NCBI RefSeq assembly: GCF_902762735.1
Contig: NZ_CACWPP010000011.1
Span: forward strand, 1 to 48,628
DNA: 48,628 bases
From: an uncultured Ruminococcus sp.
Lineage (GTDB): Bacteria > Bacillota > Clostridia > Oscillospirales > Ruminococcaceae
Reading direction: 5' to 3'
Shown: positions 1 to 48,628 of the stretch, piece by piece
How the letters are laid out: the number at the start of each line of letters is the position of its first letter
How positions within the stretch are numbered: position 1 is the stretch's first letter
The notes under the pieces: model-generated
The model's database searches: none
What the model was told of the DNA's origin: nothing
The model's input: the letters and a program-made list of their open reading frames with translations, nothing else
Made by a program: the position numbers and the translations under genes

Positions 1-4
1 TGCC

Positions 5-37
5 CCTCGCGCTCCCCGCAAGCCTGCTGGCGCGAGG
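5..37. other. Inverted repeat (hairpin) in the leading intergenic stretch
   Basis: CCTCGCGC at 5-12 pairs perfectly with GCGCGAGG at 30-37 around a 17-base loop. It lies about 120 bases beyond the end of uxaA on the minus strand. No T-run follows on either strand, so it does not look like an intrinsic terminator. I see no gene in 1-154. Confidence 0.5.
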
Positions 38-121
38 CTTGACCGCGCGCTTTGACTCGGCTTCGCTTTGTGTTTTTGCTACGCTTTGTCGGCGGCACGG
101 CATACTCAAATGCCTGCCAAT

Positions 122-155
122 AATTATGAATTATGCATTATGAATTATGAATTAT
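122..155. repeat. AATTATGA short tandem repeat next to the uxaA stop
   Basis: An 8-base unit (AATTATGA, one copy altered to ATTATGCA) is repeated about four times and runs up to the uxaA stop codon. The same unit recurs near 32512-32530, 32686-32720 and 32789-32816, so it is a dispersed microsatellite-like sequence and not a coding feature. Confidence 0.75.
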
Positions 156-1633
156 CAAAGCGTTACGCCTGTCTTGAATATCGCTATGTCCCTCGAATCA
201 TATCGCTCGTTCACAGTCTGCTTGCCGCTGGCTGTCTCAGCAATAAGGTCTATCAGCGCTTCCAGTCTGCTGTCAAAGGTCTCACCCTCAACTATACTGC
301 CCGCATTGAAGTCTATCCAGTTGGGCTTTCTCAAAGCTATATCCGAATTCGTCGAGATCTTTATCGTGGGTACAAATCCCCCGAAAGGCGTGCCGCGCCC
401 TGTGGTGAAAAGTACCATATGACACCCCGCGCTTGCAAGGTTTGTCACAGCAACCATATCGTTTCCGGGACCATTCAGCAGATTAAGACCGTGTGAGGTA
501 AGCGCATCACCGTCAAACAGTACATCGCAGACCTCGCTCCTGCCCGACTTCTGCGTACAGCCCAGCGACTTATCCTCCAGCGTAGTGATACCGCCTGCCT
601 TATTACCCGGCGATGGGTTCTCATACACAGGCTGGTCATGCTTCTGATAATACTCTTTGAAGCCGTTTATCAGGTGGACTATTTTATTGAAAGTTTCTTC
701 GTCCTTAGCCCTGTCCATCAAAAGCTGTTCAGCGCCGAACATCTCAGGCACTTCTGTAAGAACGGTAGTGCCGCCCACAGCCGCCATATAGTCGGAAAAT
801 CTTCCCACCAGCGGGTTCGCGGTTATTCCCGAAAGACCATCAGAACCGCCGCATTTCAGACCTATTTTAAGGCATGATATATCTTTTGTAACGCGCTTGT
901 CGTTCTTAGCCTTTTCGTAGAGTTTTTCCAGCTTAGCCACGCCCTCAGCTATCTCGTCGCCGACTTCCTGCGCCACCAGAAATTCAGTGCGCTCCTCATC
1001 GTATTCGCCCAGCGTTTCCTTGAAAATATCCATGCGGTTATTTTCACACCCCAGCCCGAATACCAGCACACCGCCGCAGTTCGGGTGCTTTACCATGCGC
1101 TGTAAGATAAGCCTTGTGCGCTCATGGTCGTCACCTATCTGCGAACAGCCGTAAGGGTGAGTAAAGGTGAAACAGCCGTCAATGCCCTCAGCGTTGGGGT
1201 GTCTGCGTTCAAATTCTTTTACGATGGCTTTTGCCTGCGAGTTTACACACCCAACAGTAGGTATCACCCACAGTTCGTTGCGTATGCCGACTTCACCGTT
1301 CTTACGCTCGTAGACCTCCACACTGCGCGTCTTGACAGCATCAAGTTTCGCAGCTGCTTTTTTATTGTAGCTGTATTCCAGCGTACCTTCGAGGTTTGTA
1401 GCCATATTGTGTGTATGGACATGTTCGCCCTCACCAATATCGGTTTTTGCCCTGCCGATGACTTCGCCGTACTTGATGACTTTCTCACCTTTAGCGATAG
1501 CCCTCAGTGCAAATTTGTGACCTTTCTCAATGTTCTCTTTAAGTATAACGCCCTCAGCGCTTTCCCCTTTTTTAAGAGGTGTCAGCGCCACCCCGACCGA
1601 GTCGGCAGGCGATATAACGATAGTATTTTTCAT
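155..1633 (-). CDS. uxaA: Altronate dehydratase (UxaA family)
   Basis: This 492-residue protein should convert D-altronate to 2-keto-3-deoxygluconate (KDG) in the cytoplasm, the last step of galacturonate breakdown before KdgK. An N-terminal SAF-type domain (about residues 1-80) is followed by the dehydratase domain, with HPYGCSQ near 159-165 and GLGCENN near 193-199. The C-terminal part has the family stretch TTGRGTPFGG. Length is typical of UxaA. The ATG at 1633 follows AGGGGAAT. Only one base separates it from the uxaB stop, so the two genes form one transcription unit. The related mannonate enzyme UxuA is a different fold and is not present. Confidence 0.93.
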   Translation of the reverse strand: MKNTIVISPADSVGVALTPLKKGESAEGVILKENIEKGHKFALRAIAKGEKVIKYGEVIGRAKTDIGEGEHVHTHNMATNLEGTLEYSYNKKAAAKLDAVKTRSVEVYERKNGEVGIRNELWVIPTVGCVNSQAKAIVKEFERRHPNAEGIDGCFTFTHPYGCSQIGDDHERTRLILQRMVKHPNCGGVLVFGLGCENNRMDIFKETLGEYDEERTEFLVAQEVGDEIAEGVAKLEKLYEKAKNDKRVTKDISCLKIGLKCGGSDGLSGITANPLVGRFSDYMAAVGGTTVLTEVPEMFGAEQLLMDRAKDEETFNKIVHLINGFKEYYQKHDQPVYENPSPGNKAGGITTLEDKSLGCTQKSGRSEVCDVLFDGDALTSHGLNLLNGPGNDMVAVTNLASAGCHMVLFTTGRGTPFGGFVPTIKISTNSDIALRKPNWIDFNAGSIVEGETFDSRLEALIDLIAETASGKQTVNERYDSRDIAIFKTGVTL

Positions 1634-1634
1634 A

Positions 1635-3071
1635 TTATTCCCCTAAGAATTTTTTCAGTGCCGCACGCTCGCCAAGTTCCAGTATATCCTTGATGTAGCC
1701 CGCTACCTTTTCAGCGTTGCCGTCCTCATCGAGGTTCTGCTGCCAGATGTTCTCTGCTGAGAGAGCCTTCTTTGCTATCACGATGCAGTCATCATCTTTC
1801 CACAGTTCAGCCCAGAACTTCAGGTACTCTTCATCGTCCTTCAGTTCAATGGCTTCATCGCCCCTCTTGCCCTTGAAAAATACGCACAGCGATGCGAATG
1901 AGAACAATATATGCTCGGGCGACTTGCCGAACTTTTTGCGGTAGTCGTTGTATGTAGGCAGAAGTCTTGTCCTGAACTTTGTGGTAGAATTCAGCGCGAT
2001 AGACATCAGTTCATGTCTGATGAACGGGTTCATAAATCTTTCGATAACGCTGTTTGCGAAAGCGTCCATCTCGTCAGCGGGCAGGTCGATGGTGGGTTTT
2101 ACCTCGTCATTTACCAGCCCCATAACGAACTTGCCTACATCACCGTCAGTGACAGCTTCACGTACAGTGTCGATACCGCTGAGGTATGCCACAGGCACCA
2201 TAGCGGTGTGAGAACCGTTCAGTATCTTAACTTTTCTCTGCTTGTATGGAGTGATGTCATCAGCAAAAATGACATTCAGACCCGACTTGTCAGCAGGCAG
2301 TTTTGCCTGAACGAAAGGTTCTTTCTCCAGTACCCACAGGTGGAAAACTTCGCCCTTTACCAGATTTATGTCATTGTAACCAACTTCTTTGCAGATCTCT
2401 TCTGCCTTGTCCTTCGGGTATCCGGGAACTATCCTGTCCACCAGTGTGCTTGTAAAGTGGTTAGCGCTTGTCAGCCAGCCGATGAACTCCTTGTCATAGC
2501 CGTTTATCTCAGCCAGCTCAACCAGTATCCTTTTCAGTTCTCTGCCGTTGTAGTCGATAAGCTCACAGGGAACGATAGCCAGCCCCTTGTCCTCAGCGCC
2601 GTTGAAGTGATCGTATCTCGCCTTGAGGAAAGCCAGCAGTTTTCCCGGATAGCTCTTGGGACATACTGTAAAATCAGTATCGGTAGTATCCAGTGCGATG
2701 CCTGCCTCAGTGGTGTTCGATACCACTATCTCCAGATCCTCGCTCTTTGCGTATTCAAGGAACTTCGCGTAGTCATCATAAGGGCATACAAAGTCGCCCA
2801 GCACATCTATCAGCTGTCTTGACTGGACTTTCTCGCCCTTGTCGATGCCCTCCAGACATACTGTATACAGACCGTCCTGCGATGCCAGTTCCTTGTACCT
2901 GCCCATAGGTGTCGGCTGAACTACCACAACATTCGCGTTGATAACGCCCTTGTCATTAAGATCCTGCAATAACCAGTCAACAAACGCTCTCAGGAAGTTG
3001 CCTTCACCGAACTGCATGACCTTGATGGGTCTTTTCTTGTTTTCAAAATTTGCTCTGTTAAGTTCTTTCAT
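1635..3071 (-). CDS. uxaB: Tagaturonate reductase (altronate oxidoreductase)
   Basis: This 478-residue protein belongs to the long-chain mannitol dehydrogenase family and should reduce D-tagaturonate to D-altronate with NADH. It has the N-terminal nucleotide-binding segment FGEGNFLRAF (residues 21-30) and the family catalytic region KVKILNGSHT in the second half. Pairing with uxaA favours UxaB over the fructuronate reductase UxuB. The ATG at 3071 has AGGTGA about 10 bases upstream. The uronate isomerase UxaC that would feed this enzyme is not in the window, so galacturonate isomerisation must be encoded elsewhere. Confidence 0.92.
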   Translation of the reverse strand: MKELNRANFENKKRPIKVMQFGEGNFLRAFVDWLLQDLNDKGVINANVVVVQPTPMGRYKELASQDGLYTVCLEGIDKGEKVQSRQLIDVLGDFVCPYDDYAKFLEYAKSEDLEIVVSNTTEAGIALDTTDTDFTVCPKSYPGKLLAFLKARYDHFNGAEDKGLAIVPCELIDYNGRELKRILVELAEINGYDKEFIGWLTSANHFTSTLVDRIVPGYPKDKAEEICKEVGYNDINLVKGEVFHLWVLEKEPFVQAKLPADKSGLNVIFADDITPYKQRKVKILNGSHTAMVPVAYLSGIDTVREAVTDGDVGKFVMGLVNDEVKPTIDLPADEMDAFANSVIERFMNPFIRHELMSIALNSTTKFRTRLLPTYNDYRKKFGKSPEHILFSFASLCVFFKGKRGDEAIELKDDEEYLKFWAELWKDDDCIVIAKKALSAENIWQQNLDEDGNAEKVAGYIKDILELGERAALKKFLGE

Positions 3072-3225
3072 ATCAATTCACCTGTCATAGAATTGTCTGC
3101 AAGCAGACCGCATAATATGCAAAGCGTCAAATGCAGACTAACGTTCAATCTCCAAACTCAGCGGTCTGACAGATAACTCTGTTTTTTCAGCCGCCCTTTT
3201 ATATAGATCATTCCTCTCTTTTTAA

Positions 3226-3268
3226 GGAAATATGTCTTTCCCCGCACTAAGCGGGGAAAAACATATCC
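3226..3268. other. Interrupted hairpin between the ABC ATPase and uxaB
   Basis: TTTCCCCGC (3237-3245) pairs with GCGGGGAAA (3251-3259). An outer GGAAATATGT/ACATATCC arm extends it with a bulge. It lies in the 220-base gap after the ATPase gene and before uxaB on the minus strand. It may be a weak terminator, processing site or mRNA-stabilising stem. The rest of 3072-3291 contains a spaced pair AGACCGC/GCGGTCT and no gene. Confidence 0.5.
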
Positions 3269-3291
3269 GAGAGAAAGGAATGGGGATAGCA

Positions 3292-4401
3292 TTATTTATC
3301 GTTTTTCAGCTTTATGCGCCTTTCTGTCTCTTTGTCAAAAAGGTACACACTGCCGTATGGGATAGAGAATTCCAGCGCCGTATTTATTTCGGGAGACTCA
3401 TGCGGGTCTACCTTGAGTATGCTGTTGACACCATATATATCAACATACACATTTGTATTATCGCCCAGCAGTTCGACCAGTTCGACAACGCAGTTCATCT
3501 TGTAAGCGTTGCCGACCTCGTAATTGCTGTTGATTATGCGCACTGCCTCAGGTCGGAAACCAAGCACGACTTCCTTGCCTTCGTACTTTTCAAGCACTTC
3601 CCTGTCAGCCACATAACTCAGGTCGATGGGATTGTTGTTGATGTTCAGTACGCCGTTTTCTAAGCGGCTCTCTATGAAATTCATGGGCGGCTCACCGATA
3701 AAGCCTGCCACAAACATGTTTGTCGGGTTAAAATAAAGGTCATAAGGCGTACCCACCTGCTGAACATAGCCGTCTTTCATAACGACTATCCTGTCAGCCA
3801 TCGTCATAGCCTCAGTCTGGTCGTGAGTAACGTAGATAGTGGTAGCACCTGTTTCGCGGTGTATCTGAGTTATCTCAGAACGCATGGTAACTCTCTGCTT
3901 TGCATCAAGGTTAGACAGCGGCTCGTCCATCAGGAAAATATCCACCTTCCTGATTATCGCACGTCCCACAGCAACTCTCTGACGCTGACCGCCCGAAAGT
4001 TCTCTGGGCAGTCTGTCAAGATAGTCTGTAAGACCCAGTATCGCAGCCGTCGAATTTACCTTCTGCTCAATAACATCATCGTCAACGCCCTGAAGCGTCA
4101 GACCGAATGCCAGATTATCATATACCGACATGTGCGGGTACAGCGCATAGCTCTGGAAAACCATGGCAACACCGCGCTCACGCGGACCTTTTTCGTTGGC
4201 GCGTACACCGTCTATCAGGAAATCGCCCTTGCTTATGTTCTCCAGTCCCGCTATCATTCTCAGCGTAGTGGATTTGCCGCAGCCCGATGAGCCGACAAAC
4301 ACTATAAATTCGCCCTTTTCGATCTGCAAATTAAAATCATGCACAGCATGATAGCCGTTGGGATATATCTTGTTGATACCTTTTAAAGTTAAATAAGCCA
4401 T
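3292..4401 (-). CDS. Sugar ABC transporter ATP-binding protein, MsmK/UgpC type (first copy)
   Basis: This 369-residue ATPase energises a carbohydrate importer from the cytoplasmic face. It shows Walker A GSSGCGKST (38-46), a Q-loop in MVFQSYALYPHM, the signature LSGGQRQRVAVG, Walker B IFLMDEPLSNLD and the switch histidine in VTHDQTEA. A roughly 130-residue C-terminal TOBE-type regulatory region follows, as in MsmK and MalK. It stands apart from the permease genes, upstream of uxaB-uxaA, and a second ATPase of the same family lies at 15931-16989. It could be a shared ATPase for several importers. A long untranslated region precedes it. Confidence 0.92.
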   Translation of the reverse strand: MAYLTLKGINKIYPNGYHAVHDFNLQIEKGEFIVFVGSSGCGKSTTLRMIAGLENISKGDFLIDGVRANEKGPRERGVAMVFQSYALYPHMSVYDNLAFGLTLQGVDDDVIEQKVNSTAAILGLTDYLDRLPRELSGGQRQRVAVGRAIIRKVDIFLMDEPLSNLDAKQRVTMRSEITQIHRETGATTIYVTHDQTEAMTMADRIVVMKDGYVQQVGTPYDLYFNPTNMFVAGFIGEPPMNFIESRLENGVLNINNNPIDLSYVADREVLEKYEGKEVVLGFRPEAVRIINSNYEVGNAYKMNCVVELVELLGDNTNVYVDIYGVNSILKVDPHESPEINTALEFSIPYGSVYLFDKETERRIKLKNDK

Positions 4402-4650
4402 ATGTCAACCCACACTTTTCTCTTTCTCCCGTATTTCACGGGGGTCAAATTTTACGGACTTCCAAAGCGTATCATACCGATACCGCTTTTTTACAGCCGA
4501 GCTTTCAGTTTACTTCCCTCCTGCCCGCATAAAGAACGCGGCATAAACGGGAAGCGCTGTATTGCTCCCCCCGCCCGAGATCCGACCCATTTTTTTGCAC
4601 TTGACGAATAACTGCGGGGGACAATACATAATTCAAAATAAGGAGGTGAT

Positions 4651-4693
4651 ATATACCGAACCATGCTCAGTTTATCAGCATAGTTCGGTATAT
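4651..4693. promoter_or_regulatory. Long near-perfect palindrome upstream of the first ABC ATPase
   Basis: ATATACCGAACCATGCT (4651-4667) is complementary to AGCATAGTTCGGTATAT (4677-4693) with one mismatch and a 9-base loop. It lies in the 437-base gap between kduI and the ATPase, about 250 bases upstream of the ATPase start. There is no T-run, so an operator or a structured leader is more likely than a terminator. On the plus strand a very strong Shine-Dalgarno-like AAGGAGGTGAT directly abuts it, followed by a six-codon ORF, which may be chance. I see no convincing gene in 4402-4838. Confidence 0.5.
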
Positions 4694-4838
4694 ACAGCCT
4701 CACAAGAGCAGACACTCAGCCGCGAAACAGCGACCCTTCCCTTGCGGGATATGTGACCGGGACATTTTGCCGCCCCGCCTGCCGAGCATCTGCCCGTTCA
4801 GCTGTATATAGGGTACTTTGGGAAAAGTTATGAAAAAG

Positions 4839-5675
4839 CTACCTCAGATCCAGATTGCCTATGGTGTCCATGTCATCATAGGTCTGGTTCTCGCCGCACA
4901 TGCCCCAGATGAATGTGTAATTCGAGGTGGCAGTGCCGCTGTGTATGGACCAGCTCGGGCTGATAACAGCCTGCTCGTTATGCATAATGATATGCCTTGT
5001 CTCCTGCGGCTGACCCATAAAATGGAATACGATATTGTCATCTTCCAGCTCGAAGTAGAAGTAAACTTCCATTCTTCTCTCGTGGGTGTGCGATGGCATT
5101 GTGTTCCATGAACTTGTCTTGTCAAGTTCGGTCATGCCCATCTGCAAAGCGCAGGACTCGCATACATTAGGGTGGATATACTGGTTTACCACACGTTTAT
5201 TCATGTTCTCCTCACTGCCGAGAGGTCTGTGATTTGCCTTCTCCTTAGTGATGAAAACGGTAGGGTAGGTCTTGTGTGCAGGGCTTGAATTAATGTAGAA
5301 CTTTGCGGGCTTTTCTGCATCAGCCGAACGGAATGAGATCTCCTTAGTGCCCATGCCGATGTACATGCCGTCCTTGTAATCAAGCTCATACTCAGTGCCG
5401 TCAAGGGTGATAACGCCCTTGCCGCCGACATTTATAATGCCCATCTCACGTCTTTCAAGGAAATATTCTGTACCAAGTTCTTTGGTGCTGCCCAGCTTCA
5501 GCTCTTCTTTGACGGGCATCGCGCCGCCTGCTATCATTCTGTCCTGATGGGAATAGGTAAGCGCTATCTCGTCAGCCACAAAAACCTTTTCAATAAGGTA
5601 ATTTTTGCGAAGCTCAGCGGTATCATAGTGCTTGGAATCATCGGGGTGATTGCTGTATCTTATATCCAGTGTCAT
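4839..5675 (-). CDS. kduI: 5-keto-4-deoxyuronate isomerase
   Basis: This 278-residue cupin-fold enzyme converts 5-keto-4-deoxyuronate (DKI) into 2,5-diketo-3-deoxygluconate, which KduD then reduces. The zinc-binding pattern is visible as HTHERRMEVYFYF (two His and a Glu) with a later His in SWSIHSGTA. Length and the start MTLDIRYSNHPDD are typical of KduI. The ATG at 5675 is preceded by AAGGAGGT. It is the last gene of the kduD-eda-kdgK-isomerase-kduI run. Its presence implies that unsaturated uronates from a lyase reach the cytoplasm, which agrees with the GH105 enzyme encoded upstream. Confidence 0.96.
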   Translation of the reverse strand: MTLDIRYSNHPDDSKHYDTAELRKNYLIEKVFVADEIALTYSHQDRMIAGGAMPVKEELKLGSTKELGTEYFLERREMGIINVGGKGVITLDGTEYELDYKDGMYIGMGTKEISFRSADAEKPAKFYINSSPAHKTYPTVFITKEKANHRPLGSEENMNKRVVNQYIHPNVCESCALQMGMTELDKTSSWNTMPSHTHERRMEVYFYFELEDDNIVFHFMGQPQETRHIIMHNEQAVISPSWSIHSGTATSNYTFIWGMCGENQTYDDMDTIGNLDLR

Positions 5676-5693
5676 TTTAGACCTCCTTGTTAT

Positions 5694-6530
5694 TTACATG
5701 CGCTCTCTGAGGTGCTTTACAGCGGGTGCTATATCATCACCCGTTGTACCCTCAAAGACAAGGTTCGCATCGGGGCAGACTTTCTTTATCTCGCCCAGTA
5801 TGCGCGAGTAGTCGAATATCCCCTGCCCCACACCTACCTGTTTCAGCGAACCGTCAGCGTTCACAGTACAGTCCTTGATGTGGAACACGCATATCCTGTC
5901 ACCGAAGGTCTGCAAGCCCTCGGCAAGTATATCGTACATTTTATCAACATTTGAACTGTCCAGATAGTTGTACAGGTCAAATATATATCTAATATTGTCA
6001 CAGCCTATGGTCTTTACTGCCCTGTGAAGTGTTTTCACATCAAAGCAGACATGTCCGAAAGCGCCCTCCATGCCGACTTTCACACCGTTTTCCTCAGCGC
6101 AGCCGCAAAGCTCGGAAAAAGTTCTCACAACTCTGTTAACTGCTTCCTCGGTGCGGTTGAGCGGGTGGTATATCCAGGGTTCACCGTTATATGAACCCGT
6201 TTCCGAACCAACGATGTCGCACCCGAGATCTTTAGCCAGCGCAAGGTGGTCTTTAAATACCGCGATGCCTCTTTCGATCTTCTTTTCATCAGGGTGAACG
6301 GGGTTGAAGTAAGCGCCTATCAGCGGGACCTTCTTGCCTGCCGCCTCAAAGGTCTGCCTGAACTTTTCAGCCCTTGCCTTTGTCAGCGAACCCTGTTCGT
6401 ATGCAACATCTTCGAGACACTTGTAGGTCACAAGCTGTACGCCCTCAAGACCGAACTCGTTCAGCCTTGATACTATGTTTTCCTCGCCTTTAACGCCTAA
6501 GTCGTGGGCGCGGATAAATAGCTTCATCAT
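5694..6530 (-). CDS. Xylose-isomerase-like TIM-barrel protein (sugar isomerase/epimerase family)
   Basis: This 278-residue protein has the fold signature of AP-endonuclease-2/xylose-isomerase-like enzymes. Candidate metal ligands sit in GSETGS, GMEGAFGH, DLYNYLD and VFHIKD. No signal peptide is seen. Its start ATG overlaps the kdgK stop (ATGA), and kduI follows after 18 bases, so it is translationally tied to KDG metabolism. The family includes hydroxypyruvate isomerases, tagatose/psicose epimerases and inosose enzymes, so the substrate cannot be fixed. An isomerisation of a deoxy-keto-uronate or galacturonate derivative is inferred from context only. Confidence 0.8.
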   Translation of the reverse strand: MMKLFIRAHDLGVKGEENIVSRLNEFGLEGVQLVTYKCLEDVAYEQGSLTKARAEKFRQTFEAAGKKVPLIGAYFNPVHPDEKKIERGIAVFKDHLALAKDLGCDIVGSETGSYNGEPWIYHPLNRTEEAVNRVVRTFSELCGCAEENGVKVGMEGAFGHVCFDVKTLHRAVKTIGCDNIRYIFDLYNYLDSSNVDKMYDILAEGLQTFGDRICVFHIKDCTVNADGSLKQVGVGQGIFDYSRILGEIKKVCPDANLVFEGTTGDDIAPAVKHLRERM

Positions 6531-7558
6531 CTCTGTACTCTGCCCGAAGCGTCGCCGCCTGCCAGGTTTTCAACTTCAGCACGGGTAACAAGGTTGAAGT
6601 CACCGGGGATAGTGTGCTTCAGTGCAGAAGCTGCTACCGCAAATTCCAGTGCCTGCTTGAAATCCTTGCCGTCATTGAGACCGCAGATAAGACCGCCTGC
6701 GAAGGAGTCGCCGCCGCCCACACGGTCAACGATGGGGTTGACGTTGTACTTTCTGGAGTGATAGAACTCTCTTGTAGCGCCGTCCATGATGCATGCAGAC
6801 CAGTCATTGTTTGAAGCAGAGTGGCTCTCTCTCAGTGAAGAGATAACATACTTGAAACCGAACTTGTCGATCATACGGTTAAAGATGTCAACATAGCCGT
6901 TCAGCTCCAGCTCGCCCTTTGTAACATCGGTGTTGCCCGGCTTGAAACCGAGAACTTTATCAGCATCTTCCTCGTTGCCGATGCAGACATCTACATACTG
7001 CATCAGGTTGGTCATCACCTTCTGTGCCTTTTCGGAAGTCCACAGCTTCTTGCGGAAGTTCAGGTCTACCGAAACGGTAACGCCGTGCTTTTTAGCAGCT
7101 TTCAGCGCTTCCTCAGTTACCTGTGCGGCAAGGTCGGAAACTGCGGGGGTGATGCCTGTGAAGTGGAACCAGTCAGCGTCCTTGAAAATATCATCAAAGT
7201 CAAATTCGGAAGCATCTGCTGTTGCGATGGAAGAATCTGCTCTGTCATATACAACGTTAGATGCTCTCATTGATGCACCTGTTTCAAGGAAATAGATGCC
7301 CAGTCTTTTGCCGCACTTAGCGATGTGCTTTGTCTCAACGCCGTACTTTCTCAGTGCCGCAACTGCGCATGCACCGATGGGGTTATCGGGAACAGCGGTG
7401 ATGAACTCAGCCTCGTGGCCGTAGTTTGCCAGCGATACTGCAACGTTAGCTTCGCCGCCGCCGTAGTTTATATCAAACTGATTTGCCTGTATGAACTTTT
7501 CGTTATTAGGGGTAGACAGTCTGAGCATTATCTCGCCCATCGTTACTATCTTTGCCAT
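6527..7558 (-). CDS. kdgK: 2-keto-3-deoxygluconate kinase (PfkB family)
   Basis: This 343-residue PfkB-family kinase should phosphorylate KDG to KDPG, the substrate of the aldolase encoded just upstream. It has the N-terminal YGGGEANVAVSLA substrate-binding region and the C-terminal anion-hole/catalytic motif RVGGGDSFAGGL, whose Asp is the catalytic base in this family. The ATG at 7558 follows AAAGGAGA. The gene lies 21 bases after the aldolase and overlaps the next gene by four bases. It is the point where the UxaA and KduI/KduD branches converge. Confidence 0.92.
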   Translation of the reverse strand: MAKIVTMGEIMLRLSTPNNEKFIQANQFDINYGGGEANVAVSLANYGHEAEFITAVPDNPIGACAVAALRKYGVETKHIAKCGKRLGIYFLETGASMRASNVVYDRADSSIATADASEFDFDDIFKDADWFHFTGITPAVSDLAAQVTEEALKAAKKHGVTVSVDLNFRKKLWTSEKAQKVMTNLMQYVDVCIGNEEDADKVLGFKPGNTDVTKGELELNGYVDIFNRMIDKFGFKYVISSLRESHSASNNDWSACIMDGATREFYHSRKYNVNPIVDRVGGGDSFAGGLICGLNDGKDFKQALEFAVAASALKHTIPGDFNLVTRAEVENLAGGDASGRVQR

Positions 7559-7579
7559 ATCTATCGTGTCTCCTTTAAA

Positions 7580-8551
7580 TTACTTTTTCTCTGCAAGGTG
7601 TACTGCGAAGCCGCCAAAATCTTCCTTGAGGTAAACGACTGTCATTCTGCCGTCAGCGTCGTACTTTGCGGTGGACATATCAGCTTCGATGCCCTGATGT
7701 GCCAGCTGATAAACTGCTCTGCGGACACTGTTCGTTCTTACAGCGATGTGACCCTTAGCGCCCTTGAAAGGTGCTTTCATGCACTCGACTGCGCTGCCTG
7801 CGAACACACTGCTGTTACCGTTTTTCTGCTCCCAGCCGAACAGCTTGTCGAACTTGGAAGTCACATCAAGTGCCTCAGACTCGCTGTCGCAGTTGATGCC
7901 GATGTGTGCCAGTTCAAAGCCCAGCATCTTGTTTACTGCCGAGCGGCAGAGAGCGGTTATCTCTTCCCACTTGCCTGCCTTTACCAGCTTATCGGGTACT
8001 ATCCAGCTGCCGCCGCAGCATACTATCTTCTTGAACGCCAGATAGGTGTTCAGATTATTCTCGTTAACGCCGCCTGTGGGCATGAACTTCATGGAAGAAT
8101 ATGGAGCGGAAACAGCCTTGATGTAAGGCAGACCGCCTGCCTGCTCAGCGGGGAAGAACTTAACGAAGTCCAGACCCAGCTCCATAGCCTGCTCTATCTG
8201 AGAACCGTTTGCAACGCCGGGTGCGAAAGGAACGCCCTTATCGAGGCAGTGCTGAACTACCTTCGGGTTAAGACCCGGTGCAACGCAGAACTTTGCGCCT
8301 GCTTCGATGGCTCTGTCGCACTGCTCGGTGGTGAGTACTGTGCCTGCACCTACCAGCATATCGGGGTAAGCCTTTACCATCTGAGAGATGACCTTATCTG
8401 CACCCTCAGCGCGGAAAGTGACCTCAGCGCAGTGTATGCCGCCGTCGTAAAGTGCCTTTGCGAGGTTAACCGCATCGTCTGTATTCTCCAGCTTTATTAC
8501 GGGTACGATGCCTGTGCATTCAAGCTGTTCCAAAAACTTAGTATTATCCAT
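7580..8551 (-). CDS. eda: KDPG aldolase with an extra C-terminal VOC/glyoxalase-like domain
   Basis: Residues about 1-208 form a KDPG/KHG aldolase: the catalytic Glu is in CAEVTFRAEG, the phosphate/carboxylate loop is GAGTVL, the Schiff-base Lys is in FVKFFPAEQ, and MPTGGV follows. The enzyme cleaves KDPG to pyruvate and glyceraldehyde-3-phosphate. Classical Eda is about 210 residues, but this protein has 323. The extra ~112 residues begin FELAHIGINCDSE and include KGHIAVRTNSVRRAVYQL and an ending GGFAVHLAEKK, which resembles a vicinal-oxygen-chelate (glyoxalase) module. Function of the tail is unknown. The start at 8551 has AGGAGG upstream, and kduD precedes it by about 21 bases. Confidence 0.9.
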   Translation of the reverse strand: MDNTKFLEQLECTGIVPVIKLENTDDAVNLAKALYDGGIHCAEVTFRAEGADKVISQMVKAYPDMLVGAGTVLTTEQCDRAIEAGAKFCVAPGLNPKVVQHCLDKGVPFAPGVANGSQIEQAMELGLDFVKFFPAEQAGGLPYIKAVSAPYSSMKFMPTGGVNENNLNTYLAFKKIVCCGGSWIVPDKLVKAGKWEEITALCRSAVNKMLGFELAHIGINCDSESEALDVTSKFDKLFGWEQKNGNSSVFAGSAVECMKAPFKGAKGHIAVRTNSVRRAVYQLAHQGIEADMSTAKYDADGRMTVVYLKEDFGGFAVHLAEKK

Positions 8552-8572
8552 TTTAGTCGTCCTCCTGATAGC

Positions 8573-9328
8573 TTATCTTGCCAGCCAGCCGCCGTCTACT
8601 GCGAGGGTGAAACCGTTGACGTAATCACTTGCAGATGATGCAAGGAATACTGCCGCGCCCATCAGGTCATCGGGAGTGCCCCATCTGCCTGCGGGTATCC
8701 TTTCGAGGATAGCTTCGCTTCTTTCAGCATCAGCGCGGAGTGCCTGAGTGTTGTTGGTAGCCATGTAGCCCGGTGCGATGGCATTTACGTTGATGCCGTA
8801 CTTAGCCCACTCGTTAGCCATAGTCATTGTGATGCCCTTTACAGCCGACTTACTTGCGGTGTAGCTGGGAACTCTTATGCCGCCCTGATAGGAGAGCATG
8901 CTTGCGGTGGAGATGATCTTGCCGCCGCTCTTCTGCTTGATGAACTGCTTTGCAGCAGCCTGTGACAGGAAGAACAGTGTACGGCAGTTCACGTTCATTA
9001 CCAGATCCCAGTTATCTACCGAGAAGTCGATGCTGTCCTCGCGCTTGATAACGCCTGCGTTGTTCACCAGTATATCAAGTCTGCCGAATTTTTCAACAGC
9101 TGTATTTATGATATTGTCTATCGGGTCAAGGGTGGAAAGGTCTGCAACGATGAACTGGAAGTTTTCTTCACCGAGCATTTCCTGTGTAGCTGTGCTTTCA
9201 GTTCTGGAAACGCCCAGCACCTTAGCACCTGCTTCAACAAAAGCCTTCGACATGCCCTGACCGAGACCTGTATCACTGCCTGTTACGATGGCGACCTTGC
9301 CCTTTAAGCTGAACATATCAAGTATCAT
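8573..9328 (-). CDS. kduD: 2-deoxy-D-gluconate 3-dehydrogenase (KduD, SDR family)
   Basis: This 251-residue short-chain dehydrogenase reduces 2,5-diketo-3-deoxygluconate to KDG. It has the Rossmann motif TGSDTGLGQG, the NNAG motif, the active-site Ser in STASMLSYQG and the YxxxK motif in YTASKSA. I place the start at the ATG at 9328 because GGAGGT lies 7 bases upstream (9335-9341) and the product begins MILDMFSLKGKVAIVTG, as in known KduD. A longer in-frame ORF to 9439 has no ribosome site and adds unrelated residues. It opens the kduD-eda-kdgK-isomerase-kduI block. Confidence 0.94.
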   Translation of the reverse strand: MILDMFSLKGKVAIVTGSDTGLGQGMSKAFVEAGAKVLGVSRTESTATQEMLGEENFQFIVADLSTLDPIDNIINTAVEKFGRLDILVNNAGVIKREDSIDFSVDNWDLVMNVNCRTLFFLSQAAAKQFIKQKSGGKIISTASMLSYQGGIRVPSYTASKSAVKGITMTMANEWAKYGINVNAIAPGYMATNNTQALRADAERSEAILERIPAGRWGTPDDLMGAAVFLASSASDYVNGFTLAVDGGWLAR

Positions 9329-9373
9329 TTTTATTACCTCCGTGCAATTAAGTAAAATAATTAGCTTATTTAT

Positions 9374-9379
9374 ATTGTA
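9374..9379 (-). promoter_or_regulatory. Possible -10 element ahead of kduD
   Basis: TACAAT on the minus strand lies in the 111-base gap between the AEC permease gene and kduD, about 46 bases upstream of the kduD start. The matching -35 position (TCGCTT) is poor, so any promoter here would be activator-dependent or weak. The block may equally be read through from upstream genes. Confidence 0.3.
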
Positions 9380-9439
9380 CCGCTGACAGCCCATAAAAGC
9401 GATAACCAAACCGTCTGATTTTATGGACGAAACGGACAT

Positions 9440-10438
9440 CTAAAAAATTCCTATCATTCTCAGCGCGGTGACGTAAATGAATATCGTCACGGTGCTGACA
9501 AGGCTCGTCCAGACCACCAGCTGACCTGCCAGCTCGTCATCTGCGCCCATTTCCTTTGCCATTATGGCTGATGCCACTGCAACGGGTGTTGCGAACACGC
9601 CCATGTAAGCCGCGAAATGTTCACCCGAAAGGGACATTGTATTTTTCAGCAGTAAAGCTGTGCCAAGACCAATGACGGGAACTGCCACTGTTCTGACCAG
9701 TGTGCCGAAAATTATCTCGCGGCGCAGTCTTGCAACGGCAGAGAATTCAAACTTGCCGCCCAGCACTATCAGCGCGAGAGGTGTGCAGATCGACTTTATA
9801 TTTTCCAGTGTTTTAAACAGCACCGTAACATCGCTCAGGCGGAACGAGATGCCTGTTTTTACGAAGAGCTCGCGTATGCCAAGCACTGCCAGACCTGTCA
9901 CCGTGCCGATTATGAGTGGGTTTTTCACAATACCGAGAAGGATCTTTTTTACATCGGCTTTCTGCTTCTCTTCACTGCCGTTGAATATCACCAGCGTTGT
10001 CACGCCCAGTATATTGAAAGTCGGCACACAGAAAGCTGACATGACCCCTGCGGCTGCTGCACCCTTATCCCCGAAAAGCGATGCCGCCAGCGGTATACCG
10101 ATAATAGCATAGTTTGAACGGAATACCGCCTGTATCAATGCGCCGCGCTTTGCATTGTCTTTTGTGAAAGCACAGCACACGGCTATCGCTGAAAGAAAGA
10201 GGAGGAATACCGCCCCGATGCCGTACTGCACGAATGCCGCATTGACATCTGACAGGCGTTGTATCTTATAGACATTACAGAACAGCATGACCGGGAGAAG
10301 CACGCGGAAAGTCAGCTTATTGCCCACATCCAGAAAGGGCTTTGTCAACATACCGCGACGTTTCAGTACATAGCCCAGCACTATCAGCAGAACTATGGGA
10401 AGTACTGCCTCAGCTGCGAACAAAAATGCGTCTGTCAC
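9440..10438 (-). CDS. AEC (auxin efflux carrier) family membrane transporter
   Basis: This 332-residue protein is hydrophobic over nearly its whole length (about ten membrane segments), beginning VLPIVLLIVLGYVLKRRGML, which is characteristic of the AEC family. Members export or exchange small organic acids such as malate and malonate in bacteria. The start is a GTG at 10438, two bases after the GH4 stop, so it is coupled to that gene. In this setting it could move a small acid from uronate breakdown, but the substrate cannot be read from the sequence. Confidence 0.85.
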   Translation of the reverse strand: MTDAFLFAAEAVLPIVLLIVLGYVLKRRGMLTKPFLDVGNKLTFRVLLPVMLFCNVYKIQRLSDVNAAFVQYGIGAVFLLFLSAIAVCCAFTKDNAKRGALIQAVFRSNYAIIGIPLAASLFGDKGAAAAGVMSAFCVPTFNILGVTTLVIFNGSEEKQKADVKKILLGIVKNPLIIGTVTGLAVLGIRELFVKTGISFRLSDVTVLFKTLENIKSICTPLALIVLGGKFEFSAVARLRREIIFGTLVRTVAVPVIGLGTALLLKNTMSLSGEHFAAYMGVFATPVAVASAIMAKEMGADDELAGQLVVWTSLVSTVTIFIYVTALRMIGIF

Positions 10439-10440
10439 TT

Positions 10441-11838
10441 TCAGAGCCTCGTATAGGGGTAGAAGTCCTTTAAGTAGGCTTCGGTAGCGGCAAGCATCTT
10501 ATTGAACAGTTCTTTGCCCTGTGCCACTGTCAGGCTGCTGCAAAGGGGCTGGTTTATGAAAGCCTCGAATATCCTGTTGAGGTCGCGCGCTTTAATGCCG
10601 TAGTATGTGTTCTCGATATTTATGGCATTTCTTAGAACAAGTGCGTTAACATCGTTAGGGAGCGGCTTTGAAGTTACGGGTTTTAAGCTGTTGTGGGCGA
10701 ACACGCAGTTTGTCTCCACCACAGAACCGAGAGGCAGCTGAGGCATCTGACCGACGTTAACAACGTTGGCATTGGAGACCTTAGGCGGTATCAGACCCAG
10801 CAGTGCTTTCATCAGTTCAACAACTTCTTCATCGCTGTGTGAAACATCTATCTGCTCTTCGCCGTCAGCTATGCGCTGTGACTGTGCTATCTTATCGAGC
10901 CTGTCCTGCTTGCGGTATGCAACGGTAGTCAGGTGGAAGAGCCAGCTTTCGGCATCGGCTTTATCCTTTATGTACCAGCCGTTGTTCAGGAATTCTACAA
11001 GGTGTCTGTCACCTGCCGCCGCCAGCACGCCGAATCGTCTGAACAGATCCATCTTGACCTTATTGCCGTAGCGGAAAGGGTTATCGCGGAAATCCTGCGG
11101 CTGTGAGCCGACATGCTCACAGTAGCCCTGCTCGTAGAACTTGTCGATAAACTCGGGCAGTATCTTCAAAAGATCTGTGCCCTTGTAATTTGCTTCGGTT
11201 ATCCATGTAAAATGGTTCACGCCGCAGGCATCTATGATGATCTCACTGCGGTGGGGGCGGGGAACGCCCATCAGTTCATGGACTGCACAGCTTAGAAATT
11301 CCTGTGCGTGGAAAACTTCGTGACAGCAGCCGAATGCTTTTATCTCGGGGAAAACATCGTAGAGTGTTTTCGTGCATGCTGTCATGGGATTGGTGAGGTT
11401 TATGACCCACGCATCGGGGCAGTGGGCTTTTATCTCGCGTGCAAAGCCCTCGTATATGGGGACTGTGCGCATAGCCCTCAGCACGCCGCCCGGACCTACG
11501 GTATCGCCCACCGACTGGTAGATGCCGTACTCTTCGGGCAGGTGGACATCGCCCTCCATCTCATCGAAAGTACCCGGAAGGATAGAGCAGATGACGAAAT
11601 CAGCGCCGTCAAGGGCTGTGCCTATCTCGGGATAGACTTTGTAATCCCATTTTGAAATGGTGTTGGGGTGGGCGTTTATGCGCTCACCGATACGGCGGTT
11701 GAGTTCTGCGGCGGGCAGGTCTATATCATAGAGTGCTATCTCACCGCTGAGGTCTTTGGCAAGAGCTAAGTCTTTCATAAAAACGCGCGCCCATGCTTTT
11801 GAGCCGCCGCCGATATATGCGATCTTGATCTTCTTCAT
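10441..11838 (-). CDS. GH4 family glycosidase, probable alpha-galacturonidase
   Basis: This 465-residue NAD- and metal-dependent glycosidase begins MKKIKIAYIGGGS, the family Rossmann motif. It carries NLTNPM, the metal-binding Cys/His region GCCHEVFHAQ and GVNHFTW. Family GH4 includes alpha-glucosidases, alpha-galactosidases and alpha-galacturonidases such as B. subtilis LplD. The pectin context and divergence from the Agl/Mel types favour alpha-galacturonidase, releasing galacturonate from short oligomers in the cytoplasm. The start was set at 11838 because the family begins with this motif, although a longer in-frame ORF extends upstream. The ribosome site is weak (AAAGTGG). Confidence 0.85.
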   Translation of the reverse strand: MKKIKIAYIGGGSKAWARVFMKDLALAKDLSGEIALYDIDLPAAELNRRIGERINAHPNTISKWDYKVYPEIGTALDGADFVICSILPGTFDEMEGDVHLPEEYGIYQSVGDTVGPGGVLRAMRTVPIYEGFAREIKAHCPDAWVINLTNPMTACTKTLYDVFPEIKAFGCCHEVFHAQEFLSCAVHELMGVPRPHRSEIIIDACGVNHFTWITEANYKGTDLLKILPEFIDKFYEQGYCEHVGSQPQDFRDNPFRYGNKVKMDLFRRFGVLAAAGDRHLVEFLNNGWYIKDKADAESWLFHLTTVAYRKQDRLDKIAQSQRIADGEEQIDVSHSDEEVVELMKALLGLIPPKVSNANVVNVGQMPQLPLGSVVETNCVFAHNSLKPVTSKPLPNDVNALVLRNAINIENTYYGIKARDLNRIFEAFINQPLCSSLTVAQGKELFNKMLAATEAYLKDFYPYTRL

Positions 11839-11878
11839 AATTACCACTTTATATTTGTATTTCCCTTTAATTTGCATC

Positions 11879-11905
11879 GTTTCCCCCGCAAAATGCGGAG
11901 GAAAC
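11879..11905. other. Intercistronic hairpin between GH105 and GH4
   Basis: GTTTCCCCCGC (11879-11889) pairs with GCGGAGGAAAC (11895-11905) around a five-base loop, with one mismatch. It sits in the 94-base gap after the GH105 stop and before the GH4 start. No U-tract follows on the minus strand, so it is probably an mRNA-stability or processing element. Confidence 0.5.
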
Positions 11906-11932
11906 AACACAAGACAGGAAAGGGTCAAACGC

Positions 11933-13060
11933 TTAGTTTTTCTGTGTTCTCAGCACTTCTGTGTAGCAGAGCAGGAAAGGAGCAACGCCCTTTGCATCGT
12001 TCTCGACTACGGGTTCTGAGATATAGTACTCATAGCTTCCGTCACGGCGCTTGTTATCTTCGGGACCGAGACCTGCCACAAGGCAGATGCCGCCGAGATG
12101 AAGTTCTCCGTTTTCGCTGACGGTGAGGTACTTTTTACAGATGCCGTCAAAGGTATTTTTTCCCAGTGCGGCATAGCTTTCATCAATAACGCCCAGTCTT
12201 GCGCCTTTGAGCATCGCGTAGGCTATCATGCTGCTGCCGCTGGTCTCGAGGTAGTTGCCCTCTCTGCCGCCGCAGTCTGCCACCTGATAGTACATGCCTG
12301 TTTCAGGATCGGCATACTGTGAGATGCCTTTTATCACATCGCGGAACACCGAGATGAACTCATCGCGGTCCGAGCCGTCGGTATAGTCTATTATATCAGC
12401 CAGCGCAACTGTGAACCAGCCGATGGCGCGAAGCCAGAAGTTCTTTGAAAGACCTGTCTGCTTATCAGCCCAGAAAGCTGACTTTGAGCAGTCCATGCCG
12501 TGATAGCACAGCCCTTTTTCCTCGCTGAACATGTATTTGCGGACATTCTTTATCTGCGACATGGTATCGCTGAGACTGCCGCCGTTTTTCAGCTGATAGC
12601 GCACATAGAATACCTGCGCCATATAGATGCCGTCCAGCCATATCTGGTTCGGATATATCTTCTTATGCCAGAAGTTGCCTGTGTTTGTGCGAGGCTGTTC
12701 AGCTATCTGCTCATGCAGGCGTTCGATAGCTTTGAGATACTTCTCTTTGCCTGTCATATCGTACAGGTCGAACAGCACTCTGCCCTCGTTTATATCATCA
12801 AGATTGTATTTATCCTTTGAATAACCGAGTATAGAACCGTCATCACCAACGTAGTAGTCGATGAAATCGCAGACGAAATCGGAATACTTCTTATCGCCTG
12901 TTATCTCTGCGAAATTCAGCAGAGCGGTCATCATACAGCCGTCAATGTAATTCCAGTGAGCGGGTTTGCCCTGTCTGATGCTCTCGATATTCCACAGGGG
13001 CTTATCGGGAGTTGAACCTTTCAGCAGGCTGTCGATATATGCGTCAATATTTTCGTACAT
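11933..13060 (-). CDS. GH105 unsaturated galacturonyl/rhamnogalacturonyl hydrolase
   Basis: This 375-residue protein has the (alpha/alpha)6-barrel pattern of GH105 and resembles B. subtilis YteR. It removes the 4,5-unsaturated uronic acid from the non-reducing end of lyase products, giving DKI for KduI. The family catalytic aspartates fall at the same numbers as in YteR: Asp88 in YNLDDINEGR and Asp143 in QIWLDGIYMA. There is no signal peptide, so it works in the cytoplasm on imported oligomers. The ATG at 13060 has GAGGAG upstream, and GH28 ends two bases before it. Confidence 0.93.
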   Translation of the reverse strand: MYENIDAYIDSLLKGSTPDKPLWNIESIRQGKPAHWNYIDGCMMTALLNFAEITGDKKYSDFVCDFIDYYVGDDGSILGYSKDKYNLDDINEGRVLFDLYDMTGKEKYLKAIERLHEQIAEQPRTNTGNFWHKKIYPNQIWLDGIYMAQVFYVRYQLKNGGSLSDTMSQIKNVRKYMFSEEKGLCYHGMDCSKSAFWADKQTGLSKNFWLRAIGWFTVALADIIDYTDGSDRDEFISVFRDVIKGISQYADPETGMYYQVADCGGREGNYLETSGSSMIAYAMLKGARLGVIDESYAALGKNTFDGICKKYLTVSENGELHLGGICLVAGLGPEDNKRRDGSYEYYISEPVVENDAKGVAPFLLCYTEVLRTQKN

Positions 13061-13062
13061 AA

Positions 13063-14604
13063 TTACTCCTCAGTGAAACAGGCTACGCTGCGTGCTGTGA
13101 CTTCATCGCCGACACAGCCTTCTACCGTGACATTTCTCACGGTGAGTTTTCTTACATTTTCAAAGTAAAGACCAGCGCGGCACATTTCTACGGCGTTGTT
13201 CTTCATGGCGGGAACGCCCGATCTTGCGTTATCGGCATAAGTAAACTTTATGTTCTCGACTGTTATCTCGTCGATGGGCATTTCGGGCAGACCGTCGCAG
13301 TAGCATGCTGCCACATGGCAGTTAAGGCATTCCATATCGCGGAAAGTGAACTTGCCGAGATAGGGAGTTCTGTCATCGACGGGCAGTTTCTCACGGGTGG
13401 TGTTATACTCGGAATACCTGTCGGGGTCACAGCAGTTATACCACATGTTCATAACGATAGGTGTCATAACGCCGTCCATTTTTATGTCCTTGAACTCGAT
13501 GCCGTCTATAACAGCATCTTTGCCTCTTCCGCGGCGGGTCTTTATGCGAAGCCCTCTGTCGGTCTCTTTGAAGATACAGCGGCTGACTGACAAATTCTTG
13601 ACACCGCCTGCCATTTCACTGCCGAGAGTTATGGCGCCGTGACCGAACTGCATGATGCAGTTGCGGATAGTGTGGCGGTTGGCGGGCTGTTTGAACTTTC
13701 TGCCTATCTCTATCTTGCCTGACTTGATGGCTATGCAGTCATCGCCCACGCTGAAACGGCAGCCGACGATATTTACCGTATCGCAAGCCTCAGGGTCGAG
13801 GGCATCGGTATTGGGGCTGTCTTTCGGTGCGTTGACCGAGAGATCGAGGAACTGGAGTTCGGTGGAGAAGTAGGGGTGAAGCTGCCACGAAGCGGCGTTC
13901 TGCGCTGTTATGCCGTGTACAGTCACCAGTTTGCAGCGGTTGAAGAATATCAGTCGGGGGCGGGGAACTTCCTGATTTTTGACATCTACCCACCACTGAC
14001 TGTTCTGTGCGTTGCCGTCCACTGTACCTCTGCCGACTATCTTTATATCCTCAGCATATTCGGCAAAGAGAAGTGCCTGATGCATGGGGACGGCGTTGCC
14101 CTCCCATGTGCCGAAGTGGACTTCATCGCCTGTAACGAGGTCGGTGAGTTTGCCGGGTATCTTCGGGTATCTCGCCATATCCGCCGTACCCAGGAGAGTT
14201 GCCTTTTCGGTGAACTCGATGGTGATATGGCTTTTGAGGTTTATCGGCGCTGTAAGGTAAGTGCCTTCGGGGAAGCGAAGCCTTCCGCCTGCGGGCAGGC
14301 AGTTCACGGCTGTCTGGATACTGAGAGTATCATCTGTTACGCCGTCACCTGCCGCGCCGAAGTCTTTTACGCTGACAGCGGCTGTTTCTGCGGCAGTTTT
14401 AAAGCTGAGCGGATCGCAGCCTGTTACCTCCACCGTATAGTCGGTATCGGGGACAAGCTCGAAGAGGGAGAACACATTGGTGTTCCCGTGATAGACTTCC
14501 CTGCCGTTCAGCTTTACTGTATATTCGTACTTGTTAAAGTAGGCACTGTCATTGTCAAGCTCGAAGCATGCGCTGACAGAGCCTATGAATAATGCTTTTA
14601 TCAT
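13063..14604 (-). CDS. GH28 polygalacturonase with N-terminal Fn3-like region (probably exo-acting, cytoplasmic)
   Basis: Residues about 1-75 look like a fibronectin-III-type module, and about 78-513 form the GH28 beta-helix. All four GH28 motifs are present: NTD (265-267), the DD pair (288-289), GHG (321-323) and RIK (353-355). The Fn3-plus-GH28 arrangement is known in exo-polygalacturonases such as PehX-type enzymes. No signal peptide is seen (MIKALFIGSVSACFELDN lacks a cleavage pattern), so it should trim imported oligogalacturonides inside the cell. The start at 14604 is supported by AAGAGT upstream. Confidence 0.92.
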   Translation of the reverse strand: MIKALFIGSVSACFELDNDSAYFNKYEYTVKLNGREVYHGNTNVFSLFELVPDTDYTVEVTGCDPLSFKTAAETAAVSVKDFGAAGDGVTDDTLSIQTAVNCLPAGGRLRFPEGTYLTAPINLKSHITIEFTEKATLLGTADMARYPKIPGKLTDLVTGDEVHFGTWEGNAVPMHQALLFAEYAEDIKIVGRGTVDGNAQNSQWWVDVKNQEVPRPRLIFFNRCKLVTVHGITAQNAASWQLHPYFSTELQFLDLSVNAPKDSPNTDALDPEACDTVNIVGCRFSVGDDCIAIKSGKIEIGRKFKQPANRHTIRNCIMQFGHGAITLGSEMAGGVKNLSVSRCIFKETDRGLRIKTRRGRGKDAVIDGIEFKDIKMDGVMTPIVMNMWYNCCDPDRYSEYNTTREKLPVDDRTPYLGKFTFRDMECLNCHVAACYCDGLPEMPIDEITVENIKFTYADNARSGVPAMKNNAVEMCRAGLYFENVRKLTVRNVTVEGCVGDEVTARSVACFTEE

Positions 14605-14630
14605 TTCGGACTCTTTTCTTTATACTGTGC

Positions 14631-14656
14631 CTGATGCGGCACAAACGCCGCATCAG
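14631..14656. other. Perfect intercistronic hairpin between the transporter block and GH28
   Basis: CTGATGCGGC (14631-14640) and GCCGCATCAG (14647-14656) form a perfect 10-bp stem with a 6-base loop. It occupies the 62-base gap between the 215-residue membrane-protein gene and GH28. No U-run follows on the minus strand, so partial termination or 3'-end protection of the transporter mRNA is more likely than full termination. Confidence 0.6.
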
Positions 14657-14666
14657 CGCCTTATTG

Positions 14667-15314
14667 TCATTTCTTTTCTGCGGTGCGTGAGCTGAATGCG
14701 CCCGCATCGCGCAGAATGTTAACGAAAGTATTCTTCATTTTCACCAGAAGCAGGTCGAACGCCATATACAGCAAGCCGAACAGCATCGGCTCGACACCCA
14801 GCATCGCCTGTGCCTGTGACGGGTCTGTGGAAGCGTCAACGCCCGCAAGTCTGTTGACCGCGTAATAGGTCTGAAAAACAAGGAAAAGCACTGCGCCCGA
14901 GTAAATGACGTTTATGAAGATGGACCAGTACTTTCTGACTGTTACCATCTGCCATTTATCGTAGGCGCGTTCACGGGGTTCAAAATTGCGCAGAAGTTTG
15001 TTCACCATAAGGTCATTGACCACACCGAGACCTATGGCAAGCACAGCCATCAGGTCAAGCCCGTGGACATAAAGACCCAGACCCCAGAGGAAGAAATAGC
15101 ACACCGCGCCTGCGAACCAGAATTTCACAAAGACGATCTTCAGCCACGCGGGTATATTGAACTTGCCGCGTGAGGTGTATTTTCTTATCTCTTCATCGGA
15201 GACTTCGGGAGCTTTTTTGGTGCTTACCAATCTGTCTACCGCGCTTGTCTTGAGCTTGTAGTAGTCAGCCGCAGACTTTTCTGCGGGAATATTATTCTTG
15301 CTTTTCTTTTGCAT
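14667..15314 (-). CDS. Unknown four-helix membrane protein of the pectin ABC operon (215 aa)
   Basis: I do not recognise a family. A charged ~60-residue N-terminus (many Lys/Glu) precedes about four hydrophobic segments: WLKIVFVKFWFAGAVCYF, GLDLMAVLAIGLGVV, WSIFINVIYSGAVLFLVF and MLGVEPMLFGLLYMAFDLLL. The C-terminus is short and charged. It is the last of five small membrane proteins sharing an operon with a sugar ABC importer, and ends just before GH28. A role as an accessory subunit or assembly partner of the importer is inferred from position only. The ATG at 15314 follows GAGGGGT. Confidence 0.75.
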   Translation of the reverse strand: MQKKSKNNIPAEKSAADYYKLKTSAVDRLVSTKKAPEVSDEEIRKYTSRGKFNIPAWLKIVFVKFWFAGAVCYFFLWGLGLYVHGLDLMAVLAIGLGVVNDLMVNKLLRNFEPRERAYDKWQMVTVRKYWSIFINVIYSGAVLFLVFQTYYAVNRLAGVDASTDPSQAQAMLGVEPMLFGLLYMAFDLLLVKMKNTFVNILRDAGAFSSRTAEKK

Positions 15315-15337
15315 ATACAGACCCCTCTGTTTTCAGC

Positions 15338-15916
15338 CTATCCCTCGCCCGAAATATCTATCGCCGCCATACTGCCGTTGCCCTCGACTTCGATGGAGGT
15401 ATTTATCTTACGTATAGCCTTAGAATAGAAAGGCAGCAGCACCAGCAGAACAGCTGTTATGCCGACACATATAACGTGTGCGGAAACTACGCTTTTTGCG
15501 GTGTTGATGTACTCTGAATCTGCCCTGACTTCGATGGGGTTGACCTCACGGGTGATCGCATCGGTTATGCGGCTGATATAAACACAGTCAACGCCTATCA
15601 GCAGTGCCAGCATGAAGAACAGCAGACCCAGCATGACTTTATTTGCGGGCTTGCGGCGCTGGAACGTCCGCAGGAACACAACGAATGCCAGTATTGAGAA
15701 CAGCATCGCCGCAAATTCACACTGACCCATGTTAGCGCCGTTTATCCTTGCGGTGGTATTTGCTATCGAAGAAAGGTTCAGCGAGTAGATAAAGAATGCT
15801 GCCACAAGTGCTGTCAGCGGGATATTCTGGGGCGAGCGCTTTAGCGATACCATTGATTTGCGCAGCGCCTCTTTTATACCGCGGTTCGGTCTGCCTGCGG
15901 TTTTCTGATTTGCCAT
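15338..15916 (-). CDS. Unknown four-helix membrane protein of the pectin ABC operon (192 aa)
   Basis: No family was recognised. After a basic N-terminus with RPNRGIKEALRKS there are about four membrane segments: IPLTALVAAFFIYSLNLSSI, CEFAAMLFSILAFVVFL, MLGLLFFMLALLIGVDCVYI and AHVICVGITAVLLVLLPFY. A hydrophilic loop lies before the last helix, and the tail is acidic. It sits between the ATPase (14 bases upstream) and the 215-residue membrane protein (23 bases downstream), with a GGGAGGT ribosome site. It resembles its neighbours in size and layout, suggesting a common purpose. Confidence 0.75.
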   Translation of the reverse strand: MANQKTAGRPNRGIKEALRKSMVSLKRSPQNIPLTALVAAFFIYSLNLSSIANTTARINGANMGQCEFAAMLFSILAFVVFLRTFQRRKPANKVMLGLLFFMLALLIGVDCVYISRITDAITREVNPIEVRADSEYINTAKSVVSAHVICVGITAVLLVLLPFYSKAIRKINTSIEVEGNGSMAAIDISGEG

Positions 15917-15930
15917 CTGAAGAACCTCCC

Positions 15931-16989
15931 TTATCTTATGGCTTTGGTGGTCTCTTTATCGAAGAAGTGTTTTCTGTCGAATGAGACTTTGACTTCGTCG
16001 CCTGCCTTATAGTTGCACCAGCCGCGGAACTTGCAGGTGATCTTATGCTTGCCTGTTGTGCCGTTTACCAGTGTATTAAGACCCAAATTCTCGTTTGAGA
16101 ACACATTTACTGTGATATTGCCGCGTTCAACGACATTTTCGGGACGAACGCCCATTGTTACTACCTTGCCCTCGTAGGGTGCGAGCATCTCTTTTTCTTC
16201 GGGGGTGAGGTCAACGGCGAAGTCGCTGTTGATAGCCTGACCGTCGCAGATCTCCACATCGAACAGGTTCATCGGCGGCAGACCTATGAAACTCGCCACA
16301 AAGAGATTTGCGGGGGTATCATAGAGTTCCAGCGGAGTACCTATCTGCTGTACATGACCCATAGACATGCACACTATCCTGTCTGCGAGGGTGAGCGCTT
16401 CGGTCTGGTCGTGGGTAACGTAGAGCATTGTGGCGTTGAGGCGCTTATGGAGGAGAAGTATCTCTCTTCTGGTGGCGCTTCTCAGCTTTGCATCAAGGTT
16501 TGAAAGCGGTTCGTCAAACAGGAACACCTTAGGACGGCGGACTATCGCGCGTCCCATCGCGACTCTCTGGCGCTGACCGCCCGAGAGCTGTCCGGGCTTC
16601 TTGTTGAGCTGGCTGGTGAGATCGAGGATCTCAGCAGCAGCAAGTACTTTGCGGTGTATCTCATTTTTATTCTCCTTGCGGAGCATCAGCGAGAACGCCA
16701 TGTTCTCGTAGATGGTCATGTGACCGTACAGCGCATAGTTCTGGAAAACCATAGCTATATCGCGGTCTTTAGGGGGCATGCGGGTGACATCTTTGCCGTC
16801 GATGATGAGGTTGCCGCGTGATATATCCTCAAGACCTGCGACCATTCGCAGTGTTGTGGATTTGCCGCAGCCTGACGGTCCTACAAGGACTATCAGCTCA
16901 CCGTCTTTAACATCGAGGTCAAAGTCATAAACTGCCTGCACCTTATTGTCATATATTTTTTCGAGATGCTGTAATTTAAGATCACTCAT
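15931..16989 (-). CDS. Sugar ABC transporter ATP-binding protein, MsmK/UgpC type (second copy)
   Basis: This 352-residue ATPase lies inside the transporter operon and should drive the adjacent permeases. Visible motifs are Walker A GPSGCGKST, MVFQNYALYGHM, the signature LSGGQRQRVAMG, Walker B VFLFDEPLSNLD, VTHDQTEA and a C-terminal TOBE-like region. I chose the ATG at 16989 (product begins MSDLKLQHLEKIYD) because AGAGGG lies upstream. A longer in-frame ORF to 17028 would run deep into the preceding gene. The chosen start overlaps the upstream stop by eight bases, indicating translational coupling. Confidence 0.93.
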   Translation of the reverse strand: MSDLKLQHLEKIYDNKVQAVYDFDLDVKDGELIVLVGPSGCGKSTTLRMVAGLEDISRGNLIIDGKDVTRMPPKDRDIAMVFQNYALYGHMTIYENMAFSLMLRKENKNEIHRKVLAAAEILDLTSQLNKKPGQLSGGQRQRVAMGRAIVRRPKVFLFDEPLSNLDAKLRSATRREILLLHKRLNATMLYVTHDQTEALTLADRIVCMSMGHVQQIGTPLELYDTPANLFVASFIGLPPMNLFDVEICDGQAINSDFAVDLTPEEKEMLAPYEGKVVTMGVRPENVVERGNITVNVFSNENLGLNTLVNGTTGKHKITCKFRGWCNYKAGDEVKVSFDRKHFFDKETTKAIR

Positions 16990-17497
16990 CGTCTGTTCCC
17001 TCTTGTTTATTTCTTTCAAGCTCTGCAATATAGCCGTTAAGCGTGGTCGTTTTCATAAAGCCTATGACACCTGCCGCTATAAGCAGTACCGCAGATACTA
17101 TCAGGCAGATCGTAACATACCTGAACTGACCCGTACCCATAACGGTCGCCTGTTTTGCATCAGCGACGGGGTTTGCGTCTCTGTGCGCCTTCATGGGCAG
17201 GTAGAATATCCTTCCCACCTGGAGGACACCGATAAGCACTGAGGTAAAGGCATAGCTGAGCTTATAATTTTTGATGCCTTCCGATGAAAGGAAGGCGACG
17301 AGCATAAATACTAAGTTATATACTATCGAAGCACCGATGAAGAGCTTATAATAGTAACTGCCCTCATCTGAGCTATATATACTGACGAAGTAGAGCGCAT
17401 TAGCGGCTATCGCACCGAGGATAAGGTTTGCGGACAGCTTGTTTTTGGTAAAGCGCAGACGGTCTTTTCGGGTCTGTGCATCATTATTTACGGGCAT
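16982..17497 (-). CDS. Unknown four-helix membrane protein of the pectin ABC operon (171 aa)
   Basis: No family was recognised. The product starts MPVNNDAQTRKDRLRF and has about four hydrophobic segments (LSANLILGAIAANALYFVSI, LFIGASIVYNLVFMLVAFL, YAFTSVLIGVLQVGRIFYL, YVTICLIVSAVLLIAAGVI) and a charged C-tail. The ATG at 17497 has AAGGAG upstream. An earlier in-frame start at 17527 lies inside the previous gene and lacks a ribosome site. One base separates it from the 198-residue gene, and its stop overlaps the ATPase start, so the three are tightly coupled. Confidence 0.75.
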   Translation of the reverse strand: MPVNNDAQTRKDRLRFTKNKLSANLILGAIAANALYFVSIYSSDEGSYYYKLFIGASIVYNLVFMLVAFLSSEGIKNYKLSYAFTSVLIGVLQVGRIFYLPMKAHRDANPVADAKQATVMGTGQFRYVTICLIVSAVLLIAAGVIGFMKTTTLNGYIAELERNKQEGTDDE

Positions 17498-17498
17498 G

Positions 17499-18095
17499 TC
17501 ACACACTCCTTCCCTTGCCGATGGCATTCTGCTCTGCCTTCATCACGAGGATTTTCATGATCATATTGATGACCAGCAGCACTGCTGTCAGTATAAGAAA
17601 ACCGAACACAGCGTAGCTGATGTCGAACCAGAAAGTATCTTCGGGTCCTATGTAGAGAGTTCCCCAGTCTTCGGAGAAAGCCTTCAGTGCCTCAAAGTCA
17701 ACTTTTTGCTGATACTGCGACTTATAGTCCATTATCTGAGGTATCGCCCAGACAGCAACGCCTATCGAGGAGACTGTGAAAAGTCCTGTCGAGATGTAGT
17801 TGCCCGAGTAGTACTTTCTTCTGACATTGGTATTGGTTATGAAAAGAAGCACTGCAACGAGTATCAGTCCTATGCTGACCTTAGTGAAGGTCTTGTTAAA
17901 GGCGAACATATCGTAATATACTCTTGAACCGGCAACTGATGTCTGCTCAAGATCGTAATCGGGGTATAGGATCGTTCTTGCGAGGGCATCGTACAGATCG
18001 GTAGACATGCCCAGCGAATATACGAATACAAGTGCTGCTGCGATAAGTGCCAGCATACACATGATTTTCTGAAAAAGCATTTGTTTTTTGTACAT
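17499..18095 (-). CDS. Unknown four-helix membrane protein of the pectin ABC operon (198 aa)
   Basis: No family was recognised. There is one N-terminal membrane segment (IMCMLALIAAALVFVYSL), an outside loop rich in Tyr and Asp (residues about 30-68), two central helices and a last one (YAVFGFLILTAVLLVINMI). The loops YDALARTILYPDYDLEQ and SEDWGTLYIGPEDTFWF are large for such a small protein and could face the binding protein. It is the first gene after the solute-binding protein, with an AAAGGGG ribosome site. Confidence 0.75.
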   Translation of the reverse strand: MYKKQMLFQKIMCMLALIAAALVFVYSLGMSTDLYDALARTILYPDYDLEQTSVAGSRVYYDMFAFNKTFTKVSIGLILVAVLLFITNTNVRRKYYSGNYISTGLFTVSSIGVAVWAIPQIMDYKSQYQQKVDFEALKAFSEDWGTLYIGPEDTFWFDISYAVFGFLILTAVLLVINMIMKILVMKAEQNAIGKGRSV

Positions 18096-18125
18096 AAGTA
18101 CCCCTTTATGTTCAAGGGAAACTTC

Positions 18126-18151
18126 GTATCGGGCGGAAATTCGCCCGATAC
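18126..18151. other. Hairpin downstream of the solute-binding protein gene
   Basis: GTATCGGGCG (18126-18135) pairs perfectly with CGCCCGATAC (18142-18151). An outer AAGGGA/TCCCTT pair can extend it. It lies in the 118-base gap between the binding-protein stop and the next gene. Stems in this position in ABC operons often cap the binding-protein mRNA so that it accumulates over the membrane subunits. That role is inferred here. Confidence 0.6.
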
Positions 18152-18213
18152 AGTCCCTTTATTCACATAATTTCTTCCGCGCTAAAATTATTCGCGGTCA
18201 GCTGTCGGTAAGA

Positions 18214-20430
18214 TCAGCCGTTGATGGTCTTGTAGAAATCAAGCAGTCTGTGCCATGCTTCGTTTCTTCTGGTCAGGTAAGTTGTGCCGCCCCAGCCGCC
18301 GTCTGCAACGGTATCGGATACCTTCTTTGCAGTAGCTGCCGCATCGGGACCTGTCTCGCCTGTGAAGCCCTTAGCGATGATGTCAACGTAGAGGTTGGAC
18401 TGCTCCTTGCCCTGACCGAACGAACCTGAAGCGCTCAGTGCTGTCAGCTCGTTGATAGCGTTAGACTCAGCAACTTCCTGAGGAAGAACGGTAGGAACAG
18501 AGGTGTACCATGAGTTGTCAGCTATTGCCAGCTCAGGGTGCTTGATCGTGCCCAGTGCGACTGCGTTGGAGATGTGGCCTGCGCCCTCCTTGCCGACTTC
18601 GTGTGTACACTGGAACTCGAATGCCTGGCTCTTTACGAAGCTCAGGGTAGAACCGATGTAGTAACGGGCATAGTTGGTGTAGTTGCCGTTCTGGAGTTCC
18701 CACAGGTCGTTGTAGGACTGGTCGGAAACAACGGGCCACTCCTTGCCGTTGAAGGTGAATGTTACAACGTTGCCGTTGTCATCGTGCTTAACGAAAGCAT
18801 CAGGACCGTAAGACATCAGCACCTGACCCTCAGGGCTGTAAGCGTAGTCGATAAGTCTCAGGCAAGCGTTGAGCTTGTCGGTATTATCGCCGACACCCGC
18901 AGCGGAAATTCCCCAGCCATCGACCTTAACAGATCTCCAGGACTCGGTAAATCTCATGTACTTCTCTTCGCCGTCATTCCACTTGGCAACAGGTACCATA
19001 ACTGCCATGTACTTTTCGCCCGCAGCGTTATCAAGTGCGGTAGCGTTGTAAGCGGTCTGGGTCTGGTTGTAGTCATAGTGCATGAAGCCGTTGTCATCGG
19101 ACAGGTACTTCTCACTGTTTACATCTTCGGAATTGATGAAGCCCTTGGAGATCAGACCCTCAGATGCGAGGTCATGCATCTTGGAAAGTGCCTCGTAAGT
19201 CTCAACTTCGTTTCTGGAGTCGTGGAGTTCGCCGTCAGTACCTACATAGAGGTAATCAAGTCTTGACTCCATGCCGCGTATACCGAAGAGAGTGCCTGCG
19301 AAACGATAGAGGTCAACTCTTCTCTGGTTATTTGCATCTTCTCTGGAGAAGAGACCCTGTACGCTGTCAGTGCCGTTGAGTGTGGGAGCGTTGGAGACCA
19401 CGCATCTCAGCAGAGCGGTCAGCTCATCAGCGTCCCATGCGGCATTCTGACCGATGAAGAGGTCAGCACGGTTTGTGCCGTAGTAGCCGTCATAGGTCTT
19501 GTCGATATACTCACGGAGCATATTTACAGCTTCAACGCCGTCCATAGAGCCCTTAGCGTTCATCTTGTCAACGATATTGCCGTAAGCGTCATAGTTCTTG
19601 GTAACAGTTTCAACTGCTGTGCCCTCAGCGTTTACGACATCAACATCAACAGTACCAGATGTTGGCATATAAGGAGTATAAACGGGGTCAGCAGTCTTGC
19701 CGCTCTTGTCAGCGGTGAACTCGCCCTCGCCGTTGAGCAGTTTCTCTACCCAGTCTGTTCTCATAAGGGGCATACGCTCGATGTCGTTTACACCGTCGAA
19801 GTAGGGCGAGAAGTAGATAGCGCCTGCATTAGGGCCTGCCGCTGCGCCTGTGATGGACAGTCTTACGATGGGGTTAGCGTCGAGATACGCCTTAAAGTTA
19901 GGCATTTTATCGAGGTACTGAGCCAGATTTACCAGCTTGCCCTGCTGACCGTTTTCTGACAGCAGTGTGGCAGTACCGCTGAGCATATCTACCTGATCCA
20001 TCTGAGCGTCCCAGTACTGGTATTCATCAGCGGCGCTGTTGCCCTGATACTTGTCTTCGATCTTTATGTCAAACAGTTCTTCAACTGCCTGCCATGTGGG
20101 CTTGAGGTCGCCCGAATTATAGGTCTTGCCGTCTGCAAGGGTGATGCCCTCGCCTGCAAGGTCAGCGGTGAAGCTCATACCTGTCTTATCGCTGTTGTAG
20201 CCGCAAGCCATTCTCAGTACTGTGCCCGGTGCTACGGGGAGCAGCTCGGTAGTATCTACTGTTGTGGTAGGCTGTTCGCCCGGTTCAGCGGTATTGCCGT
20301 TTGCAGTTGTAGTACCGCCGTTGCTGTTTGCAGTGCTGTTATCACTGCTTGTGCTGCCTCCGCAGCTTGCCATAGCAGTTGCCGCCATTATTATAGACAG
20401 GACTGCGGCTGTGAGTTTTGTGCTTTTCAT
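18214..20430 (-). CDS. Lipoprotein solute-binding protein of the pectin/oligogalacturonide ABC importer
   Basis: This is a 738-residue extracellular binding protein. The signal peptide ends in a lipobox (MASC, Cys23), followed by a Ser/Thr/Asn/Gly-rich linker, so the protein is lipid-anchored outside the membrane. The body resembles the family-1-type binding proteins that pair with LplB/LplC permeases (AYSPEGQVLMSYG near the end is typical). Usual members are about 500-560 residues, so this one is unusually long and may bind a larger oligosaccharide. AAAGGAGG precedes the ATG at 20430. Confidence 0.9.
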   Translation of the reverse strand: MKSTKLTAAVLSIIMAATAMASCGGSTSSDNSTANSNGGTTTANGNTAEPGEQPTTTVDTTELLPVAPGTVLRMACGYNSDKTGMSFTADLAGEGITLADGKTYNSGDLKPTWQAVEELFDIKIEDKYQGNSAADEYQYWDAQMDQVDMLSGTATLLSENGQQGKLVNLAQYLDKMPNFKAYLDANPIVRLSITGAAAGPNAGAIYFSPYFDGVNDIERMPLMRTDWVEKLLNGEGEFTADKSGKTADPVYTPYMPTSGTVDVDVVNAEGTAVETVTKNYDAYGNIVDKMNAKGSMDGVEAVNMLREYIDKTYDGYYGTNRADLFIGQNAAWDADELTALLRCVVSNAPTLNGTDSVQGLFSREDANNQRRVDLYRFAGTLFGIRGMESRLDYLYVGTDGELHDSRNEVETYEALSKMHDLASEGLISKGFINSEDVNSEKYLSDDNGFMHYDYNQTQTAYNATALDNAAGEKYMAVMVPVAKWNDGEEKYMRFTESWRSVKVDGWGISAAGVGDNTDKLNACLRLIDYAYSPEGQVLMSYGPDAFVKHDDNGNVVTFTFNGKEWPVVSDQSYNDLWELQNGNYTNYARYYIGSTLSFVKSQAFEFQCTHEVGKEGAGHISNAVALGTIKHPELAIADNSWYTSVPTVLPQEVAESNAINELTALSASGSFGQGKEQSNLYVDIIAKGFTGETGPDAAATAKKVSDTVADGGWGGTTYLTRRNEAWHRLLDFYKTING

Positions 20431-20521
20431 AACTGATCCTCCTTTTAGGATTCCTTCCGTTTGTTGGCTAAATAGCCTTGTTTTTATATCAGACGCTTAC
20501 AGCGTTTGACCGTACATATTA

Positions 20522-21418
20522 TTATTCCTTTACGCCGCCGACGTTAACGCCCTTAGCAAAATACTTCTGAATGAACGGGTATATGACCAGTATCGGTATT
20601 ATGGAACATACGATAAGTGCATATATGACCGAATCGGGAGCATATGTGTGGCTGAGCTGCCAGTTGGTGGTGCGCTCGGGGTCGGAGTACTCCTCCAGTC
20701 TGAGTCGCATGTACACCTGCAAAGGCTGTTCGTTGGTGCTGGAGATCATCTGTCTTGCCCAGAAGTAGCCGTTCCAGCGGGATATTGCGAAGAACAGTGC
20801 CACTGTTGCCAGTATGGATTTGCTCATCGGCAGGTAGACCTTGCTGAGTACCTGAAGTTCGGTAGCGCCGTCAACGATGGCGGCTTCTTCGATCTCGGAG
20901 GGAACGCCTTCAAAGGCATTTCTCAGCAGTATGATGTTCATAGCCTGCATGCCCATCGCGATAACTACCAGCCACTTGTCGTCCATTATGCCGACACCCT
21001 GGAACACGCGCTTTGTAGCCAAGTAGTTGAGGTACTGGGGTACAAGACCTGCGCTGAACCACATAGTAAATACCAGGAAGAAGTTGAAGCCCTTGCGGAA
21101 CAGCAGACGCTTCTTTGAGAGAGCGTATGCGCCGAAGATGGACAGTACCATCTCCCAGATAGTGCCGTAGAATGTGAGGAACAGGGTGTTTGTGTAGGAG
21201 TTCCAGAACACGTTGTCGTTGAACACATCTTTAAATGCATCGAACTGGACGTTCTTAGGGAACAGGACTATCGTTGAGTCCCTGACCTCAACGTATCCGC
21301 TGATAGCAGAGGACACGGTATAGACGAAGGGGTAAAGACATCCGACCGCGAACATGGTCAGAAGCAGGTAGCTCAGCAGTTTGAAAATGAGTTCGGATAT
21401 TTCTAGTTTTCTTTTCAT
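20522..21418 (-). CDS. Carbohydrate ABC transporter permease, LplC/YtcP type
   Basis: This 298-residue inner-membrane subunit has about six helices and the cytoplasmic EAA loop EIEEAAIVDGATELQVLSKV, which contacts the ATPase. The N-terminus begins with KLEISELIFKLLSYLLL. It pairs with the LplB-like permease 12 bases upstream, and the binding protein follows after 91 bases. LplB/LplC/YtcP-type systems commonly import uronate or complex oligosaccharides, which agrees with the neighbouring pectin enzymes. The ATG at 21418 has AGAGGT upstream. Confidence 0.93.
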   Translation of the reverse strand: MKRKLEISELIFKLLSYLLLTMFAVGCLYPFVYTVSSAISGYVEVRDSTIVLFPKNVQFDAFKDVFNDNVFWNSYTNTLFLTFYGTIWEMVLSIFGAYALSKKRLLFRKGFNFFLVFTMWFSAGLVPQYLNYLATKRVFQGVGIMDDKWLVVIAMGMQAMNIILLRNAFEGVPSEIEEAAIVDGATELQVLSKVYLPMSKSILATVALFFAISRWNGYFWARQMISSTNEQPLQVYMRLRLEEYSDPERTTNWQLSHTYAPDSVIYALIVCSIIPILVIYPFIQKYFAKGVNVGGVKE

Positions 21419-21430
21419 GGGGCTACCTCT

Positions 21431-22495
21431 TTAATAAAGTGATACATCGGAAGCCTTGCGGGATATGGTGTTCGCACCGATGACCAGCAGCATTCCTATA
21501 ACATTATTCATCATTTCAGCCGCAGAAGCCATACCCTTCAGCGAGCCTGCGATACCGTTGCGCTGTGCGAAAGTTGAAACAACGTCTGCGGTCACATAAG
21601 TGTCGGGGTTGTAGAGCAGCAGTACTTTTTCGTAGCCGATGTTCAGCAGTGAACCTATCCTTGTTATCAGCATGATAACGATGGTAGAGAGTATGCTGGG
21701 CAGTACGATGTATCTCATCTGCGCCATTTTGTTTGCGCCGTCGATCTGAGCGGCTTCATAGCTTGTGGGTGAGATGGCGATTATCGCGGCGAAGAACACT
21801 ATGCTGTCGTAGCCTGCGCTCTCCCAGATGCCGCTTATCTGGTATATCGCCCTGAAAAAGGCGGGGTTATTGAGCATGCCCGCGTATGCAGTCTCAGTGG
21901 AGATAAGTCCCACAGAAGAGAGCATGTGTGCAACGACACCGGGCTGCATGCCTGTTGAGTCTGAACCCTGCTTTACAAGCATCATCACCAGCGATGTCAT
22001 AACGACTGTGGACATGAACTTAGGCAGGTAAGTAAGCACCTGATAGACGCTTCTTGCGATGTTCGAGCGGATCTCGTTGAAGAACAGCGCGATTATTATG
22101 GGCATCGGGAAACCGAAGAGCAGACCGTAGAAGCTCAGCAGGAACGTATTTCTGAAAGCTCTCCAGAACTGCGATGAAAGTTCGGTATTGCCTGTGCCTG
22201 TCAGCAGTGTCCTGAAATAGGAGAAGCCTGAGTAGTACTGGTCTGCGACGGGCTTTGCGTCCTCAGTAAGTTTGAAGCTACCCAGCAGTTCGTACATCGG
22301 GAAATATCTCCAGAGCAGGAACACGAGTATCATCGGTACCAGCATCAGGTACAAGCGCCAGTCTTTGGCGACTGTACGCGCCACATTCAGCCAGTGGTGT
22401 TTTTCAACATCGTCACGGACCAGCTGTTCCGGATTTTCGATGTATGTACCGCTTTCCTCATCAAAGATGAGATAGTCAGCAGCATTGATCGTCAT
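21431..22495 (-). CDS. Carbohydrate ABC transporter permease, LplB type
   Basis: This 354-residue permease has about six helices and the EAA motif SYEAAQIDGANKMAQMRYIV. A soluble N-terminal extension of about 45 residues (MTINAADYLIFDEESGTY onwards) precedes the first helix and is longer than usual for the family. I chose the ATG at 22495 because GGGAGG lies about eight bases upstream; a longer in-frame ORF to 22528 overlaps the preceding gene. It is the partner of the LplC-type permease and the first core subunit of the transporter operon. Confidence 0.92.
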   Translation of the reverse strand: MTINAADYLIFDEESGTYIENPEQLVRDDVEKHHWLNVARTVAKDWRLYLMLVPMILVFLLWRYFPMYELLGSFKLTEDAKPVADQYYSGFSYFRTLLTGTGNTELSSQFWRAFRNTFLLSFYGLLFGFPMPIIIALFFNEIRSNIARSVYQVLTYLPKFMSTVVMTSLVMMLVKQGSDSTGMQPGVVAHMLSSVGLISTETAYAGMLNNPAFFRAIYQISGIWESAGYDSIVFFAAIIAISPTSYEAAQIDGANKMAQMRYIVLPSILSTIVIMLITRIGSLLNIGYEKVLLLYNPDTYVTADVVSTFAQRNGIAGSLKGMASAAEMMNNVIGMLLVIGANTISRKASDVSLY

Positions 22496-22524
22496 TTTGT
22501 AAAACCTCCCATGTTCTTTTATCC

Positions 22525-23142
22525 TCAAAACAATTCAGAGCTTTCGCCGTATCGGGTATCGCCCTCTTTCGGCATCATGCTTTTCTGCCTTTCGGACTGT
22601 GTGCGCACCAGATAGTCTATCTGGTCTTCAAACAGACCGTCGATCTTACGCGCCAGCTGTACTGCCACTACCGTGAACAGCAGTGTCAGCGAATCGGTGG
22701 CAAAAAGCTGTACGATGTCTTTGGCTGTGCCGCCCATCAGCATGCCCACCAGCCACCTGCCCAGCTGGGCTGATACATAAGCTGTCAGCGTGAACAGCAG
22801 TGTGAGCTTTGTGCTGTTTCTGACCTCTGACTTCTTCAGTTTTCGGAAGAACAGCAGTGCTGTCAGTGCGAAGCAGGTGCCCGCGCAGTAGACTGCGTAC
22901 TGTTTCGGCTCAGCGCCCAGCGCCGCACACATCGCAAGGCTTCCTCCAACGGCGTGTACTGCGGCGTATCTGCCCCAGCGCATCATCACGATACAGACCA
23001 GCGCCATCGTGGGTGACAGCACATAGATCTCATCAGGAAACCATGACCTTGCCGCGTGTGCTATAAGGGCTTCCGCACCTGTCAGTATCAGCAGCATCAA
23101 ACCTAAGTCTATTGCCCTGTATTGCTTTAAAGATAAATTCAT
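22525..23142 (-). CDS. Unknown six-helix membrane protein, first gene of the ABC operon (205 aa)
   Basis: No family was recognised with confidence. About six hydrophobic segments are seen, including LGLMLLILTGAEALIAHA, SPTMALVCIVMM, YAVYCAGTCFALTALLFF and TLLFTVVAVQLA, and a hydrophilic C-tail of about 40 residues. The FPDEIYVLSPTMALV segment and the overall size vaguely recall S-components of ECF transporters, but this is not secure. It leads the transporter operon, with the LplB-type permease 29 bases downstream. The ribosome site is AGGGGAA. Confidence 0.75.
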   Translation of the reverse strand: MNLSLKQYRAIDLGLMLLILTGAEALIAHAARSWFPDEIYVLSPTMALVCIVMMRWGRYAAVHAVGGSLAMCAALGAEPKQYAVYCAGTCFALTALLFFRKLKKSEVRNSTKLTLLFTLTAYVSAQLGRWLVGMLMGGTAKDIVQLFATDSLTLLFTVVAVQLARKIDGLFEDQIDYLVRTQSERQKSMMPKEGDTRYGESSELF

Positions 23143-23246
23143 TTTTTTGTTCCCCTAACATGCCGATCTTTCCTGCATTGGCTGAACTTACAGCTTATCA
23201 GCTAAAATAATATAAAATTTTTCAAATCGGTGTGTTTTCTTTATAT

Positions 23247-23276
23247 ATTTTAACCTATGTTAGCCACAATTTACAA
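23247..23276 (-). promoter_or_regulatory. Candidate promoter of the transporter operon
   Basis: On the minus strand TTGTAA (23271-23276) and TAAAAT (23247-23252) are spaced by 18 bases, about 105 bases upstream of the first transporter gene. An inverted repeat TAAC-CTAT-GTTA (23251-23262) overlaps the -10 side and could be a regulator site. Apart from this promoter and a palindromic element, 23143-23817 is AT-rich and I see no gene in it. Confidence 0.4.
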
Positions 23277-23633
23277 GACCAATACAAGACTGTTTATGGA
23301 TATTTCAGACAATTAAATCATCTAACCAAAAAAGAGTAAGAAAACAATTCGACATACTGCACTTATTTGTTGTCGCCGTTTTGTTCAGTTTCACAAAAAA
23401 CGGAGTTTTTTCTTCCGCAAACAGGTGTTTATATGCCCAAAGCCGCGTAATTTCGCGTTCACAAATGTTTTCCCGAAAACCTTTCAAAAACAGCACTGCC
23501 TTTTATACGATGTCTGTTTTGTCCCGCCGTATCATAGTGATAACGATTACATCGCCATCATTTCCCCTGTTCATTTTTAGTTATTTTGTGCTGTAAAATA
23601 ACGAACAGCACAGCCCTTGCATCATTTTATGTT

Positions 23634-23752
23634 ATGACTATCCCTTTAGCACACCAACTAAAAATGCGGTAAACATAAGGAAAATTATACGCCAAGAACC
23701 TTAAGTTCTGTATAGCCGCTGTTTTTGTGGTGTGTCAGCGGGATAACCACAT
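23634..23752. mobile_element. Family B non-autonomous palindromic element (copy 1)
   Basis: This 119-base element is bounded by ATGACTATCCC...CACACCA on the left and TGGTGTG...GGGATAACCA on the right, which are inverted copies. The interior holds the inverted pair AGAACCTTAAGTTCT. Close relatives lie at 38218-38373, 40993-41153, 45844-45945 and 48495-48628. It carries no ORF of note, so it behaves like a MITE needing a transposase from elsewhere. Confidence 0.75.
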
Positions 23753-23817
23753 TTTATGGTCATTCCCCGACGGCGGCGGGCGGTGACATGCACATAAATG
23801 CAATAATATTAAACTTT

Positions 23818-25065
23818 TCAGTCATCAAGCGACTCCAGATACTCGTCCATTGTCTGTGCCACCTGTTTTGAGTAATTGACAGCTTCCACGACTGTCCTTG
23901 CGCCCAGCACCACATCACCTGCGGCGAATATGCCGTCACGGGTGGTCTTGCCGAAGGTGTTGGTCACCAGCAGTCCGCGTTCGGTAACGTCAATGCCTTT
24001 GGTGGTGGAAACGATGCGGTCACGCGGACCCTGCGACACTGCGATTATCGTAGATGCGGCGGGATAGAGCTTTTCAGTGTCCTCGATGCGGTGTCGTCTG
24101 CCGTCCTCGTCTTTAACGGTCTCGACGAAAACAGCGCCCTCATCGGTTATCTCGACGGGTTCAACGCCTGTCACGAACTCAACGCCGTCTATCTTTGCGA
24201 ACTCGACTTCTGTAATGCTCGCGGCTATCTTTTCAGACCTGGAAAAAACAGTGACCTGTTTACAGCCGTGCCGCAGTGCGGTCCTTGCAACGTCCATAGC
24301 GGAGTTGCCCGCGCCGATGACGTTAAGGCTGTCCCCGAGAGTATAGACATCGGGATTTGTCAGGTAGTTGATGGCGAAATGCACGTTGCCGAGACTTTCG
24401 CCCTTTATGTGCAGTGTATTCGGCTTCCAGACACCTGTGCCTATGAATATGGCGCGGTAGCCGTCGCGGAACATATCATCGACGGTTATCGTAGTGCCGA
24501 TGGAAGTATTGGGGCGTATCTTTATGCCGAGAGCGACGAGAAGCCTTTTGTAGCGCTCGATAAGTTCTTTCGGCAGACGGAAGGCAGGTATGCCGTAGCG
24601 GAGTACGCCGCCTATTTTTTCGCGCGACTCGAATATCGTTATATCGTAGCCTTTCAGCGCCAGCAGTATGGCTATGGTTATACCTGCGGGACCGCCGCCT
24701 ATAACGCCGACGCGCTTGCCTTTTTTCTGTATGTTTTCAAGTGCCAGCTCTTCATTCACGCCGCTGTCCAGTTTCTCGAAGTAGCTGTCGCTTATGTAGT
24801 TCTCGATATTGCTGAAATGCACGGGCGCACCCTTTCTGCCGAGTACGCAGTGACCTTCGCACTGGTTCTCGTGGTTGCAGATCAGCGAACATATCACACT
24901 GAGGGGGTTGTTAGCAAAAAGTTCAGCGCCCGCAGCATCAATATCGCCTGCCAGAAAAGTCTGTATAACATGGGGGATATTGGTGCTGATGGGACATCCC
25001 TTCCTGCACATGGGATTTTTACAGTTGAGGCATCTTCTAGCCTCATTGATAACGTTAAAAGCCAT
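23818..25065 (-). CDS. Stand-alone GltD-like NAD(P)H oxidoreductase (FAD, Fe-S)
   Basis: This 415-residue protein matches the small subunit of glutamate synthase and relatives such as NfnB. The N-terminus has two cysteine clusters (RRCLNCKNPMCRKGCP and CSLICNHENQCEGHC) for [4Fe-4S] centres. FAD binding is marked by GVIGGGPAG and NAD(P)H binding by NVIGAGNSAMD. No large glutamate synthase subunit is nearby, so the electron acceptor is unknown. The ATG at 25065 has AAGGAG at nine bases; an in-frame ATG nine bases earlier overlaps that ribosome site. The upstream gap carries an inverted repeat CAAACG/CGTTTG (about 25148-25170). Confidence 0.88.
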   Translation of the reverse strand: MAFNVINEARRCLNCKNPMCRKGCPISTNIPHVIQTFLAGDIDAAGAELFANNPLSVICSLICNHENQCEGHCVLGRKGAPVHFSNIENYISDSYFEKLDSGVNEELALENIQKKGKRVGVIGGGPAGITIAILLALKGYDITIFESREKIGGVLRYGIPAFRLPKELIERYKRLLVALGIKIRPNTSIGTTITVDDMFRDGYRAIFIGTGVWKPNTLHIKGESLGNVHFAINYLTNPDVYTLGDSLNVIGAGNSAMDVARTALRHGCKQVTVFSRSEKIAASITEVEFAKIDGVEFVTGVEPVEITDEGAVFVETVKDEDGRRHRIEDTEKLYPAASTIIAVSQGPRDRIVSTTKGIDVTERGLLVTNTFGKTTRDGIFAAGDVVLGARTVVEAVNYSKQVAQTMDEYLESLDD

Positions 25066-25220
25066 TTTCAGCATCTCCTTTTTGCCGAAAGCTGTAAACT
25101 GCCGCCGTGAAGATACCGCACAATGTCAGGGGAACGCTGTGCCTTGTATATCAAACGAAAAAACGTCGTTTGCTGTAAAATACGGTGCTTTCCGCAGATC
25201 GGGGAGAATGAGCGGTGCTG

Positions 25221-25976
25221 TTACATGCCGCTCGCTTTCATGCGCTTTGCGGCATAGTTCTTGGGCGAACAGCCGAAGTTCTTTTTGAACACGCGCGAGA
25301 AGTAGAGCGAGTCGGAATAGCCGCAGATATAGGCTATCTCGGATATATTCTGCTCGACGGTCTCAGAGGAGCAGAGGAGTTTTTCAGCCATCTGTATGCG
25401 CAGATTGGTCAGGTAGCTGTGGGGAGTCATGCCCATCTCGCTTTTGAACAGCTTGCGCAGGTAGTCATAGCTGAAAGGTATGGTTTTAAGGTAAGTGTCA
25501 AGCTCGTAATCGCAGTCGGTAAAATTCTGCATGATGTTGGATTTTATCTCATCCACCACATCGCGCAGGGGCTTGGTATTGCGGAAAGCTATGACATAGT
25601 TGACTATAAGATTGCCGAACGCCGCGATTATCAGCTGGCGGCTGTTTATCTCGCTGTTGAAGAAATAAAAAGCGTCATTGAAAGCGTTGCGGATATGTTC
25701 TTCGCTGTCATCGGAGATCAGCAGAGGTTCTTTGAAATTGAAAGTTGCATCTGTGATGTTTATGTGGATATTCGTAAAGCCCTCATCGCTGTTATTGGCA
25801 TGCAGTACATGGGGCGGGATTATCACGAGGTCTCCCGCGCTGTATTTCAGCGTTCTGTCCCGGAACTCAAATCTTCCGCCGCCGCCCGTGCAGTACACCA
25901 GCTCCCACTCATCATGCGAGTGCTGTTTGCATGTGAAAGTTTTCATATTTCTTCCAACGTACACGATAATGTTCAT
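25221..25976 (-). CDS. AraC-family transcriptional regulator with cupin sensor
   Basis: In this 251-residue protein, residues about 15-95 form a cupin-like ligand pocket (HSHDEWELVYC, YSAGDLVIIPPHVLH). Residues about 155-245 carry the two helix-turn-helix motifs of the AraC family, with the signature ISEIAYICGYSDSLYFSRVFKKNFG. It most likely activates pectin genes when a uronate signal is present, and lies 37 bases after the pectinesterase gene in the same orientation. Its ligand and sites are not known. The ATG at 25976 has GGAGG upstream. Confidence 0.92.
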   Translation of the reverse strand: MNIIVYVGRNMKTFTCKQHSHDEWELVYCTGGGGRFEFRDRTLKYSAGDLVIIPPHVLHANNSDEGFTNIHINITDATFNFKEPLLISDDSEEHIRNAFNDAFYFFNSEINSRQLIIAAFGNLIVNYVIAFRNTKPLRDVVDEIKSNIMQNFTDCDYELDTYLKTIPFSYDYLRKLFKSEMGMTPHSYLTNLRIQMAEKLLCSSETVEQNISEIAYICGYSDSLYFSRVFKKNFGCSPKNYAAKRMKASGM

Positions 25977-26013
25977 ATTTAGCCTCCGTTTTCTATATCG
26001 AACGTCACTTCAC

Positions 26014-26916
26014 TCACGCGAAGCGCCGCATCAGGCTGCCGCACTCGTCCGCAGTGAGCATTTTCGCCCAGCCGACTCTGCCTGCGGGGATATTTCCGTA
26101 TTCGGCGAAGCGGGCGGTCTTGTCACGTTCCGTATCGTTCCATTTATCAAAGCCTTCAGGGGAGATATGGCTGTCATAAGTACAGCCGATAAAACTGCAT
26201 TTGCCGTAGTCGCGCCAGGGTCTTGCGAGGAACACCGCGCCGTCTGCCACGCCGTTTTCGCGGGTGAAGCGGCACTTGTCGAACACAAAGCCCGTCTGCT
26301 GTGACAGAGCGTGGGCGGGTGCGGCTGTGAAGCCTCCTCCGCGAACGTCCCTTACCGAGCGTATCTCGCAGTTTTCAAACAGTGCGTCGCCGCAGCCGAA
26401 GATAAAATCCACATTGCCTGCGATAAGGCAGTTTGTGAAGCGCTGAGCGAAGCCGCCCGAAGCGCGGAGCTCGTCTTTCAGGAAGCCCTTATAGCGGGCT
26501 ATGAGGTCATCGGGAAGCGGACCGCAGAATACCGTATCCTGCGTTGACAGAAAATTACAGTTCTCGGCAGAAAAGCCGTCCGCCACTATGCTGAGTGCGA
26601 CTTCCTGCCCCTTTATCTCGGGCGAGCCTGCATCATTCTCAACAGTCAGATCTTTAAAGCGCACATCATTTGCCAGCACTGCGGCTGTGTATGTGCGGAA
26701 AGTGTTGTACTCAACACCTTTTTCGTCCTTCTTTTTGGCGTAGTCGCCGTAAACTATCCTTGTCCTGTCCGCGCTGCCCGCCAATTCTATGTCGGGCGTG
26801 CATATCTCGACTTTCTCGCGGTAAACGCGCGGTGCAAGCACCAGCCTTGTATGCGGTCTGACTTTCGCCAGCGCATCGGCAAGACTTTCGGTCGGTGACA
26901 GTATTATCTCCTTCAT
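26014..26916 (-). CDS. Pectinesterase (CE8), apparently cytoplasmic
   Basis: This 300-residue beta-helix esterase removes methyl groups from pectin-derived galacturonate chains. The CE8 catalytic set is visible: QDT (126-128), GNVDFIFG with Asp170, and ARPWR with Arg232. I set the start at 26916 (product MKEIILSPTE), where GGAGGG lies seven bases upstream; a longer ORF to 26970 has no ribosome site. No signal peptide is present, which is unusual, since most characterised CE8 enzymes are secreted. The protein probably demethylates imported oligomers. The AraC gene follows in the same direction. Confidence 0.92.
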   Translation of the reverse strand: MKEIILSPTESLADALAKVRPHTRLVLAPRVYREKVEICTPDIELAGSADRTRIVYGDYAKKKDEKGVEYNTFRTYTAAVLANDVRFKDLTVENDAGSPEIKGQEVALSIVADGFSAENCNFLSTQDTVFCGPLPDDLIARYKGFLKDELRASGGFAQRFTNCLIAGNVDFIFGCGDALFENCEIRSVRDVRGGGFTAAPAHALSQQTGFVFDKCRFTRENGVADGAVFLARPWRDYGKCSFIGCTYDSHISPEGFDKWNDTERDKTARFAEYGNIPAGRVGWAKMLTADECGSLMRRFA

Positions 26917-27353
26917 AATTACCCTCCTGCACCCTCTTATCTGCCATACGACGGCACTGCGCGGGCACACACCCGCCGTGCGCGTCGGTATGAGATAGGA
27001 AATAAGGTGGAAATATATAAAATACAGTCATAAGCATACGTATATCTGCGAATGTGCATGTGCTGTTTTGTACATGTGAAAATCGGACATTTTTGGCAAG
27101 TGCGCCGTATTATTATTTGAAACGGTGCAGTATTTCGCAATTAATGTTTTGACATTTGCAATTTATCTTACATATATGGTATACAGTCCATATTCAATTT
27201 TGCAAGTATAGAATTTTTTTAAACTTGAAAACGTTTGAGAGCAGTTTTCATTTATTGCTTTTTAGCCCTAAATCAGGCGTTTACGATAAATTCCCTCAAG
27301 TTTTTTTGAGTATATCATTAAATAATATTCAAGTCAAGTGTTTTGACTGATTA

Positions 27354-27366
27354 TGACCGACGGTCA
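27354..27366. promoter_or_regulatory. 13-base palindrome upstream of the pectinesterase gene
   Basis: TGACCG-A-CGGTCA is a perfect 6-1-6 palindrome in the AT-rich 683-base gap (26917-27599) upstream of CE8. It may be a regulator site. No gene is seen in this gap, and I could not fix a promoter for CE8 with confidence. Confidence 0.4.
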
Positions 27367-27426
27367 CACGATTTTTGTAGATTTTAACGGTAAAAAATAG
27401 CTATAACTGTTTAATATAGCTCAAAT

Positions 27427-27440
27427 TGTAAACGTTTACA
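27427..27440. promoter_or_regulatory. cre-like perfect palindrome (LacI/CcpA-type operator)
   Basis: TGTAAACGTTTACA is a perfect 14-base palindrome and fits the CcpA catabolite-response consensus TGWAANCGNTNWCA at every position. It lies about 510 bases upstream of the CE8 start. A degenerate relative, TGAAAACGTTTGAG, is at 27226-27239. Catabolite repression or a LacI-family regulator acting on CE8-araC is a reasonable inference. Confidence 0.55.
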
Positions 27441-27599
27441 GGATATATTCGCCCTTATTTGACAAAAAGCAGCTGATTTTTTCCGCATCTCGGATATTCA
27501 AAATACAGTCATGCCGAAACGGTCTTGCGGCGTGAGTGTGACAGAAAAATAACAATAAAAAACAGCACTGCGCGAACCGTCACACAAGCAGCGGCGGCA

Positions 27600-27634
27600 C
27601 AAAAAAACAGCAGATGCCGATCGCATCTGCTGTT
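27600..27634 (-). terminator. Intrinsic terminator of the clostripain gene
   Basis: GCATCTGCTGTT (27623-27634) and its complement (27606-27617) form a 12-bp stem. On the minus strand it is followed by a run of seven T, and begins 10 bases past the stop codon. Confidence 0.9.
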
Positions 27635-27644
27635 ATAGGATATG

Positions 27645-29960
27645 TTATCTTACAGTGATATAGGGAGTCCAGTACTCCTTATTATATATGTCTGTTATTT
27701 TGTACATTATCCTTGCATCGCCGTCACCGAGATCGGTATCGCTGATCTTCAGTGCGCCGTTTACTTTTATCTGTTTGCCCATCATGTAGCTGTCCTGATA
27801 GTTGCTGTCATAGTCATAAAAATCACATATGAAGTCCAGCGTATCGCCGTCGTTTATCTCTATCTCGCCTTTTGCCACAGTGTCTGTCTCGCCGCTGACG
27901 TATGCTTCTGTCGCGCCGATGACTTCGCCTTCGGGCTTTTCGTCGGTGAATTTCAGTATAAGATCTACGCGCTCTCCGTTGAGAAGGGCGGGCACATAGC
28001 CGCTTATGGTATAGTCATCGCCGTTCTCCACCGTGTCGGTATGATAGTAGCAAACGGGAGTACCGTTTATGGATACCCATGTCTTGTCTGTGTCTGCCGC
28101 CAGTTTGCCGTCCTCAAAACTGTACATATTATCCAGACCCATATTCATGTAGCCTTCGCCGTCATCATAGAAAACGTTAAGGTCGATGGACTGCACCAGT
28201 GCCCACTGGTTCTCGGGGAGGTCGAGGGTATACCTGCCTTTCTCCTCTTCCCAGACGAGATTATTAGCGTCAAAATAATTGAGGGAGAGGTAATCGGCGG
28301 CATCTTCATCGGAGATGGTATCCTCTGACATGAAGCCGATATTTGCGCGGTCAAGCCCGTTGATGCCTCTGCCCGAACTTAAGAATGCGCCAAGCAGTTC
28401 GCTTATCACATCGGAACTTCCCGCAGAGCCGCTGCTGCTTCCGCCGAAGAGGGCATCAAGGGGTGAGCCCGAACCGCCTGCGGCTATCTGACCGCTTGTC
28501 TCCAGCTTTGCGAACTGGCGGATGCATCTGCTGTAATCATCAGCCATGCCTATCGCGCTGTAAGTACTGCACGCGGTATCGACATAGGAAGTGCGCTTAT
28601 ACGGGAAATAAATGGAAACGCCGTAAGCGTTCGTCATATTTGATGAGGTGCGGTTATACTTCACTGCGCCTTTAAGGGCTTCGCTGAGGGCTTTGCCTTC
28701 GGCAGTGCCGACTTTTTCTGCGAGATCTACAAGATCGACCTGATCTATCTTGGAGCTTTTTGCGAACTCACGGGTATTGTTTCTCGCAGTGGACACCGAC
28801 TTATAGTCATCGGCGGTTATCTTACTGCTGACGGAATTTGCAAATCCCGAAAGTTTTGAGGGGACAGTGTTGGAAAACTCTGCCAGGTCTATAACAGACA
28901 GCGTAGTGGCAGAGGACGGGCATTTTTTGCCGCAGGCGGTAACGAAGTCATCGACTATGTTTTTGCCTATCTCAACGGTGGGCATAGAAGTATTTTCGCC
29001 CAGCTTATTGAGCCAGTTGGTGTAATACCAGCCGATACCGGGTTCTGTCTCCTCAGATGCGATGAGGTAATCTGCGTGTTCGTTGAGCATGAGGGCTGTT
29101 TCGGCAGTAGCCATCAGGCAGGCATCGAAGCCTACAAAATCGAACTTCACGCCGCCGTCTTTGAGGGCTTTATTGATGCCTGCAAGACCCATCGAACCTT
29201 TTGAGCTGTTTTTCTCATCGTAGCCGTAGCCGCTGACAGATCCGCCGCCGTGATCCCAGAGGACAAGTTCATTTCGGTCAGCGGGGAAATTCTTATTGCA
29301 GTACTTTATGAACGCTGACAGTGTGTCGGGGTCGGTCATGGGTTTAGCGCCGTCATCGTTGACAAGGGCTTTGAGTCCCCCGCTTTTCACCTGATATATC
29401 TGGTTGACATTACTGCTTATGCCCTTAGTTTTCCAGCCCTTACAGCCGCCTGTGTAGACAATGATATTCACGTTGTCGCCGTAATTTGCCGCCGCCATCT
29501 CAGACAGGTCTGAGGAAGCCATGCCGTACTTGCTTTCAAGGTCGGTCCCGCACATGTAGACCATCATGGTGACGGTATCTTTGCCGCCGCCTTTTATAGC
29601 AGTATACTTACTGCGCGAGCCGCTTGCCACCGTAGTATCGGCTTCTGTGCCGCCCGATGCGGAATAGCCCGCAGTATCCACAGCTTCAAAGCCCGCAGGT
29701 GCTGTGCCGTAGTTATTTGGCTGACCCGCAGATGTGCCTCCGCCGCCCTTGCCCAGCAGATTGAACAGCACCACCGCGATTATCAGCAGCAGTGTTCCGC
29801 CGCCGCCGACAGCCGCACGGTTCACACCGCCGCCGTTACTGCCGCCGCCGACACCCTGTCCGACAGGACCTGTACCCAGCCCGCCGCCGCGTCTGTATGC
29901 GCCCGTGCCGCCCGACTGATAGTTCTTTTGTCTGGCACGGGGACGATTATTGTTATCCAT
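27645..29960 (-). CDS. Membrane-anchored C11 (clostripain-family) cysteine peptidase
   Basis: In this 771-residue protein a Gly/Arg/Asn-rich cytoplasmic N-terminus (about 1-53) precedes one membrane segment (GTLLLIIAVVLFNLLG), a Gly/Ser/Thr linker and the peptidase. The catalytic His is in ELVLWDHGGGSVSGYGYDE and the catalytic Cys is in FDFVGFDACLMATAE, both C11 signatures. The last ~230 residues are a beta-rich, Asp-rich region of unknown role. It should be exposed outside the cell, cleaving after basic residues by analogy with clostripain. The start at 29960 has GGAGGT upstream, and an earlier in-frame ORF start at 30140 is not supported. Confidence 0.9.
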   Translation of the reverse strand: MDNNNRPRARQKNYQSGGTGAYRRGGGLGTGPVGQGVGGGSNGGGVNRAAVGGGGTLLLIIAVVLFNLLGKGGGGTSAGQPNNYGTAPAGFEAVDTAGYSASGGTEADTTVASGSRSKYTAIKGGGKDTVTMMVYMCGTDLESKYGMASSDLSEMAAANYGDNVNIIVYTGGCKGWKTKGISSNVNQIYQVKSGGLKALVNDDGAKPMTDPDTLSAFIKYCNKNFPADRNELVLWDHGGGSVSGYGYDEKNSSKGSMGLAGINKALKDGGVKFDFVGFDACLMATAETALMLNEHADYLIASEETEPGIGWYYTNWLNKLGENTSMPTVEIGKNIVDDFVTACGKKCPSSATTLSVIDLAEFSNTVPSKLSGFANSVSSKITADDYKSVSTARNNTREFAKSSKIDQVDLVDLAEKVGTAEGKALSEALKGAVKYNRTSSNMTNAYGVSIYFPYKRTSYVDTACSTYSAIGMADDYSRCIRQFAKLETSGQIAAGGSGSPLDALFGGSSSGSAGSSDVISELLGAFLSSGRGINGLDRANIGFMSEDTISDEDAADYLSLNYFDANNLVWEEEKGRYTLDLPENQWALVQSIDLNVFYDDGEGYMNMGLDNMYSFEDGKLAADTDKTWVSINGTPVCYYHTDTVENGDDYTISGYVPALLNGERVDLILKFTDEKPEGEVIGATEAYVSGETDTVAKGEIEINDGDTLDFICDFYDYDSNYQDSYMMGKQIKVNGALKISDTDLGDGDARIMYKITDIYNKEYWTPYITVR

Positions 29961-29993
29961 GTTGATACCTCCGTCATATTTGCTTTTCCCGAC

Positions 29994-30091
29994 TCCCGAT
30001 TTTGATTTGTATCGCTGATGATACAAAATGGCTGTTCTTTCGTATTGTTCCCCCGACTTCGGCAGGGGAACGATACACAGCCAAACCGGGA
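29994..30091. mobile_element. Family A palindromic element (copy 1), in the clostripain leader
   Basis: This 98-base element has ends TCCCGATTTTG and CAAACCGGGA (imperfect inverted repeats), an inner stem TTGTATC-GCT-GATGATACAA and a second stem around TTCCCCCGACTTCGGCAGGGGAA. Related copies are at 43473-43577, 45978-46075 and 48425-48485. It lies between the promoter and the start codon of the clostripain gene, so it is transcribed as a structured leader. Confidence 0.75.
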
Positions 30092-30158
30092 GCTTCCCGA
30101 TGATGACAGATAAACCGCATCTGCCTGCGCATCGGGGCATATTCTTTCACAACTATAT

Positions 30159-30187
30159 ATTTTACACGAAAAGTCCCTGCTTGTCAA
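30159..30187 (-). promoter_or_regulatory. Sigma-A promoter of the clostripain gene
   Basis: On the minus strand a perfect TTGACA (30182-30187) and TAAAAT (30159-30164) are separated by 17 bases. Transcription would start near 30150, leaving a leader of about 190 bases that contains the family A element. Confidence 0.8.
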
Positions 30188-30271
30188 GAAAAAGCTGTCT
30201 CACGGCACGCAGATCAATTTTCAGGGAATGCAGAAGCTGACACAGTTACATCAGCGATAGATCATGGTGTC

Positions 30272-30308
30272 AAGTGTATTCTCCGCATCTGCGGGGGAAA
30301 ATACACTT
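30272..30308. repeat. Compact inverted repeat with GC-rich core
   Basis: AAGTGTATT (30272-30280) and AATACACTT (30300-30308) flank a core TCCGC-atct-GCGG, giving one long stem-loop. It stands alone in the gap upstream of the clostripain promoter and has no T-run. It is probably a small palindromic repeat. Confidence 0.55.
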
Positions 30309-30360
30309 AAATACAGCCTCGTTTTGTCAAAACCGATCTCCGCAGTCTCACGGCGCGCAG

Positions 30361-30395
30361 AAAAGCCCCTGTCCGTATGGGACAAGGGCTTTTTT
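30361..30395. terminator. Hairpin terminator after the CpsB-like gene
   Basis: AAAAGCCCCTGTCC pairs with GGACAAGGGCTTTT around a short loop. The plus-strand side ends in six T. The minus-strand side, which is downstream of the CpsB-like gene, ends TTTTCTG, so it can serve that gene with lower efficiency. Confidence 0.7.
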
Positions 30396-30448
30396 GAACA
30401 TGTTTTACGTTTTTGAGCGGCGGGTCTGATAACGCATGTGTGATGACC

Positions 30449-31168
30449 TTATATTATCCTGTCCAGCGGTTCATCAGCCAGTATTTTTTTGCCGCAATCC
30501 TCTGCATACTCGGCAAAATCGTAGAAATTCTTGTTTTTGGTTATGACCTCATATCCGTGCTCGATGGTCACATCTCCCCTGCCGATGCGGTGGTAATCAG
30601 AACCCAGCACCTGCACATAGCCTTTCTCTATCAGCTTCATACAGCGGCGGCGGGTCTTAAAGGACATGAGCGACTTCGCGTTTATCTGACCGATAAGTTC
30701 GAGATGCATCAGTTCGTCAAGGCGCTTCATGGAAGTGAAATTCAGGTAGCGCTCGATATGTGCCACCAGCACTTTCAGGTCTCCCCTGTTGGTGATGGCT
30801 TCAACGCCGCTGATTATCTTATCATCAAGGTTGGTATACGGCATTTCAAGCAGAAGCCATTTTGTCCCCTTTATGCACAGGTCGGGCAGTTTATCATAAT
30901 TTACCAGCGAATGGTCATACAGCACCTCTGCACCGAAGCCTATCTCGGGGTGTTCTTCTTTAAGGTAAGGTCTGAGCTTTTCATAAGCATCATCGCGGTG
31001 CTCGATAAAGCTGTCCGATGACTGTTCGGTACAATAAAAATGAGGAGTTGCTATTATCTTATCAATACCGCTCTGTGCCATTATATCCAGTATACCCACG
31101 GACTCTTTGATATTGCGCGAGCCGTCGTCTATCGCGGGCAGAAAATGTGAATGAAAATCTATTAGCAT
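30449..31168 (-). CDS. CpsB/CapC-type PHP-domain tyrosine phosphatase
   Basis: This 239-residue protein begins MLIDFHSHFLPAIDDGSRN, the metal-binding HxH signature of PHP-fold phosphatases of the CpsB/YwqE family. Later metal ligands are in ATPHFY, LVAHIERY and GSDYHRIGRG. These enzymes remove phosphate from tyrosine kinases that control capsule or exopolysaccharide export. No capsule genes or kinase are adjacent, so its partner is elsewhere. The ATG at 31168 has AGGAGA upstream; a longer in-frame ORF to 31192 lacks support. Confidence 0.88.
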   Translation of the reverse strand: MLIDFHSHFLPAIDDGSRNIKESVGILDIMAQSGIDKIIATPHFYCTEQSSDSFIEHRDDAYEKLRPYLKEEHPEIGFGAEVLYDHSLVNYDKLPDLCIKGTKWLLLEMPYTNLDDKIISGVEAITNRGDLKVLVAHIERYLNFTSMKRLDELMHLELIGQINAKSLMSFKTRRRCMKLIEKGYVQVLGSDYHRIGRGDVTIEHGYEVITKNKNFYDFAEYAEDCGKKILADEPLDRII

Positions 31169-31213
31169 CTGATTTCTCCTGACTATCGGCATCTGCCGAA
31201 AACTTCGTGGTTT

Positions 31214-31242
31214 ATTATAGCACTTTTTTTTCCAAAAGTAAA
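31214..31242 (-). promoter_or_regulatory. Promoter of the CpsB-like gene
   Basis: On the minus strand TTTACT (31237-31242) and a consensus TATAAT (31214-31219) are spaced by 17 bases, about 45 bases upstream of the start codon. An AT-rich stretch precedes it. Confidence 0.65.
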
Positions 31243-31338
31243 GGGGATTTCTGGAAAGTAAACGCTATTTTAATCTATATTTTACATTTTAGTGTATCAT
31301 GCCCGGGCTTTTGTGTGGTGGCTGTAAGCGGGTCGGTT

Positions 31339-31530
31339 ATTAAATGGTATGTGATGATGGGCGAGGGGCTTGCTGAGGGGCGGGGATTTTTGGGTGAGAT
31401 TTTTTGGGGACAGGTCGGGAATGCGGGGGAGATAAGTGGGTGTGGGGGGAATGGGGCGCGGGGTTCGACTGAGGTGGGGGCTTGCTGAGGGTGGAGATTT
31501 TTAGGGGGATTTTTTTGGGCGGTGCGACCA
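31339..31530. repeat. Strongly G-skewed stretch with an internal imperfect duplication
   Basis: The plus strand is very rich in G and poor in C, with many GGG-GGGGG runs that could form G-quadruplexes. A block near 31364-31410 (GAGGGGCTTGCTGAGGGG onwards) recurs imperfectly at about 31475-31520. The ORFs crossing it look accidental. It opens the 1.7-kb gene-free repeat zone. Confidence 0.6.
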
Positions 31531-31591
31531 ACCCTCTCTCCTTACGTGGGGGAGGGGCTATTCGGCACACCGATCTGCCGCATCTGCCCTT
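31529..31591. mobile_element. Internal fragment of a family C element
   Basis: The segment from GGCGGTGCGACCAACCC to CCGCATCTGCCC matches the interior of family C elements (compare 31983-32060 and 32355-32430) but lacks both terminal inverted repeats. It is a decayed or truncated copy. Confidence 0.6.
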
Positions 31592-31641
31592 AATGGCGTA
31601 CAGGTACGCTGAATGTACGGCATTTGGCACGCCCGAAACGA

Positions 31642-31674
31642 CGTAATTTCGGGCTTGGTACGCCTGTACGCCAT
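31642..31674. repeat. 33-base dispersed repeat (first copy)
   Basis: The unit CGTAATTTCGGGCTTGGTAC plus CGCCTGTACGCCA occurs here, nearly identically at 31799-31831, and inverted at 32212-32244. The unit contains the inverted pairs AATTTCGGGC and GGCGTACAGGCGTACC. It appears nested among the other repeats. Confidence 0.65.
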
Positions 31675-31735
31675 TATTGTCAGTTATACTTATATATATA
31701 ATCACGGCTAAAGCGGCAGACGCGCCCTGACCTTC

Positions 31736-31791
31736 GGGACGGCTTCGGGACGGCTTTCGGGACGGCTTTCGGGACGGCTTTCGGGACGGCT
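31736..31791. repeat. 12-base tandem repeat GGGACGGCTTTC
   Basis: About 4.7 head-to-tail copies of GGGACGGCTTTC are present (the first copy is one base short). On the minus strand they would read SRKP repeats in an accidental ORF. The array ends directly at the second copy of the 33-base repeat. Confidence 0.85.
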
Positions 31792-31856
31792 GAAAGCCCG
31801 CAATTTCGGGCTTGGTACGCCTGTACGCCATATTATTAAGTTTATATATAAATATA

Positions 31857-31939
31857 TATACATATCATATATCTGCATAAGCTGTATTGTTCATGCTATA
31901 TTCATGGAAAAGTAAAGAAATAATAACAATAATATATAT
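31857..31939. repeat. 83-base direct repeat, left copy
   Basis: This AT-rich unit (with ATATCTGCATAAGCTGTATT inside) recurs at 32111-32193 with few differences. The two copies flank the family C element at 31941-32098, suggesting a duplication of the whole segment. Confidence 0.8.
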
Positions 31940-31940
31940 G

Positions 31941-32098
31941 GTTATCCCTTTAAACACCAATATCTGACAGCCGTAATTCAGCGTTCTTGGAAAGGAGCGA
32001 CCAACCCTCCAACCCTCTAGAGGAGGGGCTATGTGTCACACCGATTTCCCGCATCTGCCCTGTTAGCTTGCAAAAGAGTGGTGTGTCAGGGGGATAAT
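31941..32098 (-). mobile_element. Family C non-autonomous element (copy 1)
   Basis: The element is bounded by GTTATCCCTTTAAACACCA on the left and TGGTGTGTCAGGGGGATAAT on the right, inverted copies of each other. The interior is GC-rich and shared with 32308-32469 and 42661-42834. The ends match those of family B, so both may be moved by the same enzyme. No transposase is in the window. Confidence 0.75.
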
Positions 32099-32110
32099 CA
32101 TAAATATAAA

Positions 32111-32193
32111 TATACATATCATATATCTGCATAAGCTGTATTATTCATGCTATATTCATGGAAGTGCAAAGAAATAATAACAATGATATATAT
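32111..32193. repeat. 83-base direct repeat, right copy
   Basis: This is the second copy of the AT-rich unit at 31857-31939. Confidence 0.8.
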
Positions 32194-32307
32194 TATATAT
32201 CAACTGCCCTTAATGGCGTACAGGCGTACCAAGCCCGAAATTACGGCGTTTGGGGCGTACCGACAGGCGTACCGAACGGCGTACTGCGCACGGCATATCT
32301 TTATATA

Positions 32308-32469
32308 GTTATCCCTCTAGAACACCAATATCTGACAACCGTAATTCAGCGTTCTTGGGGAGGGGCGACCAACTCTCCGCCCCTCTGGGGGAGGGGCTAT
32401 GTGTCACACCGATTTCCCGAATCTGCCCTGTTTGCTTGCAAAAATGTGGTGTGTCAGGGGGATAACCAC
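32308..32469 (-). mobile_element. Family C non-autonomous element (copy 2)
   Basis: The ends are GTTATCCCTCTAGAACACCA and TGGTGTGTCAGGGGGATAAC, with an interior closely matching copy 1 and no ORF of note. Its right end continues into a sequence that is duplicated at 32723-32807. Confidence 0.75.
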
Positions 32470-32530
32470 ATTATTTTTTGACAAAAACAGCATTCTTCCG
32501 AACATGTCAACAATTATGAATTATGAATTA
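32446..32530. repeat. 85-base direct repeat, left copy
   Basis: The segment from GTGGTGTGTCAGGGGGATAA through TTCTTCCGAACATG and AATTATGA units recurs at 32723-32807. It includes the right end of a family C element plus its flank, so the copying included both element and chromosome. Confidence 0.8.
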
Positions 32531-32685
32531 CAAAAGCCCCCGCCATGCGCCCAAAAATGCGTTTCCAGCGGGCGAGCGTTGGTCAATAGGCGGGAGTAAC
32601 GCCGACGCAGTCGCGAACGCCCCCGCCCTACCCCATGTTTGCCGCACATACGCGATAAAACGGCTTACTTTCGGTCATGCCAACA

Positions 32686-32720
32686 ATTATGAATTATGAA
32701 TTATGAATTATGAATTATGA
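32686..32720. repeat. AATTATGA tandem repeat
   Basis: About four copies of the 8-base unit, the same as at 122-155, 32512-32530 and 32789-32816. Between the two 85-base repeats, 32531-32685 is GC-rich and holds no recognisable gene. Confidence 0.75.
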
Positions 32721-32722
32721 AA

Positions 32723-32807
32723 GTGGTGTGTCATGGGGATAACCACATTATTTTTTGACAAAAACAGCATTCTTCCGAACATGCCAACAATTATGAATTA
32801 TGAATTA
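32723..32807. repeat. 85-base direct repeat, right copy
   Basis: A near-identical copy of 32446-32530, with only the right-hand end of a family C element retained. It ends just before the suf promoter region. Confidence 0.8.
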
Positions 32808-32871
32808 TGAATTATGGTTGGGAGTTATGCCATGTTTTTTATGACTGCGGCGATAAATTTTTTTCAAAAAG

Positions 32872-32888
32872 CCTATTGACATGATAGG
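32872..32888. promoter_or_regulatory. suf operator 1, overlapping the -35 box
   Basis: CCTAT-N7-ATAGG straddles the TTGACA of the suf promoter. The same half-sites and spacing recur at 32912-32934, with centres 43 bases apart (about four helical turns). Occupancy by a regulator would block RNA polymerase. The operon's own Rrf2 regulator is the obvious candidate, by inference. Confidence 0.65.
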
Positions 32889-32904
32889 AAATAAGTGATA
32901 TAAT
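32876..32904 (+). promoter_or_regulatory. sufC: Consensus promoter of the suf operon
   Basis: A perfect TTGACA (32876-32881) and perfect TATAAT (32899-32904) are separated by 17 bases. Transcription would begin near 32911, giving a leader of about 96 bases before sufC. Confidence 0.92.
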
Positions 32905-32911
32905 ACATATA

Positions 32912-32934
32912 ATTCCTATTTAGCTGATAGGAAT
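32912..32934. promoter_or_regulatory. suf operator 2, at the transcription start
   Basis: ATTCCTAT-TTAGCTG-ATAGGAAT is a perfect 8-bp inverted repeat with a 7-base spacer, beginning at the predicted start of transcription. It has the same half-site and spacing as operator 1. Confidence 0.75.
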
Positions 32935-32949
32935 AGTAAAGAAGTTTTG

Positions 32950-32973
32950 CACCTCACCATCATCGGTGAGGTG
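32950..32973 (+). other. Hairpin in the suf leader
   Basis: CACCTCACC (32950-32958) pairs perfectly with GGTGAGGTG (32965-32973). It lies 17 bases before the sufC ribosome site and has no U-run. It may protect the 5' end or tune translation. Confidence 0.55.
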
Positions 32974-33006
32974 TGCATCTGAGGAAAATGAAAAGGAATG
33001 ATCTAT

Positions 33007-33756
33007 ATGTCACAGCTATTGGAAATAAAAGGACTTACCGCAGGCATTGAGGGAAAAACGCTTCTGCACGGCATTGACCTGACTGTCGGCGCGGGCGAGA
33101 CACATGTGCTGATGGGTCCTAACGGTGCAGGCAAATCTACGCTTGGAAGTGTTATAATGGGAAGCCCCGAATATGCCGTAAGCGGCGGAAGCATCTTATT
33201 CAAGGGCGAGGACATCACTGACGAGAGTGCTGACAAGCGGGCTAAGAGAGGTATCTTCCTGTCATTTCAGGACCCTGTCGAGATAGCGGGGGTAAGTCTT
33301 TCGGAGTTTCTGAGAAACGCTCTCGAACAATTGACAGGCAAACACACGAAGCTCTGGGATCACAAGAAAAAGCTGAAACAATGCATGGAGATACTGGGCA
33401 TGGACAGCGCCTATGCAGACCGTGACCTGAATGTGGGCTTTTCGGGCGGCGAAAAGAAAAAGGCTGAGATATTACAGCTTCTGGTGCTTGAACCTCAGCT
33501 GGCGATACTGGACGAGACAGATTCGGGGCTGGACGTTGATGCGGTAAAGACCGTTTCTGCGGGCATTGAAGAATACAAGAGGCGCACGGGCGGTTCGCTG
33601 ATAGTGATAACGCACAACACAAGGATACTGGACGCGCTGAAAGTCGATAAGACGCATATACTGGCGGCAGGCAAAACAGTCGCGGAGGGCGGCGCGGAGC
33701 TGGCAGGCGATGTGATAGAACACGGTTTTGAGAGATACATAAACGGCGGGAAGTGA
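33007..33756 (+). CDS. sufC: SufC, Fe-S assembly ATPase
   Basis: This 249-residue ABC-type ATPase is a soluble partner of SufB and SufD in Fe-S cluster assembly. It has Walker A GPNGAGKST, the Q-loop region FLSFQDPVEIAGV (typical of SufC), the signature FSGGEKKKAEILQ, Walker B LAILDETDSGLD and the switch His in VITHNTRIL. I prefer the ATG at 33007, with AAAAGGA nine bases upstream, over the in-frame ATG at 32998 that overlaps the ribosome site. It is the first gene of the operon. Confidence 0.95.
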   Translation: MSQLLEIKGLTAGIEGKTLLHGIDLTVGAGETHVLMGPNGAGKSTLGSVIMGSPEYAVSGGSILFKGEDITDESADKRAKRGIFLSFQDPVEIAGVSLSEFLRNALEQLTGKHTKLWDHKKKLKQCMEILGMDSAYADRDLNVGFSGGEKKKAEILQLLVLEPQLAILDETDSGLDVDAVKTVSAGIEEYKRRTGGSLIVITHNTRILDALKVDKTHILAAGKTVAEGGAELAGDVIEHGFERYINGGK

Positions 33757-33761
33757 TAGAT

Positions 33762-35174
33762 ATGAGCGAAGAGAAAACAAAAGTCGCTGACATTGACCGT
33801 TCGCTGTATGATTTCAGGTATGAAGAGGACGAGCGGGATTTTCTCGGAAGCGGCATAACAGCGGATATTATAGGGGCGTTATCTGACGAGAAGGGCGATA
33901 CGGACTGGATGAGAGAGTTCAGGCTGAGGTCGCTGGAGATATACAGGCGAATGCCGATGGTGAACTGGGGTCCTTCGATAGAGGGGCTTGACGTTGACAA
34001 CATAGTTACCTACATAAGGACAAAGTCGCGCATGAACAGTGACTGGAACGATGTTCCCGCCGACATAAAGGACACCTTTGAAAAGCTGGGCATTCCGCAG
34101 GCTGAAAGAGAGAGCCTTGCGGGTGTGGGTGCGCAGTACGATTCTGAGCTGGTATACCACAATGTACGCAAAGAGGTGGCTGAGAGCGGCGTGGTATACA
34201 CCGATCTGGAATCGGCGATGCACGATGAGCGCTATGCGGAGCTGATACGCTCGCATTTTATGAAGCTGGTGCCGCCCACCGATCACAAGTTTGCGGCACT
34301 GCACGGGGCTGTGTGGTCGGGCGGCAGTTTTGTGTATGTGCCTGCGGGGGTAAAGACCGAGATCCCCTTGCAGTCATATTTCAGGCTGAACGCAAGAGGT
34401 GCGGGACAGTTTGAACACACGCTGATAATACTGGAAGAGAACAGCAGCCTGCATTTTATAGAGGGCTGTTCAGCGCCTAAATACTACGAAGCGGGACTGC
34501 ATGCGGGCTGTGTGGAGCTTTATGTGGGCAGGAACGCTTCGCTGAGATATTCGACCATAGAGAACTGGTCAAAGAACATGTACAACCTCAACACTAAGCG
34601 GGCGCTGGTGGAAGAGGGCGGCAAGATAGAGTGGGTGTCGGGTTCTTTCGGCTCGCATGTGAGCTATCTTTACCCGATGAGCATACTTAACGGCAGGGGG
34701 GCGCGTGCTGAGTTCACAGGCATAACCTTTGCGGGCGAGGGGCAGGAGCTTGACACGGGCGCGAAGATAGTTCACAATGCGCCCGATACCTCATCTTACA
34801 TAAACACAAAGTCCATATCAAAGGACGGCGGCATAAGCACTTTCAGGAGCGCTGTAACGGTGAACGAGAAGGCAGTGGGGAGCAAGTCATCGGTAAGCTG
34901 TGAATCGCTGATGCTGGACAGCATATCACGCTCGGACACGATACCTGTCATGGATATACGCACCGACAAGGCTGATGTGGGACACGAAGCGAAGATAGGG
35001 CGCATAAGCGATGACACGGTGTTCTACCTGATGTCGAGAGGGCTCAGCGAGGAAGACGCGAAAGCGATGATAGTGCGGGGCTTTGCAGACAACGTTTCAA
35101 AGGAACTGCCGCTGGAGTACGCGGTGGAGATGAACAACCTGATAGGGCTTGAAATGAAAGGCAGTATCGGCTAG
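33762..35174 (+). CDS. sufB: SufB, Fe-S cluster scaffold
   Basis: This 470-residue scaffold protein is part of the SufBCD complex. The beta-helix core includes VYVPAGVKTEIPLQSYFRLN, FIEGCSAP and the C-terminal VGHEAKIGRISDDTVFYLMSRGL, all SufB features. I favour the ATG at 33762 (MSEEKTKV) over an in-frame GTG at 33753 that overlaps the sufC stop. Only five bases separate the genes. Length is typical. Confidence 0.95.
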   Translation: MSEEKTKVADIDRSLYDFRYEEDERDFLGSGITADIIGALSDEKGDTDWMREFRLRSLEIYRRMPMVNWGPSIEGLDVDNIVTYIRTKSRMNSDWNDVPADIKDTFEKLGIPQAERESLAGVGAQYDSELVYHNVRKEVAESGVVYTDLESAMHDERYAELIRSHFMKLVPPTDHKFAALHGAVWSGGSFVYVPAGVKTEIPLQSYFRLNARGAGQFEHTLIILEENSSLHFIEGCSAPKYYEAGLHAGCVELYVGRNASLRYSTIENWSKNMYNLNTKRALVEEGGKIEWVSGSFGSHVSYLYPMSILNGRGARAEFTGITFAGEGQELDTGAKIVHNAPDTSSYINTKSISKDGGISTFRSAVTVNEKAVGSKSSVSCESLMLDSISRSDTIPVMDIRTDKADVGHEAKIGRISDDTVFYLMSRGLSEEDAKAMIVRGFADNVSKELPLEYAVEMNNLIGLEMKGSIG

Positions 35175-35183
35175 GGAGGTAAG

Positions 35184-36092
35184 ATGATGGAAAATGTGAT
35201 ATTGAACAGGCTTCCTGTGCCGACTTTCAGGTGGCTGAAAGTGAATGAAGTCAGCCGCGCGGAAAACGAATTCGGCACGGGCGCGGAAAATGTCATACAG
35301 CCCGATGACGATGCCCGTATCGAGATAACGGGCGGCAGGAACAGACTGGTGATAAATGCGGCTGAGAACAGCAGGCGCGAAGCTGTCGTGTTTATAAGCG
35401 GCAGTGAGGGCAAGACTGTTGTGACAGAAGTGAACGCGGCGGCGGGCGCTGAGGTAAAGCTGGTGCAGGTATATGAAAACAGCGGCGCGGCAAACAGCAG
35501 TGTAAATGCTGAGATAGCCGAAAATGCGGCGCTGGAGCTGATACAGCTCTACATAGGCGGGGCTGACACGGTAAGCGGCATAAACGCTGAACTGGCGGGC
35601 AGATGCTCAAAATTCAGGGCAGATATCGGCTATCTGCTGGACGGAACGGACAAGCTGGATATTAACCTGACGGCGCGTCACAGCGGCAAAAAGAGCAGTT
35701 CGGAGATAGCTGTGAAAGGCGTTATGCGCGGGCATTCGGAGAAGATATTCAGGGGAACGATAGATTTCCTGAAAGGCGCGGCGGGCGCTAAGGGCAAAGA
35801 GAACGAGGATGTGCTTACGCTGGACGAAACGGTGCGCAGCAAGACAGTCCCGCTGATACTGTGCGCAGAAGAGGACGTTGAAGGCTCACACGGGGCTGTG
35901 ATAGGGCGTATCGACGAAAATCAGATGTTTTACATGCAGTCGCGCGGCATACCCGAAGATAAGATATATGAGATGATGGCAAGGGCGCAGATAGCGCAGA
36001 TAGCCGAAAAAACAGGCGACAGCGAGACCATTGGACGTGTCGGCGCGGCGCTTGGCGGAGGTGATTCTGATGAACAGCTTTACAAAGAGTGA
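35184..36092 (+). CDS. sufD: SufD, scaffold partner of SufB
   Basis: This 302-residue protein is shorter than enterobacterial SufD (about 420), as is common in Clostridia. The beta-helix core and the ending HGAVIGRIDENQMFYMQSRG match the SufB/SufD family. GGGAGGT lies upstream of the ATG at 35184. It overlaps sufS by 23 bases. It stabilises the SufBC complex and aids iron delivery, by family knowledge. Confidence 0.93.
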   Translation: MMENVILNRLPVPTFRWLKVNEVSRAENEFGTGAENVIQPDDDARIEITGGRNRLVINAAENSRREAVVFISGSEGKTVVTEVNAAAGAEVKLVQVYENSGAANSSVNAEIAENAALELIQLYIGGADTVSGINAELAGRCSKFRADIGYLLDGTDKLDINLTARHSGKKSSSEIAVKGVMRGHSEKIFRGTIDFLKGAAGAKGKENEDVLTLDETVRSKTVPLILCAEEDVEGSHGAVIGRIDENQMFYMQSRGIPEDKIYEMMARAQIAQIAEKTGDSETIGRVGAALGGGDSDEQLYKE

Positions 36093-37287
36093 TTTCCCTG
36101 TATTTCAGGCAAACAGCGGACTGGTATACCTTGACAGTTCTGCCACACAGCAGAAGCCGCTCGCTGTACTGGAAAGGGTGGAGAGATATTACCGCGAGGA
36201 GAACGCAAATCCTCTGCGCGGGCTGTATGAACTGGGCGTTAAGGCTACCGAAGCATATGAGAACGCCCGCGAAGCTGTGAGAAAATTCATAGGGGCGAAA
36301 AGCGTGCGCGAGATAGTCTTTACACGCAACGCCACCGAGAGCCTCAACCTGATAGCGTACAGCTGGGGCAGGACGAATATAGGCGAGGGCGATGAGGTGC
36401 TTGTCGCCATATCGGAACATCACAGCGACCTGCTGCCCTGGCAGACGCTCTGCAAGGAAAAGGGCGCAGAGCTGAAGTATCTGGAGTGCGACAAGAGCGG
36501 CAGATACACCGAAAAGGCGCTGAGAGATGCGCTTAGCGAGAGGACAAAGCTGTTCTGCATAGCGCAGATCTCCAATGTTTTCGGGCGGCTGAACCCCATA
36601 AAGAGGTTTGCTGAGATATGCCGTGAGAACGGCACGCTGATAGTGTGCGATGCCGCACAGAGCGCACCGCACATCGCGGTCGATGTACAAAAGCTGGGAG
36701 TGGACTTTCTGGCTTTTTCGGGACACAAGATGCTTGCGCCGATGGGTATAGGCGTTCTGTACGGGCGCGAGGAACTGCTGGAGAGCATGCCGCCTTTCCT
36801 TTACGGCGGCGAGATGATCGACACTGTTACCAGGTGCGGTGCGAGCTTTGCGGAACTGCCCCACAAGTTTGAAGCGGGTACTGTTAATGCGGGCGGCGCT
36901 GTGGGACTTCATGCGGCGATAGATTACATCAGCGAGCTGGGTCTTGACGAGATAGAACGGCGCGAAGAAAAGCTGACGGCACTGGCTTTCGGCGAGATGA
37001 AAAAGATCCCCCACGTAAACATAATAGGTGCAGATGACCCGCAGGAACATCACGGCATACTCACTTTTACGGTGGACGGCGTACACCCGCATGATATTGC
37101 GGCTATTTTCGATTCCGAGAACATCGCTGTAAGGGCAGGTCATCACTGCGCACAGCCGCTGTTCCATTTTCTGGAGATACCGTCTGCTGCGAGGATGAGC
37201 CTTGCCTTTTACAACGACGAAGAGGACATAATGCGTTTTATCGCGGTGCTGAAAACGCTCAGGAGGAGAATGGGATATGACGGATAA
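36070..37287 (+). CDS. sufS: SufS, cysteine desulfurase
   Basis: This 405-residue PLP enzyme takes sulfur from cysteine for cluster building. The PLP lysine is in FLAFSGHKMLAP and the catalytic cysteine in RAGHHCAQPL. The ATG at 36070 has GGAGGTG upstream and gives the usual start (MNSFTKSDFPVFQANSG). A longer in-frame ORF would overlap more of sufD and lacks a ribosome site. It overlaps sufU by 11 bases. Confidence 0.95.
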   Translation: MNSFTKSDFPVFQANSGLVYLDSSATQQKPLAVLERVERYYREENANPLRGLYELGVKATEAYENAREAVRKFIGAKSVREIVFTRNATESLNLIAYSWGRTNIGEGDEVLVAISEHHSDLLPWQTLCKEKGAELKYLECDKSGRYTEKALRDALSERTKLFCIAQISNVFGRLNPIKRFAEICRENGTLIVCDAAQSAPHIAVDVQKLGVDFLAFSGHKMLAPMGIGVLYGREELLESMPPFLYGGEMIDTVTRCGASFAELPHKFEAGTVNAGGAVGLHAAIDYISELGLDEIERREEKLTALAFGEMKKIPHVNIIGADDPQEHHGILTFTVDGVHPHDIAAIFDSENIAVRAGHHCAQPLFHFLEIPSAARMSLAFYNDEEDIMRFIAVLKTLRRRMGYDG

Positions 37288-37711
37288 TTTTTACGGCGAG
37301 GTGCTGACCGACCACAACCTGCACCCTCTGCACAAGCACGGTCTGCCGACTGCTACATGTTGTCACGAAGGGGTAAACTCTACCTGCGGCGACGACATAA
37401 TGCTAAATCTTGAGATAAAGGACGGTGTGATAGTAAACGGTTCGTTCACGGGGAGCGGCTGTGCTGTGTCACAGGCTTCGGCGGACATTATGCTGGAGCT
37501 TGTCATTGGCAGGACTCCCGCTGAGGCGCGGCATTACAAGGCACTGTTCGACAAAATGATAAGCGGCGGGATAACCGATGACGAGCTGGAAGAACTGGAA
37601 GAAGCAGGCGCTTTGCAGAACGTTTCAAAGATGCCCGCAAGAGTGAAATGCGCCATGCTGGGCTGGCGCACTATGGAAACTCTGCTGGATAAAGAGGAGG
37701 TGTGCAGGTGA
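37277..37711 (+). CDS. sufU: SufU, zinc-dependent sulfur-transfer protein
   Basis: This 144-residue protein of the SufU/NifU-N family accepts sulfur from SufS. The zinc ligands are seen as STCGDD (Cys37, Asp39), GSGCAVSQAS and VKCAMLGW. These match SufU of Gram-positive bacteria, where it acts as a zinc-dependent sulfurtransferase. Tight overlaps with sufS and the regulator gene indicate one mRNA. Confidence 0.93.
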   Translation: MTDNFYGEVLTDHNLHPLHKHGLPTATCCHEGVNSTCGDDIMLNLEIKDGVIVNGSFTGSGCAVSQASADIMLELVIGRTPAEARHYKALFDKMISGGITDDELEELEEAGALQNVSKMPARVKCAMLGWRTMETLLDKEEVCR

Positions 37712-38160
37712 AAGTCTCAACCAAAGTCGAATCGGGGATAGTGGCGCTGGCTGATATTGCCATTTATTCGGCAGGCGGCGAGACTGTTTCCTCAGCTGAC
37801 ATTTCAAAGCGTCAGAACATCTCACAGAAATACCTCGAACAGATACTTGTTGCGCTGAGGCAGGCGGGCTTCATACGCGGGCAGAAGGGTTCGCGCGGGG
37901 GATATGTGCTGGCGAGGCCTGCAAAGGAGATCTCTTTTTCGGAGATACTGGACGGGCTTGACAACACTATCCTTGCGGACACCCATACGGCAGAACAGGA
38001 GACCGACGGCGGGCTGAGAGATACGGTAAACAGCTGTATCTGGGAAAAGCTGAACAGCTACATGCGCGATTTCACCGCCAAAATGACCCTTGCCGACTTT
38101 ATCGAGCTTCACAGCAGTGACAGCACAGATGACGGCGGCGGGCTGATGTATTATATCTGA
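37708..38160 (+). CDS. Rrf2-family transcriptional regulator of the suf operon
   Basis: This 150-residue protein has a winged helix-turn-helix (ISQKYLEQILVALRQAGFIRG, then GSRGGYVLARP) typical of Rrf2, IscR and CymR. It should sense Fe-S or sulfur status and bind its own promoter. IscR uses three clustered cysteines; here only one Cys (in NSCIWEKLN) is present, so a canonical IscR cluster cannot form. I prefer the GTG at 37708, with AGGAGG seven bases upstream, over the GTG at 37702. It overlaps the sufU stop and closes the operon. Confidence 0.9.
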   Translation: MKVSTKVESGIVALADIAIYSAGGETVSSADISKRQNISQKYLEQILVALRQAGFIRGQKGSRGGYVLARPAKEISFSEILDGLDNTILADTHTAEQETDGGLRDTVNSCIWEKLNSYMRDFTAKMTLADFIELHSSDSTDDGGGLMYYI

Positions 38161-38164
38161 CAAA

Positions 38165-38210
38165 AAAGCTGTGTCACAGCGGCAAATATCGTGACACAGC
38201 TTTGTTTTAT
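38165..38210 (+). terminator. Strong intrinsic terminator of the suf operon
   Basis: AAAGCTGTGTCAC (38165-38177) and GTGACACAGCTTT (38191-38203) form a perfect 13-bp stem, followed by GTTTTATT. Confidence 0.93.
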
Positions 38211-38217
38211 TACTTTT

Positions 38218-38373
38218 GTGATAATCCCGCTGATACACCACAAAAACAGCGGCTATACAGAACTTAAAGTTCTTGGCGTATATTTTTCCCACGCCGCAGG
38301 GAAAGATAACATCAACTCAGTTTTTCCTGATTGATAAAGGTATTTTGCAGTGGTGTGCTAAAGGGATAGTCAT
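38218..38373. mobile_element. Family B non-autonomous element (copy 2)
   Basis: The ends are GTGATAATCCCGCTGATACACCA and TGGTGTGCTAAAGGGATAGTC, inverted relatives of each other. Inside are an AACTTAAAGTT stem and a decayed CCCACGCCGCAGGG hairpin. It fills the gap between the suf terminator and the convergent EAL gene, ending three bases before the stop codon of that gene. Confidence 0.8.
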
Positions 38374-38375
38374 AA

Positions 38376-40682
38376 TTACTTTTCTTTTCCGTTATCTGCA
38401 AACTGCTCAAATTCATCCTGCGGGAGGGGCTTTGCGAAGTAGTAGCCCTGAAACAGCTTACAGCCCATCAATGACAGATGTTGATACTGCTTCTCGGTCT
38501 CAACGCCCTCTGTGAGCGATGATATATCAAGTTCCTCAGACAGCCTGATTATGTTTTTAACGATGGTCTTTGCCCTTTCCTTACTGCCTGATGCTGACAG
38601 AAATCTCATGTCTATCTTGAGTACATCTACGGGCATATCTTTCAGCAGATTAAGCGATGAATAGCCGCTGCCGAAATCGTCCATCTCGACTATAAAGCCC
38701 AGCCTGCGGAAATCGTCCAGCACTTTCATGCGCTCTTCGGGGTCGTTCATCATTACGGTCTCGGTTATCTCTATCCTCAGCCTTATCGGGTCGATGCCGT
38801 ATTCGTCCACAAGGGACTTTATCTCGGACACAACGTCGATAAAATAAAAATCCTTCGGCGAGATATTCACCGAGATGAACAGGTCTCTGCCGCATTCTTT
38901 CCACTTTGAGAGTATCTTGCAGGCACAGCGCCACATGTGTTTATCGACTTCTGTTATCATGCCGTTTTTCTCAAACACGGGTATGAACATTGAGGGCGGC
39001 ATGAAGCCGTGTACGGGGTGTATCCACCTTGCAAGCGCCTCTGCGCCGACTACCCTGCCGTTCCTGTCGGTTATGGGCTGGAGATACGGGCGGAGCTGCA
39101 TGGTATCTATCGCCTCGCGCAGTTCGGCTGTTATGCGCTGTTCCCAGAGTATCTTTTCGCGCAGGTCGTTGTCGTAATAGGCGATATGATTATTATAGTC
39201 ATCTGTTATAGTGGAAAGTGCAAGATGTGCCCTGTCAAACATAACAGAAACGTCTATATCACGGTCAGCTGTCTCATAAACGCCCAGATGCATGACCAGA
39301 TGGTGACTGGCATTTCCGTCGGAGACTGTGAAGTTCGCAAGCTCATTCTCCAGCCTTTCCCTGTCATTTTCAAACTGTTCGGCGGGCATGAACACGCCGA
39401 AGGTATCCCCTGCCAGTCTGCCATAGACGCATTTTTCGTTCATATCAGCTTTGATCCACGCGGCTATCTGTTTCAGTGCGAGGTCGCCGAATGAGGAGCT
39501 GAAAATATCGTTTACTATCTTGAAATTCTTGACATCGACGAACACAGCCACAAAATCGGTATCGGGCGCACCATCGAGCATACCGCGTATACACTCATAA
39601 AGATACTGCTTTGTGTACAGCCCTGTGAGCGAATCGTGTATCGAATTATACAGCTCACGCTTCAGCCTGAGCTGTTCTTCGGTATTATCCCGTATTATCA
39701 GCACCGAGCCGCCCAGATTGTTCTTATCATCGTTTACGGGGCGGTTCTCTATATAATAATACTTCTCACTGCCGCCGCTGACTATAACTTTATTGTCAGA
39801 CCACGCATCAACGCCGTATTCCCTTTCACCGAACTTTTTTGACAGCGAAGCAGGAATATCGTCCAGCCTTTTGATGCTTGCACCTGTCAGCTCAAGACCC
39901 TTTTCATTCGCCCAGATACACTTGCCTGTGGGGTCATAGATGAACAGTGCTTCCGACATTTCGGAGACTATGTTTGACAGCGTTCTGTCAAGCAGGCGCA
40001 TGGGTCTGTGGTACAGCGACAAGTAAAACACCAGTATGCCTACCACGCCGTAGCCTATCATCGAGCGGTCAACAGGTGTGCGGGAGAACACGTAGAAAGT
40101 CTGCCAGATGCTGAGAACTATCATCGAAGCCAGAAGCATCGTGAATTTCTCGCGGAACAGCCTTGACGTTTTCACCGAAGCCAGCAGGAATATCAGTATG
40201 ACGCAGAAGAACACCGCATAATCCACCGTGCGGTGGAGATACTGTCCCCAGTGCGGCACTACCCTGAAATAGGTCTTATCCTGCACCATCACAGGTTCAA
40301 GGTCAAAAGCATGACCGAAAAAGATGTTCGCCAGCACCTGAACAAAGTCTGCCGCCAGCACAATGTATACTGCCGTAGGTTTCTGCTGACCGTTGCCCAT
40401 ACCGCTGCAATAGATGTCGGTAAAATTCACAAGCGCCACCAGCACGCCGTTCATGCCCAGACTGAAGATATATTCGCCCACCAGCGAGCGTATCTCAACA
40501 CTGGAACCTATGATGATTATATTGCCTATCATCGGCGGGAGCAGCGAAAGGTCCAGCCAGCCCACTGCCCTGCCTATTCTACGATTTGACCTGAATCCCT
40601 TGACAGCACAGAAAAAGAGCGCTATCATCAGAAAAGTAAAGATAGCAGAGAATGCGACTCTAATATCTATATCAACATGCAT
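38376..40682 (-). CDS. 7TM-PAS-GGDEF-EAL protein, probable c-di-GMP phosphodiesterase
   Basis: In this 768-residue protein the domains in order are about seven membrane helices (1-225), a PAS-like sensor (235-345), GGDEF (350-510) and EAL (520-765). The GGDEF signature is degenerate (AGDTF at 424-428), so cyclase activity is doubtful. The EAL catalytic set is intact: EAL (548-550), SVNISP, EITET, DDFGSGYSS (668-676), LKID, EGVET and QGYYFAKP. It most likely degrades c-di-GMP, with the GGDEF part perhaps sensing GTP. A good promoter lies at 40768-40796. Confidence 0.92.
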   Translation of the reverse strand: MHVDIDIRVAFSAIFTFLMIALFFCAVKGFRSNRRIGRAVGWLDLSLLPPMIGNIIIIGSSVEIRSLVGEYIFSLGMNGVLVALVNFTDIYCSGMGNGQQKPTAVYIVLAADFVQVLANIFFGHAFDLEPVMVQDKTYFRVVPHWGQYLHRTVDYAVFFCVILIFLLASVKTSRLFREKFTMLLASMIVLSIWQTFYVFSRTPVDRSMIGYGVVGILVFYLSLYHRPMRLLDRTLSNIVSEMSEALFIYDPTGKCIWANEKGLELTGASIKRLDDIPASLSKKFGEREYGVDAWSDNKVIVSGGSEKYYYIENRPVNDDKNNLGGSVLIIRDNTEEQLRLKRELYNSIHDSLTGLYTKQYLYECIRGMLDGAPDTDFVAVFVDVKNFKIVNDIFSSSFGDLALKQIAAWIKADMNEKCVYGRLAGDTFGVFMPAEQFENDRERLENELANFTVSDGNASHHLVMHLGVYETADRDIDVSVMFDRAHLALSTITDDYNNHIAYYDNDLREKILWEQRITAELREAIDTMQLRPYLQPITDRNGRVVGAEALARWIHPVHGFMPPSMFIPVFEKNGMITEVDKHMWRCACKILSKWKECGRDLFISVNISPKDFYFIDVVSEIKSLVDEYGIDPIRLRIEITETVMMNDPEERMKVLDDFRRLGFIVEMDDFGSGYSSLNLLKDMPVDVLKIDMRFLSASGSKERAKTIVKNIIRLSEELDISSLTEGVETEKQYQHLSLMGCKLFQGYYFAKPLPQDEFEQFADNGKEK

Positions 40683-40767
40683 AATATCACCGTACCTTAA
40701 AAAGTGGGATTTTTATGTTAAAAATTATATCAATCAAAGAATTTTATGCGTACAATTTGTATAGTTT

Positions 40768-40796
40768 ATTTTAACATAATTCAATCAAAATGTCAA
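40768..40796 (-). promoter_or_regulatory. Promoter of the GGDEF-EAL gene
   Basis: On the minus strand TTGACA (40791-40796) and TAAAAT (40768-40773) are spaced by 17 bases, about 85 bases before the start codon. The rest of 40797-40992 shows no gene. Confidence 0.8.
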
Positions 40797-40992
40797 CCTG
40801 AATATATTCATAGAGAATAAAAAATCAAGGTCGATTTACAATAACTGTCATTTGTACATATTTTTACTGATACTAACTTTTCGTGTATTGATCTTTCCTG
40901 TGAAAAGGGGGGGCAAACGCCCGTTTTTGCATCATCTGCGATACACATCGGGGCAGGAAGGGCATCATATATGCGCGGCGGGAAAATATTTT

Positions 40993-41153
40993 GTGATCAT
41001 CCCGCTGATACGCCACAAAAACAGCGGCTATACAGAACTTAGGGTTCTTGGCGTATATCCTTCCCCCGCCGCAGGCGGGGGAAAGATAACATCAACTCAG
41101 TTTTTCCTCATTGATAAAGGTATTTTGCAGTGGTGTGCTGAAGGGATAGTCAT
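40993..41153. mobile_element. Family B non-autonomous element (copy 3)
   Basis: The ends are GTGATCATCCCGCTGATACGCCA and TGGTGTGCTGAAGGGATAGTC. The interior hairpin is well preserved (CCCCCGCCGCAGGCGGGGG) and an AACTTAGGGTT segment matches copy 2. It is a near-twin of 38218-38373. Confidence 0.8.
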
Positions 41154-41181
41154 ATTTCCGCTTCGTCAACACTCCGCATGC

Positions 41182-41211
41182 AAAAAAGGACCGCGCTTTT
41201 CAGCACGATCC
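41182..41211 (-). terminator. Terminator of the HATPase-like gene
   Basis: On the minus strand GGATCGTGC-tgaaaa-GCGCGGTCC forms a 9-bp stem with two G-U pairs, followed by six T. It begins 24 bases after the stop codon. Confidence 0.8.
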
Positions 41212-41234
41212 TCAACATTTTATCGGAATTATTG

Positions 41235-41831
41235 TCAGAATTTCTTCCTTACGACCATATCCACCTTGCCGTTCAGCACACCGACCGTCACATCATCAGC
41301 CAAATTAGCTATCACGGACTTTTCCAGCTCGTCCCATTCTTCGGCGTGGTCTTTCTGCATGCTTTCATCTTCAAAGCCGTTCTTATATGTTTTCAGCGAC
41401 CATATGGTGCGCTCGTCATAATCGCACAGCCCCGTACTCCAGACACCGTATGGGTCTGTTTCCAGCATTTTTTCGCGGCTGCTGACCATCTGCTCGAACG
41501 CCGCCATTATCTTGCCCAGTATGCCCTTTGCAGAAGCGTTCCTGCCGCTGGTGGAGACAGCCAGCACCTTTTCGGTGTCAAATGCGGACGCATCGTTGGG
41601 CGTTACCTGCAAGTGCAGTTCAAACTCATTATTGCGCGACTCTATCCAAAATCTGCCCTTGCCGTAGATAAGCAGTCTCGGCAGCATGCAGATAAGTTCC
41701 TCCGCAAGAAGTCTCAGCCGCAGTGCGCTTTTTTTGTCAAGCCCGTTGTACACAGCCACCTTTTCAGCTTCGGCAGGTATGGCGGTAAAGTCACTTTCAA
41801 GCGATTCAAGCTCATAAATATCGGATCTCAT
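41235..41831 (-). CDS. Unknown protein with a histidine-kinase-like ATPase (anti-sigma-type) resemblance
   Basis: This 198-residue soluble protein was not recognised with confidence. The stretch ALRLRLLAEELICMLPRLL followed by FWIESRNNEFELHLQV resembles the N-box helix and following strand of RsbW/SpoIIAB-like ATPases, but the glycine-rich nucleotide lid is not clear. The second half is charged and includes KKF at the end. AGGGGG-type ribosome bases precede the ATG at 41831. It lies 124 bases downstream of the TetR gene in the same direction and may share its mRNA. Confidence 0.7.
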   Translation of the reverse strand: MRSDIYELESLESDFTAIPAEAEKVAVYNGLDKKSALRLRLLAEELICMLPRLLIYGKGRFWIESRNNEFELHLQVTPNDASAFDTEKVLAVSTSGRNASAKGILGKIMAAFEQMVSSREKMLETDPYGVWSTGLCDYDERTIWSLKTYKNGFEDESMQKDHAEEWDELEKSVIANLADDVTVGVLNGKVDMVVRKKF

Positions 41832-41955
41832 ATCTGTTCCCCCAAAAATTCATATATTGCGCGGGACAGGCAGATGTCTCATGCCCTCCCCTGTTAACCT
41901 TATCTTCCCTTTCCCTGTGATCTGCACACATCACAGACGGGAGCGTTTTACGGCA

Positions 41956-42516
41956 TCAGGCCAGATAAGTAGTATTGCTGTCAAGGTCGGAGATTATCTC
42001 GGTCATCTTATCCTTTGGCAGATCAAGGTCATTCCTCACCCATTTTTCTAGGACTGCTATACAGCCGTGTGCGCGGTAGCAGGCGAGGTATTCTGCCATA
42101 TTGTCGTTCAGCTTATCGTTCTCTTCCTTCTGCATCTGCCTGAAAAGCCCTTCCACCATCTTGCTGAACTTATCCCTCAGCTGACCCGTGCTGTTGGGGC
42201 TGAATATCATCCTGAATATCAGGCGTTCATCATAGATATAGCCTATCAGATGTTCAAACGCATCATCGGGCGGAAGTTCCTGAAGCTGGAGGATAAGCAG
42301 ACCCAGTTCGACAAGCACCTCTTTCTCGATCTTCTCGTAGAGGTCATAGACATCAAGGTAATGCTTATAGAATGTCACCCTGTTGACATCTGCAAGGTCG
42401 GCTATCTCCTGCACTGTGACTTTGCGGAGTTCCTTCTCATACAAAAGCTGTGCCAGCGCATCGCAGATGGCTTTTCTGGTTTTAAGTGTACGTCTGTCCG
42501 TCTTTTTCTCCCCCAT
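41956..42516 (-). CDS. TetR/AcrR-family transcriptional regulator
   Basis: This 186-residue protein has the TetR DNA-binding domain at about residues 8-60, with the recognition region VTVQEIADLADVNRVTFYKH. The C-terminal ligand/dimer domain is like those of DhaS-type regulators (RMIFSPN region). Its ligand is unknown. GGAGGG precedes the ATG at 42516, and a good promoter is at 42570-42598. The HATPase-like gene downstream may be its target or companion. Confidence 0.9.
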   Translation of the reverse strand: MGEKKTDRRTLKTRKAICDALAQLLYEKELRKVTVQEIADLADVNRVTFYKHYLDVYDLYEKIEKEVLVELGLLILQLQELPPDDAFEHLIGYIYDERLIFRMIFSPNSTGQLRDKFSKMVEGLFRQMQKEENDKLNDNMAEYLACYRAHGCIAVLEKWVRNDLDLPKDKMTEIISDLDSNTTYLA

Positions 42517-42569
42517 AACTGTGACCCCTCCGCTAAATGATACAGGCAGAACATTTGCGCCCTGATATA

Positions 42570-42598
42570 ATCATAACACATTCGCACAAAAATTGCAA
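42570..42598 (-). promoter_or_regulatory. Promoter of the TetR-family gene
   Basis: On the minus strand TTGCAA (42593-42598) and TATGAT (42570-42575) are spaced by 17 bases, about 55 bases before the start codon. Confidence 0.65.
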
Positions 42599-42660
42599 GT
42601 GGGCACATGCACCATACCGTGCGCTTATAAACGCGGCTTCTGCGGCGAAAATATACTATT

Positions 42661-42834
42661 ATGACTATCCCCCTGACACACCACATTTTTGCAAGCAAAC
42701 AGGGCAGATGCGGTAAATCGGCGTGCCGCATAGCCCCTCCCCTACGTAAGGGCAGAGGGTTGGGGGGTGGTCGCCCCTTGCCGAGAAAGCTGAATTACGG
42801 CTATCAGATATTGGTGTATCAGCGGGATAATCAC
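42661..42834 (+). mobile_element. Family C non-autonomous element (copy 3)
   Basis: The ends are ATGACTATCCCCCTGACACACC and GGTGTATCAGCGGGATAATC, inverted relatives, with the GC-rich family C interior in the opposite orientation to copies 1 and 2. Its outer ends match those of family B elements. It occupies most of the gap upstream of the TetR promoter. Confidence 0.8.
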
Positions 42835-42952
42835 ATTTTTTAATTAATTTGTTATATTTTGTGTAATATTCGGTAAAATAGCAATTCACAGTAAAAGCGC
42901 CCGCTTTTCGTTGTTAAAAACTACAAATATATGACATTCTGCAAAACAGTGA

Positions 42953-42982
42953 TTGACACAGTGCCGAATATGGTGATATAAT
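42953..42982 (+). promoter_or_regulatory. Consensus promoter ahead of a frameshifted small ORF
   Basis: A perfect TTGACA (42953-42958) and perfect TATAAT (42977-42982) are spaced by 18 bases. The promoter is about 80 bases upstream of the ORF at 43063. Confidence 0.85.
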
Positions 42983-43062
42983 AGTAAAGTATGAGACTAT
43001 ACGCAGTTTTATCAGTACTGCGGTCGTTTTTTCGGTGCAGGCAAAGGGTGTTGTGAATACTT

Positions 43063-43390
43063 ATGAATGACAGGATCGGCTCTGCATACAAAAAAACTAA
43101 ACTCAGCAAAGGCAGAGTTGCTGCCTGCGATGTTTTCATTATCATGGCGGCGGTCATCGCGGTGTCGGTCGCAAAGCTCGCGGGAAAGGGCGGCGATGAC
43201 GGTCATATGCCCGTAAAAAGCGAAAGTATCAGCTTATGTTTCACACGATGCGGCGATAGTTTCATCGCAGGGCGCTGACTGCATAACGGTGATAATGGCG
43301 GATATACCCGCAAAAGCCGATGACAGCTGCGGCTGTTTCGCGATAATGCCGCAGGTGATATACGATCATTTCAACTCGGTAAAGAGATAG
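43063..43390 (+). pseudogene. Small single-helix membrane protein gene broken by a one-base frameshift
   Basis: Frame 1 from the ATG at 43063 gives a basic N-terminus, a hydrophobic helix (VFIIMAAVIAVSVAKLAG) and MPVKSES, then stops at 43278. From about 43215 the coherent reading continues in the next frame (KVSAYVSHDAAIVSSQGA ... NSVKR) to a TAG at 43388-43390. Removing one A from the AAAAA run at 43214-43218 restores a continuous ~108-residue protein. It may be a recent pseudogene or an assembly error. No family was recognised. A consensus promoter upstream suggests the intact gene was expressed. Confidence 0.6.
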
Positions 43391-43472
43391 ATAGAAAAGG
43401 GGCTTGCCCCGCATAGGTAAAAATTATTACAGGATATGGTTATCCCTTTGATACACCGCTTAAAAAGTATTC

Positions 43473-43577
43473 TCCCAATTTTGATGTGTATTGCTGATGA
43501 TACAAAATGGCTGTTCTTTCGTATTGTTCCCCCGCCTTCGGCGGGGGAACAATACACAACCAAATTGCAAATTGGGA
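43473..43577. mobile_element. Family A palindromic element (copy 2)
   Basis: The ends are TCCCAATTTTGATG and CAAATTGGGA, with an inner TGTATTGCTGATGATACA stem and a perfect CCCCCGCCTTCGGCGGGGG hairpin. Just upstream, 43439-43461 matches the outer end of a B/C-type element, so two elements appear nested. The gap 43391-43729 holds nothing else recognisable. Confidence 0.75.
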
Positions 43578-43729
43578 TAAAGTATTATATCGAACAGTAT
43601 CGGTATGCTTTCTTTTATGCACCTAAAGGCTGTTAAGTGCGGTGTGTGGGCGTGATCACCATGATACGGAAAGATCGCTGTGCAGGAATGTGTACCTGTA
43701 TAAAAGCGGATATGTTTTGGAGGGTCAAG

Positions 43730-44398
43730 ATGAACAACAAACCAAAGCTCGTCGTTATGCTGACATTCAACGACAGGACGATACCCAATGCCGCTGAGGT
43801 GTTTGAGGACTGCAAAAATTCCAAAGCGGAGATATACGGATTCAAGGAAGAGGGCATACCCCATGATGATGTGGTAAAGCTGTTCGGACGCATCAGGGAA
43901 TGCGGCAAGCAGACCGCGCTGGAAGTTGTGGCTTATGACGAGGAACACTGCCTTGCAGGTGCTGAACTCGCGGTGGAATGCGGGGTGGATTACCTGATGG
44001 GTACGATGTACTTTGAGTCGGTGGCAGAGGTCTGCAAAAACAGCGGCATAGAATACATGCCGTATGTGGGCGAGATAACAGGCAGACCATCGGTGCTGGG
44101 CGGTTCTGCCGACGGCATGATAACCGAAGCGCGTACACTTCTGGAAAAGGGCGCTGACGGATTTGATCTGCTGGGATACAGGTATACAGGCGATGCCCCC
44201 GACCTAATACGCCGCTTTGTCAGCGAGACAGGTGCTAAGACCGTTGTGGCTGGCAGTGTTGACAGCTTTGAGAAGCTGGATACTGTCAAGAAAGTTTCGC
44301 CGTGGGCTTTCACCATCGGCAGTGCTTTTGTGGAAAACCGCTTCGGCAGGGGCTTTGCGGCACAGATAGACACTGTCTGTGACTATATAAATAAGTGA
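43730..44398 (+). CDS. TIM-barrel-type protein of unknown function
   Basis: This 222-residue soluble protein has regular strand-helix alternation with a C-terminal phosphate-binding-type pattern (TVVAGSVDSFEKLD, FTIGSAFVEN), as in small phosphate-binding TIM-barrel enzymes. No catalytic signature identifies a substrate. GGAGGG at 43719-43724 precedes the ATG at 43730, so the longer in-frame ORF from 43637 is not used. The YqeG-VanW gene follows 10 bases downstream, implying one operon. Confidence 0.75.
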   Translation: MNNKPKLVVMLTFNDRTIPNAAEVFEDCKNSKAEIYGFKEEGIPHDDVVKLFGRIRECGKQTALEVVAYDEEHCLAGAELAVECGVDYLMGTMYFESVAEVCKNSGIEYMPYVGEITGRPSVLGGSADGMITEARTLLEKGADGFDLLGYRYTGDAPDLIRRFVSETGAKTVVAGSVDSFEKLDTVKKVSPWAFTIGSAFVENRFGRGFAAQIDTVCDYINK

Positions 44399-44408
44399 AT
44401 GGGGTGCG

Positions 44409-45779
44409 ATGATGATAAAGGAACTTTTTCCTTTTGAGTATGCCGAGAGCGTGTTCGCCATCGACTACAAAAAACTTTATGCAAAGGGCTATCGCGGGGT
44501 CATATTCGATATAGACAACACGCTGGTGCATCACGGGGACGGTTCAACGCCTGAGGTAGATGCACTATTTAAAGAGATACATGCGGCAGGGCTGAAAACT
44601 CTCCTGCTTTCAAATAATGAGAAGAGCCGCGTTGAGATGTTCATAAAGAATATCGACACGCTGTACATATGCGATGCAGACAAGCCGTCGCCTAAGGGCT
44701 ACCTGAAAGCTGTAAAAAAGCTGGGGCTGAAAAAAAGTCAGTGCGTTTGTGTGGGCGACCAGATATTCACCGATATACTGGGCGCAAACCGCGCGGGGCT
44801 TGCAAGCATACTGGTCAAGTTCATACAGATGCCCGATGAGATGCGTATAGGTGTAAGGCGATATGCGGAGTACGGTCTGCTGTGGGCGTGGCGTAGGATA
44901 CCAACGCTCAGGCACCGCATCGGTGACATCTACAAAGAGGGTGCAGGAAATTTCTGGAGCAGGGATATACTCTTCTGCAACATAAGCCCGTTCACATACG
45001 CCATTTCGGAGACCAAAGAGAAGCTGAAACGCTATCTGCACGACTTCATGGGGCACGATAAATTCTCTGTGATAAGGACTAAGAAAAAGCTGAAAAATCT
45101 GGTATCGGAACACAGCAACACACTTATCAAGAAAGGCAAGGGCATCGACCCTGTTTTGCAGGAGAACAAGGCGGTAAACATAGCGCTGGCTTGCAGCAGG
45201 ATAGACGGTATGGTGATACGTCCCGGTGAGGTATTCTCATTCTGGCGGACGGTGGGGAGCATCACTGAGAAAAAGGGCTACAAGTCGGGCAGGATAATCG
45301 CTGACAACAAGCTGACTCCCGGTCTGGGCGGAGGGCTTTGCAATCTGGGCAACACCATTCACCTGCTGGTACTGCACAGCCCGCTGGAAGTGGTGGAGTT
45401 CCACAGCCATTCCGATGCGCTTGCACCCGACGGCGACAAGCGCGTGCCTTTCAGTTCGGGTACATCGGTGTGCTACAACTATATCGACTACCGTTTCCGC
45501 AACAACACCGACCAGGACGTACAGCTGTGCCTGTGGTGCGAGGACGGCAAGCTGAGGGGCGAACTGAGGAGCAAAAAGCCGTTCCCGTACACCTACGAGA
45601 TAGTTGAGGAGGATCACCACTTCTCGAAAGAGGACGGTGTGTTCTACCGCATATCGAAGATATACAAGGTGACAAAGGACAAGGCTACGGGAAAAGTGGT
45701 AGATAAAGTGCTGGTGCGCGACAACCACTCGGAGGTAATGTTCGACTACGACCTGATACCGAAAGAACTTATCAGATGA
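44409..45779 (+). CDS. Fusion of a YqeG-type HAD phosphatase and a VanW-like domain
   Basis: In this 456-residue protein, residues about 1-165 match YqeG-family HAD (IIIA) phosphatases, with DIDNTL (Asp34, Asp36), the LLSNN motif, a Lys in KPSPKGYL and VGDQIFTDILGANRAG. Residues about 185-415 match VanW: ISPFTYAISETKEKLKR, LQENKAVNIALACSRIDG, RPGEVFSFWRTVG, GLGGGLCNLGNTIHLL and SSGTSVCYNYIDYRFRNN. A lysine-rich tail follows. No signal peptide or membrane segment is obvious. The ATG at 44409 follows GGGGTGCG. The fusion is not one I know as common, and no vancomycin-resistance genes are near. Confidence 0.88.
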   Translation: MMIKELFPFEYAESVFAIDYKKLYAKGYRGVIFDIDNTLVHHGDGSTPEVDALFKEIHAAGLKTLLLSNNEKSRVEMFIKNIDTLYICDADKPSPKGYLKAVKKLGLKKSQCVCVGDQIFTDILGANRAGLASILVKFIQMPDEMRIGVRRYAEYGLLWAWRRIPTLRHRIGDIYKEGAGNFWSRDILFCNISPFTYAISETKEKLKRYLHDFMGHDKFSVIRTKKKLKNLVSEHSNTLIKKGKGIDPVLQENKAVNIALACSRIDGMVIRPGEVFSFWRTVGSITEKKGYKSGRIIADNKLTPGLGGGLCNLGNTIHLLVLHSPLEVVEFHSHSDALAPDGDKRVPFSSGTSVCYNYIDYRFRNNTDQDVQLCLWCEDGKLRGELRSKKPFPYTYEIVEEDHHFSKEDGVFYRISKIYKVTKDKATGKVVDKVLVRDNHSEVMFDYDLIPKELIR

Positions 45780-45803
45780 TACGGCTGGGCTGATATGTCA
45801 GCA

Positions 45804-45840
45804 AAAGGCACTTCTGCATGGTATGCAGAGGTGCTTTTCT
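45804..45840 (+). terminator. Terminator after the YqeG-VanW gene
   Basis: GCACTTCTGCAT (45808-45819) pairs with ATGCAGAGGTGC (45823-45834) with one mismatch, followed by TTTTCTTT. Confidence 0.88.
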
Positions 45841-45843
45841 TTA

Positions 45844-45945
45844 TGTGGTTATCCCCTTAACACACCAACTAAAAATGCGGTGAACAAAAGGATAATTGAG
45901 CGCCCCATATCTTTCCCCCGCCGCAGTCGGCGGAAAGATAACCGC
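45844..45945. mobile_element. Family B element, right half only (copy 4)
   Basis: It starts with TGTGGTTATCCCCTTAACAC and continues through the AATGCGGTGAACAAAAGGAT and GAGCGCCCCATA segments to a decayed hairpin. These are the inverted right half of the element at the window end (48495-48628). The opposite end is missing, and a family A copy follows, so it looks truncated. Confidence 0.7.
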
Positions 45946-45977
45946 CAACTGTATTTGGTTCCCGATATAACATCGTA

Positions 45978-46075
45978 TCCCAATTTGGTTTTGTATTGTT
46001 CCCCTGCCGAAGGCGGGGGAACAATACAAAAGAACAGCCATTTTGTATCATCAGCAATACACATCAAAATTGGGA
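45978..46075. mobile_element. Family A palindromic element (copy 3, inverted)
   Basis: The ends are TCCCAATTTGG and CATCAAAATTGGGA, with the inner hairpin CCCCTGCCGAAGGCGGGGG and ATTTTGTATCATCAGCAATA. It is inverted relative to copy 2 and lies directly upstream of a strong terminator. Confidence 0.75.
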
Positions 46076-46089
46076 GATTTTTTTATCAT

Positions 46090-46131
46090 TACCCGACCGA
46101 ATGGGCGAAACGTTCGGTCGGGTATTTTTTT
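46090..46131 (+). terminator. Strong intrinsic terminator without an obvious gene
   Basis: TACCCGACCGAA (46090-46101) pairs perfectly with TTCGGTCGGGTA (46113-46124), followed by seven T. No coding region ends nearby. It would insulate the next gene from transcripts leaving the YqeG-VanW operon. Confidence 0.85.
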
Positions 46132-46200
46132 GAGCTGTTCGCACCGTGTCGGAATTCACTAAAATTTTCTATTTATAAACCTGTTTTTTTGTGTTTTTGC

Positions 46201-46229
46201 TTGAAATTATTCTCGAACTGTGATATAAT
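46201..46229 (+). promoter_or_regulatory. Promoter of the EAL/beta-helix gene
   Basis: TTGAAA (46201-46206) and consensus TATAAT (46224-46229) are spaced by 17 bases, about 63 bases upstream of the start codon. Confidence 0.8.
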
Positions 46230-46292
46230 ATAGCTGAGTTATCAGAGAGTATTATCCGATCTGTAAAAATAAGGGTAAAGGAAGTGAATAAG

Positions 46293-48377
46293 ATGACAGA
46301 CTACACCAAAGGCATAGCACTGCTGAAAGAATATATTAACCACGCTGAATATGCTTCGGGTTCGGACAAGCTGGACGAGCTGGAAAGAAAATATTCGGGC
46401 AAGCTGAAAAAATACTGCGGCGAAAGTGAGCTTGATGAACTGCTCGGCATGATCTCAAAACTGATGCACAGACTGGTGAACCAGCAGGAGAGCTTCCACG
46501 GGCTGACTGCCGCAAAAGAGCTTACCGAACATGAAAAGGAAGAGAACAGACTGGTGATGAAACTGCTCGACAAGAACCTTTTCACTTACCATTTTCAGCC
46601 CATAATAAGGGCTGACAACGGCGAGATATTCGCGTATGAAGCACTTATGCGCGCAAAGGATATGGACGGCATCTCGCCTTACCACATACTGAAATACGCT
46701 GAGATGACGGGCAGGCTGGCAGAGGTGGAACAGTATACTTTCCTGAACGTGCTTAAACTGGCGGCACAGGGCGATGACCCGTTCAACGGCAAGCCCGTTT
46801 TCATAAACAGCATGCCTGACATACACATACGTCCCGAAAAGAATGCCGAGATAGAAAAAATGCTGTCGGAAAGGGTCAGCCGCGTTGTTATAGAGATGGT
46901 GGAAAGCTCGGAATACAAGGACAGCGACCTTGATGTGATAAAGGCAAAGTACAGCGCACTGGGCATACCCATAGCCATCGACGACTACGGAACAGGGTAC
47001 TCGAACATCAGCAACCTGCTGAGGTATACGCCAAATTTCGTAAAGATCGACCGTTCACTGCTGAGCGGCATAGAGAACAATCCCAACAAAAAGCATTTTG
47101 TGCGGGAGATAATCGACTTCTGCCACGAAAACAAGATAATGGCGCTGGCTGAGGGCGTTGAGAACAGCGAGGAACTGCGCTGTGTCATACTGCTGGGGGC
47201 TGATCTGATACAGGGGTTCTACACAGCACGCCCGTCGGCTGAGATAATAGCTGAGATACCATACGCCTTAAAAGCTGAGATATGCGCACACAGGCAGGAA
47301 CTGGAGGACGGCAGGCGCTTGCAGATATACTCGGCTGAGAACGGTGAGAAGATATATCTTGAAAGGCTTTCGCGTGACGGTTACAGCTGTTTGCAGATAG
47401 GCAGCGGCTATAATGACGGCAGTATCACCATAAGCGGCTCGCCTCACCAGGATTCGGGAATACACCTGATGATAGCTGACGGATTTGCGGGCAAGGTACA
47501 GCTTGAGAATGTCAGGCTTTCAAATCTGCCCGGCAGACCGTGCGTTGATATTGGCGGCGGCTGTGATGTTACGCTGGTGCTGGCGGGAAGCAACATTTTA
47601 GTGGGCGGCGGTATACGTGTGCCTGAGAATGCCATGCTCACCACTGAGGGTGACGGCTCGCTGGACATAAAGCTGGGCGACACCGACTATTTCGGCATAG
47701 GCAACGACCTTTCTTCCCAGCACGGCAGGCTGTCATTCATGCAGGACGGCACGATAGCGATAACTGCCACAAGCCATGCGGGCGTGTGTATCGGCGCGGG
47801 GCGGGGCGGCGAGATCGTCATTGGCAGGGGGCGCTATGTGCTTAATGCTTCGGGAAGCAACAATGTGGGCATCGGTGCGCTGGATGGCGATACCAGTGTG
47901 GATATACTGGGCTGTGATCTTGAATGCACCGCTTCGGGCGCATTCAGCATCGGGATAGGCTCTGAGAACGGCAATGCTGATGTGCATGTCAAATATTCCA
48001 GCGTAAAGATAAGCACTGACAGCCAGATGTCGGTGGGGCTGGGAAATCTCAGGGGCGATAACACCGTCATACATGCGGAGAGCGTGAGCATGGTCATAGA
48101 GATGAGCGCTGATGCGCTGACTGCTTACGGCTCGATGTTCTCAAACTCTGATATTAAGATAGAAAGATCGGCGGTAAAAATATCGGCTGACGGTCCTAAG
48201 GCGCTGGCTTTCGGCGGGTTAAAGGGTGAGTCGTCACTGACATTCACTGATATAGACCTGGCTGTGAAGATCTCGAATACGCTGAATATATGCACACGCG
48301 CTGACAATGAGAGCATACACACAAAAGGCGGCAGATACAGGATAACTCTCAATGGTCAGCAGCTTGATGCGCTGTAA
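46293..48377 (+). CDS. EAL-domain protein fused to a long beta-helix-like repeat region
   Basis: In this 694-residue protein, residues 1-80 are helical and charged. Residues about 85-335 are an EAL phosphodiesterase domain with YEALMR (EAL near 116), FINSMPD, VIEMVE, IDDYGTGYSN, VKIDRS, AEGVEN and LIQGFYTARP, so c-di-GMP hydrolysis is likely. Residues about 340-694 form short Gly/Asp/Ser-rich strands repeating at about 20-25 residues (GVCIGAGRGGEIVIG, NVGIGALDGDTSVDI, SIGIGSENGNADVHV, SVGLGNLRGDNTVIH), which suggests a parallel beta-helix. No signal peptide or membrane helix is seen, so the repeats are probably cytoplasmic. The ATG at 46293 follows AAAGGAAG; an in-frame GTG at 46284 is too close to it. 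Confidence 0.88.
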   Translation: MTDYTKGIALLKEYINHAEYASGSDKLDELERKYSGKLKKYCGESELDELLGMISKLMHRLVNQQESFHGLTAAKELTEHEKEENRLVMKLLDKNLFTYHFQPIIRADNGEIFAYEALMRAKDMDGISPYHILKYAEMTGRLAEVEQYTFLNVLKLAAQGDDPFNGKPVFINSMPDIHIRPEKNAEIEKMLSERVSRVVIEMVESSEYKDSDLDVIKAKYSALGIPIAIDDYGTGYSNISNLLRYTPNFVKIDRSLLSGIENNPNKKHFVREIIDFCHENKIMALAEGVENSEELRCVILLGADLIQGFYTARPSAEIIAEIPYALKAEICAHRQELEDGRRLQIYSAENGEKIYLERLSRDGYSCLQIGSGYNDGSITISGSPHQDSGIHLMIADGFAGKVQLENVRLSNLPGRPCVDIGGGCDVTLVLAGSNILVGGGIRVPENAMLTTEGDGSLDIKLGDTDYFGIGNDLSSQHGRLSFMQDGTIAITATSHAGVCIGAGRGGEIVIGRGRYVLNASGSNNVGIGALDGDTSVDILGCDLECTASGAFSIGIGSENGNADVHVKYSSVKISTDSQMSVGLGNLRGDNTVIHAESVSMVIEMSADALTAYGSMFSNSDIKIERSAVKISADGPKALAFGGLKGESSLTFTDIDLAVKISNTLNICTRADNESIHTKGGRYRITLNGQQLDAL

Positions 48378-48389
48378 ATAATGCGATAC

Positions 48390-48418
48390 TCTCCCTTCTG
48401 AAAAGAAGGGAGTTTTTT
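48390..48418 (+). terminator. Terminator of the EAL/beta-helix gene
   Basis: ACTCCCTTCT (48390-48399) and AGAAGGGAGT (48404-48413) form a 10-bp stem, followed by a T-run to 48418. Confidence 0.93.
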
Positions 48419-48424
48419 ACATTT

Positions 48425-48485
48425 CTCCCAATTTTGATATGTATTGCTGATGATACAAAATGGCTAATACACAACCAAATCGGGA
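48425..48485. mobile_element. Family A element, deletion derivative (copy 4)
   Basis: The ends TCCCAATTTTGATA and CAAATCGGGA are kept, but the second GC-rich hairpin present in other copies is gone, leaving 61 bases. Confidence 0.7.
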
Positions 48486-48494
48486 TTTACATTT

Positions 48495-48628
48495 GTGGTT
48501 ATCCCGCTGACACACCATAAAAACAGCGACTATACAGAACTTAAGGTTCTTGGCGTATATTTTTCCCCCGCCGCAGGCGGGGGAAAAATATGGGGCGCTC
48601 AATTATCCTTTTGTTTACCGCATTTTTA
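48495..48628. mobile_element. Family B element running off the window end (copy 5)
   Basis: It begins GTGGTTATCCCGCTGACACACC and continues through CAGAACTTAAGGTTCTTGGC, a perfect CCCCCGCCGCAGGCGGGGG hairpin and the GGGGCGCTCAATTATCC segment. It is cut by the end of the window before its right terminal repeat. Confidence 0.8.

Follow-up and report, generated by a model that had tools for sequence, protein, structure and literature searches.

A conserved bacterial gene cassette ties an alginate importer-like ABC transporter core to five membrane proteins of no known family

In an uncultured Ruminococcus sp., a familiar ABC importer core is tied to a second dedicated ATPase and to five membrane proteins (A to E) that match no known family. 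Gene content, gene order, linkage in the loci examined, the presence of two dedicated ATPases (K1 and K2) and the relatedness of core and alginate importer are established, and we lean towards the view that the operon and K2 together encode a single ten-protein importer for pectic oligo-uronides, whose existence as one complex, K1:K2 pairing, substrate and roles for the extra proteins we infer. Textbooks present the type I ABC importer as a fixed machine of five parts; the conserved set described here suggests an import machine larger than this textbook kind.

Results

The window, by which we mean the whole stretch of DNA that was analysed (48,628 nucleotides), contains a minus-strand operon with the gene order A, LplB, LplC, binding protein, B, C, K1, D, E, GH28, GH105. 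A sequence-only reading of this DNA had described five small membrane-protein genes among a set of LplB, LplC, binding protein and ATPase genes, and all of them are present on the minus strand where that reading had placed them. The parts of the operon and related genes of the window are:

22525..23142, minus strand: A, 205-aa multi-helix membrane protein with a weak ECF S-component-like fold in the model
21431..22495, minus strand: LplB-type permease (TMD 1), BPD_transp_1, AlgM1 relative
20522..21418, minus strand: LplC-type permease (TMD 2), BPD_transp_1, AlgM2 relative
18214..20430, minus strand: substrate-binding lipoprotein (SBP), 738 aa, AlgQ1 relatives, lipobox-like N-terminus
17499..18095, minus strand: B, membrane protein of 198 aa with four helices and two external loops, each about 40 aa long
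16982..17497, minus strand: C, 171-aa four-helix membrane protein
15931..16989, minus strand: K1, dedicated MalK/UgpC-type ATPase, over the UgpC cut-off
15338..15916, minus strand: D, 192-aa four-helix membrane protein
14667..15314, minus strand: E, membrane protein of 215 aa with four helices, extended at the N-terminus by about 55 aa
13063..14604, minus strand: GH28 polygalacturonase lacking a clear signal peptide (its N-terminus is borderline by a crude hydropathy measure)
11933..13060, minus strand: GH88-fold unsaturated uronyl hydrolase (presumably GH105-type), Glyco_hydro_88, without signal peptide
10441..11928, minus strand: GH4, Glyco_hydro_4
3292..4401, minus strand: K2, the other dedicated ATPase of the MalK/UgpC type, sharing 47.5% identity with K1
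26014..26970, minus strand: pectinesterase, without signal peptide

The genes are separated by 29 nt (A-LplB), 12 nt (LplB-LplC), 91 nt (LplC-SBP) and 118 nt (SBP-B) in the upper half of the operon, and by 14 nt (K1-D), 23 nt (D-E) and 62 nt (E-GH28) in the lower half, where the previously noted 1-nt gap between B and C and 8-nt overlap of C with K1 are exact, given a start of C at ATG 17497. This start and that of LplB (ATG 22495), both chosen by us, each stand behind a Shine-Dalgarno-like sequence; longer ORFs exist. No RNA family reached its gathering score in positions 11000-26500, and promoter and terminator scans gave results near chance.

The cassette is flanked by pectin genes as assigned by Pfam (GH28, Glyco_hydro_88, Glyco_hydro_4, pectinesterase), and the operon belongs to a pectin/galacturonate locus, a setting that had been overlooked before. 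We take the Glyco_hydro_88 protein to be of the GH105 type and the GH4 protein to be a probable alpha-galacturonidase. Elsewhere, 17 of 80 cassette loci have no GH28 or GH105 gene in view (at least three of them stop at E or shortly past it) and some cassettes adjoin unrelated genes, so that context alone leaves the substrate unfixed.

These loci come from a scan with E as bait, which gave 144 relatives, 80 of which had their loci analysed. The nine genes from A to E lie in one order and on one strand in 59 of the 80, the remaining 21 are cut by a contig end, and none of the 80 has a gap inside the set. Recurrent co-occurrence with LplB/LplC-type permeases, which the sequence-only reading had set as a test, is thus what we observe, and A to E were not seen without LplB/LplC in the loci examined wherever the contig reached far enough. 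The cassette was found in five of 29 same-genus genomes, so that the co-occurrence expected across Ruminococcus does occur in the genus but is not general there; records carrying the cassette are named for Clostridia, Erysipelotrichaceae and Spirochaetes, and many are from gut or rumen samples. Moreover, searches with A, C and E match an identical five of 61 relatives, which together with the one order and strand in 59 loci excludes a chance neighbourhood. Mirror-tree correlations (0.60-0.91) were set aside as evidence because any co-inherited operon would show such values.

A to E were not found in the surroundings of 15 other LplB/LplC-type regions. The profiles of A and D detected no copy outside known cassettes, with matches in two of 291 class genomes and in one of 299 phylum genomes (the window's own), respectively. 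A was not found in one genome that has B, D, E and K1 (G321), the LplB of which lies at a contig end. Two weak B matches were dropped as chance, one in an ORF that by eye begins like a helix-turn-helix regulator (G316), the other in a region where the remaining four profiles did no better than E 1 (G280).

LplB and LplC carry the BPD_transp_1 domain (Pfam) and are two MetI-type permeases. At a threshold of E 0.001 LplB has a single PDB relative, AlgM1 (E 1.1e-65), the best of five PDB relatives of LplC is AlgM2 (E 4.2e-76), and the SBP, which has 964 aa in another locus (L028), has AlgQ1 as its only PDB relative (best E 3.2e-8) and no Pfam family up to E 1. As judged from sequence, the nearest relative of the core is the alginate importer AlgM1/AlgM2/AlgQ1, and with two MetI-type permeases, an extracellular SBP and a MalK-type ATPase it has the core parts of a type I (CUT1) carbohydrate ABC importer of the AlgM/Lpl branch. 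It had been called a standard set, which holds for the permeases, the SBP and an ATPase; with two dedicated ATPases, however, the set is not otherwise standard.

The earlier failure to assign A to E to any family is borne out: in Pfam, NCBIfam and PHROGs none of the five had a match that passed the cut-off. Homologues of A and E (25 each) gave just single-member Pfam matches (E 0.011 or worse), and profile searches of the PDB with A to E gave no convincing relative (best E 0.043). DUF624 (YesL/YteU-type) proteins are associated with pectin operons; PF04854 is not among the Pfam matches, down to a limit of E 1, of the window's A to E. Descent of the five from one another was rejected, since all ten hhalign pairs remained at or below 3.3% probability.

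Four helices each for B, C, D and E, as previously counted, agree with hydrophobic segments or structure models. In averages over 25 homologues each, B and C have four hydrophobic segments with positive-inside charge for an N-in/C-in orientation, and D has four, the first of which is reported twice, and an acidic C-tail; for E the hydropathy plot (25 homologues) merges the first two segments, whereas the structure model resolves four long helices. Models were made for A and E, and that of A has five long helices and short ones. One of its long helices comprises 31 residues and may be two, which makes the six helices counted for A plausible, if not settled. Charges shared by 92% or more of 25 sequences map to predicted membrane segments, the borders of which are approximate, in A (E24, R55, R129, D150), C (R96), D (D110) and E (K59, K64, D101, D187); B has no conserved membrane charge in 25 sequences.

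The best Foldseek matches of A are S-components, namely 5edl (probability 0.99, TM 0.49/0.51, E 0.074) followed by 3p5n (probability 0.80). At the sequence level A was rejected as a PF12822 S-component (hhalign probability at most 0.5%, in a comparison in which 11 of 30 S-component loci passed the ORF filter), and it is not among the PF12822 matches of the window's own genome (G000). ECF S-components carry an AxxxA-like motif in helix 1; no small-xxx-small pair in helix 1 of A recurs in at least 8 of 25 sequences. The model of E (mean pLDDT 78) had no match above probability 0.18 among the structural matches listed.

Discussion

CUT1 importers usually have a single kind of ATPase and no membrane subunits beyond the permeases, whereas five extra membrane genes and both K1 and K2 are genetically linked to the core described here, which makes A to E candidate subunits. 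The closest solved relatives of LplB, LplC and the SBP belong to the alginate importer AlgM1-AlgM2-AlgS-AlgQ1/Q2 of Sphingomonas sp. A1, the cargo of which is a polyuronide and in which AlgS works as a homodimer. The profiles of A to E match no chain of its entries; this closest solved relative was thus crystallised without them. The LplABC and YtcQ-YtcP-YteP importers of B. subtilis, too, have LplB/LplC-type permeases. According to PMC5730181, YtcQP-YteP participates in polygalacturonan and rhamnogalacturonan use, and according to that paper and PMC7658222 both importers are most probably powered by the multitask ATPase MsmX; the models MsmX2LplCBA and MsmX2YtcQPYteP, as presented in PMC11466899, contain no further subunit. 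Different from these MsmX-shared importers, the present set comes with five additional membrane proteins and with two ATPases dedicated to it. A literature search that covered few subscription journals found no description of such a set. Finally, ECF transporters (S-component, EcfT, EcfA/EcfA') have two unlike ATPases and supply the best, yet weak, fold matches of A, but the cassette differs from them in its MetI-type permeases and SBP.

K2, the tenth part, had escaped the sequence-only reading. K1 scores over the UgpC cut-off and K2 is classed by its similarity to K1 and generic ATPases. K1 orthologues of at least 89% identity are confined to five cassette genomes among 61 (others reach at most 59%). 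The two proteins form separate clades, that of K1 with 79 sequences (support 0.95) and that of K2 with 36 (support 1.0), and this, along with their genetic linkage, suggests that they may pair as a heterodimeric motor. Then again, the catalytic motifs are intact in both (Walker B pattern in 78 of 79 K1 and 35 of 36 K2 sequences, other motifs in all), hence no degenerate site proves the pairing and each could form homodimers. Possible, if rather doubtful in our opinion, is therefore that K1 and K2 are two homodimers serving the same permeases under different conditions, or that K2, which in the window lies about 10 kb from E, serves another importer; this concerns the motor and is compatible with A to E as subunits. 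Against it, 75 of the 80 genomes with a cassette have a K2 orthologue (in 37 it is in view of the cassette, and 38 more are among the other 43 genomes, two of these distant matches with an in-frame stop; not found in five), whereas none of 56 non-cassette relatives has one above 61% identity. Moreover, 11 of the 80 loci have K2 directly beside the cassette, at most 60 nt from E (nine) or A (two), and the window's genome has a separate generic MsmK-like ATPase (G000:C91).

But are A to E parts of the transporter at all? They might instead form a separate membrane assembly, co-regulated with the transporter and lying outside it, such as an uptake sensor, a membrane anchor for the cytoplasmic pectin enzymes or a handler of the methanol or acid load from pectin breakdown. 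Such a complex would also be compatible with the co-occurrence. Other LplB/LplC-type importers of the same group do without A to E, the weakly S-component-like A could bind a small ligand of its own, and A to E evolve faster (mean identity 46-53%) than LplB, LplC and K1 (79-81%; over 61 loci, 79% for LplB and 81% for LplC). We nevertheless consider a separate assembly unlikely, because the genes of A to E are interspersed among those of the core in a single order and with overlaps, even in loci without GH28 or GH105 in view, and keep to the company of LplB/LplC in the loci examined wherever the contig reached far enough. That A to E are assembly or stability chaperones for the permeases and the unusually large SBP, absent from the working transporter, would suit the length of the SBP and the small polytopic nature of the five; it appears quite improbable to us, since the retention of five unrelated families together for one such job is hard to explain and the solved alginate importer entries hold no chain matched by A to E. 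Least credible by far is that unrelated hypothetical genes lie in the operon by accident: only the absence of known families speaks for this, and a nine-gene set kept in order and strand in records named for three bacterial groups, wherever contig ends do not cut it, speaks against it.

In the ten-protein importer that we favour, the large lipoprotein SBP would work outside the cell and catch oligogalacturonides that are long and partly methyl-esterified. LplB and LplC would provide the translocation path, and below these permeases K1 and K2 would lie next to each other and form a heterodimeric ATPase. A to E would be integral subunits packed around the permease pair; the external loops of B probably dock or orient the SBP, and the N-terminal extension of E and the conserved C-terminal tail of D probably contact the ATPases or cytoplasmic enzymes. 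The imported sugar would be de-esterified and cut in the cytoplasm by pectinesterase, GH28, GH105 and GH4, and its breakdown products would enter KduI/KduD-like and UxaA/UxaB-like routes. Quite tentatively, one might go further and see here a new architectural class, which would combine MetI-type permeases and an SBP as in maltose or alginate importers, two traits of ECF transporters (a heterodimeric ATPase and a subunit resembling an S-component) and four further four-helix subunits. It would be a ten-protein machine for long polyuronides, and its genes would have been passed on by descent, or transferred between distant bacteria, as a single cassette. If A to E are subunits, five unannotated families gain a function, a route emerges by which such bacteria may import long charged pectin chains, and what extra subunits add to an ABC importer becomes directly testable.

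The window's genome contains another LplB/LplC-type operon (L166, G000:C5), in the region of which no A to E profile match is better than E 0.5 among the best three per profile. Beside its permeases lies a 209-aa Yip1-family membrane protein, that is, one extra protein of a known family as compared to five here.

Results and Discussion

The region of the window that holds the importer is a pectin/galacturonate locus. Nine genes on the minus strand, here called the cassette, encode the permease pair LplB/LplC, a substrate-binding lipoprotein (SBP), the MalK/UgpC-type ATPase K1 and five small membrane proteins, A to E; two glycoside hydrolase genes behind E extend this to an eleven-gene order.

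Features of the importer locus
22525–23142, minus strand: A
21431–22495, minus strand: LplB
20522–21418, minus strand: LplC
18214–20430, minus strand: SBP
17499–18095, minus strand: B
16982–17497, minus strand: C
15931–16989, minus strand: ATPase K1
15338–15916, minus strand: D
14667–15314, minus strand: E
13063–14604, minus strand: GH28
11933–13060, minus strand: GH88-fold, GH105-type gene
3292–4401, downstream of the cassette: second ATPase, K2

The genes are closely spaced (A–LplB 29 nt, LplB–LplC 12, LplC–SBP 91, SBP–B 118, B–C 1, C–K1 -8, K1–D 14, D–E 23, E–GH28 62 and GH28–GH105-type 2), and the 1-bp gap and the 8-bp overlap with the ATPase given in the sequence-only reading are exact. 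Downstream of the GH105-type gene lie genes for GH4, a KduD-like short-chain dehydrogenase, KDPG aldolase and a PfkB-family kinase, together with TIM-barrel and KduI-family genes, K2 and UxaB- and UxaA-like genes, the labels KduD, UxaA and UxaB being interpretations of Pfam domains. Upstream of the cassette are an AraC-type regulator and a pectinesterase (26014-26970); on visual comparison, a similar gene adjoins the cassette of another locus (L028, 17670-18638).

Proteins A, C and E each match the same five of 61 relatives, namely the window's own genome and four of 28 from the same genus, and in these five the eleven-gene order is conserved as far as the contigs reach; the LplB of the relative G024 is 97% identical to that of the window. 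In class samples of 291 genomes E was found in three, A in two (profile of 25 rows) and B in five, two of the B matches being discarded as chance, and among 299 phylum genomes the D profile hit only that of the window itself. In G248, which belongs to another family, the eleven-gene order is complete, with identities to the window of 28–35% for A–E, 56–57% for LplB/LplC and 75% for K1. In a further genome, G321, B, D, E and K1 are present on short contigs (loci L021 and L031) and A was not found; since LplB there sits at a contig end, A may have been lost in assembly.

The E profile was also run against the genome_contigs collection, where it found 144 relatives; the results below concern the 80 that were listed, all carrying E because E was the bait. 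Their record labels include Ruminococcus-like and Lachnospiraceae-like Clostridia, Erysipelotrichaceae/Solobacterium and Spirochaetes; one cassette labelled Bacteroides sp. (L066, E 59% identical) is probably on a mis-binned contig. All nine genes stand in order on a single strand in 59 of the 80 loci. The remaining 21 begin within the cassette, the first gene lying at most 321 nt from a contig end in 20 of them and being D in the other, L094; none of the 80 has an internal gap. The repeated co-occurrence with LplB/LplC-type permeases that the sequence-only reading had proposed as support is thus borne out in these 80 loci, as far as their contigs reach.

LplC relatives are present in 26 of 31 relatives searched. 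Around other LplB/LplC-type importers (43 loci with 696 ORFs, comprising 15 larger regions and 28 short loci that partly overlap) the best match to any of A–E had an E-value of only 0.048, so the other importers of this type in the group do without them. One such operon in the window's own genome (L166 12061-12690, on G000:C5) has a Yip1-family membrane gene in place of A–E, and an NHL/TPR protein is also encoded next to its permeases.

A–E form five separate families by profile comparison. Searches of all five reached the cut-off of no curated family, so that the earlier statement that they cannot be assigned still holds, and comparison of their profiles with the PDB gave no convincing relative. 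B and C have four hydrophobic segments each and an N-in/C-in charge pattern, D has four and an acidic tail, and E is predicted to form four long helices (pLDDT 78). The best PDB fold matches of the A model (pLDDT 91) are S-components of ECF transporters: 5edl (probability 0.99, TM 0.49/0.51, E-value 0.074), 3p5n (0.80) and 5jsz_C (0.21), the remainder of the best 50 of 147 matches being at or below 0.18. As every fold match listed for the E model is likewise at or below 0.18, the result for A does not appear to be a mere default of helical membrane models, though the E model is the poorer one. Assignment of A to PF12822 was rejected for want of a sequence-level match, and the small-xxx-small motif is absent from its helix 1. 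We see in this a possible likeness of A to the S-component fold, not membership of the ECF S-components.

In the 61 complete nine-gene loci compared, identity averages 79% for LplB, 81% for LplC, 79% for K1, 66% for SBP and 46–53% for A–E. The internal loop of B is highly conserved (84% mean conservation, against 59–62% for its external loops); charges within the membrane are strongly conserved in A, C, D and E, where they could pair between subunits, and no such charge was found in B. With the loop and the charges as hints, we suggest that A–E would be subunits packed around LplB/LplC; any individual role for each would be a guess.

K1 and K2, which are 47.5% identical, are both dedicated to the cassette. 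Among the 61 relatives, orthologues of K2 (at least 83% identity) and of K1 (at least 89%) occur only in the five cassette genomes; the other 56 have K2 matches of at best 61% over partial length and 52% over full length, and K1 matches of at most 59%. K2 is within view of the cassette in 37 of the 80 loci, at 60 nt or less behind E in nine and ahead of A in two, and a search of the other 43 genomes found it in 38 (72–97% identity, with an in-frame stop in two), which brings the total to 75 of 80. In a tree rooted on five generic ATPases, K1 (79 sequences) and K2 (36) are separate clades; all have the Walker A, Q-loop, signature, D- and H-loop patterns, and 78 of 79 K1 and 35 of 36 K2 sequences that of Walker B. 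A separate generic ATPase is also encoded in the window's genome (G000:C91). The simplest reading of these sequences is that K1 and K2 would form a heterodimer beneath one permease pair; two homodimers are possible.

The core of the importer is kin to the system by which Sphingomonas sp. A1 takes up alginate, a polyuronide: AlgM1 is the sole PDB match of LplB (E-value 1.1e-65), AlgM2 the first of five of LplC (4.2e-76) and AlgQ1 the sole match of SBP (3.2e-8). A literature search, as far as it reached, returned no description of such a ten-part set; to that extent the set is new, its importer core being already known, and it may represent a new architecture. B. subtilis YtcQP-YteP is given a role in polygalacturonan and rhamnogalacturonan use, with MsmX most probably its energiser (PMC5730181).

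By a crude hydropathy measure GH105, GH4 and the pectinesterase have no signal peptide and GH28 is borderline; the pectinesterase is therefore probably cytoplasmic. Partly esterified oligogalacturonides would then be imported first, with cutting and de-esterification afterwards. Neither GH28 nor GH105 is in view in 17 of the 80 loci, a contig end being the cause in some, and of five cassettes without them in view (L100, L104, L107, L110 and L111) some adjoin glucuronate-isomerase-like or housekeeping genes when read by eye, so that the substrate range may be wider than oligogalacturonides.

Elsewhere in the window, a possibly coding ORF at 31340-31831 contains RKPS repeats and has a tail rich in proline, and upstream of the pectin locus, at 32998-38160, is what we take to be a SufC/SufB/SufD/SufS/SufU iron-sulfur operon with an Rrf2-like gene.
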